The translations under genes were made by a program, and so were the position numbers. Below, piece after piece: positions 1 to 58,392 of a DNA stretch of 58,392 bases. The notes below the pieces were generated by a model that was given only the letters and a program-made list of their open reading frames with translations, searched no databases and was not told where the DNA came from. Position 1 is the stretch's first letter. Each line of letters starts with the position of its first letter. This stretch comes from Pseudobutyrivibrio ruminis (GTDB lineage: Bacteria; Bacillota; Clostridia; Lachnospirales; Lachnospiraceae): positions 1-58,392 of the forward strand of contig SVES01000018.1 in the NCBI GenBank assembly GCA_015057305.1, in the 5' to 3' direction.

Positions 1-21
1 GTAGACTCCAGTTCCTCCTTA

Positions 22-56
22 TAAAAAAAAGAAAAGGTCGCGGCGGAAGCCGCGAC
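22..56 (-). terminator. Possible minus-strand terminator
   Basis: An 8-bp perfect stem (37-44 with 49-56) closes on a GGAA tetraloop. Read on the minus strand it is followed by a T-rich run (36 down to 22). No minus-strand gene lies to its right within the gap, so its client is unclear; it may serve an unseen short RNA or be bidirectional. Confidence 0.4.
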
Positions 57-73
57 ACTTTGTCTACACTCTG

Positions 74-96
74 AGACACATGTAATACATGTGTCT
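74..96. other. Perfect palindrome in the leading gap
   Basis: AGACACATGT (74-83) and ACATGTGTCT (87-96) form a 10-bp stem with a 3-base loop. There is no T-run, so it is not an obvious terminator. It could be an operator or part of the 3' end of a gene left of the window. I see no coding sequence in 1-340. Confidence 0.35.
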
Positions 97-149
97 ATAA
101 CAGGTGTGACTAATGCTATACTGAAATAAATATCAGCAGATATAATTTG

Positions 150-180
150 CGTCTATTCCAGCTTGGAATAGACGTTTTTT
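150..180 (+). terminator. Rho-independent terminator
   Basis: An 11-bp stem (CGTCTATTCCA with its complement, loop GCT) is followed by six T. It probably ends a transcript that starts left of the window. Confidence 0.75.
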
Positions 181-272
181 GTTATGTAGAATACAAATTT
201 GTTTAAATTCAATGAATTAAATGTGAAATCAAAAAATAATATTAATTAATGTGGTATGTTAGATATAGATTT

Positions 273-301
273 TTGTGAGAGTATTTCGCAAGAATTATAA
301 C
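273..301 (+). promoter_or_regulatory. Predicted promoter of the FIST/chemoreceptor pair
   Basis: TTGTGA (273-278), a 17-bp spacer and TATAAC (296-301) match a vegetative promoter, 39 bp upstream of the FIST start codon. Confidence 0.5.
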
Positions 302-340
302 TAAGAAAATCTAAATATTTTACATAGGGAAGGAGTCAAC

Positions 341-1435
341 ATGCAAATTTCTATTGGGGTATCAATGAAGGCTGACTGTAAAGCGGCAGTTGATGAAGCG
401 TTGTCAAAGGTAAACAATCCTAATTTAATGGTATTGTTGTGTGCCTATGACCATTTAAAGGAAGCTTCGCAGATTATTTCAACAAAATACGCTGATGTAC
501 CATTGATTGGCACAAGCACCACATCCTATTATGACACAGAATCATCTGATAAAAGAATGATAGTACTTTCATTTGGAAGTGATGTGTCTGCCGAGGTTGG
601 AATCATAAGAAATCTTTCAACTGCACCACTTGCAGATATACCAGAAATGGAGCAGAAGGTTTCTAAAATTTCAGCAGGAGATAAAAACACAATTTGCCTT
701 GAATTTTGTACGAATGACGAGGAACGACTTGTTACCTCAATGAATGTTGCATTAGAGCGAGCAAAGATTCCTGTGGTTGGTGGAACAATCTTTGGCTATC
801 CAGATGGGGCAACTCCATTTGCAATGGTTAACGGAACATTATATTCTGACGCATGTTGTTATGCATTAATAAAGAATAATTCTGGAAAAATCAGAACTTA
901 TTCGGAAAATATTTTTGGACCTATGGAATGTGGTAAGACTCACATTGCAACAAAGGTTAATCTTGAAAACAAAGAATTAATCACTCTTGATGGAAGACCA
1001 GCAGCGGATGTTTATTGTGAAGATGCAGGTGTAAGCAAGGCAGAACTTGTTGACAATGTCCTTGTCAGCCCACTTGGACGTGTAATCGGAGATGAGATAT
1101 TCATTAGTAGTCCTTATGCAATTGGAAATAATGGTTCTCTAATAAATTACAAAAAGATTAATGAAAATGATTCCATTCAGATTCTTGAGCTTAAGGATTA
1201 CGATGAAATAGGTAATAATACACGCAAACGAATGAAAGAAGAAAGTTCGAAGATTTCTTTTGTATTCTCGGTTAATTGTATCTATAGACATTTGTTATTC
1301 AATCAGAAAAATTACATGACAAGCTTCCTAAGTGCAATGAAATCAGTAGGACCTCATGTAGGTGTTGTTGGTGGTGGAGAGCAATATAAGAAACAGCATG
1401 TAAATCAAACTATGGTTTGCGCAGTTTTTGAATAA
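341..1435 (+). CDS. FIST-domain sensor protein
   Basis: A 364-residue soluble protein that matches the FIST family (F-box and intracellular signal transduction). These are small-ligand-binding sensor modules often found with chemotaxis or cyclic-dinucleotide proteins. The N-terminal FIST half spans roughly residues 20-210 and carries the GTSTTSYY segment and the glycine-rich VVGGTIFGYPDG segment. The C-terminal half (about 215-355) ends in a second glycine-rich turn, GVVGGGEQ. There is no signal peptide or membrane segment, so it should be cytoplasmic. The start is supported by GGGAAGGAG eight bases upstream. The next gene, a soluble chemoreceptor, begins 16 bp after the stop, so the two are probably one operon in which FIST supplies ligand input. 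The ligand is unknown. Confidence 0.8.
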   Translation: MQISIGVSMKADCKAAVDEALSKVNNPNLMVLLCAYDHLKEASQIISTKYADVPLIGTSTTSYYDTESSDKRMIVLSFGSDVSAEVGIIRNLSTAPLADIPEMEQKVSKISAGDKNTICLEFCTNDEERLVTSMNVALERAKIPVVGGTIFGYPDGATPFAMVNGTLYSDACCYALIKNNSGKIRTYSENIFGPMECGKTHIATKVNLENKELITLDGRPAADVYCEDAGVSKAELVDNVLVSPLGRVIGDEIFISSPYAIGNNGSLINYKKINENDSIQILELKDYDEIGNNTRKRMKEESSKISFVFSVNCIYRHLLFNQKNYMTSFLSAMKSVGPHVGVVGGGEQYKKQHVNQTMVCAVFE

Positions 1436-1450
1436 GGACAGGAGGATAAT

Positions 1451-2413
1451 ATGGGACTTTTTAGTAGAAAAAAGGATAACGAAGTAAAGGTTGAGAATAC
1501 TGTCCAGAATCAGGAAAAAAAGATTGATATTAAAACTCGAATGAAGGCGATAAAAGAGGTAGGCAGATTCTCTATTGAGCAAAAGGAAAAGCTTCAATCA
1601 GAGGAGGCAAATACCATTAACGGTATTGAAACTATCAGGGATTCCTTTTCTGTGGTTGAGGATAAATACGGAAATATTTCAGAATCAGTTGCTAATTTTA
1701 GGAGTGAATTCCAGAACATTCAAGAAATTACAGAGGCCTTTGATGAGATTGTAAAAAAACTGGTACAGACTGCAGATGATTCCCATGAGGGAATGGAAAA
1801 AGTAGATAAAAGCTCAAGTGCTGTTTCTGATACCATTGCAGAGGTTGAAAAGGTATTTGAAGCATTTCAGGCAAGCTTTGATGAAATCAGAGACAAGGTA
1901 GAACAAATCGGTGGATTTGCAAAGCAAACTAATTTACTTGCGTTAAACGCATCTATTGAGGCTGCCCGTGCTGGTGAAGCGGGACGAGGATTTGCAGTAG
2001 TTGCTGATGAAGTAACAAATCTTTCAACTGAAATTCAAAGCGTGGTAACATCCATCTTTGAAAGTATGAAGGCTCTCGACGAAAATAATAACAGATTGGT
2101 CGAATCTGTTGACCACACTAAGGAGGCAATCGAGGCTTCCCATGAAAAGGTAGTTGAGACCCAGGAGGTTGTTGGAAATATTAAGGTTGTTGCTGACGAA
2201 GTAACTGACCAAAGTGTCCAGATGTCAAGCGTTTTCAAAAACTGTGAGAATTCAATTGACACTATTTCAAATAATATTGAGGATTCCCAGAGCTACTTTG
2301 ACACAGTAGCTGGAGACATAGAGGATATCAAAGTTAAAATCACAAAGAAAGGATTTATGTTCGAGGACATGAACAATGTGCTTGAACAAATCGAACCGCT
2401 AACCGATTTATAA
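1451..2413 (+). CDS. Soluble methyl-accepting chemotaxis protein
   Basis: A 320-residue chemoreceptor signalling protein without transmembrane segments. The highly conserved hairpin tip that contacts CheA and CheW is intact ([17 protein letters not shown] from residue 159, then [11 protein letters not shown]). It is flanked by long heptad-rich helices. The first 50 residues are highly charged and lysine-rich, with no recognisable sensor domain, so input probably comes from a partner. The adjacent FIST gene, 15 bp upstream, is the natural candidate. An AGGAGG site lies seven bases before the start. A long palindrome after the stop separates it from the convergent birA-like gene. Confidence 0.88.
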
Positions 2414-2423
2414 TACTTAGTAA

Positions 2424-2520
2424 AAAGTTCCCTGTTACATTAACAAGCATATATATTCTACGCTCTGCATAGAAAGCGACGCTTTAGAATATATAGAGCT
2501 TGTTAATTACAGGGAACTTT
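2424..2520. repeat. Palindromic repeat, family A copy 1 (bidirectional terminator)
   Basis: Outer arms AAAGTTCCCTGT (2424-2435) and ACAGGGAACTTT (2509-2520) are exact complements. Inside lie TAACAAGC/GCTTGTTA and ATATATTCTA/TAGAATATAT, then a core with AAAGC-GAC-GCTTT. The inner part (about 2441-2505) closely resembles the palindrome after ilvD. It sits between convergent genes and could stop transcription from both sides. Confidence 0.7.
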
Positions 2521-2542
2521 ATTTAATATTATCACGTTGAAA

Positions 2543-3388
2543 CTAACGATTCTGTAAAATGATTCGACGTTGAAATTCGTCTTTAATTCGGTTTTCATCT
2601 AATCCATCCCAATTCAGGAGGCGCCCATAAATATTTGCTATAAGTTGATTTTTGGAAATTGACCCATGTCCTGGGGCAAATAATGTGCCAATAATCTCTT
2701 GCAAATCAGTAGGAAATGAATTTACATCAGTGTCGAAGTTTATCCCAATGCCTACAACAATCCATTGCACAAGGCCAGTTTCATATTCGATTCCAGATTC
2801 TGTAAGGATGCCGCAAATCTTTCTCCCATTTACGAATAAATCATTTATAGGCTTTATACCAGGGACTATGTCACACAGTTCCTCTATAGCTTTGCAGACA
2901 GACACACCGGTATAAGCAGTAATAACATCTTTATCCAAAGTAGGCAGGAAATCTGGGGAAAGAATGATGCTCATATATATTCCGCCTTCCGGAGAATAGA
3001 AAAGGTGGTCACGTCGTCCCTTGCCAAGGGACTGTTGCTTGGCAATGATTAGAGAACCATTTGGGCTGCCAGATATTGCTTTTTCCTTAGCCAGCTTGTT
3101 AGTGGATTCCACTGTGTCATAAATAAGAATATTATCGGATAGCATGTCGGCTTTATCTTTATTTAAGTAAGAAAGAATCCCCTGCTTTGATATTATGTCG
3201 GTGTCTTTTGAAAGCCGATAGCCCTTGTTGCTAATGGCATCAATTTGATAGCCAAGTTTGCGCAAATCATTTATCGCCTTCCATACAGCATTTCTAGACA
3301 GTCCAAGGGCAGCTGCCATGGCTTCACCAGAGGTGTAGCTTTCTTTATTTTCTTCCAAAAATTCTAATATTTTATCTTTTGATGACAT
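2543..3388 (-). CDS. birA: BirA-like protein (biotin ligase/repressor family), C-terminally short
   Basis: About 281 residues. An N-terminal winged helix-turn-helix (about 1-60) is followed by the biotin protein ligase catalytic fold. I chose the inner ATG at 3388 because GGAG lies six bases upstream of it; the outer ATG at 3400 has no such site. Two things are odd. The protein stops at the point where the small SH3-like C-terminal domain should begin, so it is about 40-50 residues shorter than usual. Key motifs also deviate: the GRGRRGR loop reads GKGRRDH, and KWPND reads KPIND. The catalytic lysine and GGIYMS are kept. It may be a weak ligase or mainly a regulator. A palindromic site lies at its own predicted start of transcription, and another lies over the leuB promoter. 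Confidence 0.75.
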   Translation of the reverse strand: MSSKDKILEFLEENKESYTSGEAMAAALGLSRNAVWKAINDLRKLGYQIDAISNKGYRLSKDTDIISKQGILSYLNKDKADMLSDNILIYDTVESTNKLAKEKAISGSPNGSLIIAKQQSLGKGRRDHLFYSPEGGIYMSIILSPDFLPTLDKDVITAYTGVSVCKAIEELCDIVPGIKPINDLFVNGRKICGILTESGIEYETGLVQWIVVGIGINFDTDVNSFPTDLQEIIGTLFAPGHGSISKNQLIANIYGRLLNWDGLDENRIKDEFQRRIILQNR

Positions 3389-3415
3389 ATCAAACTCCAT
3401 ATTTCACACTTTAAA

Positions 3416-3475
3416 GTAGTAAAGTTTACTAAACTACTCATATGTATTTTAGAAGTATTTATGCTATTTTGTCAA
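3416..3475 (-). promoter_or_regulatory. Predicted birA-like gene promoter with palindromic site
   Basis: On the minus strand, TTGACA (3475-3470), an 18-bp spacer and TAAAAT (3451-3446) form a good promoter. A palindrome with half-sites GTAGT..AGT and ACT..ACTAC (3416-3437) covers the expected transcription start. The wider segment 3401-3427 is a direct repeat of 3506-3532 at the leuB promoter. Confidence 0.55.
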
Positions 3476-3501
3476 AGTTATTAAAATGACTTTCAACTTC
3501 C

Positions 3502-3530
3502 TTGAATTTCACACTTTAGTGTACTAAAAT
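3502..3530 (+). promoter_or_regulatory. Predicted leuB promoter overlapped by palindrome
   Basis: TTGAAT (3502-3507), 17 bp and TAAAAT (3525-3530) form a promoter. TTTAGT-GT-ACTAAA (3515-3528) is a perfect inverted repeat lying over the spacer and the -10 element, a typical repressor position. Confidence 0.6.
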
Positions 3531-3559
3531 GTAAAGAAATATATTAAGGAGGGACCCAC

Positions 3560-4651
3560 ATGGCTTATAATATTGGCGTAATTAGAGGAGACGGAATAGG
3601 ACCAGAAATTGTTACTGAGGCAGTGAAGGTTTTAGATGCCATTGGAGAGAAGTATGGCCATGAATTCAAATATACTGAGATTTTAATGGGAGGCTGCTCA
3701 ATCGACGCAACAGGAGAGCCTCTTACCGATGAGGCAATCGGGGCGGCAAAGTCTTCTGATGCAGTGTTAATGGGGTCAATTGGTGGCAACACCTCTACCA
3801 GTCCATGGTACAAGCTACCAGCAGATAAGCGCCCAGAGGCAGGACTTCTTAAACTCAGAAAAAGTCTTAATCTTTTCGCAAATCTTAGACCAGCTTATTT
3901 GTACGAAGAATTGAAGGAAGCTTGCCCATTAAGGGATGATATCATTGGCGAAGGCTTCGATATGATGATTATGCGTGAGCTTACTGGTGGATTATATTTT
4001 GGAGAGCGCTCTACCAAGGAAGAAGGTGGACAGCTTGTTGCCAGAGATTCTCTTACTTATTCAGAAACAGAAATCAGACGCATTGCAAAGCGCGGCTTTG
4101 ATATTGCCATGAAGCGTCGTAAGAAGGTTACATCTGTTGATAAGGCAAACGTACTTGATAGCTCAAGACTTTGGCGAAAGATTGTTGAGGAGGTGGCAGC
4201 TGATTATCCTGAGGTTAAATACGAGCACATGCTTGTAGACAACTGTGCAATGCAGCTTGTAAAAGACCCTGGACAGTTTGATGTCATTCTTACTGAGAAT
4301 ATGTTTGGTGATATTTTATCGGATGAAGCGTCCATGGTTACCGGTTCAATTGGAATGCTTTCATCAGCTTCACTTAATGATACAAAGTTTGGACTATATG
4401 AGCCATCAGGCGGCAGCGCACCTGATATTGCAGGACAGGGTATTGCGAATCCTATAGCTACAATTCTTTCAGCAGCAATGATGCTTCGCTACAGCTTCGA
4501 CTTAGATGCTGAAGCAGATGCCATTGAATCTGCAGTAAAGAAAGTACTAAAGGATGGGTACCGCACAGTGGACATTATGCCTCGCGACGGCAGTACCGTT
4601 ACTCGCGTGGGCACCGTGGAGATGGGCGACTTGATTGTGGAACGTTTATAG
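3560..4651 (+). CDS. leuB: 3-isopropylmalate dehydrogenase
   Basis: A 363-residue enzyme of leucine biosynthesis. It oxidises and decarboxylates 3-isopropylmalate to 2-oxoisocaproate with NAD+. The length and the whole fold match the isocitrate/isopropylmalate dehydrogenase family. Visible signatures are GDGIGPEI at the N-terminus, the substrate segment LTGGLYFGER, the catalytic lysine in VDKANVLDSS, and the metal/NAD region LTENMFGDILSDEAS. The start has AAGGAGGG upstream. It is the first gene after the operator-bearing promoter and is followed, through a hairpin gap, by ilvD; leuA, leuC and leuD are not in the window. Confidence 0.95.
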   Translation: MAYNIGVIRGDGIGPEIVTEAVKVLDAIGEKYGHEFKYTEILMGGCSIDATGEPLTDEAIGAAKSSDAVLMGSIGGNTSTSPWYKLPADKRPEAGLLKLRKSLNLFANLRPAYLYEELKEACPLRDDIIGEGFDMMIMRELTGGLYFGERSTKEEGGQLVARDSLTYSETEIRRIAKRGFDIAMKRRKKVTSVDKANVLDSSRLWRKIVEEVAADYPEVKYEHMLVDNCAMQLVKDPGQFDVILTENMFGDILSDEASMVTGSIGMLSSASLNDTKFGLYEPSGGSAPDIAGQGIANPIATILSAAMMLRYSFDLDAEADAIESAVKKVLKDGYRTVDIMPRDGSTVTRVGTVEMGDLIVERL

Positions 4652-4662
4652 ATTTTAAGTGA

Positions 4663-4748
4663 GGTTGTAGGTATCAATCTCTAAGTGTTGCAAAGCGAGA
4701 CGTGTTAGTCGAGCGGTGCAATATCTTAGGATTGAGACCGTGACAACC
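4663..4748 (+). other. Long hairpin between leuB and ilvD
   Basis: GGTTGT (4663-4668) pairs with ACAACC (4743-4748), and 4670-4692 pairs with 4717-4739 with few mismatches. The loop is GC-richer than the surroundings. There is no T-run, so it is not a simple terminator. It may set mRNA stability or the leuB:ilvD ratio, or be a palindromic repeat unrelated to family A. Confidence 0.6.
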
Positions 4749-4767
4749 GGACTAGGAGGAGTCAATA

Positions 4768-6438
4768 ATGAGAAGTGACAATGCTAGAGCTGGCATGCAG
4801 CAGGCACCAGCGAGAAGTTTGTTTAATGCACTGGGATTTACCCCAGAGGAAATGAAAAAGCCAATGGTTGGTATCGTATCGTCCTACAACGAAATCGTAC
4901 CAGGCCATATGAATATTGATAAGATTGTGGATGCTGTAAAGCTTGGCGTTGCGGAAGCTGGTGGTGTTCCAGTAGTGTTTCCAGCTATTGCCGTATGTGA
5001 TGGTATTGCAATGGGACATATCGGAATGAAATATTCCCTTGTAACGCGTGACCTTATTGCAGATTCCACAGAGTGTATGGCACTTGCCCACCAGTTTGAT
5101 GCACTTGTTATGGTGCCAAACTGTGATAAGAATGTACCAGGTCTTCTTATGGCAGCAGCACGTCTGGATCTTCCTACAGTATTTGTTTCAGGAGGCCCAA
5201 TGCTTGCAGGTCATGTGGGAGGTCAGAAGCGTTCCCTTTCATCTATGTTTGAGGCTGTTGGCGCACATGCAGCTGGCAATATGACAGAGGATGAAGTAGA
5301 AAACTTCGTAGAAAATGTTTGCCCAACATGTGGTAGCTGTTCAGGTATGTACACAGCTAATTCCATGAACTGCCTTACAGAGGCACTTGGAATGGGACTT
5401 AGAGGAAACGGTACAATCCCAGCAGTTTATTCAGAGCGAATTCGTCTTGCTAAGCATGCTGGTATGGCTGTTATGGATATGTATAACAAGGGCATTACAG
5501 CACGTCAGATTATGACAAAGGACGCAATCCTTAATGCTCTTACAGTAGATATGGCACTTGGATGCTCTACAAATTCAATGCTTCATTTGCCAGCAATTGC
5601 TCACGAAATTGGATTTGATTTCGATATTGAATTTGCAAATCCTATTTCAGAAAAGACTCCTAACCTATGTCATCTTGCACCAGCAGGTCCTACATACATG
5701 GAAGACCTTAACGAAGCTGGCGGCGTATGGGCAGTTATGAAGGAGCTTGCAGATATTGGGCTTCTCAACACAGATTGCATGACTGTTACAGGAAAGACTG
5801 TAGGGGAAAATATCGCAAATGCGATAAATCGAAATCCAGAGGTTATCAGACCTGTGGACAATCCATATACAAAGACTGGTGGACTTGCAGTTCTTAAAGG
5901 CAATCTTGCACCAGATGGCTCTGTAGTAAAGCGAAGCGCAGTTGTACCAGAGATGCTTGTACACGAAGGGCCAGCCAGAGTATTTGACAGTGAGGAAGAT
6001 GCTATCGCAGCCATCAAGGGTGGCAAGATAGTAGAAGGTGATGTAGTGGTTATCCGCTACGAAGGCCCTAAGGGCGGCCCGGGAATGAGAGAGATGCTCA
6101 ATCCTACATCTGCAATCGCAGGCATGGGACTTGGCTCATCAGTTGCCCTCATTACAGACGGTAGATTCTCAGGCGCCAGCCGTGGAGCTTCCATAGGACA
6201 TGTTTCCCCAGAAGCTGCTGTAGGCGGACCTATTGCACTTGTTGAAGAAGGAGATATCATCTCCATCGATATACCAAATTACACCATGACACTAAAGGTT
6301 TCGGATGAGGAGCTCGCAGCACGTAAGGCTAAGTGGCAGCCTCGTGAGCCAAAAGTTACCACAGGCTACCTTCGCCGCTACGCAGCACAGGTAACCTCAG
6401 GCAACCGTGGCGCAATCCTACGTACCCCAGAATTATAG
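4768..6438 (+). CDS. ilvD: Dihydroxy-acid dehydratase
   Basis: A 556-residue iron-sulfur dehydratase that converts 2,3-dihydroxy-isovalerate and 2,3-dihydroxy-3-methylvalerate to the 2-oxo acids in valine, isoleucine and leucine synthesis. The cluster ligands are visible in NCDKNVPG and in [17 protein letters not shown]. The C-terminal half carries [12 protein letters not shown] and [10 protein letters not shown], the substrate-site motifs of the IlvD/Edd family. The length is typical. The start has AGGAGGAG nine bases upstream, directly after the leuB-ilvD hairpin. It lies in the same direction as leuB and ilvB and is probably cotranscribed, at least in part. Confidence 0.96.
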
Positions 6439-6442
6439 TCCG

Positions 6443-6578
6443 CTGGTTACGTTAACAAGCTCTACTTCAACTGTTACGCTCACAAGCATTATGATTTCTA
6501 CGCTCCGCATAAAAAGCTCTGCTTTAGAAATATAATAGCTTGTTAGCTACAGTTAAAGCAGTGTTTGTTAACTACCAG
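6443..6578. repeat. Palindromic repeat, family A copy 2
   Basis: Outer arms 6443-6456 and 6567-6578 and inner arms 6469-6500 and 6525-6554 make a long imperfect palindrome just after ilvD. The centre (about 6480-6545) shares with 2441-2505 the ACAAGC...TTCTACGCTC(T/C)GCATA(G/A)AAAGC core, GCTTTAGAA and AGCTTGTTA. It carries an extra arm compared with copy 1, as if part had been duplicated. Confidence 0.65.
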
Positions 6579-6626
6579 CTCATCTAATAAGCGGCTACAT
6601 AATCTAGGCAAGCGCGAGCAAGGGGG

Positions 6627-6754
6627 CCCCATGGGTACAACAGAGGGGACCCACGCCGGCGGGATATGACATATATTTTCCGAGTATAACGAAGGAAAAT
6701 GTATGTCTAGTAAGCGAAGCTTACATTTCCGAGTTTCTGTTGCACCCAATGGGG
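6627..6754 (+). other. Multi-branched structured leader before ilvB
   Basis: An 18-bp closing stem (6627-6644 with 6736-6754) encloses a 14-bp hairpin (6668-6681 with 6694-6707) and a short hairpin GTAAGC-GAA-GCTTAC (6710-6724). The closing arms include CCCCAT and GGGTACAACAGA. The region is GC-richer than its surroundings and has no convincing ORF. I do not see T-box signatures. With 6443-6578 it fills the 380-bp gap between ilvD and the likely ilvB start. Confidence 0.55.
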
Positions 6755-6818
6755 GATGACTTGCGGGAGCATGAAAAACTACGATGCCGCGTCTACAAGA
6801 TACGAGAAAGGTAAAGAT

Positions 6819-8489
6819 ATGTTATTAAATGGTTCAGAGATAATTATTGAGTGTTTGAAGGAGCAGGGCGTGGATACTGTGTTTGGGTATCCAGGCGGCG
6901 CCATCCTTAATTTGTATGATGAGCTTTATAAGCATAGTGATGAGATTCATCATGTGCTGACAAGCCACGAGCAGGGGGCAGCCCATGCAGCTGATGGCTA
7001 TGCCAGGTCAACTGGTAAGGTTGGCGTATGCTTTGCAACAAGTGGCCCAGGAGCTACAAATCTTGTTACAGGAATTGCAACAGCCCATATGGATTCGGTG
7101 CCAATTATTGCTATTACTTGTAATGTGGCACTTCCACTTCTTGGAAAGGATTCATTCCAGGAGATAGATATTGCTGGAATCACAATGCCTATTACAAAGC
7201 ATAATTTCATAGTTAAGGATGTTAAGGATTTGGCAGAGACAATTCGCAGAGCATTTGTCATTGCAAAGAGCGGCAGACCTGGTCCAGTACTTATTGATGT
7301 GCCAAAGGATGTTACAGATTTAAAGAATAAATGTGAATATATGCCAATGAAGCCTATACCAATAGGTAGAGCAAAGAAGGGAATCACAGAGGAAGCTGTA
7401 AAAGAGGCGATTAAGCTTATAGCTAAAGCCAAGAAGCCAGTTGTATTTGTAGGTGGTGGTGCTGTTATTGCTGGGGCTGCAAAAGAGCTTAAAAAGTTTG
7501 TAGACCTTGTAGATGCACCAGTTTGCGATTCACTTATGGGTAAGGGCGCATTTAATGGAAATGACGATAGATATTTGGGAATGCTAGGTATGCATGGCTG
7601 TAAGGCATCAAATCTTAGCGTCTCTGAATGTGATTTGCTTATTGCCATAGGTACAAGATTTTCTGATAGAGTTTTGGGAAATCCTGCTAAATTCGCAAGT
7701 AAGGCAAAGGTTTTACAGTTTGATGTGGATCCTGCAGAAATTAACAAAAATATTATTGCTGACCATGCAATTATTGGTGATGTAAAGGAGACATTATCTA
7801 GAATAAATAAGTCTTTGGAGCAGCAGAACCATGATAGCTGGGTGGGACATGTGAAGGAGTTATCTTCAAAGTATCCTCTTACCGTACCTACAGAAGGTCT
7901 TTCTGGTCAGTTTGTAGTGGCTGAAACTTATCGACAGACTAAGGGTGAGGCAATTATTACTACAGAGGTTGGACAGCATCAGATGTGGGCAGCCCAGTAT
8001 TATAAATTCAAGAAGCCACGTCAGCTTTTAACATCAGGTGGTCTTGGTACCATGGGCTACGGTCTGGGGGCAGCAATTGGTGCAAAGACAGGCAACCCTG
8101 ATAAGACGGTAATTAATTTTGCTGGTGATGGTTGCTTTAGAATGAACATGAATGAAATGGCAACAGCAGCTAGAGAGAATTTGCCAATAATAGAAATAAT
8201 CCTGAATAACCATGTGCTTGGTATGGTTAGGCAATGGCAGACACTTTTCTACAACAAGCATTATTCAGCAACAGTGCTTGATGATGGTGTGGATTATGTT
8301 ATGCTAGCCGAAGCTATGGGGGCAAAGGGAATCAGAGCTACCACTCAAGATGAGTTTAAATCAGCTTTAAAGGAGGCTTTAGTCTCCGATAAGCCTGTGC
8401 TTATTGACTGTATCATCGATTCTGATGACAAGGTATGGCCAATGGTAGCACCAGGAGCACCTATTAACGAATTCTTTAAGGAAGACTAA
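6819..8489 (+). CDS. ilvB: Acetolactate synthase, large (catalytic) subunit
   Basis: A thiamine-diphosphate enzyme of about 556 residues. It condenses two pyruvates, or pyruvate with 2-oxobutyrate, as the first common step of branched-chain amino acid synthesis. The TPP-activating glutamate sits in SHEQGAAHAADGYAR. The TPP/Mg motif starts at GDGCFRMN and ends in the paired asparagines of ILNNHVLGM. I place the start at the ATG at 6819 (MLLNGSEIIIECLKEQG), which has GAAAGG at proper spacing and matches the family N-terminus. The in-frame ATG at 6756 would add 21 unrelated residues from the structured leader. No small regulatory subunit (ilvN) is nearby. serC follows 16 bp downstream. Confidence 0.95.
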   Translation: MLLNGSEIIIECLKEQGVDTVFGYPGGAILNLYDELYKHSDEIHHVLTSHEQGAAHAADGYARSTGKVGVCFATSGPGATNLVTGIATAHMDSVPIIAITCNVALPLLGKDSFQEIDIAGITMPITKHNFIVKDVKDLAETIRRAFVIAKSGRPGPVLIDVPKDVTDLKNKCEYMPMKPIPIGRAKKGITEEAVKEAIKLIAKAKKPVVFVGGGAVIAGAAKELKKFVDLVDAPVCDSLMGKGAFNGNDDRYLGMLGMHGCKASNLSVSECDLLIAIGTRFSDRVLGNPAKFASKAKVLQFDVDPAEINKNIIADHAIIGDVKETLSRINKSLEQQNHDSWVGHVKELSSKYPLTVPTEGLSGQFVVAETYRQTKGEAIITTEVGQHQMWAAQYYKFKKPRQLLTSGGLGTMGYGLGAAIGAKTGNPDKTVINFAGDGCFRMNMNEMATAARENLPIIEIILNNHVLGMVRQWQTLFYNKHYSATVLDDGVDYVMLAEAMGAKGIRATTQDEFKSALKEALVSDKPVLIDCIIDSDDKVWPMVAPGAPINEFFKED

Positions 8490-8505
8490 TAAAGGAGAAT
8501 GTATT

Positions 8506-9588
8506 ATGAGCAGAGTTTACAATTTTAGTGCAGGACCAGCAGTTTTGCCAGAGGAAGTTTTAAGAGAAGCAGCAGACGAAATGCTTGATTATAAGGGCTG
8601 TGGAATGTCTGTTATGGAAATGAGCCATAGAAGCAAGGTTTTTGATGAAATCATCAAGGATGCTGAGGCTGATATCCGTAAGCTAATGAATATTCCTGAT
8701 AATTATAAGGTTCTTTTCCTTCAGGGGGGAGCTAGCCAGCAGTTTGCAGCAATTCCTATGAACCTTATGAAGAACAAGAAGGCTGGTTACATTATCACAG
8801 GACAGTGGGCAAAGAAGGCATTTCAGGAAGCAAAAATGTATGGTGAGGCTGTAGAGCTTGCTTCTTCAGCAGATGAGACATTCAGCTATATTCCAGATTG
8901 CTCAGATTTACCAATCACTGATGATATGGATTATGTATACATCTGTGAGAACAATACAATTTATGGCACTAAATTTAAGACTCTACCTAATACAAAGGGT
9001 AAGGATTTGGTAGCAGATGTTAGCTCTTGCTTCTTGTCAGAGCCAGTAGATGTTACAAAATACGGCATTATCTACGGTGGTGTTCAAAAGAACGTTGGAC
9101 CAGCTGGTATGGTTATCGTAATCATTCGCGAGGATTTAATCAGAGATGATGTTCTTCCTGGCACACCAACTATGCTTAAGTACAAGACACAGGCTGACAA
9201 CGACAGCTTGTATAATACTCCACCATGCTACGATATTTATATTTGTGGCAAGGTATTCAAGTGGCTTCTTAAGAATGGTGGCCTTAGCGCAATGAAGGAG
9301 CTTAACGAGAAGAAAGCCAAGATTTTATATGATTATCTTGATTCTTCAAAGCTTTTCAAGGGCACTGTTAGAAAGGAAGACCGTTCACTTATGAACGTAC
9401 CTTTTGTTACAGGTAATGAGGAGCTTGATGCTAAGTTTGTAAAAGAAGCAACAGCAGCAGGTTTTGTAAACCTTAAGGGACACAGAACTGTAGGCGGTAT
9501 GAGAGCTTCTATCTACAACGCTATGCCAATTGAAGGCGTAGAAAAGCTGGTAGAATTTATGCGTAAGTTCGAGGAGGAGAATGCTTAA
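8506..9588 (+). CDS. serC: Phosphoserine aminotransferase
   Basis: A 360-residue PLP-dependent aminotransferase that converts 3-phosphohydroxypyruvate and glutamate to phosphoserine and 2-oxoglutarate. The N-terminus YNFSAGPAVLP is the family hallmark. The PLP lysine lies in GGVQKNVGPAG, and the C-terminal GHRTVGGMRASIYNAMP segment is conserved. AAGGAGA precedes the start. The stop codon shares one base with the serA start (TAATG), so translation is coupled. It forms an operon with ilvB upstream and serA and the DUF1015 gene downstream. Confidence 0.96.
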   Translation: MSRVYNFSAGPAVLPEEVLREAADEMLDYKGCGMSVMEMSHRSKVFDEIIKDAEADIRKLMNIPDNYKVLFLQGGASQQFAAIPMNLMKNKKAGYIITGQWAKKAFQEAKMYGEAVELASSADETFSYIPDCSDLPITDDMDYVYICENNTIYGTKFKTLPNTKGKDLVADVSSCFLSEPVDVTKYGIIYGGVQKNVGPAGMVIVIIREDLIRDDVLPGTPTMLKYKTQADNDSLYNTPPCYDIYICGKVFKWLLKNGGLSAMKELNEKKAKILYDYLDSSKLFKGTVRKEDRSLMNVPFVTGNEELDAKFVKEATAAGFVNLKGHRTVGGMRASIYNAMPIEGVEKLVEFMRKFEEENA

Positions 9589-10751
9589 TGTATACTTATA
9601 ATTGCTTAAATCCAATTTCAGACAAGGGCTTAGTTAATTTCTCTACAGATTATAAAAAGGTGGAGAATATAGGCGATGCAGATGCATGCTTGGTGCGTTC
9701 AGCAGCCATGCACGATATGGAATTTGGGGATAATCTTAAATGTATTGCAAGAGCAGGAGCTGGTGTTAATAATATTCCACTTGATAAATGTGCAGAGGAT
9801 GGAATTGTTGTATTTAACACACCAGGTGCTAATGCTAATGGTGTAAAGGAGCTTGTGTTTGCAGGTATGCTTCTTGCATCTCGTGATATTGTAGGCGGTA
9901 TCGATTGGGTTCTTGAAAATAAGGATGATGAAAATATAGGTAAGACTGCAGAAAAGGCAAAAAAGGCATTTGCAGGAACAGAGATAGCTGGAAAGAAGCT
10001 TGGTGTTATAGGTCTTGGGGCAATTGGTGTAAAGGTTGCTAATGATGCAAATAGATTTGGCATGGAGGTTCTTGGATACGATCCTTACATTTCAGTAAAT
10101 GCAGCATGGAATCTCTCTAGAAATGTAAAGCATGCAACAACTGTAGAGGAAATTTACAAGGAGTGTGATTTCATTACAATTCATGTTCCATTGATGGATT
10201 CTACAAAGGGAATGATTAATAAAGAAGCTGTTCAGATGATGAAGAAGGGTGTTGTTATTCTAAACTTCGCTAGAGACCTTCTTGTAGATGAGCAGGCAGT
10301 TATGAACGGAATTGAATCTGGAAAAATTCGTCATTATGTGACAGATTTCGCAAATCCAACAGTAGCAGGCAAAAAGGGTGTTATCTGTACACCACATCTT
10401 GGAGCTTCCACAGAAGAAGCCGAGGATAACTGTGCAGTTATGGCAGTAAAAGAAGTGATGGATTATATGGAAAATGGAAATATTTGTCACTCTGTAAATT
10501 ATCCTGATTGTGATATGGGTGTTTGCACAGCCGAAAGTCGTGTGGCTATTCTTCATAAGAATAAGGCTGGTCTTATTGCTTCATTTACAGGCCTCCTTAG
10601 TAAGGATAATATTAACGTAGAAGATATGACAAATAAGAGCCGTGGTGACTTCGCATATACGTTATTAGATTTAGGCACAAAGCTTTCTGATTCCGTTATA
10701 TCAGAGATTGAAAAGGTAGATGGTGTTATCAAAGTTAGGGTGGTTAAGTAA
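9588..10751 (+). CDS. serA: D-3-phosphoglycerate dehydrogenase
   Basis: A 387-residue NAD-dependent 2-hydroxyacid dehydrogenase that performs the first committed step of serine synthesis. The Rossmann motif GLGAIGVKVAND, the catalytic arginine in NFARDLL, and the catalytic histidine in CTPHLGAST are all present. A short ACT regulatory domain (about residues 318-387) ends the protein, which fits serine feedback control. It overlaps serC by one base at the start and the DUF1015 gene by one base at the end. Confidence 0.95.
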   Translation: MYTYNCLNPISDKGLVNFSTDYKKVENIGDADACLVRSAAMHDMEFGDNLKCIARAGAGVNNIPLDKCAEDGIVVFNTPGANANGVKELVFAGMLLASRDIVGGIDWVLENKDDENIGKTAEKAKKAFAGTEIAGKKLGVIGLGAIGVKVANDANRFGMEVLGYDPYISVNAAWNLSRNVKHATTVEEIYKECDFITIHVPLMDSTKGMINKEAVQMMKKGVVILNFARDLLVDEQAVMNGIESGKIRHYVTDFANPTVAGKKGVICTPHLGASTEEAEDNCAVMAVKEVMDYMENGNICHSVNYPDCDMGVCTAESRVAILHKNKAGLIASFTGLLSKDNINVEDMTNKSRGDFAYTLLDLGTKLSDSVISEIEKVDGVIKVRVVK

Positions 10752-11986
10752 TGGCATATATAGTTCCATTTCCAGCAATTCGACCTAGTAAAGAAGAGGC
10801 TGCTACTATAGCAGCCCTTCCTTATGATGTATATAGTAGAGCTGAGGCTTATGAAAAGGTAAAGGAGCAACCAAATTCTTTCCTTGCTATTGATAGGCCT
10901 GAGACTCAGTTTGCTCCTGATGTGGATATGTATTCAGATCAGGTTTATGAAAAAGCTGCAAAGCTTCTAAGAGAATGGCAGCAGCAAGGACGTTTTATAA
11001 AGGACGATAAACGGTTCTATTATGTTTATGAGCTTACAATGGATGGACGTTCTCAGACTGGTATTGTGGCATGTGCTTCAATAGATGATTACCTAAATGG
11101 TGTGATTAAGAAGCACGAAAATACCAGAGCTGAAAAGGAGCAGGATAGAATCCGTCATGTGGACACATGCAATGCTCAAACTGGACCAATTTTTTTAGCT
11201 TATCGAGAAGATGCTACTATAGCAAGTGTGGTAAAAAAAGCAAAAAGTAGGAATCCAGTGTACGATTTTGTAGCAGAAGATGGAATCGGTCATAAATGTT
11301 GGGTTATTGATGATATGGTTACTTGCGCTTTGATTGCCACAACATTTGACAAAATGGATTCTATTTATATTGCAGATGGACATCACAGGGCAGCAAGCGC
11401 TGTTAAGGTGGGGCTTAAACGAAGACAAGAGAATCCTGACTATACTGGAAAAGAGCCATTCAATTATTTTTTGTCGGTGTTATTTTCAGATAATGAATTG
11501 AAAATCTATGACTATAATAGAGTAGTAAAGGATTTAAATGGCTTGGCGCCTGAGGAGCTATTGGAAGAACTTGATTCAGTAGCTGATTTGATAGAAACAA
11601 GTGATGAGGCAATTAGACCAGGAAAGAAAGGTCAGTGGAGTATGTATCTTGATGGTGTATGGTACTTGTATCAGATTCACCAGAATTTGCAGTCCGATGA
11701 CCCTGTGGAAGGCTTAGACGTATCCTTGCTACAAAATCTTGTGCTAGAACCATTACTTGGAATAGAAGACCCAAAAACAAGTGACAGAATCGATTTTGTT
11801 GGTGGTATAAGGGGCTTGAAGGAACTAGAACGCAGATGCGCTACAGATTGCAAAGTGGCATTTGCCATGTATCCAACTAGCATTGCAGAGCTGTTTTCTG
11901 TTGCTGATGCAGGTCTTTTGATGCCTCCAAAATCCACCTGGTTTGAGCCAAAGCTTAGAAGTGGGCTGTTTATACATGAAATTTAA
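10751..11986 (+). CDS. DUF1015 family protein
   Basis: A 411-residue cytoplasmic protein of the DUF1015 family, recognised by its N-terminal FPAIRP segment, the PYDV motif and the central YIADGHHRAASA signature. Its biochemical function is not settled. The one-base coupling to serA and the shared operon with serC point to a role tied to serine or one-carbon metabolism. Genes of this family are, to my knowledge, often found beside serA/serC in Clostridia. The start uses the TAATG junction. A strong terminator follows, so this is the last gene of the unit. Confidence 0.85.
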   Translation: MAYIVPFPAIRPSKEEAATIAALPYDVYSRAEAYEKVKEQPNSFLAIDRPETQFAPDVDMYSDQVYEKAAKLLREWQQQGRFIKDDKRFYYVYELTMDGRSQTGIVACASIDDYLNGVIKKHENTRAEKEQDRIRHVDTCNAQTGPIFLAYREDATIASVVKKAKSRNPVYDFVAEDGIGHKCWVIDDMVTCALIATTFDKMDSIYIADGHHRAASAVKVGLKRRQENPDYTGKEPFNYFLSVLFSDNELKIYDYNRVVKDLNGLAPEELLEELDSVADLIETSDEAIRPGKKGQWSMYLDGVWYLYQIHQNLQSDDPVEGLDVSLLQNLVLEPLLGIEDPKTSDRIDFVGGIRGLKELERRCATDCKVAFAMYPTSIAELFSVADAGLLMPPKSTWFEPKLRSGLFIHEI

Positions 11987-12004
11987 TGACAAAAATGTCA
12001 ATAT

Positions 12005-12036
12005 ACACTCAGTGAATTCACTGGGTGTTATTTTTT
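12005..12036 (+). terminator. Terminator after the serine operon
   Basis: ACACTCAGTGAA and TTCACTGGGTGT form a 12-bp stem with one G-T pair, followed by TATTTTTT. It separates the biosynthetic genes from the surface island. Confidence 0.85.
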
Positions 12037-12098
12037 GCCAAAATTTTGTACTTCCTGCCAAGGCACTTTAAAAACGTTATACGGTGTAATATTATAAT
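12036..12098 (+). promoter_or_regulatory. Pilus-operon control region with 20-bp-spaced TGCCA pair
   Basis: TGCCA occurs at 12036-12040 and again at 12056-12060, exactly 20 bp apart; the first lies in TTTTTTGCCAAAA. AACGTTA is at 12073-12079. A consensus -10 TATAAT (12093-12098) lacks a good -35, which suggests an activator. The same layout recurs before other surface genes at 25198, 26834 and 42971. Confidence 0.5.
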
Positions 12099-12182
12099 CC
12101 CTGGACTTACAGAAAACACATTTTGTTTACATTCAGTTCACAAAGTGGTGTTTGGTGTTAGCTAAAAGGGAGCAAATGTTTA

Positions 12183-15100
12183 ATGAAAAAGTATAATATG
12201 CTTAAAAGAATAATGTCTTTGGGTCTTGCGTTAGCGCTATTTGTATCGTCACAAGCAACAGTGCTTGCTGTAGATGAGTCAAACTCTGCGGTAACTGAGA
12301 CTACGATTGATAATACAGCTTCGACTGGAGCAGTTGCTGAGGGGGAGTCAGCAGCAAACGAAGATAGTTCTTCTGTCGAGGTAAACAACTCTGAGTCTGA
12401 TGCTGGGTCAGATGGCGCAGCTCAGGCTAGCTCAGATAATTCTATATCTGAGGTTATTCCAAATGAAATCGAAGTAAATAATGATGACGCTACTACATCA
12501 GAGGCGGACACTGACGAGCCTGAAACAGAGGATGATGAGAAAAAGACAGAGTCTGATGATGCGGAGGATGAGGAAGAAACTAACGAAGAAGCAGACGAGG
12601 ATGAAATCGTTTACTCTTATGTGTCAAACAATGATGGCACTCATGTAAAGTCTTGGACCGACAAGGATGGCGTTTACCATGAGGAGACAGAAGATTGTAC
12701 TTTTGGCGAGGATGGTAAGTGCGAGAAGTGTGGGTATGAGAAGGAAGAGGAAGGCAGCGACGAAAATGATATAACTTTAACCTATGATGATTCGGAGGTT
12801 ACAGTTAAAATAGTTGGTTCTAAAGAAGCTTTGAAAGATGCTGAGACTTTGTCTGTAAAGGAAATGGTTTCGGGTAAAGATTACGATACCATAAACGACA
12901 GCATGGCTGAAAAAGCTGATGAAAAAAACCAGGTACTTATAGATTTTGTCGTATATGACATAATGCTTTTGAATAAAGATGGAGAAGAAGTTCAGCCAGA
13001 TGAAAATGTTTCTGTTTCTATTAATAGACATTCTTCAATTGCAAAGGATGATAATGTAGCGGAATATAATGTTTATCATTTTGAGGACGTTAATAAAGAA
13101 CCAGAACTAATTTCTGCTAAGGTACTTGATAAAACAGAAGAGGATGAGCTGTTTGCTAGTTTTGATGCTGATAGCTTTTCGCCATATGCTATCTCCTTAA
13201 GTGGATATGAAGCAGAACAGATATTGTATCAAAAGACCAGTTATGGAACTGCTGTAGCCAACATTTCATATAAAGCACTTGATAATTATTATAGTAGTAA
13301 CTATCGTTATCATTTACAACTGTGGTATGCAACTGGAAAAGGAGATGCAAACTATACCAAGCAACTAGGTGTCGATAGCTTAAGTGTAGGTGATAAGGTT
13401 AATTATGCTTTCGCCTATAATAGTTCTAATATTACTCTAACAATAGTGGCGCCAGAGAATTATATAATTTCTAATATTTATTATGGTGATGAAACTAAAG
13501 AAGTTAATGCTGAAAAATGTGAGTACAAGATAAGTTTGACTAAGTATGACTTAAATAAGCTTGGTATTCAACTTACTGAAAGGAAGACGACTTTTGCTTC
13601 AGGATCAGAAGCGGCTACAAATTATGTGGCCGGTGCGACACTTGTAAAATACGATAATAGTTATATTAATAAGTACTTGAATGATACGAACTTCTATTTT
13701 ATTGGAGATAGTACAGAAAGCTCAGGAAGAGGCAATGGAGCAATTTGCTATTACGGAGAAGTGTACCAAGGACTTGCAAGTAATAGTATCGAAAACGGGT
13801 TTAAGCTATCCAACAGCACAGATGAAAATCCTGACATCGATATGTTTCCGTCAGATTATGATTCGAAAAATACAACTTTCAATTATATCGAATCTGGAAA
13901 ATACTATTCTGATGTAAGTGTTGAGTTTAAAAAAGATGTAGATGGGTATTGGACCATAGATAGTGATGTATATAGTTATACATTTGATGCCACAAGTAAT
14001 ACTGTAAAAACTGGAAATTTTTCTAATGGAGATAAAGTTGGTTTTTATCCTTTTGGTAACGCAAAATATCATTATGGAATGAAGATTCCACTAAGCTTTA
14101 ATATCAACTCTAACGGAAAGGTAGATTCAACTGATGATACGTCAGATGATACAGTATTTAGATTCTCAGGAGATGATGATGTATATGTGTACATTGATAA
14201 CCAATTAGTATTGGATTTAGGCGGTATACATAATGCAGTAAAAGGCCAGATTAATTTTCAATCAGGTGAAATCCTTATACAAGGGCATAATAGAGGAGAT
14301 AATACAGGAAGAGGAAATGCTAAGCTTACATCAACTTATTCTGATGATTATATAAATAATCCAGATGCTAGTGGAATATTAAAATCCCAGAATTTATATA
14401 CAACGCTCGGAACGACTTTAGAAGAATTCAGTAAATACGAACATTTAATGACTGTTGTGTATTTTGAGAGAGGTGCTGGGAATTCGAATTGCAGAATTAG
14501 TTACAATTTCACTCCAAACAAAACAACAACTGCCGAATTTGAAGGGATAAAAATAGATTCTTCGGGTAAAGCTGTAAAAGGTGCTACCTTCAAGCTATAC
14601 ACAGACCCTGAATGTACGCAGGATGCAAAGCTTTACAATGCTACATCCACAAGTGACGGTACTATAAAGTTTTCAGGTTTAACAGCTGGTGATGAAGGTG
14701 TAAAGAGTTATTACGTAAAAGAATCCATTGTTTCAACGGAGTATTCAGATAGAGTGTTCAGCTTGCCGACTAGTGCAGTTTGGCAGCTAACTGTAACAAG
14801 AAATTCTGACGGAACGCTTTCTACTAAGCTTACAGCATATAATGATGCAGCAAAAGAATTGTCTTTGGACTCAGCGAAGAATAGAATATCTGATTCAGCA
14901 GCAGAGGTTAAATATATTATAAATTTGACTACTGATGAGTTAAACGTATTAGAAGTAGATAAGACAGCTGAAGTAGTAAATTACGATAATCGTGTTTATA
15001 AGCTTAACCTAGAAGCTGATTATAAAGGTACAGAAGTTGTTGAGGTGCCAGTTGAAACAGAACAGAATGCTGATATTGTTATGGTTCTTGATGCATCAGG

Positions 15101-17396
15101 GTCTATGACATATACGGATGTGCCGATTATTACAGAGTCGTCCAGTGCAAATGCTTATTCACTATTAAGTACTTTAGACACAAGTAAGATATATTTTACA
15201 TCAACACAATCAGAATATGGCGGAAATAATAACGAAGGGCTATGGATTTATTCTTCTGCCAGAAGTTATCTGTCGCCTGGAGCAGAAAATACTGGAGATG
15301 AAGGCTATTATGTAGGGATTCCAACAGGTGGAGAATATCTATTTTATAAAAATGGTAGTTGGTATTTAAGAAGTTTAAGTACTTATAATTGGAATAGCTA
15401 TTATGGGAAATATTATTATTATGACTATTCACTATCTACATCAAATTGGAACAAAACAGATAGTTCATATTACTACTACAATGGTAATTGGTATTATAGC
15501 GAAGTATCAAAGATAGATAGCACCAATTGTCCAACAACGATTTATACTAATCGCTCTGAAATAATAAAACGATCAGCATCAAGTTTTGTTGATGAATTGT
15601 CAGATGGAAGTAATGTTTCTATTATTACATTTAACAACTCGGGCAATAGTAAGACGAAGTGTGGATTGACAAATGTTGGTACTAGTAAAAACAGTATTAA
15701 GACGGCGATAGCTAATTCTTATGGTATTTGTTATACAGGTACACATCCTTATGCTGGTTTGAGCAGTGCGTATAAAGTACTTTTTAATGATGATTCAGAG
15801 AATGCTAAATATGTAGTATTTTTCACCGACGGTGCCAATGACGGTGATGATATATCATCTATTGCAACATCAATAAAGAGTATACCTGCAACTGTTTACG
15901 CAGTAGGTGCAGGAGCTGATGGTGGCACACTTTCTACGGTGGCAACAGATTCTGATCATATAATATCGGCATCGACCGTGAGTGGGGTTGCGGCTTCTAT
16001 TACTGGAATCGCACAGTCAATAGTAAATGAAAGCCGCTTGAAGACTGGTAAAGGAACCGTCACTGACTATATCGACAGTAGATTTGAAGTTTGTGATGCT
16101 GAAGGCAATTTATTAGAAAATGGTGCAAGTGTTGGAGCTAATGGTGAAGGCATACTTGTGGTTGCAGATGATGGCTCGCAGAGTGTTGTCTGGTCAGATG
16201 CATCAATTGGAACTGGAACAAATAAGTGGTCAGATTACATTTATGTTAAAGCTAAGGAAACATTCTTTGGTGGCAACAAGGTAGTAACAAATGGACCAGG
16301 TTCAAATGTTTCAATTACAGGAGATAAAACAAAGTATTTTCCTCAGCCTACGGTTAATGTAAAGCTTCTTGATTTTAATCCAGGTAAAAATGAAATTACT
16401 CTTTGGCTTGGAGATGATATAGAAGGTATAGCTTATAGTAACTGGTTGGTAGAAAATACAAATATTCCTCAAGATGCATTATCACAAATTGCATTAAGTG
16501 ATGATGATATTAGTAAGCTTAACAATAGCGAAACAGTTATTAAAGATTACAGAGCCGGAGGTGAGAAACTCGGAACATTTAATTTTGAATTGAAGGCATA
16601 CGATTCAGATGAAAATGTTATAGCAATCACAAATCACACTGCTGAAAAACTTGGAACAGCTGTTGAAAAATACATTTTGACTATTAGTTACAATCCGATA
16701 TCTGTTGCTAACAGAACTATAGCCGATACAGGGCGTGTAATACATGAACCAGTTGGAATGGAAGTTGGTAGTATTAGTAATAAAGAAGGTACATATCTTG
16801 TAAATGTTGTAAATGGTTCCATTTACGTTTATAAGAGAGCTGCAACTGAAACAGGTACAAAGCTCAATAATGCTACATACAAATTAGAAAAATATAATGA
16901 GAAGAACGATAAATGGACAAATTATAATATCCTAACATCTGGAGTTAAAAATACTGATGGCACCGTCACAGAAGATGGACTGATGGCTTTCAATAATTTG
17001 GGCGTTGGGCGTTATAGGCTTACAGAAACAAGTGCTCCATCCGGATATGCTAAGAGCAATGATGTATATATGATTGAAATTAAGCGACAGTCTGATTCAG
17101 AAGACGTGGTTTACGATGTGACAATTGCTAAGAACAGTGAATTGATTGCTGGATGGAAAATAGCAGCTAGTGAAATAAAACCAGATGATGCTGTGGCAAA
17201 ATTCAGTGAAGAGCTTTATACATGCGCATTTGCTGAAAACACAGTAAAGACAACATTTAATGTTGTTGACAACTTAGCCTACACACTTCCAGAAACTGGT
17301 GGAAGCGGAGTTTACGTTTATACAATCGGCGGTATCTTGCTGATGCTTGCAGGGGCGCTGTTGTTATATAAAAACAAAAATAATAAAAATAAATAA
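12183..17396 (+). CDS. Large LPXTG tip adhesin with fibro-slime, CnaB and VWA domains
   Basis: A 1737-residue secreted surface protein. A signal peptide (about 1-30, ending LAVD) leads to a very acidic Asp/Glu-rich stretch (about 60-145) and a small cysteine cluster (CTFGEDGKCEKCGY). A fibro-slime/PA14-like domain follows (about 590-760; GDDDVYVYIDNQLVLDLGG). A CnaB/SpaA repeat (about 785-850) comes next. Then a VWA domain (from about 960) carries the metal-site motif DASGSM and is interrupted by a Tyr/Asn/Trp-rich insert (about 1065-1115). A second CnaB (about 1555-1630) has the isopeptide-type ETSAPSGY box. It ends in LPETG (1702-1706), a hydrophobic helix and a lysine/asparagine tail, the class C/A sorting signal. 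By architecture it is the ancillary tip protein of the pilus whose backbone gene starts 17 bp later. Confidence 0.88.
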   Translation: MKKYNMLKRIMSLGLALALFVSSQATVLAVDESNSAVTETTIDNTASTGAVAEGESAANEDSSSVEVNNSESDAGSDGAAQASSDNSISEVIPNEIEVNNDDATTSEADTDEPETEDDEKKTESDDAEDEEETNEEADEDEIVYSYVSNNDGTHVKSWTDKDGVYHEETEDCTFGEDGKCEKCGYEKEEEGSDENDITLTYDDSEVTVKIVGSKEALKDAETLSVKEMVSGKDYDTINDSMAEKADEKNQVLIDFVVYDIMLLNKDGEEVQPDENVSVSINRHSSIAKDDNVAEYNVYHFEDVNKEPELISAKVLDKTEEDELFASFDADSFSPYAISLSGYEAEQILYQKTSYGTAVANISYKALDNYYSSNYRYHLQLWYATGKGDANYTKQLGVDSLSVGDKVNYAFAYNSSNITLTIVAPENYIISNIYYGDETKEVNAEKCEYKISLTKYDLNKLGIQLTERKTTFASGSEAATNYVAGATLVKYDNSYINKYLNDTNFYFIGDSTESSGRGNGAICYYGEVYQGLASNSIENGFKLSNSTDENPDIDMFPSDYDSKNTTFNYIESGKYYSDVSVEFKKDVDGYWTIDSDVYSYTFDATSNTVKTGNFSNGDKVGFYPFGNAKYHYGMKIPLSFNINSNGKVDSTDDTSDDTVFRFSGDDDVYVYIDNQLVLDLGGIHNAVKGQINFQSGEILIQGHNRGDNTGRGNAKLTSTYSDDYINNPDASGILKSQNLYTTLGTTLEEFSKYEHLMTVVYFERGAGNSNCRISYNFTPNKTTTAEFEGIKIDSSGKAVKGATFKLYTDPECTQDAKLYNATSTSDGTIKFSGLTAGDEGVKSYYVKESIVSTEYSDRVFSLPTSAVWQLTVTRNSDGTLSTKLTAYNDAAKELSLDSAKNRISDSAAEVKYIINLTTDELNVLEVDKTAEVVNYDNRVYKLNLEADYKGTEVVEVPVETEQNADIVMVLDASGSMTYTDVPIITESSSANAYSLLSTLDTSKIYFTSTQSEYGGNNNEGLWIYSSARSYLSPGAENTGDEGYYVGIPTGGEYLFYKNGSWYLRSLSTYNWNSYYGKYYYYDYSLSTSNWNKTDSSYYYYNGNWYYSEVSKIDSTNCPTTIYTNRSEIIKRSASSFVDELSDGSNVSIITFNNSGNSKTKCGLTNVGTSKNSIKTAIANSYGICYTGTHPYAGLSSAYKVLFNDDSENAKYVVFFTDGANDGDDISSIATSIKSIPATVYAVGAGADGGTLSTVATDSDHIISASTVSGVAASITGIAQSIVNESRLKTGKGTVTDYIDSRFEVCDAEGNLLENGASVGANGEGILVVADDGSQSVVWSDASIGTGTNKWSDYIYVKAKETFFGGNKVVTNGPGSNVSITGDKTKYFPQPTVNVKLLDFNPGKNEITLWLGDDIEGIAYSNWLVENTNIPQDALSQIALSDDDISKLNNSETVIKDYRAGGEKLGTFNFELKAYDSDENVIAITNHTAEKLGTAVEKYILTISYNPISVANRTIADTGRVIHEPVGMEVGSISNKEGTYLVNVVNGSIYVYKRAATETGTKLNNATYKLEKYNEKNDKWTNYNILTSGVKNTDGTVTEDGLMAFNNLGVGRYRLTETSAPSGYAKSNDVYMIEIKRQSDSEDVVYDVTIAKNSELIAGWKIAASEIKPDDAVAKFSEELYTCAFAENTVKTTFNVVDNLAYTLPETGGSGVYVYTIGGILLMLAGALLLYKNKNNKNK

Positions 17397-17413
17397 AAAA
17401 GGAGAGAAAAGGA

Positions 17414-18853
17414 ATGAAAAAAATCAAAAAGATCATTGCTCTTGCTCTTGCAACAGTAATGATGATGGCAATGAGCATTACAGCTTTTGCCGAAGAGACA
17501 GAAATTGTCTACACAACAAACAATGCAACCATTACAATTACTAACATATCAAAAAGAGATGCTGAGACATCAGTAAGCATATATCCACTTGCTTACGTAA
17601 ATACAAAGACTAATACAGTTGATGTATTGTCTTGGGCTGAGAAGTTATATCCTGTTGATAAGACAACAGAACCATATCAGGAGTTGGTAGATAACTTTGA
17701 TGCAACAAAGCTAAAAAATGCACTTCCAGCAACTGCTTTACAGACAACAGTTTCAGAAAATGGGGCTGCTGTAAATTTTGAAAACCTTAAAGGCGGTGTA
17801 TATGTTATCACTATTACAGGTGCCAATGTAATTTATAATCCTTTGGTTGTAAAGGCTTATAAAAGCGATTCCGATGGTAATTATGAAGCAAAAGATGAAA
17901 CAGCAGTTGCAAAGCCATCTACAAATGTTGTAGAAAAGACAACTACAGATGGTCATGTAAAGGCTGGACAGATTGTTGAAGGCTTCCACATTACATCAAC
18001 AGTTCCATATAACAAAAATGAGTATAAAGTTTTTGATAAGGTTACTAATCTTGAAATTCTTCTTGATACAGTTAAGGTTACAGTAGGTGGAGAAGATGCA
18101 TCATTTACATTTATTAAAGGAGATGATGGTGTATATACTATGGACTTAACATCACTTGTAGTTGGTGATGAGGCAACAGTTAAATCAAATGTTGGTAAAA
18201 CAATAGAGATTACATATGATGCAAAGGTTGTAGGTGTTGGTGGCTATTCGAACCAGGCTTATGATTCTACATATGAATTTAAAGATGGAGAACCAGTAAA
18301 TCCGCCAACTGTTTATGGTTATTCAACAGATATCACGCTTATAAAGACAAATACTGAGGGTGATACATATCTTGAAAATGCTGAATTTACAGTAACCAAG
18401 TTAGCTGCTACAGATGCAGATGAGAACACAGAATTGAAATTTGTATATAACAATGATACAAAAGCTTATGAGCTTTCAGATGCAGAAGATGCAGAGGCTA
18501 CTATTAAGACAGATAAAAATGGTGAAGTTAAAATTTGTGGACTTGATGAAGGTGAATATCACTTTACAGAAACAAAAGCTCCTGAAGGATATGCTATTAA
18601 TCCAGATGGTATAACAGTAACTGTTAATGATATGAGTGAAGAATTAAGAACAGTTTCAAATGATAAGCTTACTGAGGCACAGAATAAAGAACTTCACAAG
18701 AAAGGTGAGGATACAACACTTAAGGATTCAACACTTGCTCAGCTCCCATTCACCGGTGGTATGGGTACAACAATTTTCACAGTACTTGGTGTAGCAATTA
18801 TGGTACTTGCAGCCACTCTTTACTTTGTTTCAAAGAGAAAGGCAACTAAGTAA
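17414..18853 (+). CDS. Major pilus backbone protein (SpaA-like, LPFTG)
   Basis: A 479-residue fimbrial shaft protein. The signal peptide (1-26, ending AFAEE) is followed by an N-terminal domain and a D2-type backbone domain. A C-terminal CnaB domain holds the E-box YHFTETKAPEGYA (about 375-390). LPFTG lies at 444-448, before a hydrophobic helix and the RKATK tail. A canonical VYPKN pilin motif is not visible. The lysine in AVAKPSTN (about residue 160), at the boundary of the first two domains, is the best candidate for the polymerising lysine. It has a strong GGAGAGAAAAGG ribosome site. A GC-rich hairpin downstream separates it from the sortase genes. Confidence 0.88.
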   Translation: MKKIKKIIALALATVMMMAMSITAFAEETEIVYTTNNATITITNISKRDAETSVSIYPLAYVNTKTNTVDVLSWAEKLYPVDKTTEPYQELVDNFDATKLKNALPATALQTTVSENGAAVNFENLKGGVYVITITGANVIYNPLVVKAYKSDSDGNYEAKDETAVAKPSTNVVEKTTTDGHVKAGQIVEGFHITSTVPYNKNEYKVFDKVTNLEILLDTVKVTVGGEDASFTFIKGDDGVYTMDLTSLVVGDEATVKSNVGKTIEITYDAKVVGVGGYSNQAYDSTYEFKDGEPVNPPTVYGYSTDITLIKTNTEGDTYLENAEFTVTKLAATDADENTELKFVYNNDTKAYELSDAEDAEATIKTDKNGEVKICGLDEGEYHFTETKAPEGYAINPDGITVTVNDMSEELRTVSNDKLTEAQNKELHKKGEDTTLKDSTLAQLPFTGGMGTTIFTVLGVAIMVLAATLYFVSKRKATK

Positions 18854-18918
18854 TTGTCGCTGAGTTCAGGGGATAACCCAAGATATGAAAAATTTGAAGT
18901 AATTTAGATGTATGTATA

Positions 18919-18940
18919 CCTGGCGGGCAATCCCGCCAGG
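18919..18940 (+). other. GC-rich hairpin between pilin and sortase genes
   Basis: CCTGGCGGG and CCCGCCAGG form a 9-bp perfect stem with a CAAT loop. No T-run follows. It is placed where it could act as an mRNA stability or processing element that keeps pilin expression above sortase expression. Confidence 0.6.
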
Positions 18941-18975
18941 AGGTACAACATCAAGGAGAGGACAGCAATTAGTTT

Positions 18976-19869
18976 ATGAAGGCATTTTTTAAGAACAATT
19001 ACAAAACGATAGCTATAGCCGCTATGATGATTGCTGGTTTGTCCTTGTTGGTGTATCCACTTGTTGCAAATACTTGGAACAATCATGTGCAGGCTACTCT
19101 TGTAAATAATTACACAGAGTCAGTAGATGCAGCTATAAAAGAGGGAACCTTAGATGTTTCAGAAGAGTTTGAAAAAGCTTATGAATACAATGAAGAACTT
19201 TTACCAAGTATTCTGCCTGATTCATTTGCAGAGGCAGAGGCTAATGGCGCTGATGAAAACTACATGAGTTTGTTAAATGCAGATGGGGATGGAATCATGG
19301 GATATATCCAGATTCCAAGCATCAATGTAAAGCTCCCTATTTTCCATACAACATCAGAAGAGGTGTTACAGATAGGTGTTGGACATTTGCAAGGCTCATC
19401 ACTTCCAGTGGGCGGTGAAAGCACCCACTCAGTTCTATCAGCTCATAGAGGCTTGCCATCAGCAACACTTTTTACAGATTTGGATAAAGTAGAGATTGGT
19501 GACAATTTCTTTCTTATAATCATGGGTGAATATATTGCCTATGAAGTAGATCAGATAGAAGTAGTAGAGCCAGATGATACATCACTTCTACAGGTAGAGG
19601 AGGGACAAGACCTCTGTACACTTATCACCTGTACACCATATGGCGTCAATACTGAAAGGCTGATGGTTAGAGGTCACAGAGTAGAGTATGTACCAGAACT
19701 TTTAGAAGACGCAAGGACTCCACTATTTGGGGCAGTTAGTCTACATACAAATTACTTGTTATGGGTAATTGTTGGTTTAGTTATTGTAGGTGCATTTATT
19801 TTGGTGCTCTATTTCTTAGATAAAAAGAGAAATGCAAAGGGACAAAAGTGTGAAACAGAAAATAATTAG
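18976..19869 (+). CDS. Class C (pilus-polymerising) sortase 1
   Basis: A 297-residue membrane transpeptidase. An N-terminal membrane helix (about 8-30) and a C-terminal helix (about 258-282) flank the sortase barrel, the usual class C topology. The catalytic His157 lies in SAHRGLPS and Cys219 in LITCTPYG, with the arginine shortly after in RLMVRGHR. I do not see a DP(F/W) lid, so the active site may be open. It should join pilin subunits at their LPXTG motifs. AAGGAGAGG lies about 14 bases upstream, farther than usual. Its 3' end overlaps sortase 2, a tandem paralogue. Confidence 0.9.
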   Translation: MKAFFKNNYKTIAIAAMMIAGLSLLVYPLVANTWNNHVQATLVNNYTESVDAAIKEGTLDVSEEFEKAYEYNEELLPSILPDSFAEAEANGADENYMSLLNADGDGIMGYIQIPSINVKLPIFHTTSEEVLQIGVGHLQGSSLPVGGESTHSVLSAHRGLPSATLFTDLDKVEIGDNFFLIIMGEYIAYEVDQIEVVEPDDTSLLQVEEGQDLCTLITCTPYGVNTERLMVRGHRVEYVPELLEDARTPLFGAVSLHTNYLLWVIVGLVIVGAFILVLYFLDKKRNAKGQKCETENN

Positions 19870-20752
19870 AATTTGCTTAATTTTATTGTTCATAGCAGGT
19901 TTTGGTTTGCTTGCTTATCCTACTATTTCAAATGAATGGAACACTTACGTTCAAAGTACTTTGATTAATGATTATCAGAACTCTATCAATGAAATGACAG
20001 AGGAGGATTATACAGTAGAATGGGAAAAGGCTAAAGCATTTAATGCAACTATCACAGAAAATGCAATCGGCACAGATGTGTTTGGTACTAATGCTGATGG
20101 CAATGCAGCCACTCCTACAGAGGAGTTTCTTAACTCTGAGTATTATTCAGTTTTAAATGTAAATGGTGATGGAATTATGGGCTATCTGTCCATTCCAAAG
20201 ATAAACCTAAAGCTTTCCATTATGCATGGCACTTTTGATGAATATATTCAAACAGCGGTTGGCCATTTGAATGGAACGGCACTTCCTATTGGAGGAGGCA
20301 GCACCCATTCCGTAATTGTTGGACACAGAGGGCTTCCAAGTGCAGAGCTTTTCACAAATATAGACCAGCTTGAAGTTGGAGACAAGTTTTATATTCATGT
20401 GTTAGACGAGACCCTTGCATATCAGGTGGATATGATTTATCCAATGATTGAAGCAGAGGATATTGAAGCACTTTCCAATGCAATGCAGGTTGAGGAAGGT
20501 AAGGATTATGTTACACTTTTCACTTGCACACCATATGGTGTCAATACTCATAGACTTTTAGTACGTGGCACAAGAGTAGAATACTTAGGAGAGGATGAAC
20601 CACCAAAGGGCACAGCTGCCGTGGTTGATACAATAAAGAACTATTATTTGATATTTGGTATTGTTGGATTTATTCTAGCGCTTATTATAATTTTGATTTT
20701 AAGACAGATTTTCAAGAGAAAGGATGCTAAGTCCGAAGGGAGAAATCAGTGA
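19850..20752 (+). CDS. Class C (pilus-polymerising) sortase 2
   Basis: About 300 residues, a close paralogue of the sortase just upstream; both carry the GDGIMGY segment. His159 (VGHRGLPS) and Cys226 (LFTCTPYG) are in place, with NTHRLLVRG following. Helices at both ends place it in the membrane. I prefer the GTG at 19850, which has AAAGGGA upstream, over the in-frame ATG at 19832; either way the gene overlaps sortase 1. The stop overlaps the next start by four bases (GTGA), so expression is coupled. Two sortases for one backbone and one tip protein suggest that each prefers a different subunit. Confidence 0.88.
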   Translation: MKQKIIRICLILLFIAGFGLLAYPTISNEWNTYVQSTLINDYQNSINEMTEEDYTVEWEKAKAFNATITENAIGTDVFGTNADGNAATPTEEFLNSEYYSVLNVNGDGIMGYLSIPKINLKLSIMHGTFDEYIQTAVGHLNGTALPIGGGSTHSVIVGHRGLPSAELFTNIDQLEVGDKFYIHVLDETLAYQVDMIYPMIEAEDIEALSNAMQVEEGKDYVTLFTCTPYGVNTHRLLVRGTRVEYLGEDEPPKGTAAVVDTIKNYYLIFGIVGFILALIIILILRQIFKRKDAKSEGRNQ

Positions 20753-21867
20753 GAAAGTTAGGATTTAAAGGGAAAAATCTTATAGCGATTGCAGTTGTGG
20801 CAGTTATGGCTATGTCTGGCTTTGGTGTGTATCAGACCCAGGCAGCTGGTTCGGTTGATACTAACGCAAAGGTAACTATTACAGCTAAGCTTGCTGAGGG
20901 AGATGATTCTTTATTTGCCCAAAGATATACCGGACAAGTAGAGGTTAGGCTTTATAAAATTGCCACATTAGATTCCACTGGAAAAGCTACAATAACAGAT
21001 AATTTTTCTGATGCAGGAATTGATTTGGACACACTGAATTCGTCAAATGTAACTGTTGAAGACGTTCAGAAAAAAATAGTAGAACCTGCTTTAGCTGCCC
21101 TTGATAATTTGTATGGTACCGCTGACAACACTGATTATAAATCATTTAATGTAAATGTTAATAACGGCGAGGGCTCAGGTAATATAGAGCTTGAAAAAGG
21201 CGCAGGTATTTATCTTTATGTGCCACAGGATGTAACAGATTCACGTTATACCTATAGCTTTACATCCTATATTTTATTTGCTCCAAGTAGTGAGTATATT
21301 TCAGGGGAAGGAACCTCTGATACATGGAAATATGATGTAAGCTTTTATCTAAAATCATCAGCCACACCAAGACTTGGATATTTAGGAATAGCTAAGAGTT
21401 TGAAGACATATAATGAATCACTTGGCACAGCAAGTTTTGTCTATACAGTTGAAGCAAAGCTTGATGGTAAAACAGTTTTTTCAAATGTTTACGCTTTAAA
21501 TTTTAACAAGGCTGGAGAGGATTATATTGAGGTGGCAGATGAAGATGGCAATCCTATTATTCCAGCAGGGGCTGAGGTGACAGTTACTGAGGAATATACA
21601 GGTGCCAGTTATAAAATGACTGCAACATCTTATACAATGAATCAGCCAGATGAAAACGGTAATTATGTTACCAAAACAGTGGATACACCTGTTATTGATG
21701 CAGATGAAGTGCTTGTAGCTAATTTCACCAATGATTATGATGATGAGCTTCAGGTTGGTGGCATTAGTGTAATAAATACATTTGAATTAAATAGCAATGA
21801 CGAATATGTCTATGTTGGAAACAATATTGGTAATAATCAATCAGAGGATAATGAGGGAGGCAACTAA
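20749..21867 (+). CDS. Secreted pilin-like protein without sorting signal
   Basis: A 372-residue protein starting with GTG at the four-base overlap with sortase 2. A signal peptide (about 1-28, ending QAAGS) is followed by two beta-rich domains. The first resembles the N-terminal domain of backbone pilins (VEVRLYKIATLDSTGK). The second (about 205-345) resembles DUF5979-type adhesin repeats (VTVTEEYTGASY). Unlike its neighbours it has no LPXTG and no C-terminal membrane helix; it ends in an Asn/Glu-rich tail. It could be a free fibre subunit, attach by an isopeptide bond, or bind a TasA-like partner encoded next door. Function is not known. Confidence 0.7.
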   Translation: MRKLGFKGKNLIAIAVVAVMAMSGFGVYQTQAAGSVDTNAKVTITAKLAEGDDSLFAQRYTGQVEVRLYKIATLDSTGKATITDNFSDAGIDLDTLNSSNVTVEDVQKKIVEPALAALDNLYGTADNTDYKSFNVNVNNGEGSGNIELEKGAGIYLYVPQDVTDSRYTYSFTSYILFAPSSEYISGEGTSDTWKYDVSFYLKSSATPRLGYLGIAKSLKTYNESLGTASFVYTVEAKLDGKTVFSNVYALNFNKAGEDYIEVADEDGNPIIPAGAEVTVTEEYTGASYKMTATSYTMNQPDENGNYVTKTVDTPVIDADEVLVANFTNDYDDELQVGGISVINTFELNSNDEYVYVGNNIGNNQSEDNEGGN

Positions 21868-21869
21868 TC

Positions 21870-22373
21870 ATGAAACATAGAAGGCTTGTAATAATAGCTG
21901 CAGCCCTTGCCATGATAGGGGCTGCTTCTGTGGGACCAGCAATGGCTTATTTTACAGACACCCATATAGCAACTGGAATGGTATCTGTAAATCTTGCAGA
22001 TTCAAAGCTTACCCCACACGAATCTGTGGAGGATATGATAAAGACCATTGAGATTGAAAATACTGGAAATTATGATGTGTACGTTAGGGCCAAGGCAATC
22101 TTTGGCAGTACAGTTTCTGCTGAAATAGCAGACGGCTCCAGTGAGAAATGGTCAAAAGCAGAGGGCGACGATTATTATGTATATAGTGAAGTGTTAAAGC
22201 CTAACGAAAAGACAGAAGCTTTAAAGCTTAGAATTATTCCACCAGACGATACTACACAGGATAGCTTTAATGTGGTTATTGTTGAAGAAGCGACTAAAGC
22301 TTTGTACAAGACAGATGGAACTTATGAGGCGCCAGATTGGAGCCTTGCTATAAATAAAGTGGAGGGTGAGTAA
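21870..22373 (+). CDS. TasA/camelysin-like protein with SipW-type signal peptide, 1
   Basis: A 167-residue secreted protein. Its leader ends in GPAMAYFTDTHIATG, the form of signal peptide that in Bacillus is cut by the special signal peptidase SipW (TasA, camelysin and relatives). The mature part is a single beta-rich domain that includes VKAIEIENTG-like and NYDVYVRAKA segments typical of the family. TasA-type proteins assemble into matrix fibres. The stop and the next start share a base (TAATG). A SipW-type domain is encoded about 3.2 kb downstream, fused to a sortase, and would be the expected processing enzyme. Confidence 0.75.
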   Translation: MKHRRLVIIAAALAMIGAASVGPAMAYFTDTHIATGMVSVNLADSKLTPHESVEDMIKTIEIENTGNYDVYVRAKAIFGSTVSAEIADGSSEKWSKAEGDDYYVYSEVLKPNEKTEALKLRIIPPDDTTQDSFNVVIVEEATKALYKTDGTYEAPDWSLAINKVEGE

Positions 22374-23122
22374 TGAATAACAGAATAAAACACCCTATTA
22401 TTGTTTTTGCAGCAGGAATAGTACTATTAGCTGCTAGCTCTATTGGGGCAACAAGAGCTACATTTACTTATCAAAGTGATGCACAGCAGGTAGATTTTTC
22501 CACCTCCACTTTAACCGTAGCTTTACAAGAGGAGCGCGACGGCAAATTCGTGGATGTTGCTGAGGATGGGCAGTTAGTATTTTCATCACTTCAAAATGAT
22601 GATGGAGAATACGATTTTAATATCGGACAGGATTACCCTGAAAATGTTCAGGTGGTTAACACCTCTCCAGGTGGCTATGACGAGTATGTGAGGGTAGTTG
22701 TTCGCAAAAGCTGGGTTAAAGACGGGGTAAAGGATACAGAACTTAATCCAGATGCTATTGTATTAGATTATGCTGCTGGCTGGATAATTGATGATGAAAC
22801 TGAAGAAGGAGTAGTGCTATATTATCCAACACCTCTAAAGGCAATTAACCAGGATGCCAGTGCAAAAGTGCCAGTTATTAATAACATAAGAATTGACAAT
22901 ATGATATGGAAATATGTCAAAACCGTGGATAAAGAAGGGGAGAAAGGCACAATTATAAATGAGTACAAATATAATGATGAAGCCTTCCTTGTTGAGTTGA
23001 GAGTAGATGCGGTTCAAGCACATAATGGACAGGATGCAATTCTTGGCGCTTGGGGTGCAGATGTGGAATTAAGTGGTAATACTATCACTAGCGTTAATGG
23101 CTCTACAATAAAGACTGAGTAA
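22373..23122 (+). CDS. TasA/camelysin-like protein with SipW-type signal peptide, 2
   Basis: A 249-residue secreted protein, translationally coupled to the preceding one. The leader ends in GATRATFTYQSDAQQVDF, similar to the SipW-cognate pattern, and is followed by STSTLTVALQEERDG, also typical. The mature domain is larger than in the first copy and includes PGGYDEYVRVVVRKSW, which recalls the TasA beta-sandwich. It has no anchor. It may be the second component of a two-protein fibre, as TasA and TapA are in Bacillus; this pairing is inference. Confidence 0.68.
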   Translation: MNNRIKHPIIVFAAGIVLLAASSIGATRATFTYQSDAQQVDFSTSTLTVALQEERDGKFVDVAEDGQLVFSSLQNDDGEYDFNIGQDYPENVQVVNTSPGGYDEYVRVVVRKSWVKDGVKDTELNPDAIVLDYAAGWIIDDETEEGVVLYYPTPLKAINQDASAKVPVINNIRIDNMIWKYVKTVDKEGEKGTIINEYKYNDEAFLVELRVDAVQAHNGQDAILGAWGADVELSGNTITSVNGSTIKTE

Positions 23123-23134
23123 AGGAGAGTAGGG

Positions 23135-24016
23135 ATGAAAAAGAAACATTTGAATATCGTGCTTGCTCTTGCAGTATCTTTTTTTGGACTCGCTGGATTA
23201 AGTATTGACGCTAAGGCAGAGACAGAGAATGTTAATTGGGAGGTTACCTACACTGGTTCAAGCTTTGAATCCACATATGAAGCGGATAAGGCAAAGCTTT
23301 CTAACGCAATGCCAGGTGATACAATTAATTTCGTTGTTGATTATGTAAATGGCACAACTGGAAGTGCAGATTTTTATATGAGCGCTGACGTGCTTAAGAC
23401 GTTGGAAGATAACAAGGTTGCTACGGGTGGTGCTTATTCCTATAAGATTACCTCTACAACAACTACAAACCCTACGATTTTTGATAGCAAAACAGTTGGT
23501 GGCGATGCATCTTCTGCAGATAGTGTAGTTGGCTTAGCCCAGGTTGATGAGGGTGAGGGAGCGTATTTTTCGTTAGGAACAATAGCTTCTGGTGCCTCAG
23601 GAACTGTAACTATTTCTATTGACCTAGATGGTAATTCACAAAATAATTCTTATATGTCAGCTTTGGCTCAGTTGGATATCAGATTTGGTGCAGAACCTAC
23701 CTCTGAAAAAGAAGAAAACAAGACTGAATATAAGACAATAACCAAAACAAATACTATAGTTAATAAAATTGTTAATCACGATAAGAAGTCTATAGTTAAG
23801 CAGGTATCAAGAACCCTAGAAGATGGAAATCAAATTGTCATCATTGATGAGGAGCAGGTTCCAACAAATGGAACTACATATATAAGTGGCTCCAATCCTC
23901 AAACAGGGGATTCAATTATACCATTAGTTGTCTGCTTTATATTTTTGCTTGTAGGAATTGCTTTGGTACTTTGGTATTTCAAATTAACCAGGGACAACAA
24001 AAAGGAGGGAGTCTAA
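23135..24016 (+). CDS. NPQTG-anchored surface protein
   Basis: A 293-residue secreted protein with a signal peptide (1-28, ending AKAET), a beta-rich domain (about 30-190) and a stalk. It ends in NPQTGDS (N254 onward), a hydrophobic helix and a TRDNKKEGV tail. NPQTN-like motifs are the substrate type of class B sortases, as in Staphylococcus IsdC. This fits the class B sortase encoded in the fusion gene downstream and differs from the LPXTG motifs of the pilins. AAAGGAGAG precedes the start. The next gene begins at the TAATG junction. It is likely the wall anchor for the TasA-like fibre; that role is inferred. Confidence 0.78.
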   Translation: MKKKHLNIVLALAVSFFGLAGLSIDAKAETENVNWEVTYTGSSFESTYEADKAKLSNAMPGDTINFVVDYVNGTTGSADFYMSADVLKTLEDNKVATGGAYSYKITSTTTTNPTIFDSKTVGGDASSADSVVGLAQVDEGEGAYFSLGTIASGASGTVTISIDLDGNSQNNSYMSALAQLDIRFGAEPTSEKEENKTEYKTITKTNTIVNKIVNHDKKSIVKQVSRTLEDGNQIVIIDEEQVPTNGTTYISGSNPQTGDSIIPLVVCFIFLLVGIALVLWYFKLTRDNKKEGV

Positions 24017-25161
24017 TGAGAAACTTTAAGAGAAATTTAGGCATACTCCTATCATTAGTATTTGTACTGCTTGCATATTTTGCTTTTCCTATTACTGCGG
24101 AAGCAGGTTATACATATAGAATTAAGATAGCATTGGGAAATAATGAAAATGCATATTTTGATCAAGAGGTGGTTGAGCAACTAAAGGCTAAATATACGGT
24201 TGAATACCCAGTTACAAGACAGTCGGATGACAAGTCTATTAACGATCAACTTATTATCAGTAACTTAGCATATGATGCAAAGGTCACTTTTGATGTAGAT
24301 GATTTGATTAAGATTGATAACGCAAATGTGGATGAAAATGCTACTCAATATTACGTTAAGGGCTTGAGAACATCAGGAGCTGATGATGTGCTTCCTATGA
24401 CTGATAAAAAGGAAATCACATTTACAGTGGAAGGTGATGAAACCTATGTTGTAGCATATGGCGTTGGTGCTACCATTCCTTATACTGTAAGGTACGTGGA
24501 TGCAGAAGGAAACCAGCTTTTGGAAGACGATACCTTATATGCCGCTGAAGGTGAAATAATATATGTTCCAGCCAGACATATAGATGGATATTCACCAGAT
24601 GCATATTATCGCACTGCATCAAAGGGCTTAAAAAAGGATACTACATTTACCTTTAAATATACCAAGGGGACAGCCAAAACCATTTATTCTGAGGAGGAAG
24701 TAACAGTCACAAATGATGAAACTGTAGAGGGTTCTCCAGAATATGAATATGAGTATCAATATGTGGATGGTGGTGCTTCAACCATCATCAACAATAATGG
24801 AACATCTACAAGCACCATACATGAGACAGTCACAGGCAATGGTGGAGTTACAAATAACAGAGAAGTGACTACTGAGGGTGATAATGCGGGTGCAGGTGCA
24901 GGTGGCGATGGCAATGCCGCAGGAAATGCAGATGGAGACGGAGCAAATATTACCGATAATACTCCACGTGATGTAATCGATATCGATGATGAGGATGTAG
25001 CTCTTGCAGGCGGAACAAGAGATACGCTTGTGCGAAATACAATTATCGGAGTCATCATTGCAATTTTAGCAGTAATAGCAATCCTTGTTACTTTGTATAT
25101 TGCAGATAGAAAGCGCAAGGGTGAAATTGCAAGGGCGGTAGAGGATAAAGATAGTAAATAA
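24016..25161 (+). CDS. MucBP-like membrane surface protein with DEDVALAGG motif
   Basis: About 381 residues from the ATG at 24016, which has AAAGGAGGG upstream and overlaps the previous stop; an in-frame upstream ATG lacks such a site. A signal peptide (about 1-30, ending AEAG) is followed by a beta domain. A MucBP-like domain (about 155-215; YTVRYVDAEGNQLLEDD) comes next, then a Gly/Asn-rich stalk. The C-terminal region has DDEDVALAGG (about 325-333), a membrane helix and a basic tail. No LPXTG or NPQTN is seen. The DEDxxLA motif recurs in four membrane-anchored proteins of this window. It is the last gene of the pilus unit; a terminator follows. Confidence 0.75.
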   Translation: MRNFKRNLGILLSLVFVLLAYFAFPITAEAGYTYRIKIALGNNENAYFDQEVVEQLKAKYTVEYPVTRQSDDKSINDQLIISNLAYDAKVTFDVDDLIKIDNANVDENATQYYVKGLRTSGADDVLPMTDKKEITFTVEGDETYVVAYGVGATIPYTVRYVDAEGNQLLEDDTLYAAEGEIIYVPARHIDGYSPDAYYRTASKGLKKDTTFTFKYTKGTAKTIYSEEEVTVTNDETVEGSPEYEYEYQYVDGGASTIINNNGTSTSTIHETVTGNGGVTNNREVTTEGDNAGAGAGGDGNAAGNADGDGANITDNTPRDVIDIDDEDVALAGGTRDTLVRNTIIGVIIAILAVIAILVTLYIADRKRKGEIARAVEDKDSK

Positions 25162-25168
25162 GATTTTT

Positions 25169-25199
25169 GAGGAGGTTCTTTTGAACTTCCTCTTTTTTT
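25169..25199 (+). terminator. Terminator of the pilus/TasA-like unit
   Basis: GAGGAGGTTC and GAACTTCCTC form a 10-bp stem with one G-T pair and a TTTT loop, followed by seven T. Confidence 0.9.
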
Positions 25200-25252
25200 G
25201 CCATTTCAAGAAAGTATTTGCCAAATATAAGTAATTGTAATATAGATATGAT
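25197..25252 (+). promoter_or_regulatory. Control region of the SipW-sortase unit with TTGCCA pair
   Basis: TTGCCA occurs at 25198-25203 and 25218-25223, exactly 20 bp apart. The second copy could double as a -35, with TATAGA at 25241-25246 after 17 bp; TATGAT at 25247-25252 is an alternative -10. The pair spacing equals that before the pilus operon and both serine-rich adhesins. Confidence 0.45.
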
Positions 25253-25267
25253 ACACTCTAATTGGGG

Positions 25268-25291
25268 TAAAAATTAGGCATCTAATTTTTA
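25268..25291 (+). other. 5' leader hairpin next to the ribosome site
   Basis: TAAAAATTAG and CTAATTTTTA form a perfect 10-bp A/T stem with a GCAT loop. AGGGGAG follows directly, so the fold abuts the ribosome site and could affect translation or stability. Confidence 0.55.
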
Positions 25292-25303
25292 GGGGAGTGC
25301 ATT

Positions 25304-25594
25304 ATGGCAAAAAGAATATTGCGAAAAGTATTATTGATTGTAGGTTTATGTTGTGCAATCTATATGCCAGCGTTTGCTGAGGAAAAAGCTACAGCTTCCG
25401 ATGTAAAAGAGGAACAGACTAAGGAGACTGTGGAGATTGCTGACGAGGAAGTTCCGCTTGGTTTGGAGAGTTATGATGATTTTGAGCGGTACAAAAGAGA
25501 TTTAATAGTAATGATAATATTTGGCGGTATGATTGTGCTCATCACAGTTGCTGCCACCGCAAAAGAAAAATATGAGAGGGACAAATCAAACTAA
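25304..25594 (+). CDS. Mini membrane surface protein with DEEVPLG motif
   Basis: A 96-residue protein with a signal peptide (about 1-25, ending AFAEE) and only some 40 exposed residues. These are rich in Glu/Lys/Thr and contain DEEVPLG (47-53). A membrane helix (about 68-86) and a charged tail follow. The motif resembles DEDTPLA and DEETPLA near the C-termini of both serine-rich adhesins. It is essentially a bare copy of that C-terminal module. Its stop lies 2 bp before the fused signal peptidase-sortase, so the two are expressed together. It may be an accessory subunit or membrane adaptor of that enzyme. I do not recognise a family. Confidence 0.7.
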   Translation: MAKRILRKVLLIVGLCCAIYMPAFAEEKATASDVKEEQTKETVEIADEEVPLGLESYDDFERYKRDLIVMIIFGGMIVLITVAATAKEKYERDKSN

Positions 25595-25596
25595 CA

Positions 25597-26817
25597 GTGA
25601 TGAACATAAAAGCGTTTAGGATAATTGGGACAATATTAATATTGGCAGTAATCATTGTAGCTGCGCCGGTAGCAATTCCTAGGCTGGTTGGTATTAGCAG
25701 CTACAATGTTATATCAGGATCAATGGAGCCTACTATTTCGGTTGGCTCCATTGTCTATGTGAAGGGACAAGATTTTGATAAGCTTTCTGTTGGAGATATT
25801 ATTGCTTTCAACTCAGGGGCAAGTGTTGTAACTCACAGAATTACAGCAATTGATTCAGAAAGTATGCTAATTACTACAAAAGGTGATGCAAATTCTGAGG
25901 AGGATTTTACTCCTATAGCTTATACTAATGTTATAGGTAAGGTGGTATTTCATATTCCAGTATATGGAAATATAGCAGCTATGGTATCCGAGACTGGTGG
26001 CAAGGTTGTTGCTGCAATACTTCTCATTTTAGGCACTATTTTTTCTATGGTTGGGGAAGAAAAGCAAAAGCCACAAAATGTTAATCCTAAGATTTTCTTG
26101 GTACTAGGCTTAGTTATTGTGTTTGGGGCCCTAGCTGGTTTTACATATATTTATTTTGGATATAAGCAATCTAATGATTTATACGCAAGCATAAATACAA
26201 ATTATGTTCAAATCTCTGATAGTGAACAGTGGCAGGATTTAATAAATGTTGATATACAAAAGCTACAAGAGATTAATCCTGAGGTTGTAGGCTGGATTTA
26301 TGTTGAGGGGACGGATATAAGCTATCCAATCATGTATTCGGCAGATGATGAAAAATATTTGCATACTACAATCACCTCAGAATATGCTAAGGCTGGTTCA
26401 ATATTTCTGGAGGGATACAATCTTCCAGATTTTTCTGATAGTCACAGCATAATATATGGTCATAATATGCGGAATCTATCAATGTTCGGTAGCTTGAAGT
26501 ATTATAAAACTGAAGATAATTATTTTGATGATCATAGATATTTTCAAATAATCACCAAAGATAAGAAAATGAGGTTTGAGATTTTTTCATATTTTGATAC
26601 AGAAGCAGCATCTTGGGTGTACACAGTTCCATATTCTGACTCCCAGGACTTTGAGGATTATATCGCAGAATTATTAGCACATTCTTATATAAAGCAGGAA
26701 AATTCAGGCACTAGCGTTAGTTCCGCAGATACCGTTGTAACCCTATCAACCTGTTCGAATACTGGGATGAGGTTTACAGTTCACGGAGTTTTGAAGGAAA
26801 CTGTATCGGGTAATTAA
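25597..26817 (+). CDS. SipW-type signal peptidase fused to class B sortase
   Basis: A 406-residue polypeptide with two enzymes. The N-terminal part (1-155) is a SipW/ER-type signal peptidase: a membrane helix, the nucleophile Ser42 in SGSMEPT, His80 in VTHRI in place of the bacterial lysine, TTKGDAN, and a second helix. A further helix (about 164-188) leads into a sortase domain (about 205-402) with His289 in IIYGHNM, Cys386 in TLSTCS and Arg392 in GMRFTVHG. GWIYVEGTDISYPI is the class B signature. All catalytic residues of both halves are present and there is one uninterrupted frame. Starts at 25597 (GTG) or 25600 (ATG) are equally possible; the ribosome site is weak. Nearby genes encode SipW-type leaders and an NPQTG protein, plausible substrates for each half. 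Confidence 0.88.
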   Translation: MMNIKAFRIIGTILILAVIIVAAPVAIPRLVGISSYNVISGSMEPTISVGSIVYVKGQDFDKLSVGDIIAFNSGASVVTHRITAIDSESMLITTKGDANSEEDFTPIAYTNVIGKVVFHIPVYGNIAAMVSETGGKVVAAILLILGTIFSMVGEEKQKPQNVNPKIFLVLGLVIVFGALAGFTYIYFGYKQSNDLYASINTNYVQISDSEQWQDLINVDIQKLQEINPEVVGWIYVEGTDISYPIMYSADDEKYLHTTITSEYAKAGSIFLEGYNLPDFSDSHSIIYGHNMRNLSMFGSLKYYKTEDNYFDDHRYFQIITKDKKMRFEIFSYFDTEAASWVYTVPYSDSQDFEDYIAELLAHSYIKQENSGTSVSSADTVVTLSTCSNTGMRFTVHGVLKETVSGN

Positions 26818-26830
26818 GTGTAAATATTAC

Positions 26831-26908
26831 TTTTTGGCAAAAACGTTACCTTTTTGGCAAAAAAGAGTTATGTCAAAGTGTTTATTTTAAAAAAGTAAGT
26901 GATAAAAT
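26831..26908 (+). promoter_or_regulatory. Adhesin 1 control region with TTTTTGGCAAAAA pair
   Basis: TTTTTGGCAAAAA appears at 26831 and again at 26851, exactly 20 bp apart, with AACGTTA (26842-26848) between them. A -10-like TAAAAT is at 26903-26908. No hairpin terminator is seen between the sortase fusion and this site, so read-through from upstream is possible. Confidence 0.55.
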
Positions 26909-26962
26909 AACAGTTATTGAAGATGATTATTGAGTAAAAAGACACATAAAAGGAGTTATTAG

Positions 26963-29900
26963 ATGTCTAAGAAGGTTGAAAGTTTATTAAAGGGAGTTGC
27001 AATAACAGGTGCCACTGTTGGAGGGGCATCAGTACTTGGAGATGCTAATTTAGCATATGCGGCTGAGCTTGGCGAGGAGCAAGCCGCAGCTGCTGAAGGG
27101 GTTTTGACTTTGGAAATTGCTGCAGAGCAGCAGGCAGTTGAACAGGTGGTTGAGTCTGTTCAAACTGAGCAGGTTGCTGTACAGGCTGCCGAGCAGGCTG
27201 AGACTCAGATAGAAGAATTGGCCTCTGATGCGACAGTACAGACAGAGGAAATTGCCTCTGGGGCAGAGCAGCAGGTGGATTCTAATGAAGCAGCTGTCAC
27301 CTCTGAGGAAAATGAAGCTTCAAATTTAGCAAGTACTTCATTATCAAATGAAGATTCGCAAATAAGTTCTACATCTGCTGTAGCTAGCGATTCACTTTCT
27401 ACAGAAGATTCAGAAATAGCATCTGTTTCTACATCAGCACAGGAGTCTTTGACATCTGAAAACGACAGTCTTTCTGCAGCATCACAATCTGTATCAGAGC
27501 AGCAGGCAAGTGAGGCTAGCAGTCTTTCTACTGCAGTTTCAGAGGCAAATTCAGAATACGAATCAACATCAAATTCATTCTCCGAGGCAGGACTTGAGGA
27601 CGAATACCTTGAGGATTTGATTCGCCAAATTGAAGAAGCAAAGGCAGAGCTAGAGGCAGCACAGCAGGTTGCTATTGATAATAATCAAGGCTTAAATCAT
27701 AGTAGTACATCTAATAATTATTATGGTTATGGTGATAAGCTTGCCAATCTTCTTATTCAGTATGCATTCTATCAGGAAGGCTATGTTGGGGAAATAATAT
27801 ATAGTGAATGGGATTCAAGTAGCTACGTCACAAATAGTGTAAAAATCACATATATCGATTCTGCTGGTGAGACTAAGTATGCCTATTTTGACTATGTAAC
27901 TGTTGATAGTGATGGCAATGCATTAGTTCCAAGTGATAATGAAGGTTTTAGCGGTACAGCTAATTCTTCTCAGCATGATAATCCAAATGTTGTTGGCGGC
28001 ATCATGGTTGTAAAGAAGACAGTAGAGTACAGCGATGGCAATGGAAATGTGTTGACATGGGAGTATGAAACTGAGACAGCTGAGGATGGTACAGAGACTA
28101 CAGTTTGTCACTATTATGTCAATGGAGAACAGGTAGATGATGATGTTACGGTTACTCTAAATGAAGATGGTACTTTTGAACTTTCGCAGACAGAGGAAAA
28201 TGATTCAAAGTCTGTAGAAGTAGAAGAATACAAAGTTTGGGGAGAATATGTCGATGCACATCAGTATATTTCTTCTGATGGAACAGTATATAAAGATTTA
28301 GGATATTATCCAGCACCTACAGCTGACAACGGCAGTTCATGGAATAACATGTATGGTGTCACTGTAAATATGAGTGATGATACGCTTGGGGTTTTAGAAA
28401 CAGATGAAGATGATAATACTGTTATCTCAACACTTGTTGATGAAGATGGTAATGAAGTTAAGTTTGTTGCAAAAAAGCCTAGCCGCTATCAAGGAAACCA
28501 ATGGAATTGGACTGATAGGTATACAGCTGTTCAAATAGGTGATCAGACTTATTATTTTAGTAATGCGCGAATCATCAATAATGGTGATGGAACATATACA
28601 TTTACAGGATATTATGACAAAAATGGGGCTTCAAGCGTGCAGCAAAGTGTAATGCTTTATACATCTGCAGCGGCTTCTACAAATACAATGACATTTAGTC
28701 CTAAATTTGTTGCAAAGGAAAGCGATGGTTCTGAAATATACTACAACAATGCTGGAGAAGCAAAGGATGGTAACTTTGGTAAAAAGGGCTATGCATATTT
28801 TACCTTAGACGATTTTAATAAAGGTAAGGACGATTATCATGAGCAGAGAAGCGAGGTAACATCTGCATCAGAATCTGCAAGTGCCAAGGAATCAGAATCT
28901 GTATCCTGGGAAGCTTCTGTAAGTGCAAGTGAGCAAATGTCAGACAGTGTTTCACAACTAAGAAGTGATTCTCTCTCAGAATCAGCTCAGGCATCAGACA
29001 GTGCTTCTGCATCAAGAAGCGAGTCATTATCAGATAGTGCCAAGGAATCAGAAAGTGAATCTGCATCAAGGAGTGAATCTTTATCGGACAGCGCAAGTGT
29101 ATCTGATGCAAGGTCAGAGTCAATAAGTAATTCTCTTTCTGAGAGTGCAAGCATGAGTTTAAGCATAAGTGAGTCACTGAGTGAGAGCCTTTCAGCTTAT
29201 GTAAGCGAGAGTATGTCAGTTAGTGCTAGTATTTCTGCAAGTGAGTCAGCAAGTACAAGTGCATCACTAAGCGAATTAGCAAGTTTAAGTGAAAGTACAA
29301 GTGCGAGCATATCATTGAGTGAGTCAGTAAGTGCAAGTGAAAGCACATCACTAAGTGAGTCAACAAGTGCGAGCACCAGTGTATCATTAAGCGAATCAAC
29401 AAGCGCAAGCACAAGCACATCACTAAGTGAGTCAACAAGTGTAAGTGAAAGCGCATCACTAAGTGAGTCAACAAGTGCGAGCACCAGTGCGTCAACAAGT
29501 GCGAGCACCAGTGCGTCATTAAGTGAATCAACAAGCACAAGTATTTCAGCTAGCGAGAGCACCTCGACATCAGTTAGTTTAAGTGATAGCACCAGTGCAT
29601 CATTAAGTGAGTCAATAAGCGCAAGCATAAGTACATCACTGAGTGAGTCAGTAAGTACAAGTACTAGCACATCATTGAGTGAGTCAGTAAGTACAAGTAC
29701 TAGCACATCACTGAGTGAGTCAGTAAGTGCAAGTGAAAGCACATCACTGAGTGAGTCAGTAAGTACAAGTACCAGCACATCATTGAGTGAGTCAGTAAGT
29801 ACAAGCGCTAGCACATCACTGAGTGAGTCAGTAAGTACAAGCACTAGCACATCATTGAGTGAGTCAGTAAGTGCAAGTGAAAGCGCATCACTAAGTGAGT

Positions 29901-31537
29901 CAACAAGTGTAAGTACCAGCACATCACTAAGTGAGTCAACAAGTGCAAGTGTTTCAAATAGTGAGAGTGTATCAACATCAACAAGCATAAGTGTAAGTAC
30001 TAGCACATCATTGAGTGAGTCAACAAGCACAAGCACAAGCGAATCACTAAGTGAGTCAACAAGCGCAAGTACAAGTACATCATTAAGTGAGTCAACAAGT
30101 GCAAGTGTTTCAAATAGTGAGAGTGCATCAACATCAACAAGTATAAGTGTAAGTACCAGCACATCACTAAGTGAGTCAGTAAGTACAAGCACAAGCGCAT
30201 CACTAAGTGAGTCAACAAGCGCAAGCACAAGTACATCACTGAGTGAGTCAGTAAGTGAAAGTGAAAGCACATCACTGAGTGAGTCAGTAAGTACAAGTAC
30301 CAGCACATCACTGAGTGAATCAGTAAGTGCAAGCGCAAGCACATCATTGAGTGAGTCAGTAAGTATAAGCGCAAGCACATCATTGAGTGAGTCAACAAGT
30401 GCAAGTATTTCAACTAGTGAAAGCGCATCAACCTCAGCTAGCATAAGTGAAAGCACAAGCGCATCACTGAGTGAATCAATAAGTGCAAGTGTTTCAAATA
30501 GTGAGAGTGTATCAACATCAACAAGCATAAGTGAAAGCACAAGCATATCACTTAGTGAATCTATAACAATAAGTTTGAGCGAGAGCACAAAAGCTTCTCA
30601 ATCAATAAGTGAGTCTGTAAGTGAAAGCTTATCAGAATCAGCAAGTATTAGTGAATCAGTGAGAGCAAGCCTAAGCGAAAGCACATCATTATCAAATAGT
30701 GCTAGCTTATCAGAATCAGTAAGCTTGAGTGAAAGTGAATCAACAAGTGCAAGCTTAAGCGAAAGCGCATCACTGTCAAATAGTGCTAGTTTATCAGAGT
30801 CGGAAAGCTTAAGTGAAAGTGAATCAACAAGTGCAAGCTTAAGCGAGAGTACATCATTATCAAACAGTGTTAGCTTATCAGAGTCAGTAAGCTTGAGCGA
30901 AAGTACATCAATTAGCGCTAGACTAAGTGAGAGCGCAAGCATATCCCTTTCAGAGAGTGCTAGTATGTCACTTTCAGTAAGCCTAAGCCTATCAGCAAGC
31001 ATGAGTGAAAGTGCATCAATTAGAGCAAGCCAGAGAGCATCAGAGTCTGCAAGCTTAAGCACTAGCTCGTCAGAATCAGCGAGTGCATCAGCAAGTGCTT
31101 CGGAAGCAGCAAGCAGTGCAGCAGTTACAAGCACAACAGGTGATTCAGGAAATAGTGGTTCAACAACTACAACATCAGCTAGTGAATCAAGCACTACTGC
31201 AAGCACAACATCAACTGCCTCAACTACTTCATCATACAATGAAGTTTCTGAGAATACTGGAAATGTAACAGTTACCACATTTAATGAGCTTGGTGCTGAA
31301 ACAACAGATATTTCTGATGAGCAGGTACCACTTGCCGTTAGATTAGATGACGGTGATGAGGCAAGAAACATAAATGCTGTTTCTATCAATGACGAGGACA
31401 CTCCACTTGCCGCAAGAAAGAGTGGAATGGGTCAAAGAGCATGGTGGTATTGGATTTTGATTATCATTAGCGCAATCACAGGTAAGGTAGCTAAAGATAA
31501 GAGAAATGACATGAAAACAGAGGATTCAGAGAAATAA
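26963..31537 (+). CDS. Serine-rich repeat glycoprotein adhesin 1
   Basis: A 1524-residue surface adhesin. The leader [19 protein letters not shown] (from residue 3) is glycine-rich, as in accessory-Sec substrates, and closely matches that of adhesin 2. An Ala/Glu/Gln-rich segment (to about 110), a first Ser-rich stretch (about 125-205) and a folded putative binding region (about 210-620) follow. A long SxSxS region (about 630-1380) is expected to be O-glycosylated. Near the end come DEQVPLA (1452) and DEDTPLA (1477-1483), then WWYWILIII as a membrane helix and a charged tail. There is no LPXTG. Export by the SecA2/SecY2/Asp system encoded downstream is expected from family knowledge. The ribosome site is AAAAGGAG. 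Confidence 0.88.
28854..31105 (+). repeat. Serine-rich repeat array of adhesin 1
   Basis: Degenerate repeats of the form SLSESxSxSxS, with Ser encoded by a mix of AGT, AGC and TCA. Blocks such as [17 protein letters not shown] recur many times in the middle third. Long open frames on the other strand here are by-products of the repeat. Confidence 0.85.
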
Positions 31538-31544
31538 AATGAAT

Positions 31545-31579
31545 GCCAGTTGAGGACTTAAACTCAACTGGCTTTTTTT
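31545..31579 (+). terminator. Terminator after adhesin 1
   Basis: GCCAGTTGAG and CTCAACTGGC form a perfect 10-bp stem with an 8-base loop, followed by seven T. Confidence 0.92.
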
Positions 31580-31619
31580 CGTGCATTTTCTCTTACGATG
31601 TAGTGAATCAAGATTTATC

Positions 31620-31648
31620 TTGAATTACTACACTAAAGAATGTATATT
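31620..31648 (+). promoter_or_regulatory. Promoter of the kinase leader RNA
   Basis: TTGAAT (31620-31625), a 17-bp spacer and TATATT (31643-31648). The -35 lies in the right arm of an imperfect hairpin (about 31600-31632: GTAGT..TCAAGA with TCTTGA..ACTAC), so a regulator could act here. Confidence 0.6.
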
Positions 31649-31654
31649 ATATTG

Positions 31655-31722
31655 AGTGGATGTGCTGTGGAAACTTGAGATACCCACAGCCTAGAGAGTT
31701 CATGTGTGAGCTCTCTTTTTTA
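31655..31722 (+). ncRNA. Short structured leader or small RNA before the histidine kinase
   Basis: The predicted transcript has two stacked hairpins. GCTGTGG (31664-31670) pairs with CCACAGC (31684-31690). AGAGAGTTCA (31693-31702) pairs with TGAGCTCTCT (31707-31716) and is followed by a T-run, which makes a terminator. Another hairpin, ACTTTCT/AGAAAGT, lies at about 31733-31753 before the kinase start. The unit is either a stand-alone RNA of about 68 bases or an attenuator that controls the kinase genes. I do not recognise a riboswitch class. Confidence 0.5.
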
Positions 31723-31789
31723 CTTTATAGGAACTTTCTTCGCCGGAGAAAGTAGGTTAAGATAGTTTTTTGAGAGCCTAATTATAAGA

Positions 31790-33091
31790 GTGATTATCAT
31801 GGTATATATTGTAGATAAGATATGTAATTATATAATTTTTATATTTCTAATGCATTTTTGTTGGAGAATTCCGTTTAGAAAAAATAAAGCTTGTGTTGTT
31901 TGTTCGGCGCTATCATGTGGTTTAGCGGGTCTAATAGATTCATATTTTGGAAAAGATCAGTTGTTTGTTTATATTGTGTGGTGTTTTATGTCCATGAATC
32001 TTATGTTCAATAGGAAAATATATAAAACATCACTTCTTACAGCATTTCTCATATGGTTCACAGGAATGATAGATACATTTTCAGTTATCATAGTACAGAT
32101 ATTTTTTATTCGTGGAGCAACTACTACAAGCGAAATATTGCAGTGGTGGCAGTTATCTGCATATGCTATATCGTTTATCATTGAATATGGATTTTATAGA
32201 TTTATCTTAAAAAGAAATAATGTCTATATGGACTCAATAAAGCTACGTTATAAAATAGGTATTTTAGTACTGACGATGATGTTTGAATTAGTAGTTACTG
32301 AAGTATATAACATATATTATCGGAATCAATCTTATTATGAACTTTATCTTCATATAAGATTTATTTTATGCTTATTTGGTGTTATTTATTCGTTGGCAAT
32401 AACATTACAATTAGCAGTTAAAAACTATTTATATGACGAGCAGAATAAAGGATTGAAACAAGCTTTAGAAATACAGCATAGTCAATATTTATATACAAAA
32501 GACAAAAATAATGACATTCGAAGATTTAGACATGATTTAGTTAATCATATTGGTGCAATACAGGAGTTATTAAGTAAGCAGCAATATGAAAGTGCACAGA
32601 AATATATTGGAAACATATGGAACATTACTGAGAGCTTATCTAACAAAATTAGTACAGGTGATGATTATGTAGATGCTGTACTAAATTATTACTTATATTT
32701 ATGTGAAAAAGAAAATGTAAAAGTAGAAATAAATGGAAAAGTAAAAGATAAAGTTGAAATGGATGTTCTTGATATCACTTCTCTTCTAGGAAATGCTTTG
32801 CAGAATGCTTATGAAGCAACTCGGCAGACCACTAATAGATATGTAGAGGTTGAAATAGTAGATCATAGTCAGGAAACATTTTTGTCAATTAGTAACACAT
32901 CACTAAAAATGGAAATTCCGTCAGATTATCAAATTCAGACAAGTAAAAATGATAAATTAAATCATGGATTCGGATTAAAAAATATAGTGAGTATAATAAA
33001 AAAATATGATGGAGAATACTATATAACGACAAGTGAGACAGTAATGGGGAATATGTTTAAATTAGAAATATCAATTCCCAGAAAAAGGTAG
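31790..33091 (+). CDS. AgrC-like sensor histidine kinase
   Basis: About 433 residues. The N-terminal half holds six or so membrane helices (about 1-215). A coiled linker and a GHKL kinase domain follow. The phosphoacceptor is His248 in RRFRHDLVNH, and the ATP-binding N box is in GNALQNAYEATRQ. A glycine box, GFGLKNI, is near the end. This is the layout of AgrC/ComD-type peptide sensors. No AgrD-like peptide or AgrB gene is visible nearby, so the signal is unknown. The start may be GTG at 31790 or ATG at 31799; neither has a strong ribosome site. The response regulator gene follows without a gap. Confidence 0.88.
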   Translation: MIIMVYIVDKICNYIIFIFLMHFCWRIPFRKNKACVVCSALSCGLAGLIDSYFGKDQLFVYIVWCFMSMNLMFNRKIYKTSLLTAFLIWFTGMIDTFSVIIVQIFFIRGATTTSEILQWWQLSAYAISFIIEYGFYRFILKRNNVYMDSIKLRYKIGILVLTMMFELVVTEVYNIYYRNQSYYELYLHIRFILCLFGVIYSLAITLQLAVKNYLYDEQNKGLKQALEIQHSQYLYTKDKNNDIRRFRHDLVNHIGAIQELLSKQQYESAQKYIGNIWNITESLSNKISTGDDYVDAVLNYYLYLCEKENVKVEINGKVKDKVEMDVLDITSLLGNALQNAYEATRQTTNRYVEVEIVDHSQETFLSISNTSLKMEIPSDYQIQTSKNDKLNHGFGLKNIVSIIKKYDGEYYITTSETVMGNMFKLEISIPRKR

Positions 33092-33805
33092 ATGATGGTA
33101 GTAGGAATAGTAGAAGATGAAGTGATTTGGGCAAACAAAATAAAGGATTACATAAAGGAGTATTTTGTTATTACAAATCATAAGGATTATGAAATTATTA
33201 CATGCTTAAATGAAGCTGAGTTAAATAAATGTATAGAAAAAATTGATTTATTATTTCTTGATGTAGAGCTAGAGGGGACTGAAAATGGGTTTGAAATAGC
33301 CGAGCGAATTCAGAAAAAAGAGTATAAATGTAAAATTTGCTTTCTAACATCGCATATCGAGTATGCAAGGATGGGATACAAAGTAAACGCATATAGGTAC
33401 ATTGATAAGTATTATTTAGATGAAATAAATGAAGCATTGGCCACATATAATGCACAGATTTCAAAAACTGAATATATTGAATGTAAGGATGAAGATGGTG
33501 CCATAGAATTGATAAATATTGGACAATCATTATATGTGGAATTAGTCAATAGAAGGCTTTGCTATAATTTTGCAGGCGGGAAAAAATATTTTAGTGAGGG
33601 TAAGTTAAAAAATCTTGCTGAAAAATATGAATCATTAGGTTTTATACAAGTTCAAAGATCGTATCTTGTCAACATGAAATATATAAGAAAATATGATAGT
33701 AGACATCTTGTAATGATAGATGATACACAGATAACAATAAGTCGTGATAGGTTGCAATCATTCAAAAAGAAGTATTTTGATTATAGAAAAAATAATATAG
33801 ATTAA
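33092..33805 (+). CDS. LytTR-family response regulator
   Basis: A 237-residue regulator with a receiver domain (1-120; acidic pair E8/D9, phospho-acceptor Asp57 in LLFLDVELEG, conserved Thr/Ser in CFLTSH) and a C-terminal LytTR DNA-binding domain (about 135-235). This is the AgrA/LytR type that binds imperfect direct repeats about two helical turns apart. It is adjacent to its kinase. The paired 20-bp-spaced repeats upstream of the lysin remnant directly downstream, and of the pilus and adhesin genes, are candidate targets; this link is inferred. Confidence 0.9.
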   Translation: MMVVGIVEDEVIWANKIKDYIKEYFVITNHKDYEIITCLNEAELNKCIEKIDLLFLDVELEGTENGFEIAERIQKKEYKCKICFLTSHIEYARMGYKVNAYRYIDKYYLDEINEALATYNAQISKTEYIECKDEDGAIELINIGQSLYVELVNRRLCYNFAGGKKYFSEGKLKNLAEKYESLGFIQVQRSYLVNMKYIRKYDSRHLVMIDDTQITISRDRLQSFKKKYFDYRKNNID

Positions 33806-33807
33806 TT

Positions 33808-33841
33808 TGTGTAGTTTAAGCAAAGTCTGTGTAGTTTAGGC
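33808..33841 (+). promoter_or_regulatory. Tandem direct repeat, candidate LytTR site
   Basis: TGTGTAGTTTAAGC (33808-33821) and TGTGTAGTTTAGGC (33828-33841) differ at one base and are exactly 20 bp apart. They lie directly after the regulator gene and 84 bp before the likely lysin start. The spacing fits LytTR binding and equals that of the TTGGCAA pairs. Confidence 0.6.
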
Positions 33842-33924
33842 GGTAAATTCGTTTTAAATATCTGAATTGTGATAAAAGATTGTATAGGCAAAAGCCAAAC
33901 TTTTACATCAAGGAGGATAATGTG

Positions 33925-35915
33925 ATGTCAGTAACATGGGCAAATTGGTTTAAATTTGACAGGGGTACAAGTAGATCATCTAATTCTATTACCCCAAGAA
34001 TGAAAGCAACGAATGATAAGCAAGAGGTAAAAATAGAAGAAAAAAACATAACAAATAAAAATATTTTTGGTGAGGCAGCTTCGCTTGAATTAAGTGACGG
34101 CTTTTTTACAGAAAAGTCGTATAGTCCAGCAATGCTAATGGAAAATAAGGCAACAGCAAGGACTTTAAAAGTTGGTTCTAGAGGGGATGATGTAAAACGA
34201 TTACAAGAAAACCTTAATACTTTAGGGTTTAACACAGGAAAGCCAGATGGAATATTTGGTGAAGGAACAAAGAAAGCAGTTATAGCATTTCAAAAATCCA
34301 AAGGATTAACAGCAGATGGAGTAGTTGGATCTGGAACTCAGAATGCTATAACTAGAGCCATTAACGAAAAAAATTCGGCAACTAATGGTGTTTTAAAGGT
34401 GGGAAGTAGAGGCTCAAGAGTATCAAATCTTCAGAATTCATTAAATGCCTTAGGATATAATGCTGGTAAAGCAGATGGAATATTTGGAACAGGTACACAG
34501 AACGAGGTTATACGCTTTCAAAAAACCTATGGTTTAACTGCAGATGGACAGGTTGGGGCTAATACTGAATCTGCAATAAATAAGGCTCTTAATTATAAGA
34601 AGAATAATATATTAGCAAAAGGCCAAGTAAGTAATGATGTAAAGAATTTGCAAAATGATTTAAAGACTTTAGGTTATTTATCAGGAAAAGCAGATGGTGC
34701 TTTTGGTGCAGGAACAGAATCAGCAGTAAAAGCTTTCCAAAAGAAGTATGGATTACCAGCTGATGGCTTGGCTGGTACATCTACAAGGACTAAAATTGCA
34801 GAAGCAATAAAAGAAAAAAATAAGCCTAGACCAGAAAGTAATATTTTGAAGTTGGGTAGTAAAGGAGAAATGTTAGGACCTTACAAAATAATCTAAATAC
34901 TTTAGGTTATAGTGCAGGAACGGCTGATGGACAGTTTGGTAATAACACGCAAACAGCAGTAACGAAATTCCAAAAAACTTATGGTTTGACAGCCGATGGA
35001 CAAGCTGGTCCTACTACATTGAATGCTATTAATCAAACAGTAAAATATAAGAATTAAAAAATACTTTCAAAGGGGCAAATAAGTGATGATGTGAGAACAT
35101 TGCAGACCAATCTTAAAAAACTTGGTTACTTATCGGGAACTGTTGATGGAGTATTTGGGACTGATACAGAGTCAGCAGTAAAAGCATTTCAAAAAGCTAA
35201 TGGATTGACACAGGACGGATTAGCTGGAGAAACTACTAGAAACAAGATTACTTCAATAGTGAAAAATAGTTCGGAAACTACAGAAACAGAAAAAACAGGA
35301 GAAAATAGTGGTAATAATTCTACATCGATAGCGGGGACGAGTAGAAATGTAGGAATAGACGCTAGTTATAAATATACAGGAAGTTATAGAGAAAACGCAG
35401 AATATGTATGGGGTGAGTTATTAAAAGCAGGCTTTTCAAAAGAAGCAGCAGCAGGAGTAATGGGAAATTTGACAATAGAACATGGATTTAATACCTCTTG
35501 GGAGGGGGATCAAGGCTCAGTTGGAATTGTGCAATGGAGAGGTAATCGAAAGGATGGCTTGGTAAAATATGCTAAAGAACAGAATATGAGTGAAACTAGC
35601 ATAATAACACAGACGAAATATCTAATAGAGGTAGATATGCCAAATAGAATTGGTTCGGATGCATTTGAAAAATTAAAAAAAATGGGGGATTTTATAGATG
35701 CAACAGATTATTTCTGTGACAAAGTAGAGTCTCCATCATCTTATAAGAATAAAACAGATTGGGAGAATGGAAAATATGGTCCGAATTATGGTGCACATGG
35801 TGGACCTTATATGATAAGTTGGGATAGGTATACATGGTCTGAACAATTAGGAAAATACGAATTAGACTTGGGAAGACGGAGAAATGCAGCCAACTATTGG
35901 TATAATCAATTTTAA
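33925..35915 (+). pseudogene. Broken lysin: five peptidoglycan-binding modules plus phage-type lysozyme domain
   Basis: The start at 33925 (MSVTWANWFKF) has AAGGAGGA upstream. Three intact PG_binding_1 modules follow (about 34167-34360, 34396-34580, 34618-34810; each with a KADGIFG or PDGIFG-like core). In the fourth, the frame shifts near 34880, so the first reading frame stops at 34896. The missing half of the module continues in another frame. That frame then meets an in-frame TAA at 35055-35057, where the other linkers have a sense codon. A fifth module and a tail-lysozyme-like domain (about 35380-35915; GVMGNLTIEHGFNTSW) follow. Two independent lesions argue for decay. A GTG at 35091 could still yield the C-terminal part as a 274-residue protein. 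Confidence 0.8.
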
Positions 35916-35932
35916 ATTAAGGGGTTATAAAG

Positions 35933-36472
35933 ATGAGAAATAATAAGTTAATAATACTATTTTCACTCATAATCATCGTAATATGCACCTTTATGGTGCA
36001 CCTTAATAAGGAAAATGTTAGTGAAATTGATTCAGTAAAATCATCAGTTAATACTGAGGAATCAATTGATACTAGTGAAGAATTGAGTATTGATGATATA
36101 AACAGCAAAGATGAAGAGGTTGTTGAAGAAAATAATGAAAGTGATTGTAACAATAGACTATTAGCAAAAGACTTTTTTGAAGAACATGTTGGAATTTACG
36201 ATGATTATGACATAGAGGAAAGCTCTATAGAAATCTATGAAGAAGATGGAGATTACGCTATCATTGGAAATGGATTTAATCCAATTTATGCTAGTTCCTG
36301 TATATGTGTATATAATGAAGGGGAGGAAACAGTTTATCTTTTTAAGAGAACCGATAGCTTGGGTGATACATTTTATGAAATTAGAGTAAATGATTTATCA
36401 GTAATGATTTCTTATGGTGACTCTGAAGATGGTTGTAATAATGTGTGCGGAAGTTTTGAATTAAGGGAATAA
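35933..36472 (+). CDS. Membrane-anchored or secreted acidic protein, unknown function
   Basis: A 179-residue protein with one N-terminal hydrophobic helix (about 5-25), which could be an uncleaved anchor. A very acidic linker (SIDTSEELSIDDINSKDEEV) and a small C-terminal domain follow. That domain contains several cysteines (about 108-172) and alternating beta-like segments. It lies 17 bp after the lysin remnant and may have been cotranscribed with it, for example as an inhibitor or accessory factor. I recognise no family. A strong terminator follows. Confidence 0.6.
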   Translation: MRNNKLIILFSLIIIVICTFMVHLNKENVSEIDSVKSSVNTEESIDTSEELSIDDINSKDEEVVEENNESDCNNRLLAKDFFEEHVGIYDDYDIEESSIEIYEEDGDYAIIGNGFNPIYASSCICVYNEGEETVYLFKRTDSLGDTFYEIRVNDLSVMISYGDSEDGCNNVCGSFELRE

Positions 36473-36486
36473 TTAGTAAAACATTG

Positions 36487-36528
36487 AAGCGGCAAATAGA
36501 AGGCTCTCTATTTGCCGCTTACGCTTTT
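36487..36528 (+). terminator. Strong terminator
   Basis: A perfect 14-bp stem (AAGCGGCAAATAGA and its complement) with a 6-base loop, followed by ACGC and six T. The next 180 bp up to the GT-C-like gene hold no feature I can name beyond A/T-rich sequence. Confidence 0.9.
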
Positions 36529-36706
36529 TTATCTCTTAAAGAGGAAAACACATTTCATTATCTACATAAGCAAGTGAGAAAACAAAAGAATAATTATAAC
36601 TGTAAGTTCATTAATATATCATGAAATGCCATACATTTTGAGTTTTTGTTGTGTTATTATTAAAGTAGAAATGTACAACGGTGGATTAATGAATGGGGGT
36701 GTGCTT

Positions 36707-37732
36707 ATGAACTTGAAATTAAAAAGATGCTTGGAATTCATCGCTATTGTGATAATAACTTTTATAATAGCTTTATCTAGTCCGCTTAATCCATTTATGA
36801 ACAATGCGTTTACAGCTGTTCAAAATGAAATCTTGGACATTGCACGTTCAGTGCGAGATGGATATTTAGCGTACGTGGAAGTGGATGGACATTATGGCCC
36901 AGTTGTGTATGAATTCTATGGTTTAGGCTTTTTGCCAACAGCTACACACATCGTACAGTTTATTATGGAATGTGTGATAGTATTTGCAACAGTATTGTTT
37001 GCCTATAAGACAGCAAAGCTCTATACATCAGAGATTTTTGCACTTATTACAGCTGCAATCCTTACTATATTTGGTTGGGGAGCACTTACACATGCTGGAG
37101 CAGAGGAACTTATGTTTTTCATTATGGTGCTCACAGGCTATCATATTTCTAGACAGCTTAAATCAGGATATTTGTCACATCACACATATCTTCTTACCAT
37201 AGACTTAGGATTAGTTCTTTTCTTGCAGCCGGGTTATGTGTGGTTCTGGGTTGCACTTATTATTTTCTTTGCAATCAAGTTTAAGCTGGATGGAATTGAC
37301 AAAAAGAAGTACAGATCATTCTATGTGTCTATTCTAGAAGGTCTGCTTACAGTAGGAGTTCCAATGGGAATATATCTTTGGTATTTCAAGAATGGCGCAG
37401 CATTCCTACAGCAGGTAGTTGTTTACAATATGAAAAATATTGGAACCTTTGCAGAAGGTTTAAAGATTATTTGTGGTAGCCCTTGGCTTATAATGGTGGT
37501 ATTTTTACTTATAGCTATGCTTGTAAAGGCTTTTGCTGGAGAAAATATTGCCGACCTATGCTGCTGGCTGGGAATTATAATAGTAGGCATTATTGTAATA
37601 GCACTTCAAGGTGAGAACCTTTCTTCATACTTGGAGCTTTCAAAGGCTCTTTATGTTGTTCCTCTTGCTAGCCTATTTTCTCTTTTGGACAAGCCATTTG
37701 GTCTGAAGATAGAAGAAAGATACGATAAATAG
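36707..37732 (+). CDS. Polytopic membrane protein resembling GT-C glycosyltransferases
   Basis: About 341 residues from the ATG at 36707, which has GGGGGTG upstream; farther upstream in-frame ATGs lack a ribosome site. It has some nine to ten membrane helices. The first exterior loop, after LSSPLNPFMNN, contains VRDGYLAYVEVDGHYGP. It resembles the acidic loop of lipid-phosphate-sugar-dependent (PMT/ArnT-like) transferases, but the match is weak. The protein is shorter than most GT-C enzymes and lacks a large C-terminal domain. Its place directly before the adhesin glycosyltransferases suggests a role in surface glycosylation. It could also be an unrelated transporter-like protein. Confidence 0.5.
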   Translation: MNLKLKRCLEFIAIVIITFIIALSSPLNPFMNNAFTAVQNEILDIARSVRDGYLAYVEVDGHYGPVVYEFYGLGFLPTATHIVQFIMECVIVFATVLFAYKTAKLYTSEIFALITAAILTIFGWGALTHAGAEELMFFIMVLTGYHISRQLKSGYLSHHTYLLTIDLGLVLFLQPGYVWFWVALIIFFAIKFKLDGIDKKKYRSFYVSILEGLLTVGVPMGIYLWYFKNGAAFLQQVVVYNMKNIGTFAEGLKIICGSPWLIMVVFLLIAMLVKAFAGENIADLCCWLGIIIVGIIVIALQGENLSSYLELSKALYVVPLASLFSLLDKPFGLKIEERYDK

Positions 37733-37762
37733 AATAATTGAATTATAATAGCAATAGGGATT

Positions 37763-37799
37763 CCTGGCTGGTATTTGTGCCAGCCAGGTTTTGTTTTTT
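37763..37799 (+). terminator. Terminator directly before the glycosyltransferase unit
   Basis: CCTGGCTGG and CCAGCCAGG form a 9-bp stem with an 8-base loop and a TTTTGTTTTTT tail. It ends only 14 bp before the next start codon, and a TATAAT-like sequence lies at 37743-37748. It could be an attenuator for the next unit as well as the end of the previous one. Confidence 0.8.
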
Positions 37800-37813
37800 A
37801 GGGGAAAGGTTGT

Positions 37814-39517
37814 ATGAAATCACATATCACAAACATCTATGGCATATCTAATTCAAATACAGCTGCTTTACAAAATCAAATCGCAAATATTGGCCGAAGG
37901 CTGCAATTTTTAGAGCTTGGTTTATATAAGTATAATGTAGAGACAGACACCCATGACGAACTGGCTAAGAGAATAGACGGGATAATTGCATCTGTGGAGC
38001 CAGGAGACGTTGCAGTTGTTCAGCTGCCTACAGGCAATGGATTGAACTTTGAATTGCGTCTGGTGAATAGATTGAAGGCATCAGGTACAAAGGTGGCATT
38101 GCTAGTGGAGGACTATCTACCATACAACCAGCTTAATTATTTTGAGGGGGCAGATGTGGCTTATGCCACAAACTATGTTATTAAAGCCGATTGTATAAGC
38201 AAGGGGCTGAAAGAGGATTTCATTAATGTTGCCAGCGGATTGACAGCAAGAACAGAGACGGAATGTGAAAATGCTTTGTTGAATATTGTTACTCCTTTTT
38301 TTGCAGATGCTTATGACGATAAAGCTGCTATTTCTGATGATGTAATTCATGTTTGCTTTGGACTTCATGATGCCAAGGGAACCTATAGTATTGAAGTGGG
38401 GACTGTTATGCAGTCCATCATTGAAAATACTGGCGCAAAGATATGCTTTCATATCTTTGTTGATGATACGGTTTCTGATGAGAATCGCAGACGTCTGCGA
38501 AAAATCGGAAATAGTGTCGGGGATATTGTAAAGTTTCATGCAATTGACGTGGAAAAAGTCACGGTTGATAACAGATACCTTCAAAACTTTACTATTGGTA
38601 CAATGTTCAGGTTGATGATTCCTGAAATACTCCATAATCTCCATAAGGTTATTTACTTAGATGCAGATTTGCTATTCTTAAAGGATATACAGGAATTGTG
38701 GGAAGTGGATATTGAAAAATATGCTTTGGCTGCTGTTCATGATATAGGTGCTGAGCATTATAATATTACTACTGAGATAATCAAAGATGGGGCGGTTGAC
38801 CGGAAAAAATATTTCAATGCTGGTGTTTTAATACTTAATCTTGATGTCATTAGAAGTGAGGGAAATTTAGCGGAAAGAACAATTGAAATGTTGAATCAAT
38901 ATAAAGATTCCAAATGGCCAGACCAGGATGCTTTAAACTTATTGTTTAAGGATGAGACATTATTAATTGATGGTGACTGGAATACATTTGTTAATTTTGC
39001 TTGTATGCTGAATATGCCTTTTAAAAAGAGAGTTTATCATTATGCAGGCAGACGTTTCGTTGATTTTGAGAATCGTAGAGAGTGGGATGATGAATATATC
39101 AGGATAAAGAATTCTTTGCAATGGAATGACAATATCCATTCTGATTATGGTCGTGCTTATAATTGCTTAAAAGATAAGTTTTCCTATATGCAAAAACTTA
39201 TAAAGATGGACGCTGAAGGAAGAAAGAAAATCCTCATTGGGAATCGCGGAAAGGCAATGGATTTAGTGCTTGATTTATTTAAATTGAGGAAGGATGATTA
39301 TTTTGTAGCCTGTGATAATCCAGTGGAAGGATACCTGCAAAAAGATATTTCTTCTGTTGGGAAAGAAGAAAAAGGCAAATTTATAATACTGGTTGTGCCT
39401 GATGCATTTGATGGCAAAGTAATTCTCAAACTTACTGAAATGGGGTTTGTTGAAGGCGAGGATTTTATGAGATTACCGCGTCTGGTTTTGGCATCACAAG
39501 GCGGATATCTATTGTAG
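37814..39517 (+). CDS. Gtf3-like/GT8 fusion glycosyltransferase 1
   Basis: A 567-residue cytoplasmic protein in three parts. Residues 1-140 resemble the N-terminal half of Gtf3, the second glycosyltransferase of serine-rich adhesins (RIDGIIASVEPGD, QLPTGNGLNF). Residues about 170-450 form a GT8 domain with the metal-binding DAD (283-285) in VIYLDADLLFLKDI and with FNAGVLILNLD and WPDQDALN. The last 110 residues look like a small Rossmann-type domain (KILIGNRGKAMDLV). It probably extends the sugar on the serine-rich adhesins. Its neighbour downstream, 9 bp away, is a paralogue of the same layout, and asp2 follows that. Confidence 0.82.
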   Translation: MKSHITNIYGISNSNTAALQNQIANIGRRLQFLELGLYKYNVETDTHDELAKRIDGIIASVEPGDVAVVQLPTGNGLNFELRLVNRLKASGTKVALLVEDYLPYNQLNYFEGADVAYATNYVIKADCISKGLKEDFINVASGLTARTETECENALLNIVTPFFADAYDDKAAISDDVIHVCFGLHDAKGTYSIEVGTVMQSIIENTGAKICFHIFVDDTVSDENRRRLRKIGNSVGDIVKFHAIDVEKVTVDNRYLQNFTIGTMFRLMIPEILHNLHKVIYLDADLLFLKDIQELWEVDIEKYALAAVHDIGAEHYNITTEIIKDGAVDRKKYFNAGVLILNLDVIRSEGNLAERTIEMLNQYKDSKWPDQDALNLLFKDETLLIDGDWNTFVNFACMLNMPFKKRVYHYAGRRFVDFENRREWDDEYIRIKNSLQWNDNIHSDYGRAYNCLKDKFSYMQKLIKMDAEGRKKILIGNRGKAMDLVLDLFKLRKDDYFVACDNPVEGYLQKDISSVGKEEKGKFIILVVPDAFDGKVILKLTEMGFVEGEDFMRLPRLVLASQGGYLL

Positions 39518-39526
39518 GGGGAATAC

Positions 39527-41248
39527 ATGAAGGTTCATATTACAAAAGCTTACAATTTTTGGAACAAAAGAATAGGAGCAATTCAAGGGAAAGTTGCAGA
39601 TGTTGCCAGGTCGATTGGCTTTGTCGAAATGGGGATTTTTAATTATGATGTTAATTCTGATTCACATGAGGAACTGGGAAAACGTCTTGACGGAATAATT
39701 GCAGCAGTGGAGCCAGATGATGTAGTGATTGTACAAATGCCAACTGGAAATGGAATAACCTTTGAAAAGCGCTTGATAGCAAAAATTAAAGGCTATAATA
39801 ATACCAAAGTTGTTCTACTATTTCATGACGTTGAAAGTTATGACAGTCTGAATTGCTTTAATGGTGTGGATAAAATTATCTATAGCAATAGCAGAATGTT
39901 GAAGGAGATACATTCTAAGGAGCTTGGTGCCCCAATTGAGGAGCAGTTTGCTTTCAGTAATTGTAATGAAAATGTGATAAAAAAGAATCTGTTGGATATA
40001 AGCGATTTTTATGATTCTTCCGTATATACAGGCAATGAAGCAGAAGATAATTTAATTCATGCAGCCTTTGGCTTGTATGATAAAAACGGTAGGTACACCC
40101 TGTATGTTGGAGAGGCAATTCAGTCAGTTCTGGAAAATACAAATGAAAAAATCTGTTTTCATATATTTCATGATGAGACTTTGACAAATGCAAATATGTA
40201 TAGACTCAAAAAGACCGTGGCATTCTTTGGTAGCTATATTCAGTTTCATAAAATGAATGGGGCGGATTTTGAGTCTAATAATAAATGGGTGAAATATTAT
40301 ACTATCGGCGCCATGTTCAGGCTGGTTATGCCAAGAGTACTAGATAATTTACACAAGCTCATTTATTTAGATGCAGATTTGATGTTTAATAGAGATATCA
40401 AGGAGCTGTGGAATATTGATATCAAAGACTATTCCCTGGCGGCAGTTAAGGACGTTATTTTTGATAATGGAATAGTACAGCCCCAATTTGTTAAAGAAGG
40501 AATTGTTCCAAAGGATAGATATTTTAATTCAGGTTTGCTCATAATGAACTTTGATAAAATCAGACAGCGTGGAGATTTACTGGAAATGGCACTAGAATTT
40601 TTGAACAATAATCCAGATTCTGCATTGCCAGATCAGGATGCATTGAACTATTATTTCAATTCTACCACCTTATTCCTGGATAAAAGCTGGAATGTATTTA
40701 CGCAATATGAGAAAAAGCGTACCTCTGAAATTACTGATAATGTGGTGTATCATTTTATGGGACAGCCTTTGATTGATTATTCCGGCGCCACAGATTTTGA
40801 AAAGCTCTATTATAATATGAAAGCAAAGACTGCGTGGGGTTATGCTGGCATAGAGTCAGAAGTGTTTAGAGGCTATGCTACTTTGACTGCAAAGATTGTT
40901 AATTCACAAGGATTAATAACGGCTATGGTGGCAAATAAAAAGAAAATATATTATGGCTATCATAGCGAAGCAATGGAAAATTTACTAAAAATAATTCCAC
41001 CTTGTAAGGAAGATTACTTTGTTACAGATGACAAAGCTGAATATAATAAGGACATAATGGGACTTAAATACAGATCTATTAATTATTTAGAGAATGAGAC
41101 AAAAGGTGAGTTTGTTGTTTTGGTACTGCCTTTGGCAAATAATGGAAGAGCTATAGAAAATTTAAAATCCATGGACCTATTAGAGCTTGAAGATTATTAT
41201 GTAATACCTAAGCTTCTTGTGGGACCAAAGGGTGGATATTGGGGCTAA
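39527..41248 (+). CDS. Gtf3-like/GT8 fusion glycosyltransferase 2
   Basis: A 573-residue paralogue of the preceding gene with the same three-part layout. The Gtf3-like N-terminus has RLDGIIAAVEPDD and QMPTGNGITF. The GT8 domain carries DAD at 282-284 (LIYLDADLMFNRDI), FNSGLLIMNFD and LPDQDALNYYF. The C-terminal Rossmann-like domain starts near KKIYYGYHSEAM. Divergence is moderate and spread along the length, so this is an old tandem duplication. The two may add different sugars in order. asp2 starts 4 bp after its stop. Confidence 0.82.
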   Translation: MKVHITKAYNFWNKRIGAIQGKVADVARSIGFVEMGIFNYDVNSDSHEELGKRLDGIIAAVEPDDVVIVQMPTGNGITFEKRLIAKIKGYNNTKVVLLFHDVESYDSLNCFNGVDKIIYSNSRMLKEIHSKELGAPIEEQFAFSNCNENVIKKNLLDISDFYDSSVYTGNEAEDNLIHAAFGLYDKNGRYTLYVGEAIQSVLENTNEKICFHIFHDETLTNANMYRLKKTVAFFGSYIQFHKMNGADFESNNKWVKYYTIGAMFRLVMPRVLDNLHKLIYLDADLMFNRDIKELWNIDIKDYSLAAVKDVIFDNGIVQPQFVKEGIVPKDRYFNSGLLIMNFDKIRQRGDLLEMALEFLNNNPDSALPDQDALNYYFNSTTLFLDKSWNVFTQYEKKRTSEITDNVVYHFMGQPLIDYSGATDFEKLYYNMKAKTAWGYAGIESEVFRGYATLTAKIVNSQGLITAMVANKKKIYYGYHSEAMENLLKIIPPCKEDYFVTDDKAEYNKDIMGLKYRSINYLENETKGEFVVLVLPLANNGRAIENLKSMDLLELEDYYVIPKLLVGPKGGYWG

Positions 41249-41251
41249 GGA

Positions 41252-42745
41252 ATGGACATAATTAAGATTTTACAAATTGGAAATGAAGATTGGAACGAGA
41301 AATATACTATTCCTGAGAACGTAAAGGTGTATTTTTGCGGAGAAAATATTGTTCCACAAAAACAGATATTTGATATTGCTTTTGTGGAACGAAATTTAGA
41401 TGAACAAGAAGCAAAAATCGTCTATGCCATGACTGCAACGTATGCTTTTTTTGCATTGGATGGTCTAGATATGAATGAGCCTACCAATGATATTTATGTT
41501 AGACGTATGGGGCAGACTATTTCTGAAAAGGATATTCAGGACTTTTTATTAAATGATGCAAGAAATTATTTTGCGACTGTTTATGGTGAAAAGTTTATTC
41601 CTAATACTATTGGTATAGCTCAAGGATTTCGCGGGAAAATTAGTTGGCAGGGCAATTACAGCGTAAGCCTTGAAGGGGATTACGGTGACCACCTGAATCA
41701 AATAGCATTTTGGCGAGGAAATGTTCCCCTTGAGGTAGGCCAGGCTGTAGAATTTTGGCTTGAGTATAAGAAATCAGAAAATGTAAGTATTTCATTATCT
41801 ATAAAGGAATTTGCTACAGGTACTTTAGATGATTTGATTAATAGTTGGTGTTTTTCTGAGGAAGAATTACAAAATCCTATTATAATAGAAGGAACAAGAA
41901 CAAGAGGTTCTGTTTTTTGCTCTTTAAATGCTTGTGGAAGAGGAAAGCTTGATGTTGTTGCATTACATGATAGATACTCAAGAAGGGGGATAGGAACCCT
42001 AATGGTTGGCGGTGAACGTCATGTTACATCTGAGAGGGAAGAAATCTTTTCATATTTCGACCCAGGGGATATGAAGCCACCACTTGCCGTATATTTTTCA
42101 GGCTATAAAACCAGAGAAGGTTTTGAAGGCTATTACATGATGCGAAAGCTTGGTTGCCCATTTTTGCTTATAGCGGAGCAAAGATTTGAGGGTGGAGGTT
42201 TATACATAGGAAGCAAGGAATTTGAAAACCTTATGATTAATATTATTGATGATCATTTGAATAAGCTGGGATTTTATCCTGAGCAGCTGATTCTTTCTGG
42301 AATTTCCATGGGCTCTATTGGCTCCATTTATTATGGCTGTCATATTAGACCTCATGCCCTTATAGTAGGTAAGCCTGTTATTAGTTTAGGTGGAATTGCA
42401 CAGAATGAGCGGCTAAAAAGACCTAAAGGTTTTCCTTCATCGCTGGATTTGTTGAATAAATATGGTGGAGGAATGGATGAGAAAGCTATTCAGACACTTG
42501 ATAATAAAGTTTGGGATAAAATTCGAAATACGGATTTTAGTCACACAAAGATTATAGTTGCATATATGTATGAAGATGATTATGATGCTACGGCCTACAA
42601 TAAACTGCTTACAGAATTGAACTCGGCAGGTGTTCAAGTATATGGAAAAGGTCTTCATGGCAGGCATAATGATAACTCAGCTGGTATTGCAGCCTGGTTT
42701 AAGGGACAATACAATAGAGTGCTGAAGGAAGACTACGGACGTTGA
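41252..42745 (+). CDS. asp2: Accessory Sec protein Asp2
   Basis: A 497-residue protein of the Asp2 family. In streptococci Asp2 is both part of the accessory Sec export complex and an acetyltransferase that modifies GlcNAc on the adhesin. The N-terminal ILQIGNEDW is typical. The alpha/beta-hydrolase half carries the nucleophile Ser352 in SGISMGSIGS, and a histidine-rich end GLHGRHNDNSAG supplies the likely catalytic histidine. Unusually, it is separated from asp1, asp3, secY2 and secA2 by adhesin 2 and lies in an operon with two glycosyltransferases, which fits its role in sugar modification. Confidence 0.88.
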   Translation: MDIIKILQIGNEDWNEKYTIPENVKVYFCGENIVPQKQIFDIAFVERNLDEQEAKIVYAMTATYAFFALDGLDMNEPTNDIYVRRMGQTISEKDIQDFLLNDARNYFATVYGEKFIPNTIGIAQGFRGKISWQGNYSVSLEGDYGDHLNQIAFWRGNVPLEVGQAVEFWLEYKKSENVSISLSIKEFATGTLDDLINSWCFSEEELQNPIIIEGTRTRGSVFCSLNACGRGKLDVVALHDRYSRRGIGTLMVGGERHVTSEREEIFSYFDPGDMKPPLAVYFSGYKTREGFEGYYMMRKLGCPFLLIAEQRFEGGGLYIGSKEFENLMINIIDDHLNKLGFYPEQLILSGISMGSIGSIYYGCHIRPHALIVGKPVISLGGIAQNERLKRPKGFPSSLDLLNKYGGGMDEKAIQTLDNKVWDKIRNTDFSHTKIIVAYMYEDDYDATAYNKLLTELNSAGVQVYGKGLHGRHNDNSAGIAAWFKGQYNRVLKEDYGR

Positions 42746-42788
42746 TAGATTATTAATTAATCAGATTAGAGGTGAATAATGATTCATG

Positions 42789-42816
42789 AGAGGTGCAATA
42801 TGCACCTCTTATTTTG
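42789..42816 (+). terminator. Terminator after asp2
   Basis: AGAGGTGCA and TGCACCTCT form a 9-bp perfect stem with an ATA loop, followed by TATTTTG. The T-run is imperfect, so termination may be partial. Confidence 0.65.
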
Positions 42817-42852
42817 TATAAAAAGTCATAATTATTCATTTTTGGAGGTTAA

Positions 42853-43072
42853 AACGTTATCGTGAACAAAGTGTGAACTGGGTAGCAAAGTGTGTATAAA
42901 CTCATATATATCGTGCTTTTGGTTATAAATTCACATTTAAAACACAATATATATGAACAATTTGTGAACGTGGCAAGAAGTGAATATATATGGCAAAAAG
43001 TTGTATATTATAACGTTATTTGTTCACAATTGCCCCATATACTTTAATCAAATAAAAGTTATAAAGTATAAT
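42853..43072 (+). promoter_or_regulatory. Adhesin 2 control region
   Basis: This non-coding gap (42746-43134) holds AACGTTA at 42853 and 43012 and CAAAGTGTG twice (about 42867 and 42886). A TGGCAAGAAG/TGGCAAAAAG pair sits at 42971 and 42991, exactly 20 bp apart. A consensus TATAAT is at 43067-43072 with a weak -35. The start codon at 43135 has AAAAGGAG upstream. The long region suggests control by several factors. Confidence 0.55.
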
Positions 43073-43134
43073 GATTCTTTTAACTAGAATCGCTTTAGCA
43101 GTTAACAACGGTTCCAAGAAAAGGAGAAAAGTAT

Positions 43135-46100
43135 ATGGGTAAGAAGAGAGTAGAAAAAATGGTAAAAGGCATCGCAATCACTGGTTCAGCAATTGGTGGT
43201 GCAACATTATTTGGAGATGCTAATGTGGCATACGCTGAGCTTACACAGGAAGTGGCTGATGAAATAGTTACATCAGCAGCACCTGAAATCGTACTTGAGC
43301 CAGTGCCGGTACAGGAAGTGGTTGAAGCTCCAGTGGCACAGGAAGCGCCAGTAGTAGAGGAAGCGCCAGTAGTAGAGGCTGCCCCAGTAGTAGAGGAAGC
43401 GCCAGTAGTAGAGGCAGCACCAGTAATAGAGGCTGCCCCAGTAGTAGAAGCAGCACCAGTTGTAGAGGAAGGACCAGTAGAAGAAACTCTTGCAACTGAG
43501 GTAATTGACACAGAAGTGGCGGAAATAGTTGTAGATACTCCACTTGAAGAACCTAGTGAGACAGTAGCAGAGGGCGAGGCTGAGATTATTGATGAGACAG
43601 ATTCTTCTATTATAGAAGAAACTCCTGAAAACGAAGTGGCAGAAAATGAAGAAACAGAGGTAGTTGAGTCTGACATTGAAGAAGAAATTGATGCTACAGA
43701 AGAAGTAGAAGAGATTGATATTGATGATGTTATTGAGACTGTAGAAGATGAAGGTTTTGAGGAAGAAGGCTTAAATCCTGGCATCATGTTCAAGAAGGCA
43801 GGAAGCATCAGATTGATGGCTAATTCAGGCGCAGGGCTTGAAGGAGATGAAGCAGGCGAAGAAGAAAACACACCTGATCCAAAGCAAGAAGCAATTCAGC
43901 AATATGGTGATGAAATACGTAATGCTGAAGAAGGCGCTGATATTTCTGGTTCAGTTACAAACCTTTTAGCAGCTAATTTTGACATCGATTCAGAAGATGA
44001 CACTACAGGCTCAGTTTCAATTAAGACTGTTAACGGTGAAACAGTTTACGTTGTAACTGATGCCGAAGGAAATAGTACATATTATTTGTTTGCAGGAGTT
44101 GATGAGCAGGGAACAATAGCTTTTGATGAAGTAGAAATAAGTAAAACTGTAAACTCAGCTAGTTCATTAACAAATATAGATAGCACAGAATATAATGAAG
44201 CTATTGCAGGATTTGAAGAAGCTGGAATGGTTGAAGGCGAAGATTATGAAGTTACTGCGCATGTTATCACTACATCGACAAGTGCAGCAACTGTTAAAGA
44301 TGCAGTTAGAGCTTATATAAGACAGAATTATCATGATGAAGCTTGGTATAGAGAACACAATTTACAAATCGTAACCACCAATCAACCATATGGACAAACG
44401 AATACCGCGCTTCCAGAGGGATTGGATCCTCATACAAAATATATTGGAGTATATAAATTTAGCAATTCTACTGCACAACCTGTGCTAGTTTATTATAGAT
44501 ATGCTAAACCTTGGGGCTCAAACAATTATGTTTGGGGATGGTTTGAAAATGACTCAGGAACTGGAAAAATAATAGATTCTGGTGAAAAACAGATTTACAT
44601 TATTGCTGAGTGGGGTGAGCAGGTTACCGCCGTTAATATGTATGATATTAACGTATTTGATTACTCTACAAGTGAGACTGAAAATGGCTTTACAATTGAA
44701 AACTCTGCGAGTGCATCTATAGCACAAAGTGAATCAACCTCAATAGTAGAGAGTGAGAGTACATCAGTATACGAGAGCGAGTCAACCTCAGTATATGAGA
44801 GTGAATCAACTTCAGTATATGAGAGCGAATCAACTTCAGTATATGAGAGTGAGTCAACCTCAGTATATGAGAGTGAATCAACTTCAGTATACGAAAGTGA
44901 ATCAACTTCAGTATATGAGAGCGAATCAACCTCAGTATACGAGAGTGAGTCAACATCAGTATACGAGAGCGAATCAACCTCAGTGTACGAGAGTGAATCA
45001 ACCTCAGTATATGAGAGCGAGAGCACTTCAGTATATGAGAGCGAATCAACCTCAGTATATGAGAGCGAGTCAACCTCAGTATACGAGAGCGAATCAACCT
45101 CAGTATATGAGAGTGAGTCAACATCAGTATATGAGAGCGAGAGCACCTCAGTATATGAGAGCGAGTCAACCTCAGTATACGAGAGCGAGTCAACATCAGT
45201 ATACGAGAGCGAATCAACTTCAGTATATGAGAGCGAGTCAACCTCAGTATATGAGAGCGAATCAACCTCAGTATACGAAAGTGAGTCAACCTCAGTATAC
45301 GAAAGTGAAAGCACATCAGTATATGAGAGCGAGAGCACATCAGTATATGAGAGTGAGTCAACCTCAGTATATGAGAGTGAAAGCACATCAGTATACGAAA
45401 GTGAATCAACTTCAGTATATGAGAGCGAGTCAACATCAGTATACGAAAGTGAGTCAACATCAGTATACGAAAGTGAATCAATTTCAGTATATGAGAGTGA
45501 GTCAACATCAGTATATGAGAGCGAGTCAACATCAGTATACGAAAGTGAGTCAACATCAGTATACGAAAGTGAAAGCACATCAGTATACGAGAGCGAATCA
45601 ACCTCAGTATATGAGAGCGAGTCAACATCAGTATACGAAAGTGAGTCAACCTCAGTATACGAAAGTGAAAGCACATCAGTATATGAGAGCGAGAGCACTT
45701 CAGTATATGAGAGTGAATCAACCTCTGTATATGAGAGTGAGTCAACCTCAGTATATGAGAGTGAGTCAACCTCAGTATATGAGAGCGAGAGCACTTCAGT
45801 ATATGAGAGCGAGAGCACTTCAGTATATGAGAGCGAATCAACCTCAGTGTATGAGAGTGAATCAACATCAGTATACGAGAGTGAGTCAACTTCAGTATAT
45901 GAGAGCGAATCAACCTCAGTATATGAGAGTGAGTCAACCTCAGTATACGAGAGCGAATCAACTTCAGTATATGAAAGCGAATCAACTTCAGTATACGAGA
46001 GCGAGAGCACCTCAGTATATGAGAGTGAAAGCACCTCAGTATATGAGAGTGAAAGCACCTCAGTATATGAGAGCGAGAGCACCTCAGTATATGAGAGTGA

Positions 46101-46638
46101 ATCAACATCAGTATATGAGAGCGAATCAACCTCAGTATATGAGAGTGAGTCAACCTCAATATATGAAAGTGAATCTACGAGCATAAGTGAATCTGAGAGC
46201 ACAAGTATTTCAGAATCAGCAAGCAGATCAGAGTCACAGAGCAATGCACCTACAACAACACCTACAGATGGTGGCGGTACATCAGCAAGTGAGGGACCAG
46301 CAGCTCCTACATATGCAGAAATTCCAACCTTCACATCTGCAATCGTTGGTGATGAAGACATAGATGCAGTAATCCCAGCTGTTGTTATACCTGACGCACC
46401 AGCACCAGTTGCTATAGCAGATGCAGTAGTTCCACTAGCAGTAGTTGATGACATTGAGGATGAGGGCTTGGTAGATGATGCAATAGGCACTCAGGTTATT
46501 GAAGATGAAGAAACACCACTTGCAGGCGAGATAGGCTCAGGAAGAATATGGTGGTATTGGATCCTTATAATCATCACCTCAATATCAAGCTTCTTCGGAT
46601 ATGACAAGATGAAGAAAGAAGAAAAAGCAGATAAATAA
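43135..46638 (+). CDS. Serine-rich repeat glycoprotein adhesin 2 (YESESTSV repeats)
   Basis: A 1167-residue surface adhesin. The leader [19 protein letters not shown] (from residue 4) matches that of adhesin 1. A Val/Pro/Ala/Glu-rich segment (about 45-120, many [12 protein letters not shown] units), an acidic stretch (to about 220) and a folded putative binding domain (about 245-525) follow. Then come some 58 nearly identical 8-residue YESESTSV units (about 541-1010), with one Thr-to-Ile change near the middle. The end has [17 protein letters not shown] (1124-1130), WWYWILIII as a membrane helix and a lysine-rich tail. No LPXTG is present. Tyrosine in every repeat is unusual for the family. 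It is flanked by asp2 and the accessory Sec operon. Confidence 0.88.
44756..46165 (+). repeat. 24-bp tandem repeat array of adhesin 2
   Basis: About 58 direct 24-bp units encode YESESTSV. The protein is almost invariant, while the DNA varies at silent sites: TAT/TAC, GAG/GAA, AGC/AGT, ACC/ACT/ACA, and TCA or AGC/AGT for one serine. The array is long enough for slippage to change the length of the adhesin. Confidence 0.92.
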
Positions 46639-46658
46639 ATAACATAACCTTTTGGATG

Positions 46659-46690
46659 GGGCAGCCTCGGCTGCCCTGTTCTATTGTTTT
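46659..46690 (+). terminator. Terminator after adhesin 2
   Basis: GGGCAGCC and GGCTGCCC form an 8-bp GC stem with a TC loop, followed by a T-rich TGTTCTATTGTTTTT. AACGTTA (46706-46712) lies between it and the next gene, as in adhesin promoters. Confidence 0.75.
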
Positions 46691-46751
46691 TAACTTGCTG
46701 TTTGAAACGTTAGAGCGTATGTTGTAAAATTAAATTAGATGGAGGGAAGGT

Positions 46752-47093
46752 ATGCTTACAATAGAGGTTTTACGACAATTTGGAGCTAATGTAGATGAGG
46801 GTTTGGAAAGGTGCATGGGAGATGGAGATTTCTATCTAGAGCTTATTCCTGATGCACTTGTGGAATCTTATTATAAATCTATAGAAGATCTGATTTTATC
46901 AAATGACTATCACCAGGCTTTTGAAGTTGCACATTCACTGAAGGGGATTCTTTCAAATCTGGCATTGACTCCTATTTTAGAGCCAGTTAGTGAAATAACT
47001 GAAGGGCTTAGAGCAAATAAGAAGATGGATTACAGTCCATACATTTCAGATATGTGGGCCAAGCGCAATAAGTTGTTAGAAATGATAGGATAA
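46752..47093 (+). CDS. Histidine phosphotransfer (Hpt) domain protein
   Basis: A 113-residue single-domain protein. His61 in VAHSLKGILSNL is the phosphorelay histidine; the four-helix pattern and length fit Hpt. It should pass phosphate from a hybrid kinase, not in this window, to a receiver domain. The adjacent REC-GGDEF gene, 3 bp downstream, is the obvious partner. The start has GGAGGGAAGG upstream. It is the first gene of the large accessory Sec operon. Confidence 0.87.
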   Translation: MLTIEVLRQFGANVDEGLERCMGDGDFYLELIPDALVESYYKSIEDLILSNDYHQAFEVAHSLKGILSNLALTPILEPVSEITEGLRANKKMDYSPYISDMWAKRNKLLEMIG

Positions 47094-47096
47094 ATT

Positions 47097-48398
47097 ATGG
47101 AAAAAATTCTTATAGTTGATGATCAAATTATTACGTTAAAAATGACATCCCATATTCTTTCAACACGCTATGAGACTTTTTGTGCCCTATCAGGGGAAGA
47201 GGCCATCGAAATATACAAAAAGGAAAGGCCGGATATGATTCTCTCTGATTTGAACATGCCAACTATGTCTGGGTTCGAATTGCAGAGCACACTTCAGAAT
47301 ATGTTTTTAGAGCATATTCCAGTGATGTTTATGACTGCAGACAATAGTGATGATACAGAGACCAAGGGCTTTGAAAATGGGGCTGTTGATTATATACGCA
47401 AGCCATTTAGAGCAGACGTTCTCCTTAAGAGAGTGGAGAACATACTGAATAATGAAAAAAGAATTCAGGGACTGCGAAGGGCTGCCGAGACAGATCCAAT
47501 GACTGGCCTGCTTAATAAAGCTTCTTCTCAATTTGAGATTGGTGAGGCTTGTAGCAAGATGAACGGGATGCTCATGATGATTGACCTTGATAGCTTTAAA
47601 CTGGTCAATGATTTGTATGGCCATGCTATGGGAGATAAGGTACTCATTCGCTTTGCAGAAATAATTTGCTCTGCTGTGCGTTCGTCAGATATTGTGGGAC
47701 GAATGGGTGGAGATGAATTTATTGCCTTTTGTCAGTATGTTGATGATGAAGAGGTGGTGGCTGAAAAGGCAAGATACATCAACGAGGAAGTAATGAAATC
47801 TGCCAAGGAATTTATGGGGGAGGATATGACTATCCCACTTGGCGCCTCCATAGGAGCGGTGGCCGTTCCAGCTGAAGGGACAGATTTTTTGACACTTTAT
47901 CAAAAGGCAGATAAAGCCCTGTACGTTGTGAAACAAAATGGAAAACATGGGTATTGTCTCTATGGAGAACATCAGCATCAGGATGACAACGAGGAAGGGC
48001 TACAAAGCGGAATACAAAAGGAAATAGCTATTCTTAGGGAACGTAATCGTAAGAAGGGAGCTATGGTTTTAAATGGCGAGCAGTTTAGCTTGGTATATAG
48101 ATTTTTGGCACGGGCATATATTAATTATCATAGAGAAAATAAGCTGGTGCTGTTTACACTTTCTGGGGAAGAAGGCTTAAGTCTGGAGCAGGAACCAGCT
48201 AAAATGCTTATGGATGTTATAAGCCATTCCCTAAGAAGTAGTGATGTGGTGACACTAAGAAACCGAAATACAGTTGCTGTTATTATTTTGGAAGCAAGCA
48301 CAGTAGACTTAGATGTGGTTATAGATAGATTGCGGGGTAAATGGAGTAATCTTAATACTGGAATGAATATCACTTACGAGGTTGAGCAGATAGGATGA
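47097..48398 (+). CDS. Response regulator with diguanylate cyclase (REC-GGDEF) domain
   Basis: A 433-residue protein. The receiver domain (1-120) has Asp8/Asp9, phospho-acceptor Asp51 (ILSDLNMPT) and the lysine in RKPF. The cyclase domain (about 130-290) has an intact GGDEF site (204-208) and an RSSD inhibitory site five residues before it, so it should make c-di-GMP with product feedback. The last 130 residues look like a second, degenerate GGDEF-type fold (SLRSSDVVTLRNRNTVAVI), perhaps for ligand binding. Its stop overlaps the secY2 start by four bases (ATGA), which couples a c-di-GMP enzyme to adhesin export. Confidence 0.9.
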   Translation: MEKILIVDDQIITLKMTSHILSTRYETFCALSGEEAIEIYKKERPDMILSDLNMPTMSGFELQSTLQNMFLEHIPVMFMTADNSDDTETKGFENGAVDYIRKPFRADVLLKRVENILNNEKRIQGLRRAAETDPMTGLLNKASSQFEIGEACSKMNGMLMMIDLDSFKLVNDLYGHAMGDKVLIRFAEIICSAVRSSDIVGRMGGDEFIAFCQYVDDEEVVAEKARYINEEVMKSAKEFMGEDMTIPLGASIGAVAVPAEGTDFLTLYQKADKALYVVKQNGKHGYCLYGEHQHQDDNEEGLQSGIQKEIAILRERNRKKGAMVLNGEQFSLVYRFLARAYINYHRENKLVLFTLSGEEGLSLEQEPAKMLMDVISHSLRSSDVVTLRNRNTVAVIILEASTVDLDVVIDRLRGKWSNLNTGMNITYEVEQIG

Positions 48399-49600
48399 AG
48401 AAGCGTTTCTTTCCAAAAACTTTAATTCAAAAACTTATTTTTACATTAATCATAATGTCAGTCTATTTAATTGGGCGAGAACTGCCCTTGTACGGTGTGG
48501 ATTTGGCGGCATATGATGCATTTAGGGACGACTCTGCAGATTTAATAATGCAGACAATAGGTGGCGACAGATACAAGACATCTGTGCTGGCTCTTGGTAT
48601 ATCGCCCTTTATGTTTTCTATGTTGTTTGTACAGGTGATAGTTGCCATGAAAAAGGCAGACAGTAAGGCTCATACATCACCTAAAAAGATAACCAGGGCC
48701 ACATTAATTCTGATGCTGATATGGGCAATTGTTCAGGCATATTTCACAACAGAATCTACAGTTTATATTTATCAGGGGGGATATGATCTGATTATTGCAA
48801 AGCTGATTTCAGGCTTGCAGATGGTAACAGGAGCCTTTGTAATTTTATGGCTTGCAACCAGAAATGGAAAATATGGTGTTGGCGGACAGACAATTCTTAT
48901 ATTTGTAAATATTCTTGATGGAGTTGTAAATACTGCTCGCATGGCTAGTGGAGATGAGCTAAAAATAATCGGAACAATTGGCGTCATTGCCCTGCTTTTC
49001 ACAATCATTTTCGAGAACACTGAATATAGAATACCAATGCAACGTATTTCTATTCACAATATCTATTCAGATAAGAACTATATTCCAATAAAGCTCAATC
49101 CAATTGGAATGATGCCGGTAATGTTTTCGTCGGCATTTTTTATGCTACCTGTGTATGTTGTTACAGGACTTAGCAATATTTTCCCGGAGGATGTTAATTT
49201 GCTGTGGGCAAAGGAAAATATGGATACAACACATCCATTGGGAATCGGCGTGTATATAGTGGTGCTGTATTTCATAACAGTTGCTTTTTCATTTGTTTTT
49301 ATTAGCCCTAAAAATCTTGCGGAAAATATGCAAAAATCCGGGGATAGCATTACAGGACTTAGGGCAGGAAGAAAGACCAGAAAATATATTGGTAAGAGAG
49401 TATTTTTCATATCCATTTTCTCCGCCAGCTTTATGAGTTTGTTTTTAGGACTTCCACTTGTATTGCAGTTGAACGGGTACATATCAGCTGCAGTAATGAG
49501 CTTGCCTTCAATTATGATTGCCATGGCAAGTATCAATTGTAACTTGTATCGAGAGCTGAGGGCGGTTAAGGATTTTGATGCTTATGTCCCATTTATATAG
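48395..49600 (+). CDS. secY2: Accessory Sec translocase channel SecY2
   Basis: A 401-residue polytopic membrane protein with about ten helices. It is shorter than housekeeping SecY and similar in pattern to SecY2. The first helix resembles SecY (LIFTLIIMSVYLIGRELPLYG). A basic cytoplasmic segment (SPKNLAENMQKSGDSI) near the C-terminal third is the SecY-type loop. The ATG overlaps the upstream cyclase gene. asp1 follows after 9 bp. With SecA2 and Asp1-3 it should export the two serine-rich adhesins. Confidence 0.88.
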   Translation: MKKRFFPKTLIQKLIFTLIIMSVYLIGRELPLYGVDLAAYDAFRDDSADLIMQTIGGDRYKTSVLALGISPFMFSMLFVQVIVAMKKADSKAHTSPKKITRATLILMLIWAIVQAYFTTESTVYIYQGGYDLIIAKLISGLQMVTGAFVILWLATRNGKYGVGGQTILIFVNILDGVVNTARMASGDELKIIGTIGVIALLFTIIFENTEYRIPMQRISIHNIYSDKNYIPIKLNPIGMMPVMFSSAFFMLPVYVVTGLSNIFPEDVNLLWAKENMDTTHPLGIGVYIVVLYFITVAFSFVFISPKNLAENMQKSGDSITGLRAGRKTRKYIGKRVFFISIFSASFMSLFLGLPLVLQLNGYISAAVMSLPSIMIAMASINCNLYRELRAVKDFDAYVPFI

Positions 49601-49609
49601 GAGAGTATA

Positions 49610-51223
49610 ATGTTATATTTCATTCCAGCATGGTACCAACAGAATCAATGGAAAGAATCGGAACAAAACTGGCACACCCGAAGAATGCATACTGAGTTTG
49701 ATGACACAGTAAAGCAGGTGCAGATGTTTCATAGAAGCGGAAATAGAGATTACAAAATTTTGCTTCTGAGCCATACACCAAACTTCAGGCATTTTTTGCA
49801 TAGACAAGGGGTGTATCATGCGCCTTATTGGTCGGTTTTTGATTCTATTCAGGAGATAGAAAGAAAGAAAACTGTGGTGTTTTCTTTTCACAATTTAGAT
49901 TGGCCAGAACATATTGAGTTTGTATACACACCTTTTGTAGTAATTGCATATCTGGAAAATGTTAAGTATGCTCAGATAAACTTTGGGGAGGCTGGCAATC
50001 CTATTGAGGTAAGCATGTATCGGCAGGGGGTTCTCAGCCGTAGAAACATATATGATGATAGAGGCTTTGTATCAGCTACCGAGGTGTATAATAATGGGGA
50101 TATCGCATATACGGATTATCTTACGGAAAATGGTAGTACAAAAATGCGCCTTTATGCCCAGACTGGTGCAGTGGAAATCAACGAGAAATTAAATACTTAT
50201 CTGGTAAGCGCTAATGGTATCACAAAGAACTGTACTTTTGAAAAGACTATCTATAGCAGCTTGACAGAGGTTATTTTGGAAGTGCTCAAGATGCATTTCA
50301 CCTTGAATAATGACGATGATATTTTTTGTATAGCAATGCATGAGCTTAATGTTATTGCTATGGAAGCTTTTGTTAAAAATAAAAAGTGTATACTTTCATT
50401 TTATGGAGATAGATATCGAATTAAGAATCATCCAGAGGGAAGGGAATTTGTCAGAAGCGCAAAATATCTCATTACAGATTCGGAGGCCACAACTCGATAT
50501 TTGAAGCGAGAAATGGAGGAGGATATTTTAAATGTAATCGATATCTCTCCATACGATTCTAGAATGGATTTTGGTATTAGCGAGCAGCTTACAGTGCAGA
50601 AGATACTGGTACCAGTAGATGGGCTGCCTGATGATAGATTTAAAGCTTTGATGTTGGCGTTGGCTGATTATTTAGGCACAAATGAAAATGCTATGATTCA
50701 TATTTTTACAAGACGTGCAAATTATAATCTGCCAGAACAATTGCTCAACAAAATTGCAGATATTTTAGCTGAAAATGGATATGACAGGCGCATGGTTATC
50801 CCAGACGAAAATGATGATACTACAGCCGAAAATGAAGAACTAAATCTAGAGGATGGCGCAGAAGAACCTGCTGTCAGATTTGTTGTGGAACAGTGTGTGG
50901 ATGAGCTTTCTGTAAGTAAATGTATAAGAGAGCAGCGCATTATGATTGACATGAGACATAATCCTGATTTGTATCTTCAGATAAATTGCATCAGCTCAGC
51001 CATACCTCAGATTGTCCGCAGGGAGACTCAATACATGCAGGATGGCCTCAATGGGCTTGTTGTAACAGAGTTTGAAAAAATACCGCAGGCACTTAATCAT
51101 TTCCTTGGAAGTCTGGCAAATTGGAATCAGGCTAAGGTGTATTCTTACAACATAAGTCAAAAATTTACAACAAAGCATTTGCTTGAAAAATGGAAAAAGG
51201 TTAGAGCGGCAATAGAGGGCTAA
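49610..51223 (+). CDS. asp1: Accessory Sec protein Asp1
   Basis: A 537-residue cytoplasmic protein of the Asp1 family, which has a catalytically dead GT-B fold and helps Asp2/Asp3 to deliver the glycosylated adhesin to SecA2. The N-terminus FIPAWYQQNQWKE is characteristic. Two Rossmann-like halves can be seen, the second (from about residue 320) with ILVPVDGLPDDRFKALM. It is placed between secY2 and asp3 as in streptococci. The start has AGGAGAG upstream. Confidence 0.86.
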   Translation: MLYFIPAWYQQNQWKESEQNWHTRRMHTEFDDTVKQVQMFHRSGNRDYKILLLSHTPNFRHFLHRQGVYHAPYWSVFDSIQEIERKKTVVFSFHNLDWPEHIEFVYTPFVVIAYLENVKYAQINFGEAGNPIEVSMYRQGVLSRRNIYDDRGFVSATEVYNNGDIAYTDYLTENGSTKMRLYAQTGAVEINEKLNTYLVSANGITKNCTFEKTIYSSLTEVILEVLKMHFTLNNDDDIFCIAMHELNVIAMEAFVKNKKCILSFYGDRYRIKNHPEGREFVRSAKYLITDSEATTRYLKREMEEDILNVIDISPYDSRMDFGISEQLTVQKILVPVDGLPDDRFKALMLALADYLGTNENAMIHIFTRRANYNLPEQLLNKIADILAENGYDRRMVIPDENDDTTAENEELNLEDGAEEPAVRFVVEQCVDELSVSKCIREQRIMIDMRHNPDLYLQINCISSAIPQIVRRETQYMQDGLNGLVVTEFEKIPQALNHFLGSLANWNQAKVYSYNISQKFTTKHLLEKWKKVRAAIEG

Positions 51224-51234
51224 TTGGAGAAAAT

Positions 51235-51678
51235 ATGGAAAAGGCTAGTTGGACAATTTATTGGAATGAATACAGCTCAGACACATATTTGTATGGGTCA
51301 GAGATAGATTTTCATGGGAAGAATAATGTTCATTTTAAAAATGAACTGATGCCACCAGGTACAGTGATTAAGCAATGGTATTCTATGACTAATTATCAGG
51401 CCCAAAGAATTGAGCCATCCCTGCCAATTATTGATGGTGAAAGTAAATATCATATAAAGATTAATGTGGAGACTCCTGGGGAGGGAGGCTATCTGGTGAG
51501 GCTGGTATTTTTAGACCGATATGAGCGAGAGGCAGGAGATTTTACAATCAGGGATAAGGAGGCAGATTTTAGCTGCCCACTAAAGACCTATAGTTATAGA
51601 ATGCAATTGATAAATGCAGGCATGACTGAATTTACATACCATTCAATTACCATTGAGGAAATCGATAGTGAAGACTAA
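51235..51678 (+). CDS. asp3: Accessory Sec protein Asp3
   Basis: A 147-residue protein of the Asp3 family, a carbohydrate-binding-module-like beta-sandwich that forms a complex with Asp1 and Asp2. It starts with ASWTIYWNEYSSDTYLYGS and has PPGTVIKQWYSM, both family-like. The length is typical. The ribosome site GGAGAAAAT is close. Its end overlaps the secA2 start by 11 bp. Confidence 0.83.
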   Translation: MEKASWTIYWNEYSSDTYLYGSEIDFHGKNNVHFKNELMPPGTVIKQWYSMTNYQAQRIEPSLPIIDGESKYHIKINVETPGEGGYLVRLVFLDRYEREAGDFTIRDKEADFSCPLKTYSYRMQLINAGMTEFTYHSITIEEIDSED

Positions 51679-54007
51679 GAGAACTGTTAAAAAGCTTAGA
51701 AAAGAACTGAATAAGGTCAAAGCATACAAGGAAAAAATGGAGCAGCTTTCTGATGAGGAGCTAAGTGGGCTCACAGAGCAGTTCAAGCAGCGCTATCAGT
51801 CAGGGGAGTCTTTGGACAAGATTTTGCCAGAGGCTTTTGCAGCTATGTGTGAGGCTGATAAAAGAGTGCTTGGAATGTATCCCTTTGATGTGCAGATAAT
51901 TGCTGGAATTGCATTGCATCAGGGATATCTGGCGGAGATGAATACAGGTGAAGGCAAAACTCTTACAGCAACACTTCCTATGTATTTAAATGGTCTCACA
52001 GGAAAAGGGGCAATACTTGTTACGAATAATGAGTATTTGGCGTTGCGTGATACTGAGGAGATGGGACCAGCCTATAAATTTATGGGACTGACAATCAAAG
52101 CCGGGGTTAAAAGAGAAGAGGATGACAGGTTTGAAAATAATGAGAAGAAAGAGATATATGCAGCAGATATTGTATATACCACCCACTCAGCATTAGGTTT
52201 TGATTATCTCATAAACAACCTTGTAAAATCTGCAGAGGACCGCTTCCTTAGACCATTTAACTATATCATTATTGATGAAGCGGATTCGGTGCTTTTAGAC
52301 AGCGCCAGCACACCTTTGGTTATTTCTGGAGCACCTCGTGTTCAGTCAAATCTATATGATTCTGCCGATTTCTTTGTTAGAACATTAAAAGAGGATGTAG
52401 ACTATGAGGTGGAGGAAAAAAACGTTTGGTTTACTGAAAAAGGACTTGCCTATGCAGAGCAGTATTTTAGAATAGATAATATTTTTGATCCCGAATATTT
52501 CGAAATATATCGCCATTTAGTATTGGCGCTTCGGGCCCATAAAATCATAGAAAAGGGCACAGAATATATGATTTCCGAGGCAGGGGAGGTGGCACTTATT
52601 GATGCCAGCTCAGGCAGAATGTTAAATGGTGTAAAGCTTAGGGGCGGACAGCATCAGGCTATCGAATGTAAGGAGCATGTAAAAATCACTCAGGAAAACC
52701 GCTCCATGGCATCCATCACCTATCAGAATTTTTTCTCCATGTTTCCTAAAATGTCTGGGATGAGTGGAACCATTTATGATGCAAAGGATGAATTGTACGA
52801 GGTTTATGGCAAGCAGGTAGTAGTAATACCACCTAATAAGCCTATACAAAGGATTGATTGTCCTGACTGGTATTTTAGCGATTCCAGTAAGCAGTTTGAG
52901 GCAGCAATCAAATTAGCGGTAAAAAAACATGAGACTGGGCAGCCAGTACTTATAGTGACCACAATGATTTCAGATACGGAAATAATATCTCATTTACTTG
53001 TGGAGCGGGGCATACCTCATTCCGTGTTAAATGCCAATAATGCATTCTGGGAGGCTGAAATTATAAAAGAGGCTGGTCAAATGGGGGCTATGACAGTGGC
53101 AACCTCCATGGCAGGCAGAGGAACAGATATAAAGCTTGGAAAAGGCGTAAAGGAACTGGGCGGACTGGCAGTAATAGGCGTTGGACGAATGTTGAATGTC
53201 AGGGATGAAAGGCAGGCAAGAGGTCGTGCGGGACGTCAGGGTGATCCTGGTTATAGCAGATTTATAGTGTCATTAGAGGACGATATAGTAGAAAAAGGCG
53301 CTGATACAGACAAGCTGAAAAAGTATATAGATGGCAAGAAGAAAATTAGCGATAGGCGGGTAAAGAAAATCGTAAATAATGCTCAGAAAATCAACGAGGA
53401 GGTGGGAAGTACAAACCGTAAAACCTCCAAGGATTATGATATAGTGCTGCAGCTTGAACGTAAGTTGATGTATGACACCAGGGATATGCTTCTTGACGGA
53501 GGTACAGTACAAGAGGAAAAGCTTCTTAAAATTGCCGAGGAAAATATTGAAGGCTTTTTGAAGGAAAACAAAGTACTGGATTCATCAGAAATAAATAGAT
53601 ATTTGCTGGACAATATTTCATATACCATGGAAAAGGAAGTTTCATATCTGAATCTGCGCAATCGCTCTAGAGTGAAGGCGTATATGATGCAAAGAGTGCA
53701 AAAATCCTTGGAAGAAAAGCGTGGAACAATAAAGTCTGAAAAGGGTATGAATGATTTTGTAAGAGTTGCAGCGCTGTCGGCTATAGATGATGCATGGATT
53801 GAACAGGTGGATTATTTGCAGCAGCTACAGCCGGCGGTTTCTGGAAGAAGTAGTGCGCAACGAAATCTTATGTTTGAATATCAGGCTGAGGCATTGGAAT
53901 CCTTTAGAAAAATGGAAAATACCATAAAGCGAAATATCATTAGAAATGTGTTATTATCTGAGGTAAGCTTCGATTCAAAAAATAGATTACATATTATTTT
54001 ACCATAG
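51668..54007 (+). CDS. secA2: Accessory Sec ATPase SecA2
   Basis: About 779 residues from a GTG at 51668, which has GAGGAAAT upstream; a TTG at 51653 is the less likely start. It is a SecA-type preprotein ATPase. Walker A is GEGKT (95-99, after MNT), the DEAD-like motif is IIDEADSVLLD (from about 201), and GRGTDIKLG and the RARGRAGRQGDPG finger are in place. It lacks the cysteine-rich C-terminal tail of housekeeping SecA, as SecA2 proteins do. It powers adhesin export through SecY2. The overlap with asp3 indicates coupled translation. Confidence 0.92.
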   Translation: MKTKRTVKKLRKELNKVKAYKEKMEQLSDEELSGLTEQFKQRYQSGESLDKILPEAFAAMCEADKRVLGMYPFDVQIIAGIALHQGYLAEMNTGEGKTLTATLPMYLNGLTGKGAILVTNNEYLALRDTEEMGPAYKFMGLTIKAGVKREEDDRFENNEKKEIYAADIVYTTHSALGFDYLINNLVKSAEDRFLRPFNYIIIDEADSVLLDSASTPLVISGAPRVQSNLYDSADFFVRTLKEDVDYEVEEKNVWFTEKGLAYAEQYFRIDNIFDPEYFEIYRHLVLALRAHKIIEKGTEYMISEAGEVALIDASSGRMLNGVKLRGGQHQAIECKEHVKITQENRSMASITYQNFFSMFPKMSGMSGTIYDAKDELYEVYGKQVVVIPPNKPIQRIDCPDWYFSDSSKQFEAAIKLAVKKHETGQPVLIVTTMISDTEIISHLLVERGIPHSVLNANNAFWEAEIIKEAGQMGAMTVATSMAGRGTDIKLGKGVKELGGLAVIGVGRMLNVRDERQARGRAGRQGDPGYSRFIVSLEDDIVEKGADTDKLKKYIDGKKKISDRRVKKIVNNAQKINEEVGSTNRKTSKDYDIVLQLERKLMYDTRDMLLDGGTVQEEKLLKIAEENIEGFLKENKVLDSSEINRYLLDNISYTMEKEVSYLNLRNRSRVKAYMMQRVQKSLEEKRGTIKSEKGMNDFVRVAALSAIDDAWIEQVDYLQQLQPAVSGRSSAQRNLMFEYQAEALESFRKMENTIKRNIIRNVLLSEVSFDSKNRLHIILP

Positions 54008-54015
54008 GGGGAAAC

Positions 54016-55512
54016 ATGATTTATAACTACAATTTAGGTATAGGCTGGGCCAGCTCGGGAGTTGAATATGCTCAAAGCTATAGAGCAAAGGTTTTGCGAA
54101 ACATTAATATGCCGGCAAAATTTATTTTTACCGATATGTTTCCTAAGGATAACCTTATTGATATGACTAGAAATATAGGGTTTAAGGATGATGAAATAAT
54201 CTGGCTTTATACTTTTTTTACCGATTATCAACCAGAGGATGTAACATATACAATTACAGATCTAAAGAATACTCTGGAGGGGCAGAAATTTAACTATGAA
54301 CGTGATGGAAAAATCGGCAAGATATTGTTTGAAGGGGAAAATGATTTCTATCGGGTTTACTTCGTAAATACGGATTCAGATTATGTGCACCGTGTGGAAA
54401 TGGTGTCTAGAGGAAAGCTTGTAAGAAAGGATTATTTCATGAGTGGAAGAGTCTTTTCTGAATACTATGCACCGCTGGATGGCAAGGCACACATGTATCA
54501 CAGACGCTTCTTTAATCGAGATGGAAGCCTAGCTTATGAGGAGATAAATGACGACGAAAATGTAATGTACAAATTCCCTGACAGGCTGATTTGCTCCAAG
54601 GAAGAATTGGTGGGCTACATGACCGAAAGGCTTAATCTTACAGGGGACGATATAGTAATTATTGACAGAACCACAGGTCAGGGGCAGGCTATTTTGGAAA
54701 ATGTAGGTCAGGCAAAGGTAGGCATAGTCATTCATGCAGACCATTTTAGCGAAGGCGCCACAGATGATGATTATATTCTATGGAATAATTATTATGAGTA
54801 TTCCTTTGCAATGAATAAATATATTTCATTTTATGTTACAGCCACCGAAGACCAAAGGCAGCTTTTGTTAAAGCAGTTTGACAAGTACATGGGGGTGAAG
54901 CCTAATGTTGTTACCATTCCGGTAGGGGCACTGCCAAGGCTTATGGAGCCTACAACTCCAAGAAAGCCTCATTCTCTCATTACCGCCTCACGACTTGCAA
55001 CAGAAAAGCATGTTGATTGGCTTATTGATGCAGTGGCTGAGGTTCACAAGGAAATACCAGATGTTACCTTGGATATCTACGGAAAAGGCGGAGCGCAAAA
55101 GCTTTTGGAGGAAAAAATAGAAGCCGCTGGAGCAAAATCCTATATACGATTAATGGGACAGCATGATTTGACCGAGGTTTATACAAAATATGAGGCTTAT
55201 CTTTCAGGCTCCACAAGTGAGGGCTTTGGATTGACTCTTATGGAGGCAATAGGTTCGGGACTTCCTATCATTGGCTTTGATGTAAGGTACGGTAATAAAA
55301 ATTTTATTGACGAGGGAAGAAACGGCTACAAGCTTCCTTATAGTATCGGAATGGAAAAATCCAAAAGACAAAAAAATATAGTTGACGCCATAAAGAAGCT
55401 GTTCCTTCAGGATGATTTGGAGGAAATGCAGAAATATTCCTATGAAAAGGCAAAAAAATATTTGGCAAGTGAAGTGGAGGCAAAATGGAAAAAACTAATA
55501 GAAACGATATAG
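54016..55512 (+). CDS. gtfA: Adhesin O-GlcNAc transferase catalytic subunit GtfA
   Basis: A 498-residue GT4-family enzyme. In serine-rich adhesin systems GtfA with GtfB adds the first GlcNAc to serine/threonine. The N-terminus YNYNLGIGWASSGVEYAQ is typical, as is the following beta-meander domain. The GT4 EX7E motif is EGFGLTLME (E402/E410). It begins 8 bp after secA2 with GGGGGAAAC upstream and overlaps gtfB by 28 bp, so the two subunits are coupled. Confidence 0.92.
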   Translation: MIYNYNLGIGWASSGVEYAQSYRAKVLRNINMPAKFIFTDMFPKDNLIDMTRNIGFKDDEIIWLYTFFTDYQPEDVTYTITDLKNTLEGQKFNYERDGKIGKILFEGENDFYRVYFVNTDSDYVHRVEMVSRGKLVRKDYFMSGRVFSEYYAPLDGKAHMYHRRFFNRDGSLAYEEINDDENVMYKFPDRLICSKEELVGYMTERLNLTGDDIVIIDRTTGQGQAILENVGQAKVGIVIHADHFSEGATDDDYILWNNYYEYSFAMNKYISFYVTATEDQRQLLLKQFDKYMGVKPNVVTIPVGALPRLMEPTTPRKPHSLITASRLATEKHVDWLIDAVAEVHKEIPDVTLDIYGKGGAQKLLEEKIEAAGAKSYIRLMGQHDLTEVYTKYEAYLSGSTSEGFGLTLMEAIGSGLPIIGFDVRYGNKNFIDEGRNGYKLPYSIGMEKSKRQKNIVDAIKKLFLQDDLEEMQKYSYEKAKKYLASEVEAKWKKLIETI

Positions 55513-56837
55513 TTTTATTATTTGATTATTTTAATACTGGTAGCCAGGATTTGCTTGCTTCATTTCAGAACGCAGATTACGCCGTAAAAACTGTCGTGAT
55601 AAATGATGATGGATTTTTGCCAGATTCTGTAGAAAATGTTTTTGAATCATTTTTGGGAAATTATGAAACAGCTAAGGATAGCAAGGGTAAGCCGCTATTT
55701 TTTAATCAAATTCAAGTGCCAAAATACTGGAATATCAGTGGAAATAACAGCAGTGGCAGTATCCACGACAAATCCAAGGAAAGAGCAAGGGTTTTTTATG
55801 CCGAGCCAAAGAATAAGAGGCTGGTGAAGGTGGTTGACTGGCTGGATGAAGATGGTCAGGTGAAGGCCAGCGACCATTACAATAAATATGGCTGCTGCTA
55901 TGCCAGAACAATCTTCAACAAAAAGGGACAAAAGGTTACAAAGTCATATTTTAATATTGATGGTCAGGAGATAATAGTAGAAAACTACGTTACAGGTGAT
56001 ATTGTCCTCAATCAAGCTGATAAGACTATAATATTTAAGAATCGAACAGAATTTGTCACTTATTATATTAAGGCTAATGGGCTGGAAAACCATAGGATTT
56101 TCTTTAATTCCCTTTCTGTACCATTTTTTGTATCTAATGCACTTGGGGCAGGAGATAATGGCAAGGGGGACATTCTGTTTTGGCAGGAAAAAACTGGCTC
56201 AGAGATTCCAGGCAATATGCTACTGATTTTTGATGGAAAGGCAAATCGCTGCAACAGGGTAATTGTACAGAATCATCCTTCATACGAAAGGCTTAGACAG
56301 CTAAACGCTCCAGAGAACAAAATGGAGGAGCTGGGATATATTTATTCCTTCAAGAAAAAGAATTTGGGACGTCCATCTGCATTAATCTGCACCAACACAG
56401 ATAATGTGGAAAGGCTAAAGGAAATTGTAACAGCTTTGCCAGACGTAAAATTTCATGTGACAGCATTGACCGAGATGTCAGGGAAGCTATTGGCCCACGA
56501 GCAATACAAAAATGTAGTTATGTATCCTAATATAAAGATGTCAACTCTGGAAAATCTATTCTGGGAATGTGACTTCTACCTTGATATAAATCATGAAAAT
56601 GAGATAGTTGAGGCAACTAGAAAGGCATTTTTGTATAATCAGCTTATTCTTAATTTCAATGAAACAGCTCATGGACTCAATTATACTGCAGTTGAAAATA
56701 GATTTGACGCTAAGGATTATAAGAAGCTTGTATATAGAATGAAGGGCCTGCTGGAGGATAAGGATAAGCTAAAGACAGCTGTATTTAGCCAGCAAAGATA
56801 TGCTTTGACAGCAAAGCCAGAGGATTATAAATTCTAA
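55485..56837 (+). CDS. gtfB: Adhesin glycosyltransferase substrate-binding subunit GtfB
   Basis: A 450-residue GtfB-family protein, a GT-B fold without catalysis that binds the adhesin and activates GtfA. The start VLLFDYFNTGSQDLLASF and the central KANGLENHRIFFNSLSVPFF region are typical. The C-terminus has CDFYLDINHENEIVEA. The ATG at 55485 lies inside gtfA and has GGAGGCAAA directly upstream. It is the last gene of the accessory Sec operon. Confidence 0.9.
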   Translation: MEKTNRNDIVLLFDYFNTGSQDLLASFQNADYAVKTVVINDDGFLPDSVENVFESFLGNYETAKDSKGKPLFFNQIQVPKYWNISGNNSSGSIHDKSKERARVFYAEPKNKRLVKVVDWLDEDGQVKASDHYNKYGCCYARTIFNKKGQKVTKSYFNIDGQEIIVENYVTGDIVLNQADKTIIFKNRTEFVTYYIKANGLENHRIFFNSLSVPFFVSNALGAGDNGKGDILFWQEKTGSEIPGNMLLIFDGKANRCNRVIVQNHPSYERLRQLNAPENKMEELGYIYSFKKKNLGRPSALICTNTDNVERLKEIVTALPDVKFHVTALTEMSGKLLAHEQYKNVVMYPNIKMSTLENLFWECDFYLDINHENEIVEATRKAFLYNQLILNFNETAHGLNYTAVENRFDAKDYKKLVYRMKGLLEDKDKLKTAVFSQQRYALTAKPEDYKF

Positions 56838-56860
56838 TTTAACTGGAAACTGAAATCGAA

Positions 56861-56907
56861 AAGCAGAGTTTTTGTGATAAAAATGCACAAAGACTTCTGC
56901 TTTTTTT
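56861..56907 (+). terminator. Terminator of the accessory Sec operon
   Basis: AAGCAGA and TTCTGCTT form the base of a hairpin that continues through TTTTTGTG and CACAAAGA, followed by seven T. Confidence 0.85.
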
Positions 56908-56969
56908 CTATGAATAAACTTTGTATTTTGGTTGAAAAGGCTTTCAAAGTGTGTTTAAATATTAACGGA

Positions 56970-56998
56970 CTGTCTGTAACCCCGTATATAGCAGACAG
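56970..56998 (+). other. Hairpin in the ppdK leader
   Basis: CTGTCTG and CAGACAG form a perfect 7-bp stem with a 15-base loop, 37 bp before the ppdK start. It could stabilise the 5' end of this highly expressed mRNA or be a regulator site. CAAAGTGTG, also seen before adhesin 2, occurs at about 56945. Confidence 0.4.
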
Positions 56999-57035
56999 TA
57001 AAATTTAGTGATTTAAATTTAGGAGGATTATCAAA

Positions 57036-58392
57036 ATGGCTAACAAATGGGTGTATATGTTTAGCGAAGGCGACATGACCATGCGTAACCTTCTCGGTGG
57101 TAAGGGTGCTAACCTTGCTGAGATGACAAGCATTGGTCTTCCAGTACCTCAGGGCTTCACAATCACAACAGAAGCTTGTACACAGTACTATGAGGATGGT
57201 CGCAAGATTAATGATGAAATCATGGCTCAGGCTATGGAAGGTGTTAAGAAGATGGAAGAGATCAACGGCAAGAAGTTCGGCGATCTTAAGAATCCACTTT
57301 TAGTTTCAGTTCGTTCAGGTGCTCGTGCATCTATGCCAGGTATGATGGATACTATCCTTAACCTTGGTCTTAACGACGAAGTAGTTGCAGCTATGATCGC
57401 TGGTAACCCAGATCCAGCATTCGAGCGTTTCGTATATGATTCATACAGACGTTTCATCCAGATGTTCTCAGATGTAGTTATGGAAGTTGGTAAGAAGTAC
57501 TTCGAGCAGCTTATCGATGAGATGAAGGAAAAGAAGGGTGTTAAGTATGACGTAGATCTTACAGCAGCTGACCTTAAGGAGCTTGCTGAGCAGTTCAAGG
57601 CTGAGTACAAGAATCAGCTTGGTTCAGACTTCCCATCAGATCCTGTTGAGCAGTTAAAGCTTGCTATCGAGGCTGTTTTCCGTTCATGGGATAATCCTCG
57701 TGCAAACGTATATAGAAGAGACAACGATATCCCTTATTCATGGGGTACAGCTGTTAACGTAATGCCTATGGTATTCGGTAACTTAAATAACGAGTCTGGT
57801 ACTGGTGTTGCATTTACTCGTGACCCAGCTACAGGCGAGAATAAGCTTATGGGTGAGTTCCTTATCAATGCACAGGGCGAGGACGTAGTTGCTGGTGTTC
57901 GTACACCAATGCCAATCGCTCAGATGGAGAAGGAATTCCCAGAGGCATACGCAGAGTTCATCAAGGTATGTGAGACTCTTGAGAATCACTACCATGATAT
58001 GCAGGATATGGAGTTCACAGTAGAGAACAAGAAGCTTTACATGCTCCAGTGCCGTAACGGTAAGAGAACAGCTCCAGCTGCTCTTAAGATTGCTTGCGAC
58101 CTTGTTGATGAGGGACACAAGACTCCAGAAGAGGCTGTTGCTATGATCGACCCACGTAACCTTGATACACTTCTTCATCCACAGTTCGAGGCTGCTGCTC
58201 TTAAGGCTGCAACTCCACTTGGAAAGGGTCTTGGTGCATCTCCTGGTGCTGCTTGCGGTAAGGTTGTATTTACAGCTGATGACGCAGAGGCATGGGCTGC
58301 TAGAGGCGAGAAGGTAGTTCTTGTTCGTCTTGAGACATCTCCAGAAGATATCACAGGTATGAAGGCTGCTCAGGGTATCCTTACAGTTCGTG
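57036..58392 (+). CDS. ppdK: Pyruvate, phosphate dikinase (N-terminal part)
   Basis: The first 452 codons of a gene that runs off the window. The enzyme interconverts pyruvate, ATP and phosphate with PEP, AMP and pyrophosphate and serves glycolysis or gluconeogenesis in many Clostridia. The ATP-grasp domain is complete: GGKGANLAEMTSIGLPVP, SVRSGARASMPGMMDT, and GVAFTRDPATGE. The fragment ends at AAQGILTVR, just before the GGMTSHAAV segment with the phospho-histidine. The start has AGGAGGATT upstream. Codon choice is far more uniform than in the surface genes, as expected for an abundant enzyme. Confidence 0.96.
   Translation, partial: MANKWVYMFSEGDMTMRNLLGGKGANLAEMTSIGLPVPQGFTITTEACTQYYEDGRKINDEIMAQAMEGVKKMEEINGKKFGDLKNPLLVSVRSGARASMPGMMDTILNLGLNDEVVAAMIAGNPDPAFERFVYDSYRRFIQMFSDVVMEVGKKYFEQLIDEMKEKKGVKYDVDLTAADLKELAEQFKAEYKNQLGSDFPSDPVEQLKLAIEAVFRSWDNPRANVYRRDNDIPYSWGTAVNVMPMVFGNLNNESGTGVAFTRDPATGENKLMGEFLINAQGEDVVAGVRTPMPIAQMEKEFPEAYAEFIKVCETLENHYHDMQDMEFTVENKKLYMLQCRNGKRTAPAALKIACDLVDEGHKTPEEAVAMIDPRNLDTLLHPQFEAAALKAATPLGKGLGASPGAACGKVVFTADDAEAWAARGEKVVLVRLETSPEDITGMKAAQGILTVR

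Follow-up and report, generated by a model that had tools for sequence, protein, structure and literature searches.

A single polypeptide with a signal peptidase half and a class B sortase half in a surface-protein cluster of Pseudobutyrivibrio ruminis

The surface-protein cluster around the fused gene

The window analysed here is a stretch of 58,392 nucleotides from P. ruminis (contig SVES01000018.1, assembly GCA_015057305.1), and the genome from which it derives is an 89% complete draft in 113 contigs. The gene under study encodes a signal peptidase and a class B sortase (SrtB) in one frame, and is found in a cluster with the gene order pilin-like protein, two class C-like sortases, DUF5979 protein, T1, T2, NPxTGD protein, MucBP-like protein, small protein, fusion and serine-rich protein (Table 1). 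The sortase next to the pilin is one that we take to be of class C from its neighbourhood.

Table 1. Features of the cluster and of the fused gene, in window coordinates. Residues are numbered from the ATG at 25600.
Feature	Position	Strand	Remarks
SpaA-type pilin-like protein with LPFTGG anchor	17414..18853	+	
Class C-like sortase next to the pilin	18976..19869	+	PF04203
Second class C-like sortase	19832..20752	+	
DUF5979-type surface protein	20749..21867	+	Pfam
T1, SipW-leader protein (AYFTD junction), likely peptidase-head substrate	21870..22373	+	
T2, SipW-like leader by eye, likely peptidase-head substrate	22373..23122	+	
NPxTGD protein with C-terminal membrane anchor and basic tail, likely sortase-head substrate	23135..24016	+	
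NPQTGD sorting motif	23894..23911	+	Sequence
MucBP-like membrane-anchored protein	24016..25161	+	22.2 bits, below the cut-off of 23
Terminator-like hairpin and T run, separating the upstream genes of the cluster from the small gene/fusion	25169..25192	+	
Small membrane protein	25304..25594	+	Ends 2 bases before the GTG
Fused signal peptidase/class B sortase gene	25600..26817	+	ATG start; GTG at 25597 also possible
S26B-type signal peptidase domain, predicted extracytoplasmic	25687..25962	+	Residues 30-121; Ser41, His79, Asp96
Second membrane helix (model prediction)	25993..26049	+	Residues 132-150
Short basic linker, predicted cytoplasmic	26050..26085	+	Residues 151-162
Third membrane helix (model prediction)	26086..26154	+	Residues 163-185, first part of helix 163-202
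Class B sortase domain	26155..26805	+	His288, Cys385, Arg391
Serine-rich repeat surface protein directly downstream of the fusion	26963..31537	+	

The hairpin parts the T1, T2, NPxTGD and MucBP-like genes from the small gene and the fusion, a weak indication given that six such sites were found in the region against 8.2 expected by chance. A promoter scan was uninformative, with 67 found and 64.5 expected by chance. Since the small gene stops just ahead of the fusion, translation of the latter may be coupled to it.

The stretch from the DUF5979 gene to the fusion is conserved in the genus, as seen in neighbourhood tables restricted to open reading frames with at most 30% unknown residues and at most 30% overlap with longer frames. 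The class C-like pair lies between the pilin and the DUF5979 gene in 10 of 21 clusters (the window, L040-L042, L046, L047, L049, L053, L055 and L204), and further upstream in most of the other genus clusters. Strong class C-like sortase matches (E < 1e-60) were found in 26 of the 29 genomes of the genus, and in 23 of these 26 one lies within about 21 kb on the contig of the fusion or, in genome G018, on that of the sortase half. The pilins thus have a likely polymerase of their own. The fused sortase as the only possible pilin polymerase was considered, since the first 9 kb upstream of some fusions contain no class C-like sortase, and was rejected, such sortases being present beyond that distance.

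The two halves of the fused protein

Translation of 25597-26817 from the GTG gives 406 residues with no internal stop, and places the catalytic residues at Ser42, His80, His289, Cys386 and Arg392, the numbering used in the initial annotation. The ATG at 25600 is the likelier start, because the database version of the protein (P0002, 405 residues) begins there, and the same residues are then Ser41, His79, His288, Cys385 and Arg391. Both halves score above their NCBIfam cut-offs: residues 165-389 match the class B sortase model TIGR03064 with 167 bits (cut-off 153.75), and residues 10-149 match the archaeal/SipW-like signal peptidase I model TIGR02228 with 88.7 bits (cut-off 51.85). The Pfam results agree (PF04203, 37.6 bits, cut-off 26.6; PF10502, 29.5 bits, cut-off 22.9). 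In addition, 17 PDB sequences matched the protein, 15 of them sortases aligning with the C-terminal half and two of them SEC11A signal peptidase subunits aligning with the N-terminal half. The claim of the initial annotation that one frame carries both domains and their named catalytic residues is therefore borne out by translation, NCBIfam and Pfam, and the domain search it called for missed neither half.

A protein search gave 3848 matches among 7996 scored candidates, and the best 120 were tabulated. All 120 cover both domains in one chain, both precomputed Pfam accessions being listed for 81 of them. No missed stop or frameshift was found between residues 155 and 205, where the frame is open and the best 120 homologues continue across. 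That the S26B-type peptidase and the class B sortase form a true fusion and no error follows from these 120 homologues together with the fused genes in 26 of the 29 genus genomes. An artefact (a missed stop, a chimeric assembly or an inactive domain) might be suspected in a 113-contig draft, yet catalytic residues are kept in the best 120 homologues, with one row lacking the Ser position, so that this reading is refuted for the family as a whole and is very improbable.

S26B-type peptidases use a catalytic Ser with His in place of Lys, plus an Asp. In the best 120 of the 3848 homologues this set is kept throughout, with Ser41 in all 119 rows that have the position and His79 and Asp96 in 120/120; Asp102, the fourth acidic/catalytic residue of the peptidase half that was examined, is likewise present in 120/120. 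The peptidase head thus likely cleaves leaders by Ser-His(-Asp) chemistry, judging from the kept residues. The best fold match of this half is SipA, and a loss of the catalytic serine like that in SipA was not seen in the 119 rows mentioned. The bacterial signal peptidase I model TIGR02227 (cut-off 47) was not reached, with 24.1 bits in the protein scan and 25.6 in the genome search. In the genome of the window the fusion is the only place above the TIGR02228 cut-off, and two ordinary signal peptidase I genes lie on contig C15; such single-place counts are not final, because the genome is 89% complete.

SipW of B. subtilis is a specialised signal peptidase with the dedicated biofilm-matrix substrates TasA and TapA. 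In contrast to the fusion it is a stand-alone enzyme, and the fusion scores far below the Bacillus SipW equivalog model NF046067 (78.2 bits, cut-off 190). The original description of the half as a SipW-type peptidase holds as a resemblance and, by NF046067, not as membership, and a literal SipW assignment was dropped. The peptidase half may nevertheless work like SipW without being filed as such.

The C-terminal half is a class B sortase by profile (TIGR03064 and PF04203, both above cut-off), by its SrtB fold and by its active site, the Cys-His-Arg set of Cys385, His288 and Arg391 being kept in 120/120 of the best homologues. The initial annotation named NPQTN proteins as those that SrtB anchors; the class stands, and the motif next door is NPxTGD and not NPQTN. 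From this neighbour, the sortase head likely joins an NPxT|G-type signal to the wall by Cys-His-Arg chemistry.

Three membrane helices are predicted, as in the initial annotation, which had placed all three between the two catalytic domains. In the model one (about residues 3-29) precedes Ser41, and the others follow the peptidase domain at residues 122-150 (in two pieces) and 163-202. Among the best 120 of the 3848 homologues, the linker between the second and third helices is 10 to 52 residues long and is net positive in 116. This layout would place both catalytic domains outside, and at the level of prediction the helix model and the basic linker support the view that the two active sites share one membrane face.

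Distribution and relatives of the fusion

A fused match is present in 26 of the 29 Pseudobutyrivibrio genomes, one being severed by a contig end and another (G020, an 83% complete draft) being of a distant type. Of the other three, G018 carries separate halves, and no fused match was seen in G001 or G007, each less than 90% complete. In a survey of 348 genomes of the family (333 genera), with up to five candidates scored per genome, full-length fused proteins at E <= 1e-35 were found in at least four genomes: G000 and G014 of the genus, and G285 and G341. The corresponding survey of 391 genomes of the class (222 genera), with up to four candidates scored in each, gave at least two at E <= 1e-50, again G000 and G014. 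Diverged fusions with 43-55% identity are also among the best 120 of the 3848 homologues. L058 and L089 represent a second fused type, with both halves above the NCBIfam cut-offs; the sortase half of L091 scores 153.3 bits and falls just below 153.75. A scan of genome contigs with the single protein returned one locus, L008, a stand-alone peptidase, and therefore says little about spread. In the plasmid collection searched there was no sign of plasmid carriage of the fusion, since 23 records matched and none of them covered 80% of the query.

Databases hold such fusions under the name of one half only. Those of the best 120 homologues that are named carry the label 'class B sortase' or 'sortase B', and for P0043 and P0064 UniRef gives 'Signal peptidase I'. 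The open-licence literature searched yielded no description of the fusion, in line with the initial annotation, which knew of none.

Unfused relatives occur in several arrangements. L090 (genome G065) has this cluster with separate genes for peptidase and SrtB, which share a reading frame and are divided by a single stop. The open frames of the two genes overlap in L105 and L175, and those of L093 are contiguous or share a few bases. The genes are convergent in L106, and in L096 about 4 kb apart in the same cluster. Overall, 56 genomes have a strong peptidase match, and in at least 10 of them the peptidase is fused to SrtB or lies less than 5 kb from it, a lower bound from hand comparison of two thresholded listings. 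These comprise the four fused cases (G000, G014, G285, G341), four with adjacent genes on the same strand (G065, G083, G109, G254), one convergent pair (G360) and one about 4 kb away (G101).

Among 18 unfused loci, chosen mainly by sortase score, genes for SipW-leader or NPxTGD (NP) proteins accompany all five with a linked peptidase and none of the 13 without (Fisher p 0.0001). The fused L089 has no such genes on its 7.7-kb contig, and L173 of G018 is an exception to the pattern. G018 has two clusters, L173 and L174, with complementary halves as separate genes: L173 has SrtB without the peptidase, and the other cluster the peptidase without SrtB. Each half directly follows a MucBP-like gene, the usual place of the fusion. 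If both halves work, the two activities therefore serve in trans.

Unrooted trees were built from chosen loci, with 69 rows for the sortase (by a quick method, and with one sortase present three times, as L079, L107 and L115) and 28 rows for the peptidase. A single fused clade was rejected in both (AU p 4e-38 for the sortase, 0.001 for the peptidase), and for the sortase also when the long-branched L091 was left out (p 3e-7). The fused L089 and L058 group with the unfused L090 in the sortase tree (support 98). Of the peptidases of L091 (fused), L093 and L105 (both adjacent), those partnered with the sortase form one group in the peptidase tree (96/92), and the second peptidases of the same three loci form a separate group (99/96). 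Since the trees are unrooted, repeated fusion and repeated splitting cannot be told apart. The clusters of L091, L093 and L105 each contain two signal peptidase genes, of which one subtype seems to be reserved for the sortase.

Candidate substrates and proposed function

T1 is the only match to the SipW-leader model TIGR04088 at E <= 1 in the window's 89% complete genome, with 19.7 bits in the genome search and 17.4 bits in hmmscan of the protein against a cut-off of 19. T2 has no family match in Pfam or NCBIfam, and none to TIGR04088 in either the protein or the genome search. The two are candidate fibre proteins by leader type and neighbourhood. An assignment of T1 to TasA/BsaA is unsupported: it reaches 30.4 bits with the BsaA biofilm matrix family TIGR04090 (cut-off 60), and no TasA structure was among the matches listed in its fold search.

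Directly upstream of the fusion, T2 and the NP gene are found in 19 of the 20 genus loci retrieved; G027 is the remaining one, its entire cluster being placed about 15 kb upstream. T1 is present in 19 of 20, being missing in L044, at a contig end. In 20 of 21 clusters the motif xPxT[G/S]D precedes a hydrophobic stretch in the NP protein (first letter N in 17, S in two and G in one), the exception being L058 with VKTGDE. L090, L106 and L096, which are unfused outsiders, lack the N-P and retain only TGD. The pilins of NPxTGD clusters carry LPxTGG. The motif matters because, in the accessible parts of the respective reports, B. anthracis SrtB recognises NPKTG and needs Asp at P2' (PMC11987632), and C. 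difficile SrtB uses SPKTG, although SPSTG and SPQTG proteins were left unprocessed in cells (PMC5569036). At L043 (10369-12234) the NPxTGD and MucBP-like proteins are in one frame, with an NPVTGD motif and a membrane helix inside; this is either a second fusion within the cluster or an error in the sequence.

In surface-protein maturation signal peptidases act at one end and sortases at the other, and leader removal and wall sorting are usually the work of separate enzymes. We consider the fusion to be probably a two-headed membrane enzyme. Its first head would cut the SipW-type or SipW-like leaders of T1 and T2, as the type and position of these leaders suggest, and its second would attach the NPxTGD protein to the wall, as the motif beside the gene suggests. 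The products may be parts of a single surface fibre or pilus, with LPxTGG pilins that the class C-like sortases of the cluster would join. The fusion would fix both activities at 1:1 and at the same membrane site, and the two steps need not be chemically coupled.

The nearest precedents are separate pairs. The sipW-bsaABCRSD locus of C. perfringens, according to the accessible text of its report, resembles the present cluster in having a SipW-type peptidase, srtB just upstream, a SipW-dependent polymer protein and a two-component system (PMC7395162). There, sipW is required for BsaA export and polymerisation, whereas deletion of srtB, the gene beside it, left BsaA polymer and pellicle unchanged; unlike here, the enzymes are two genes and BsaA has no predicted LPXTG-like signal (PMC7395162). 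In S. pyogenes, as far as the available text goes, the operon of a surface fibre likewise encodes a protein with signal peptidase fold (SipA) and a class B sortase (Spy0129), but as separate proteins, SipA lacking catalytic residues and Spy0129 polymerising the pilin itself (PMC4049620, PMC3019223). The fusion thus differs from the former pair in being one chain and from the latter in its complete peptidase active site. Stand-alone SrtB of B. anthracis and S. aureus shares the class B fold, Cys-His-Arg and an NPxTG motif with P2' Asp beside the gene, and differs in its substrate, the haem protein IsdC, in the portion of the source at hand (PMC11987632). In the rumen relative Butyrivibrio proteoclasticus B316, the pilus-like island Bpr_I0893-I0898 clusters a signal peptidase, LPxTG proteins and sortases, and the accessible text makes no mention of a fusion (PMC2914790).

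The initial annotation held leader removal and wall attachment to be physically coupled. This is plausible but unsupported as stated, since the two heads likely act on different proteins, the halves of G018 lie in two clusters, and srtB is dispensable in C. perfringens, going by the text available (PMC7395162). A rival reading has both heads acting in turn on the NPxTGD precursor, leader first and C-terminal signal second. It fits the presence of the two sites on a single chain and, as predicted, on the same face, and a leader as well as a sorting signal is present in the NP protein. We regard it as unlikely, because the NP leader is ordinary by eye and the SipW-type leaders are on T1 (and by eye T2), and because the halves are separated in G018.

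Alternatively, the arrangement could resemble that of S. pyogenes, the peptidase half serving mainly as a cofactor that presents pilins and the sortase half as the enzyme that polymerises them. The available text describes SipA as lacking catalytic residues (PMC4049620, PMC3019223), whereas Ser, His and Asp are invariant here in 119-120 rows, and the strong class C-like sortases of the genus, mostly close by, also make this role improbable. We have similar doubts about a neutral fusion of adjacent genes, two unrelated activities that gain nothing from linkage. In-frame or overlapping neighbours do exist (L090, L105, L175), and G018 manages with separate halves, but against it the fused gene has been kept in nearly all genomes of the genus and the AU test places fused proteins in more than one clade.

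More tentatively than the two-headed enzyme itself, we suggest as a possibility that in Lachnospiraceae a fibre-maturing peptidase and a wall-anchoring SrtB have been joined more than once, as a repeatedly evolved surface-fibre processing centre. If so, such a centre would release fibre subunits where the wall anchor is installed, and fibre growth would start on its own anchor. The S. pyogenes pilus needs a signal-peptidase-like protein and a class B sortase for reasons left open in the accessible text (PMC4049620, PMC3019223). With a conserved fusion, unfused neighbours and the split G018, the need for co-location of the two activities becomes directly testable, and the fusion would offer a two-step enzyme for surface display.

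Upstream of the pilin, 12183-17396 encodes a possible pilus tip adhesin of 1737 residues, in which VWA and SpaA domains are combined with an LPETGG anchor. Downstream, a GHKL histidine kinase and a LytTR response regulator (31790-33805) are placed like a cluster regulator, and 35091-35915 encodes a peptidoglycan-binding and phage-tail-lysozyme-type protein (PF18013). The large surface proteins at 26963-31537 and 43135-46638 have in common the N-terminal profile SRRN and a [10 protein letters not shown]-terminal anchor without LPxTG, and the latter contains a T4 gp5-type trimerisation repeat (PF22178). By eye, a motif [I/V]x[D/E][D/E]xxPLA recurs shortly before the C-terminal membrane helix in many cluster proteins, among them those at 25304-25594, 24016-25161, 26963-31537 and 43135-46638, and it could be a sorting or processing signal.
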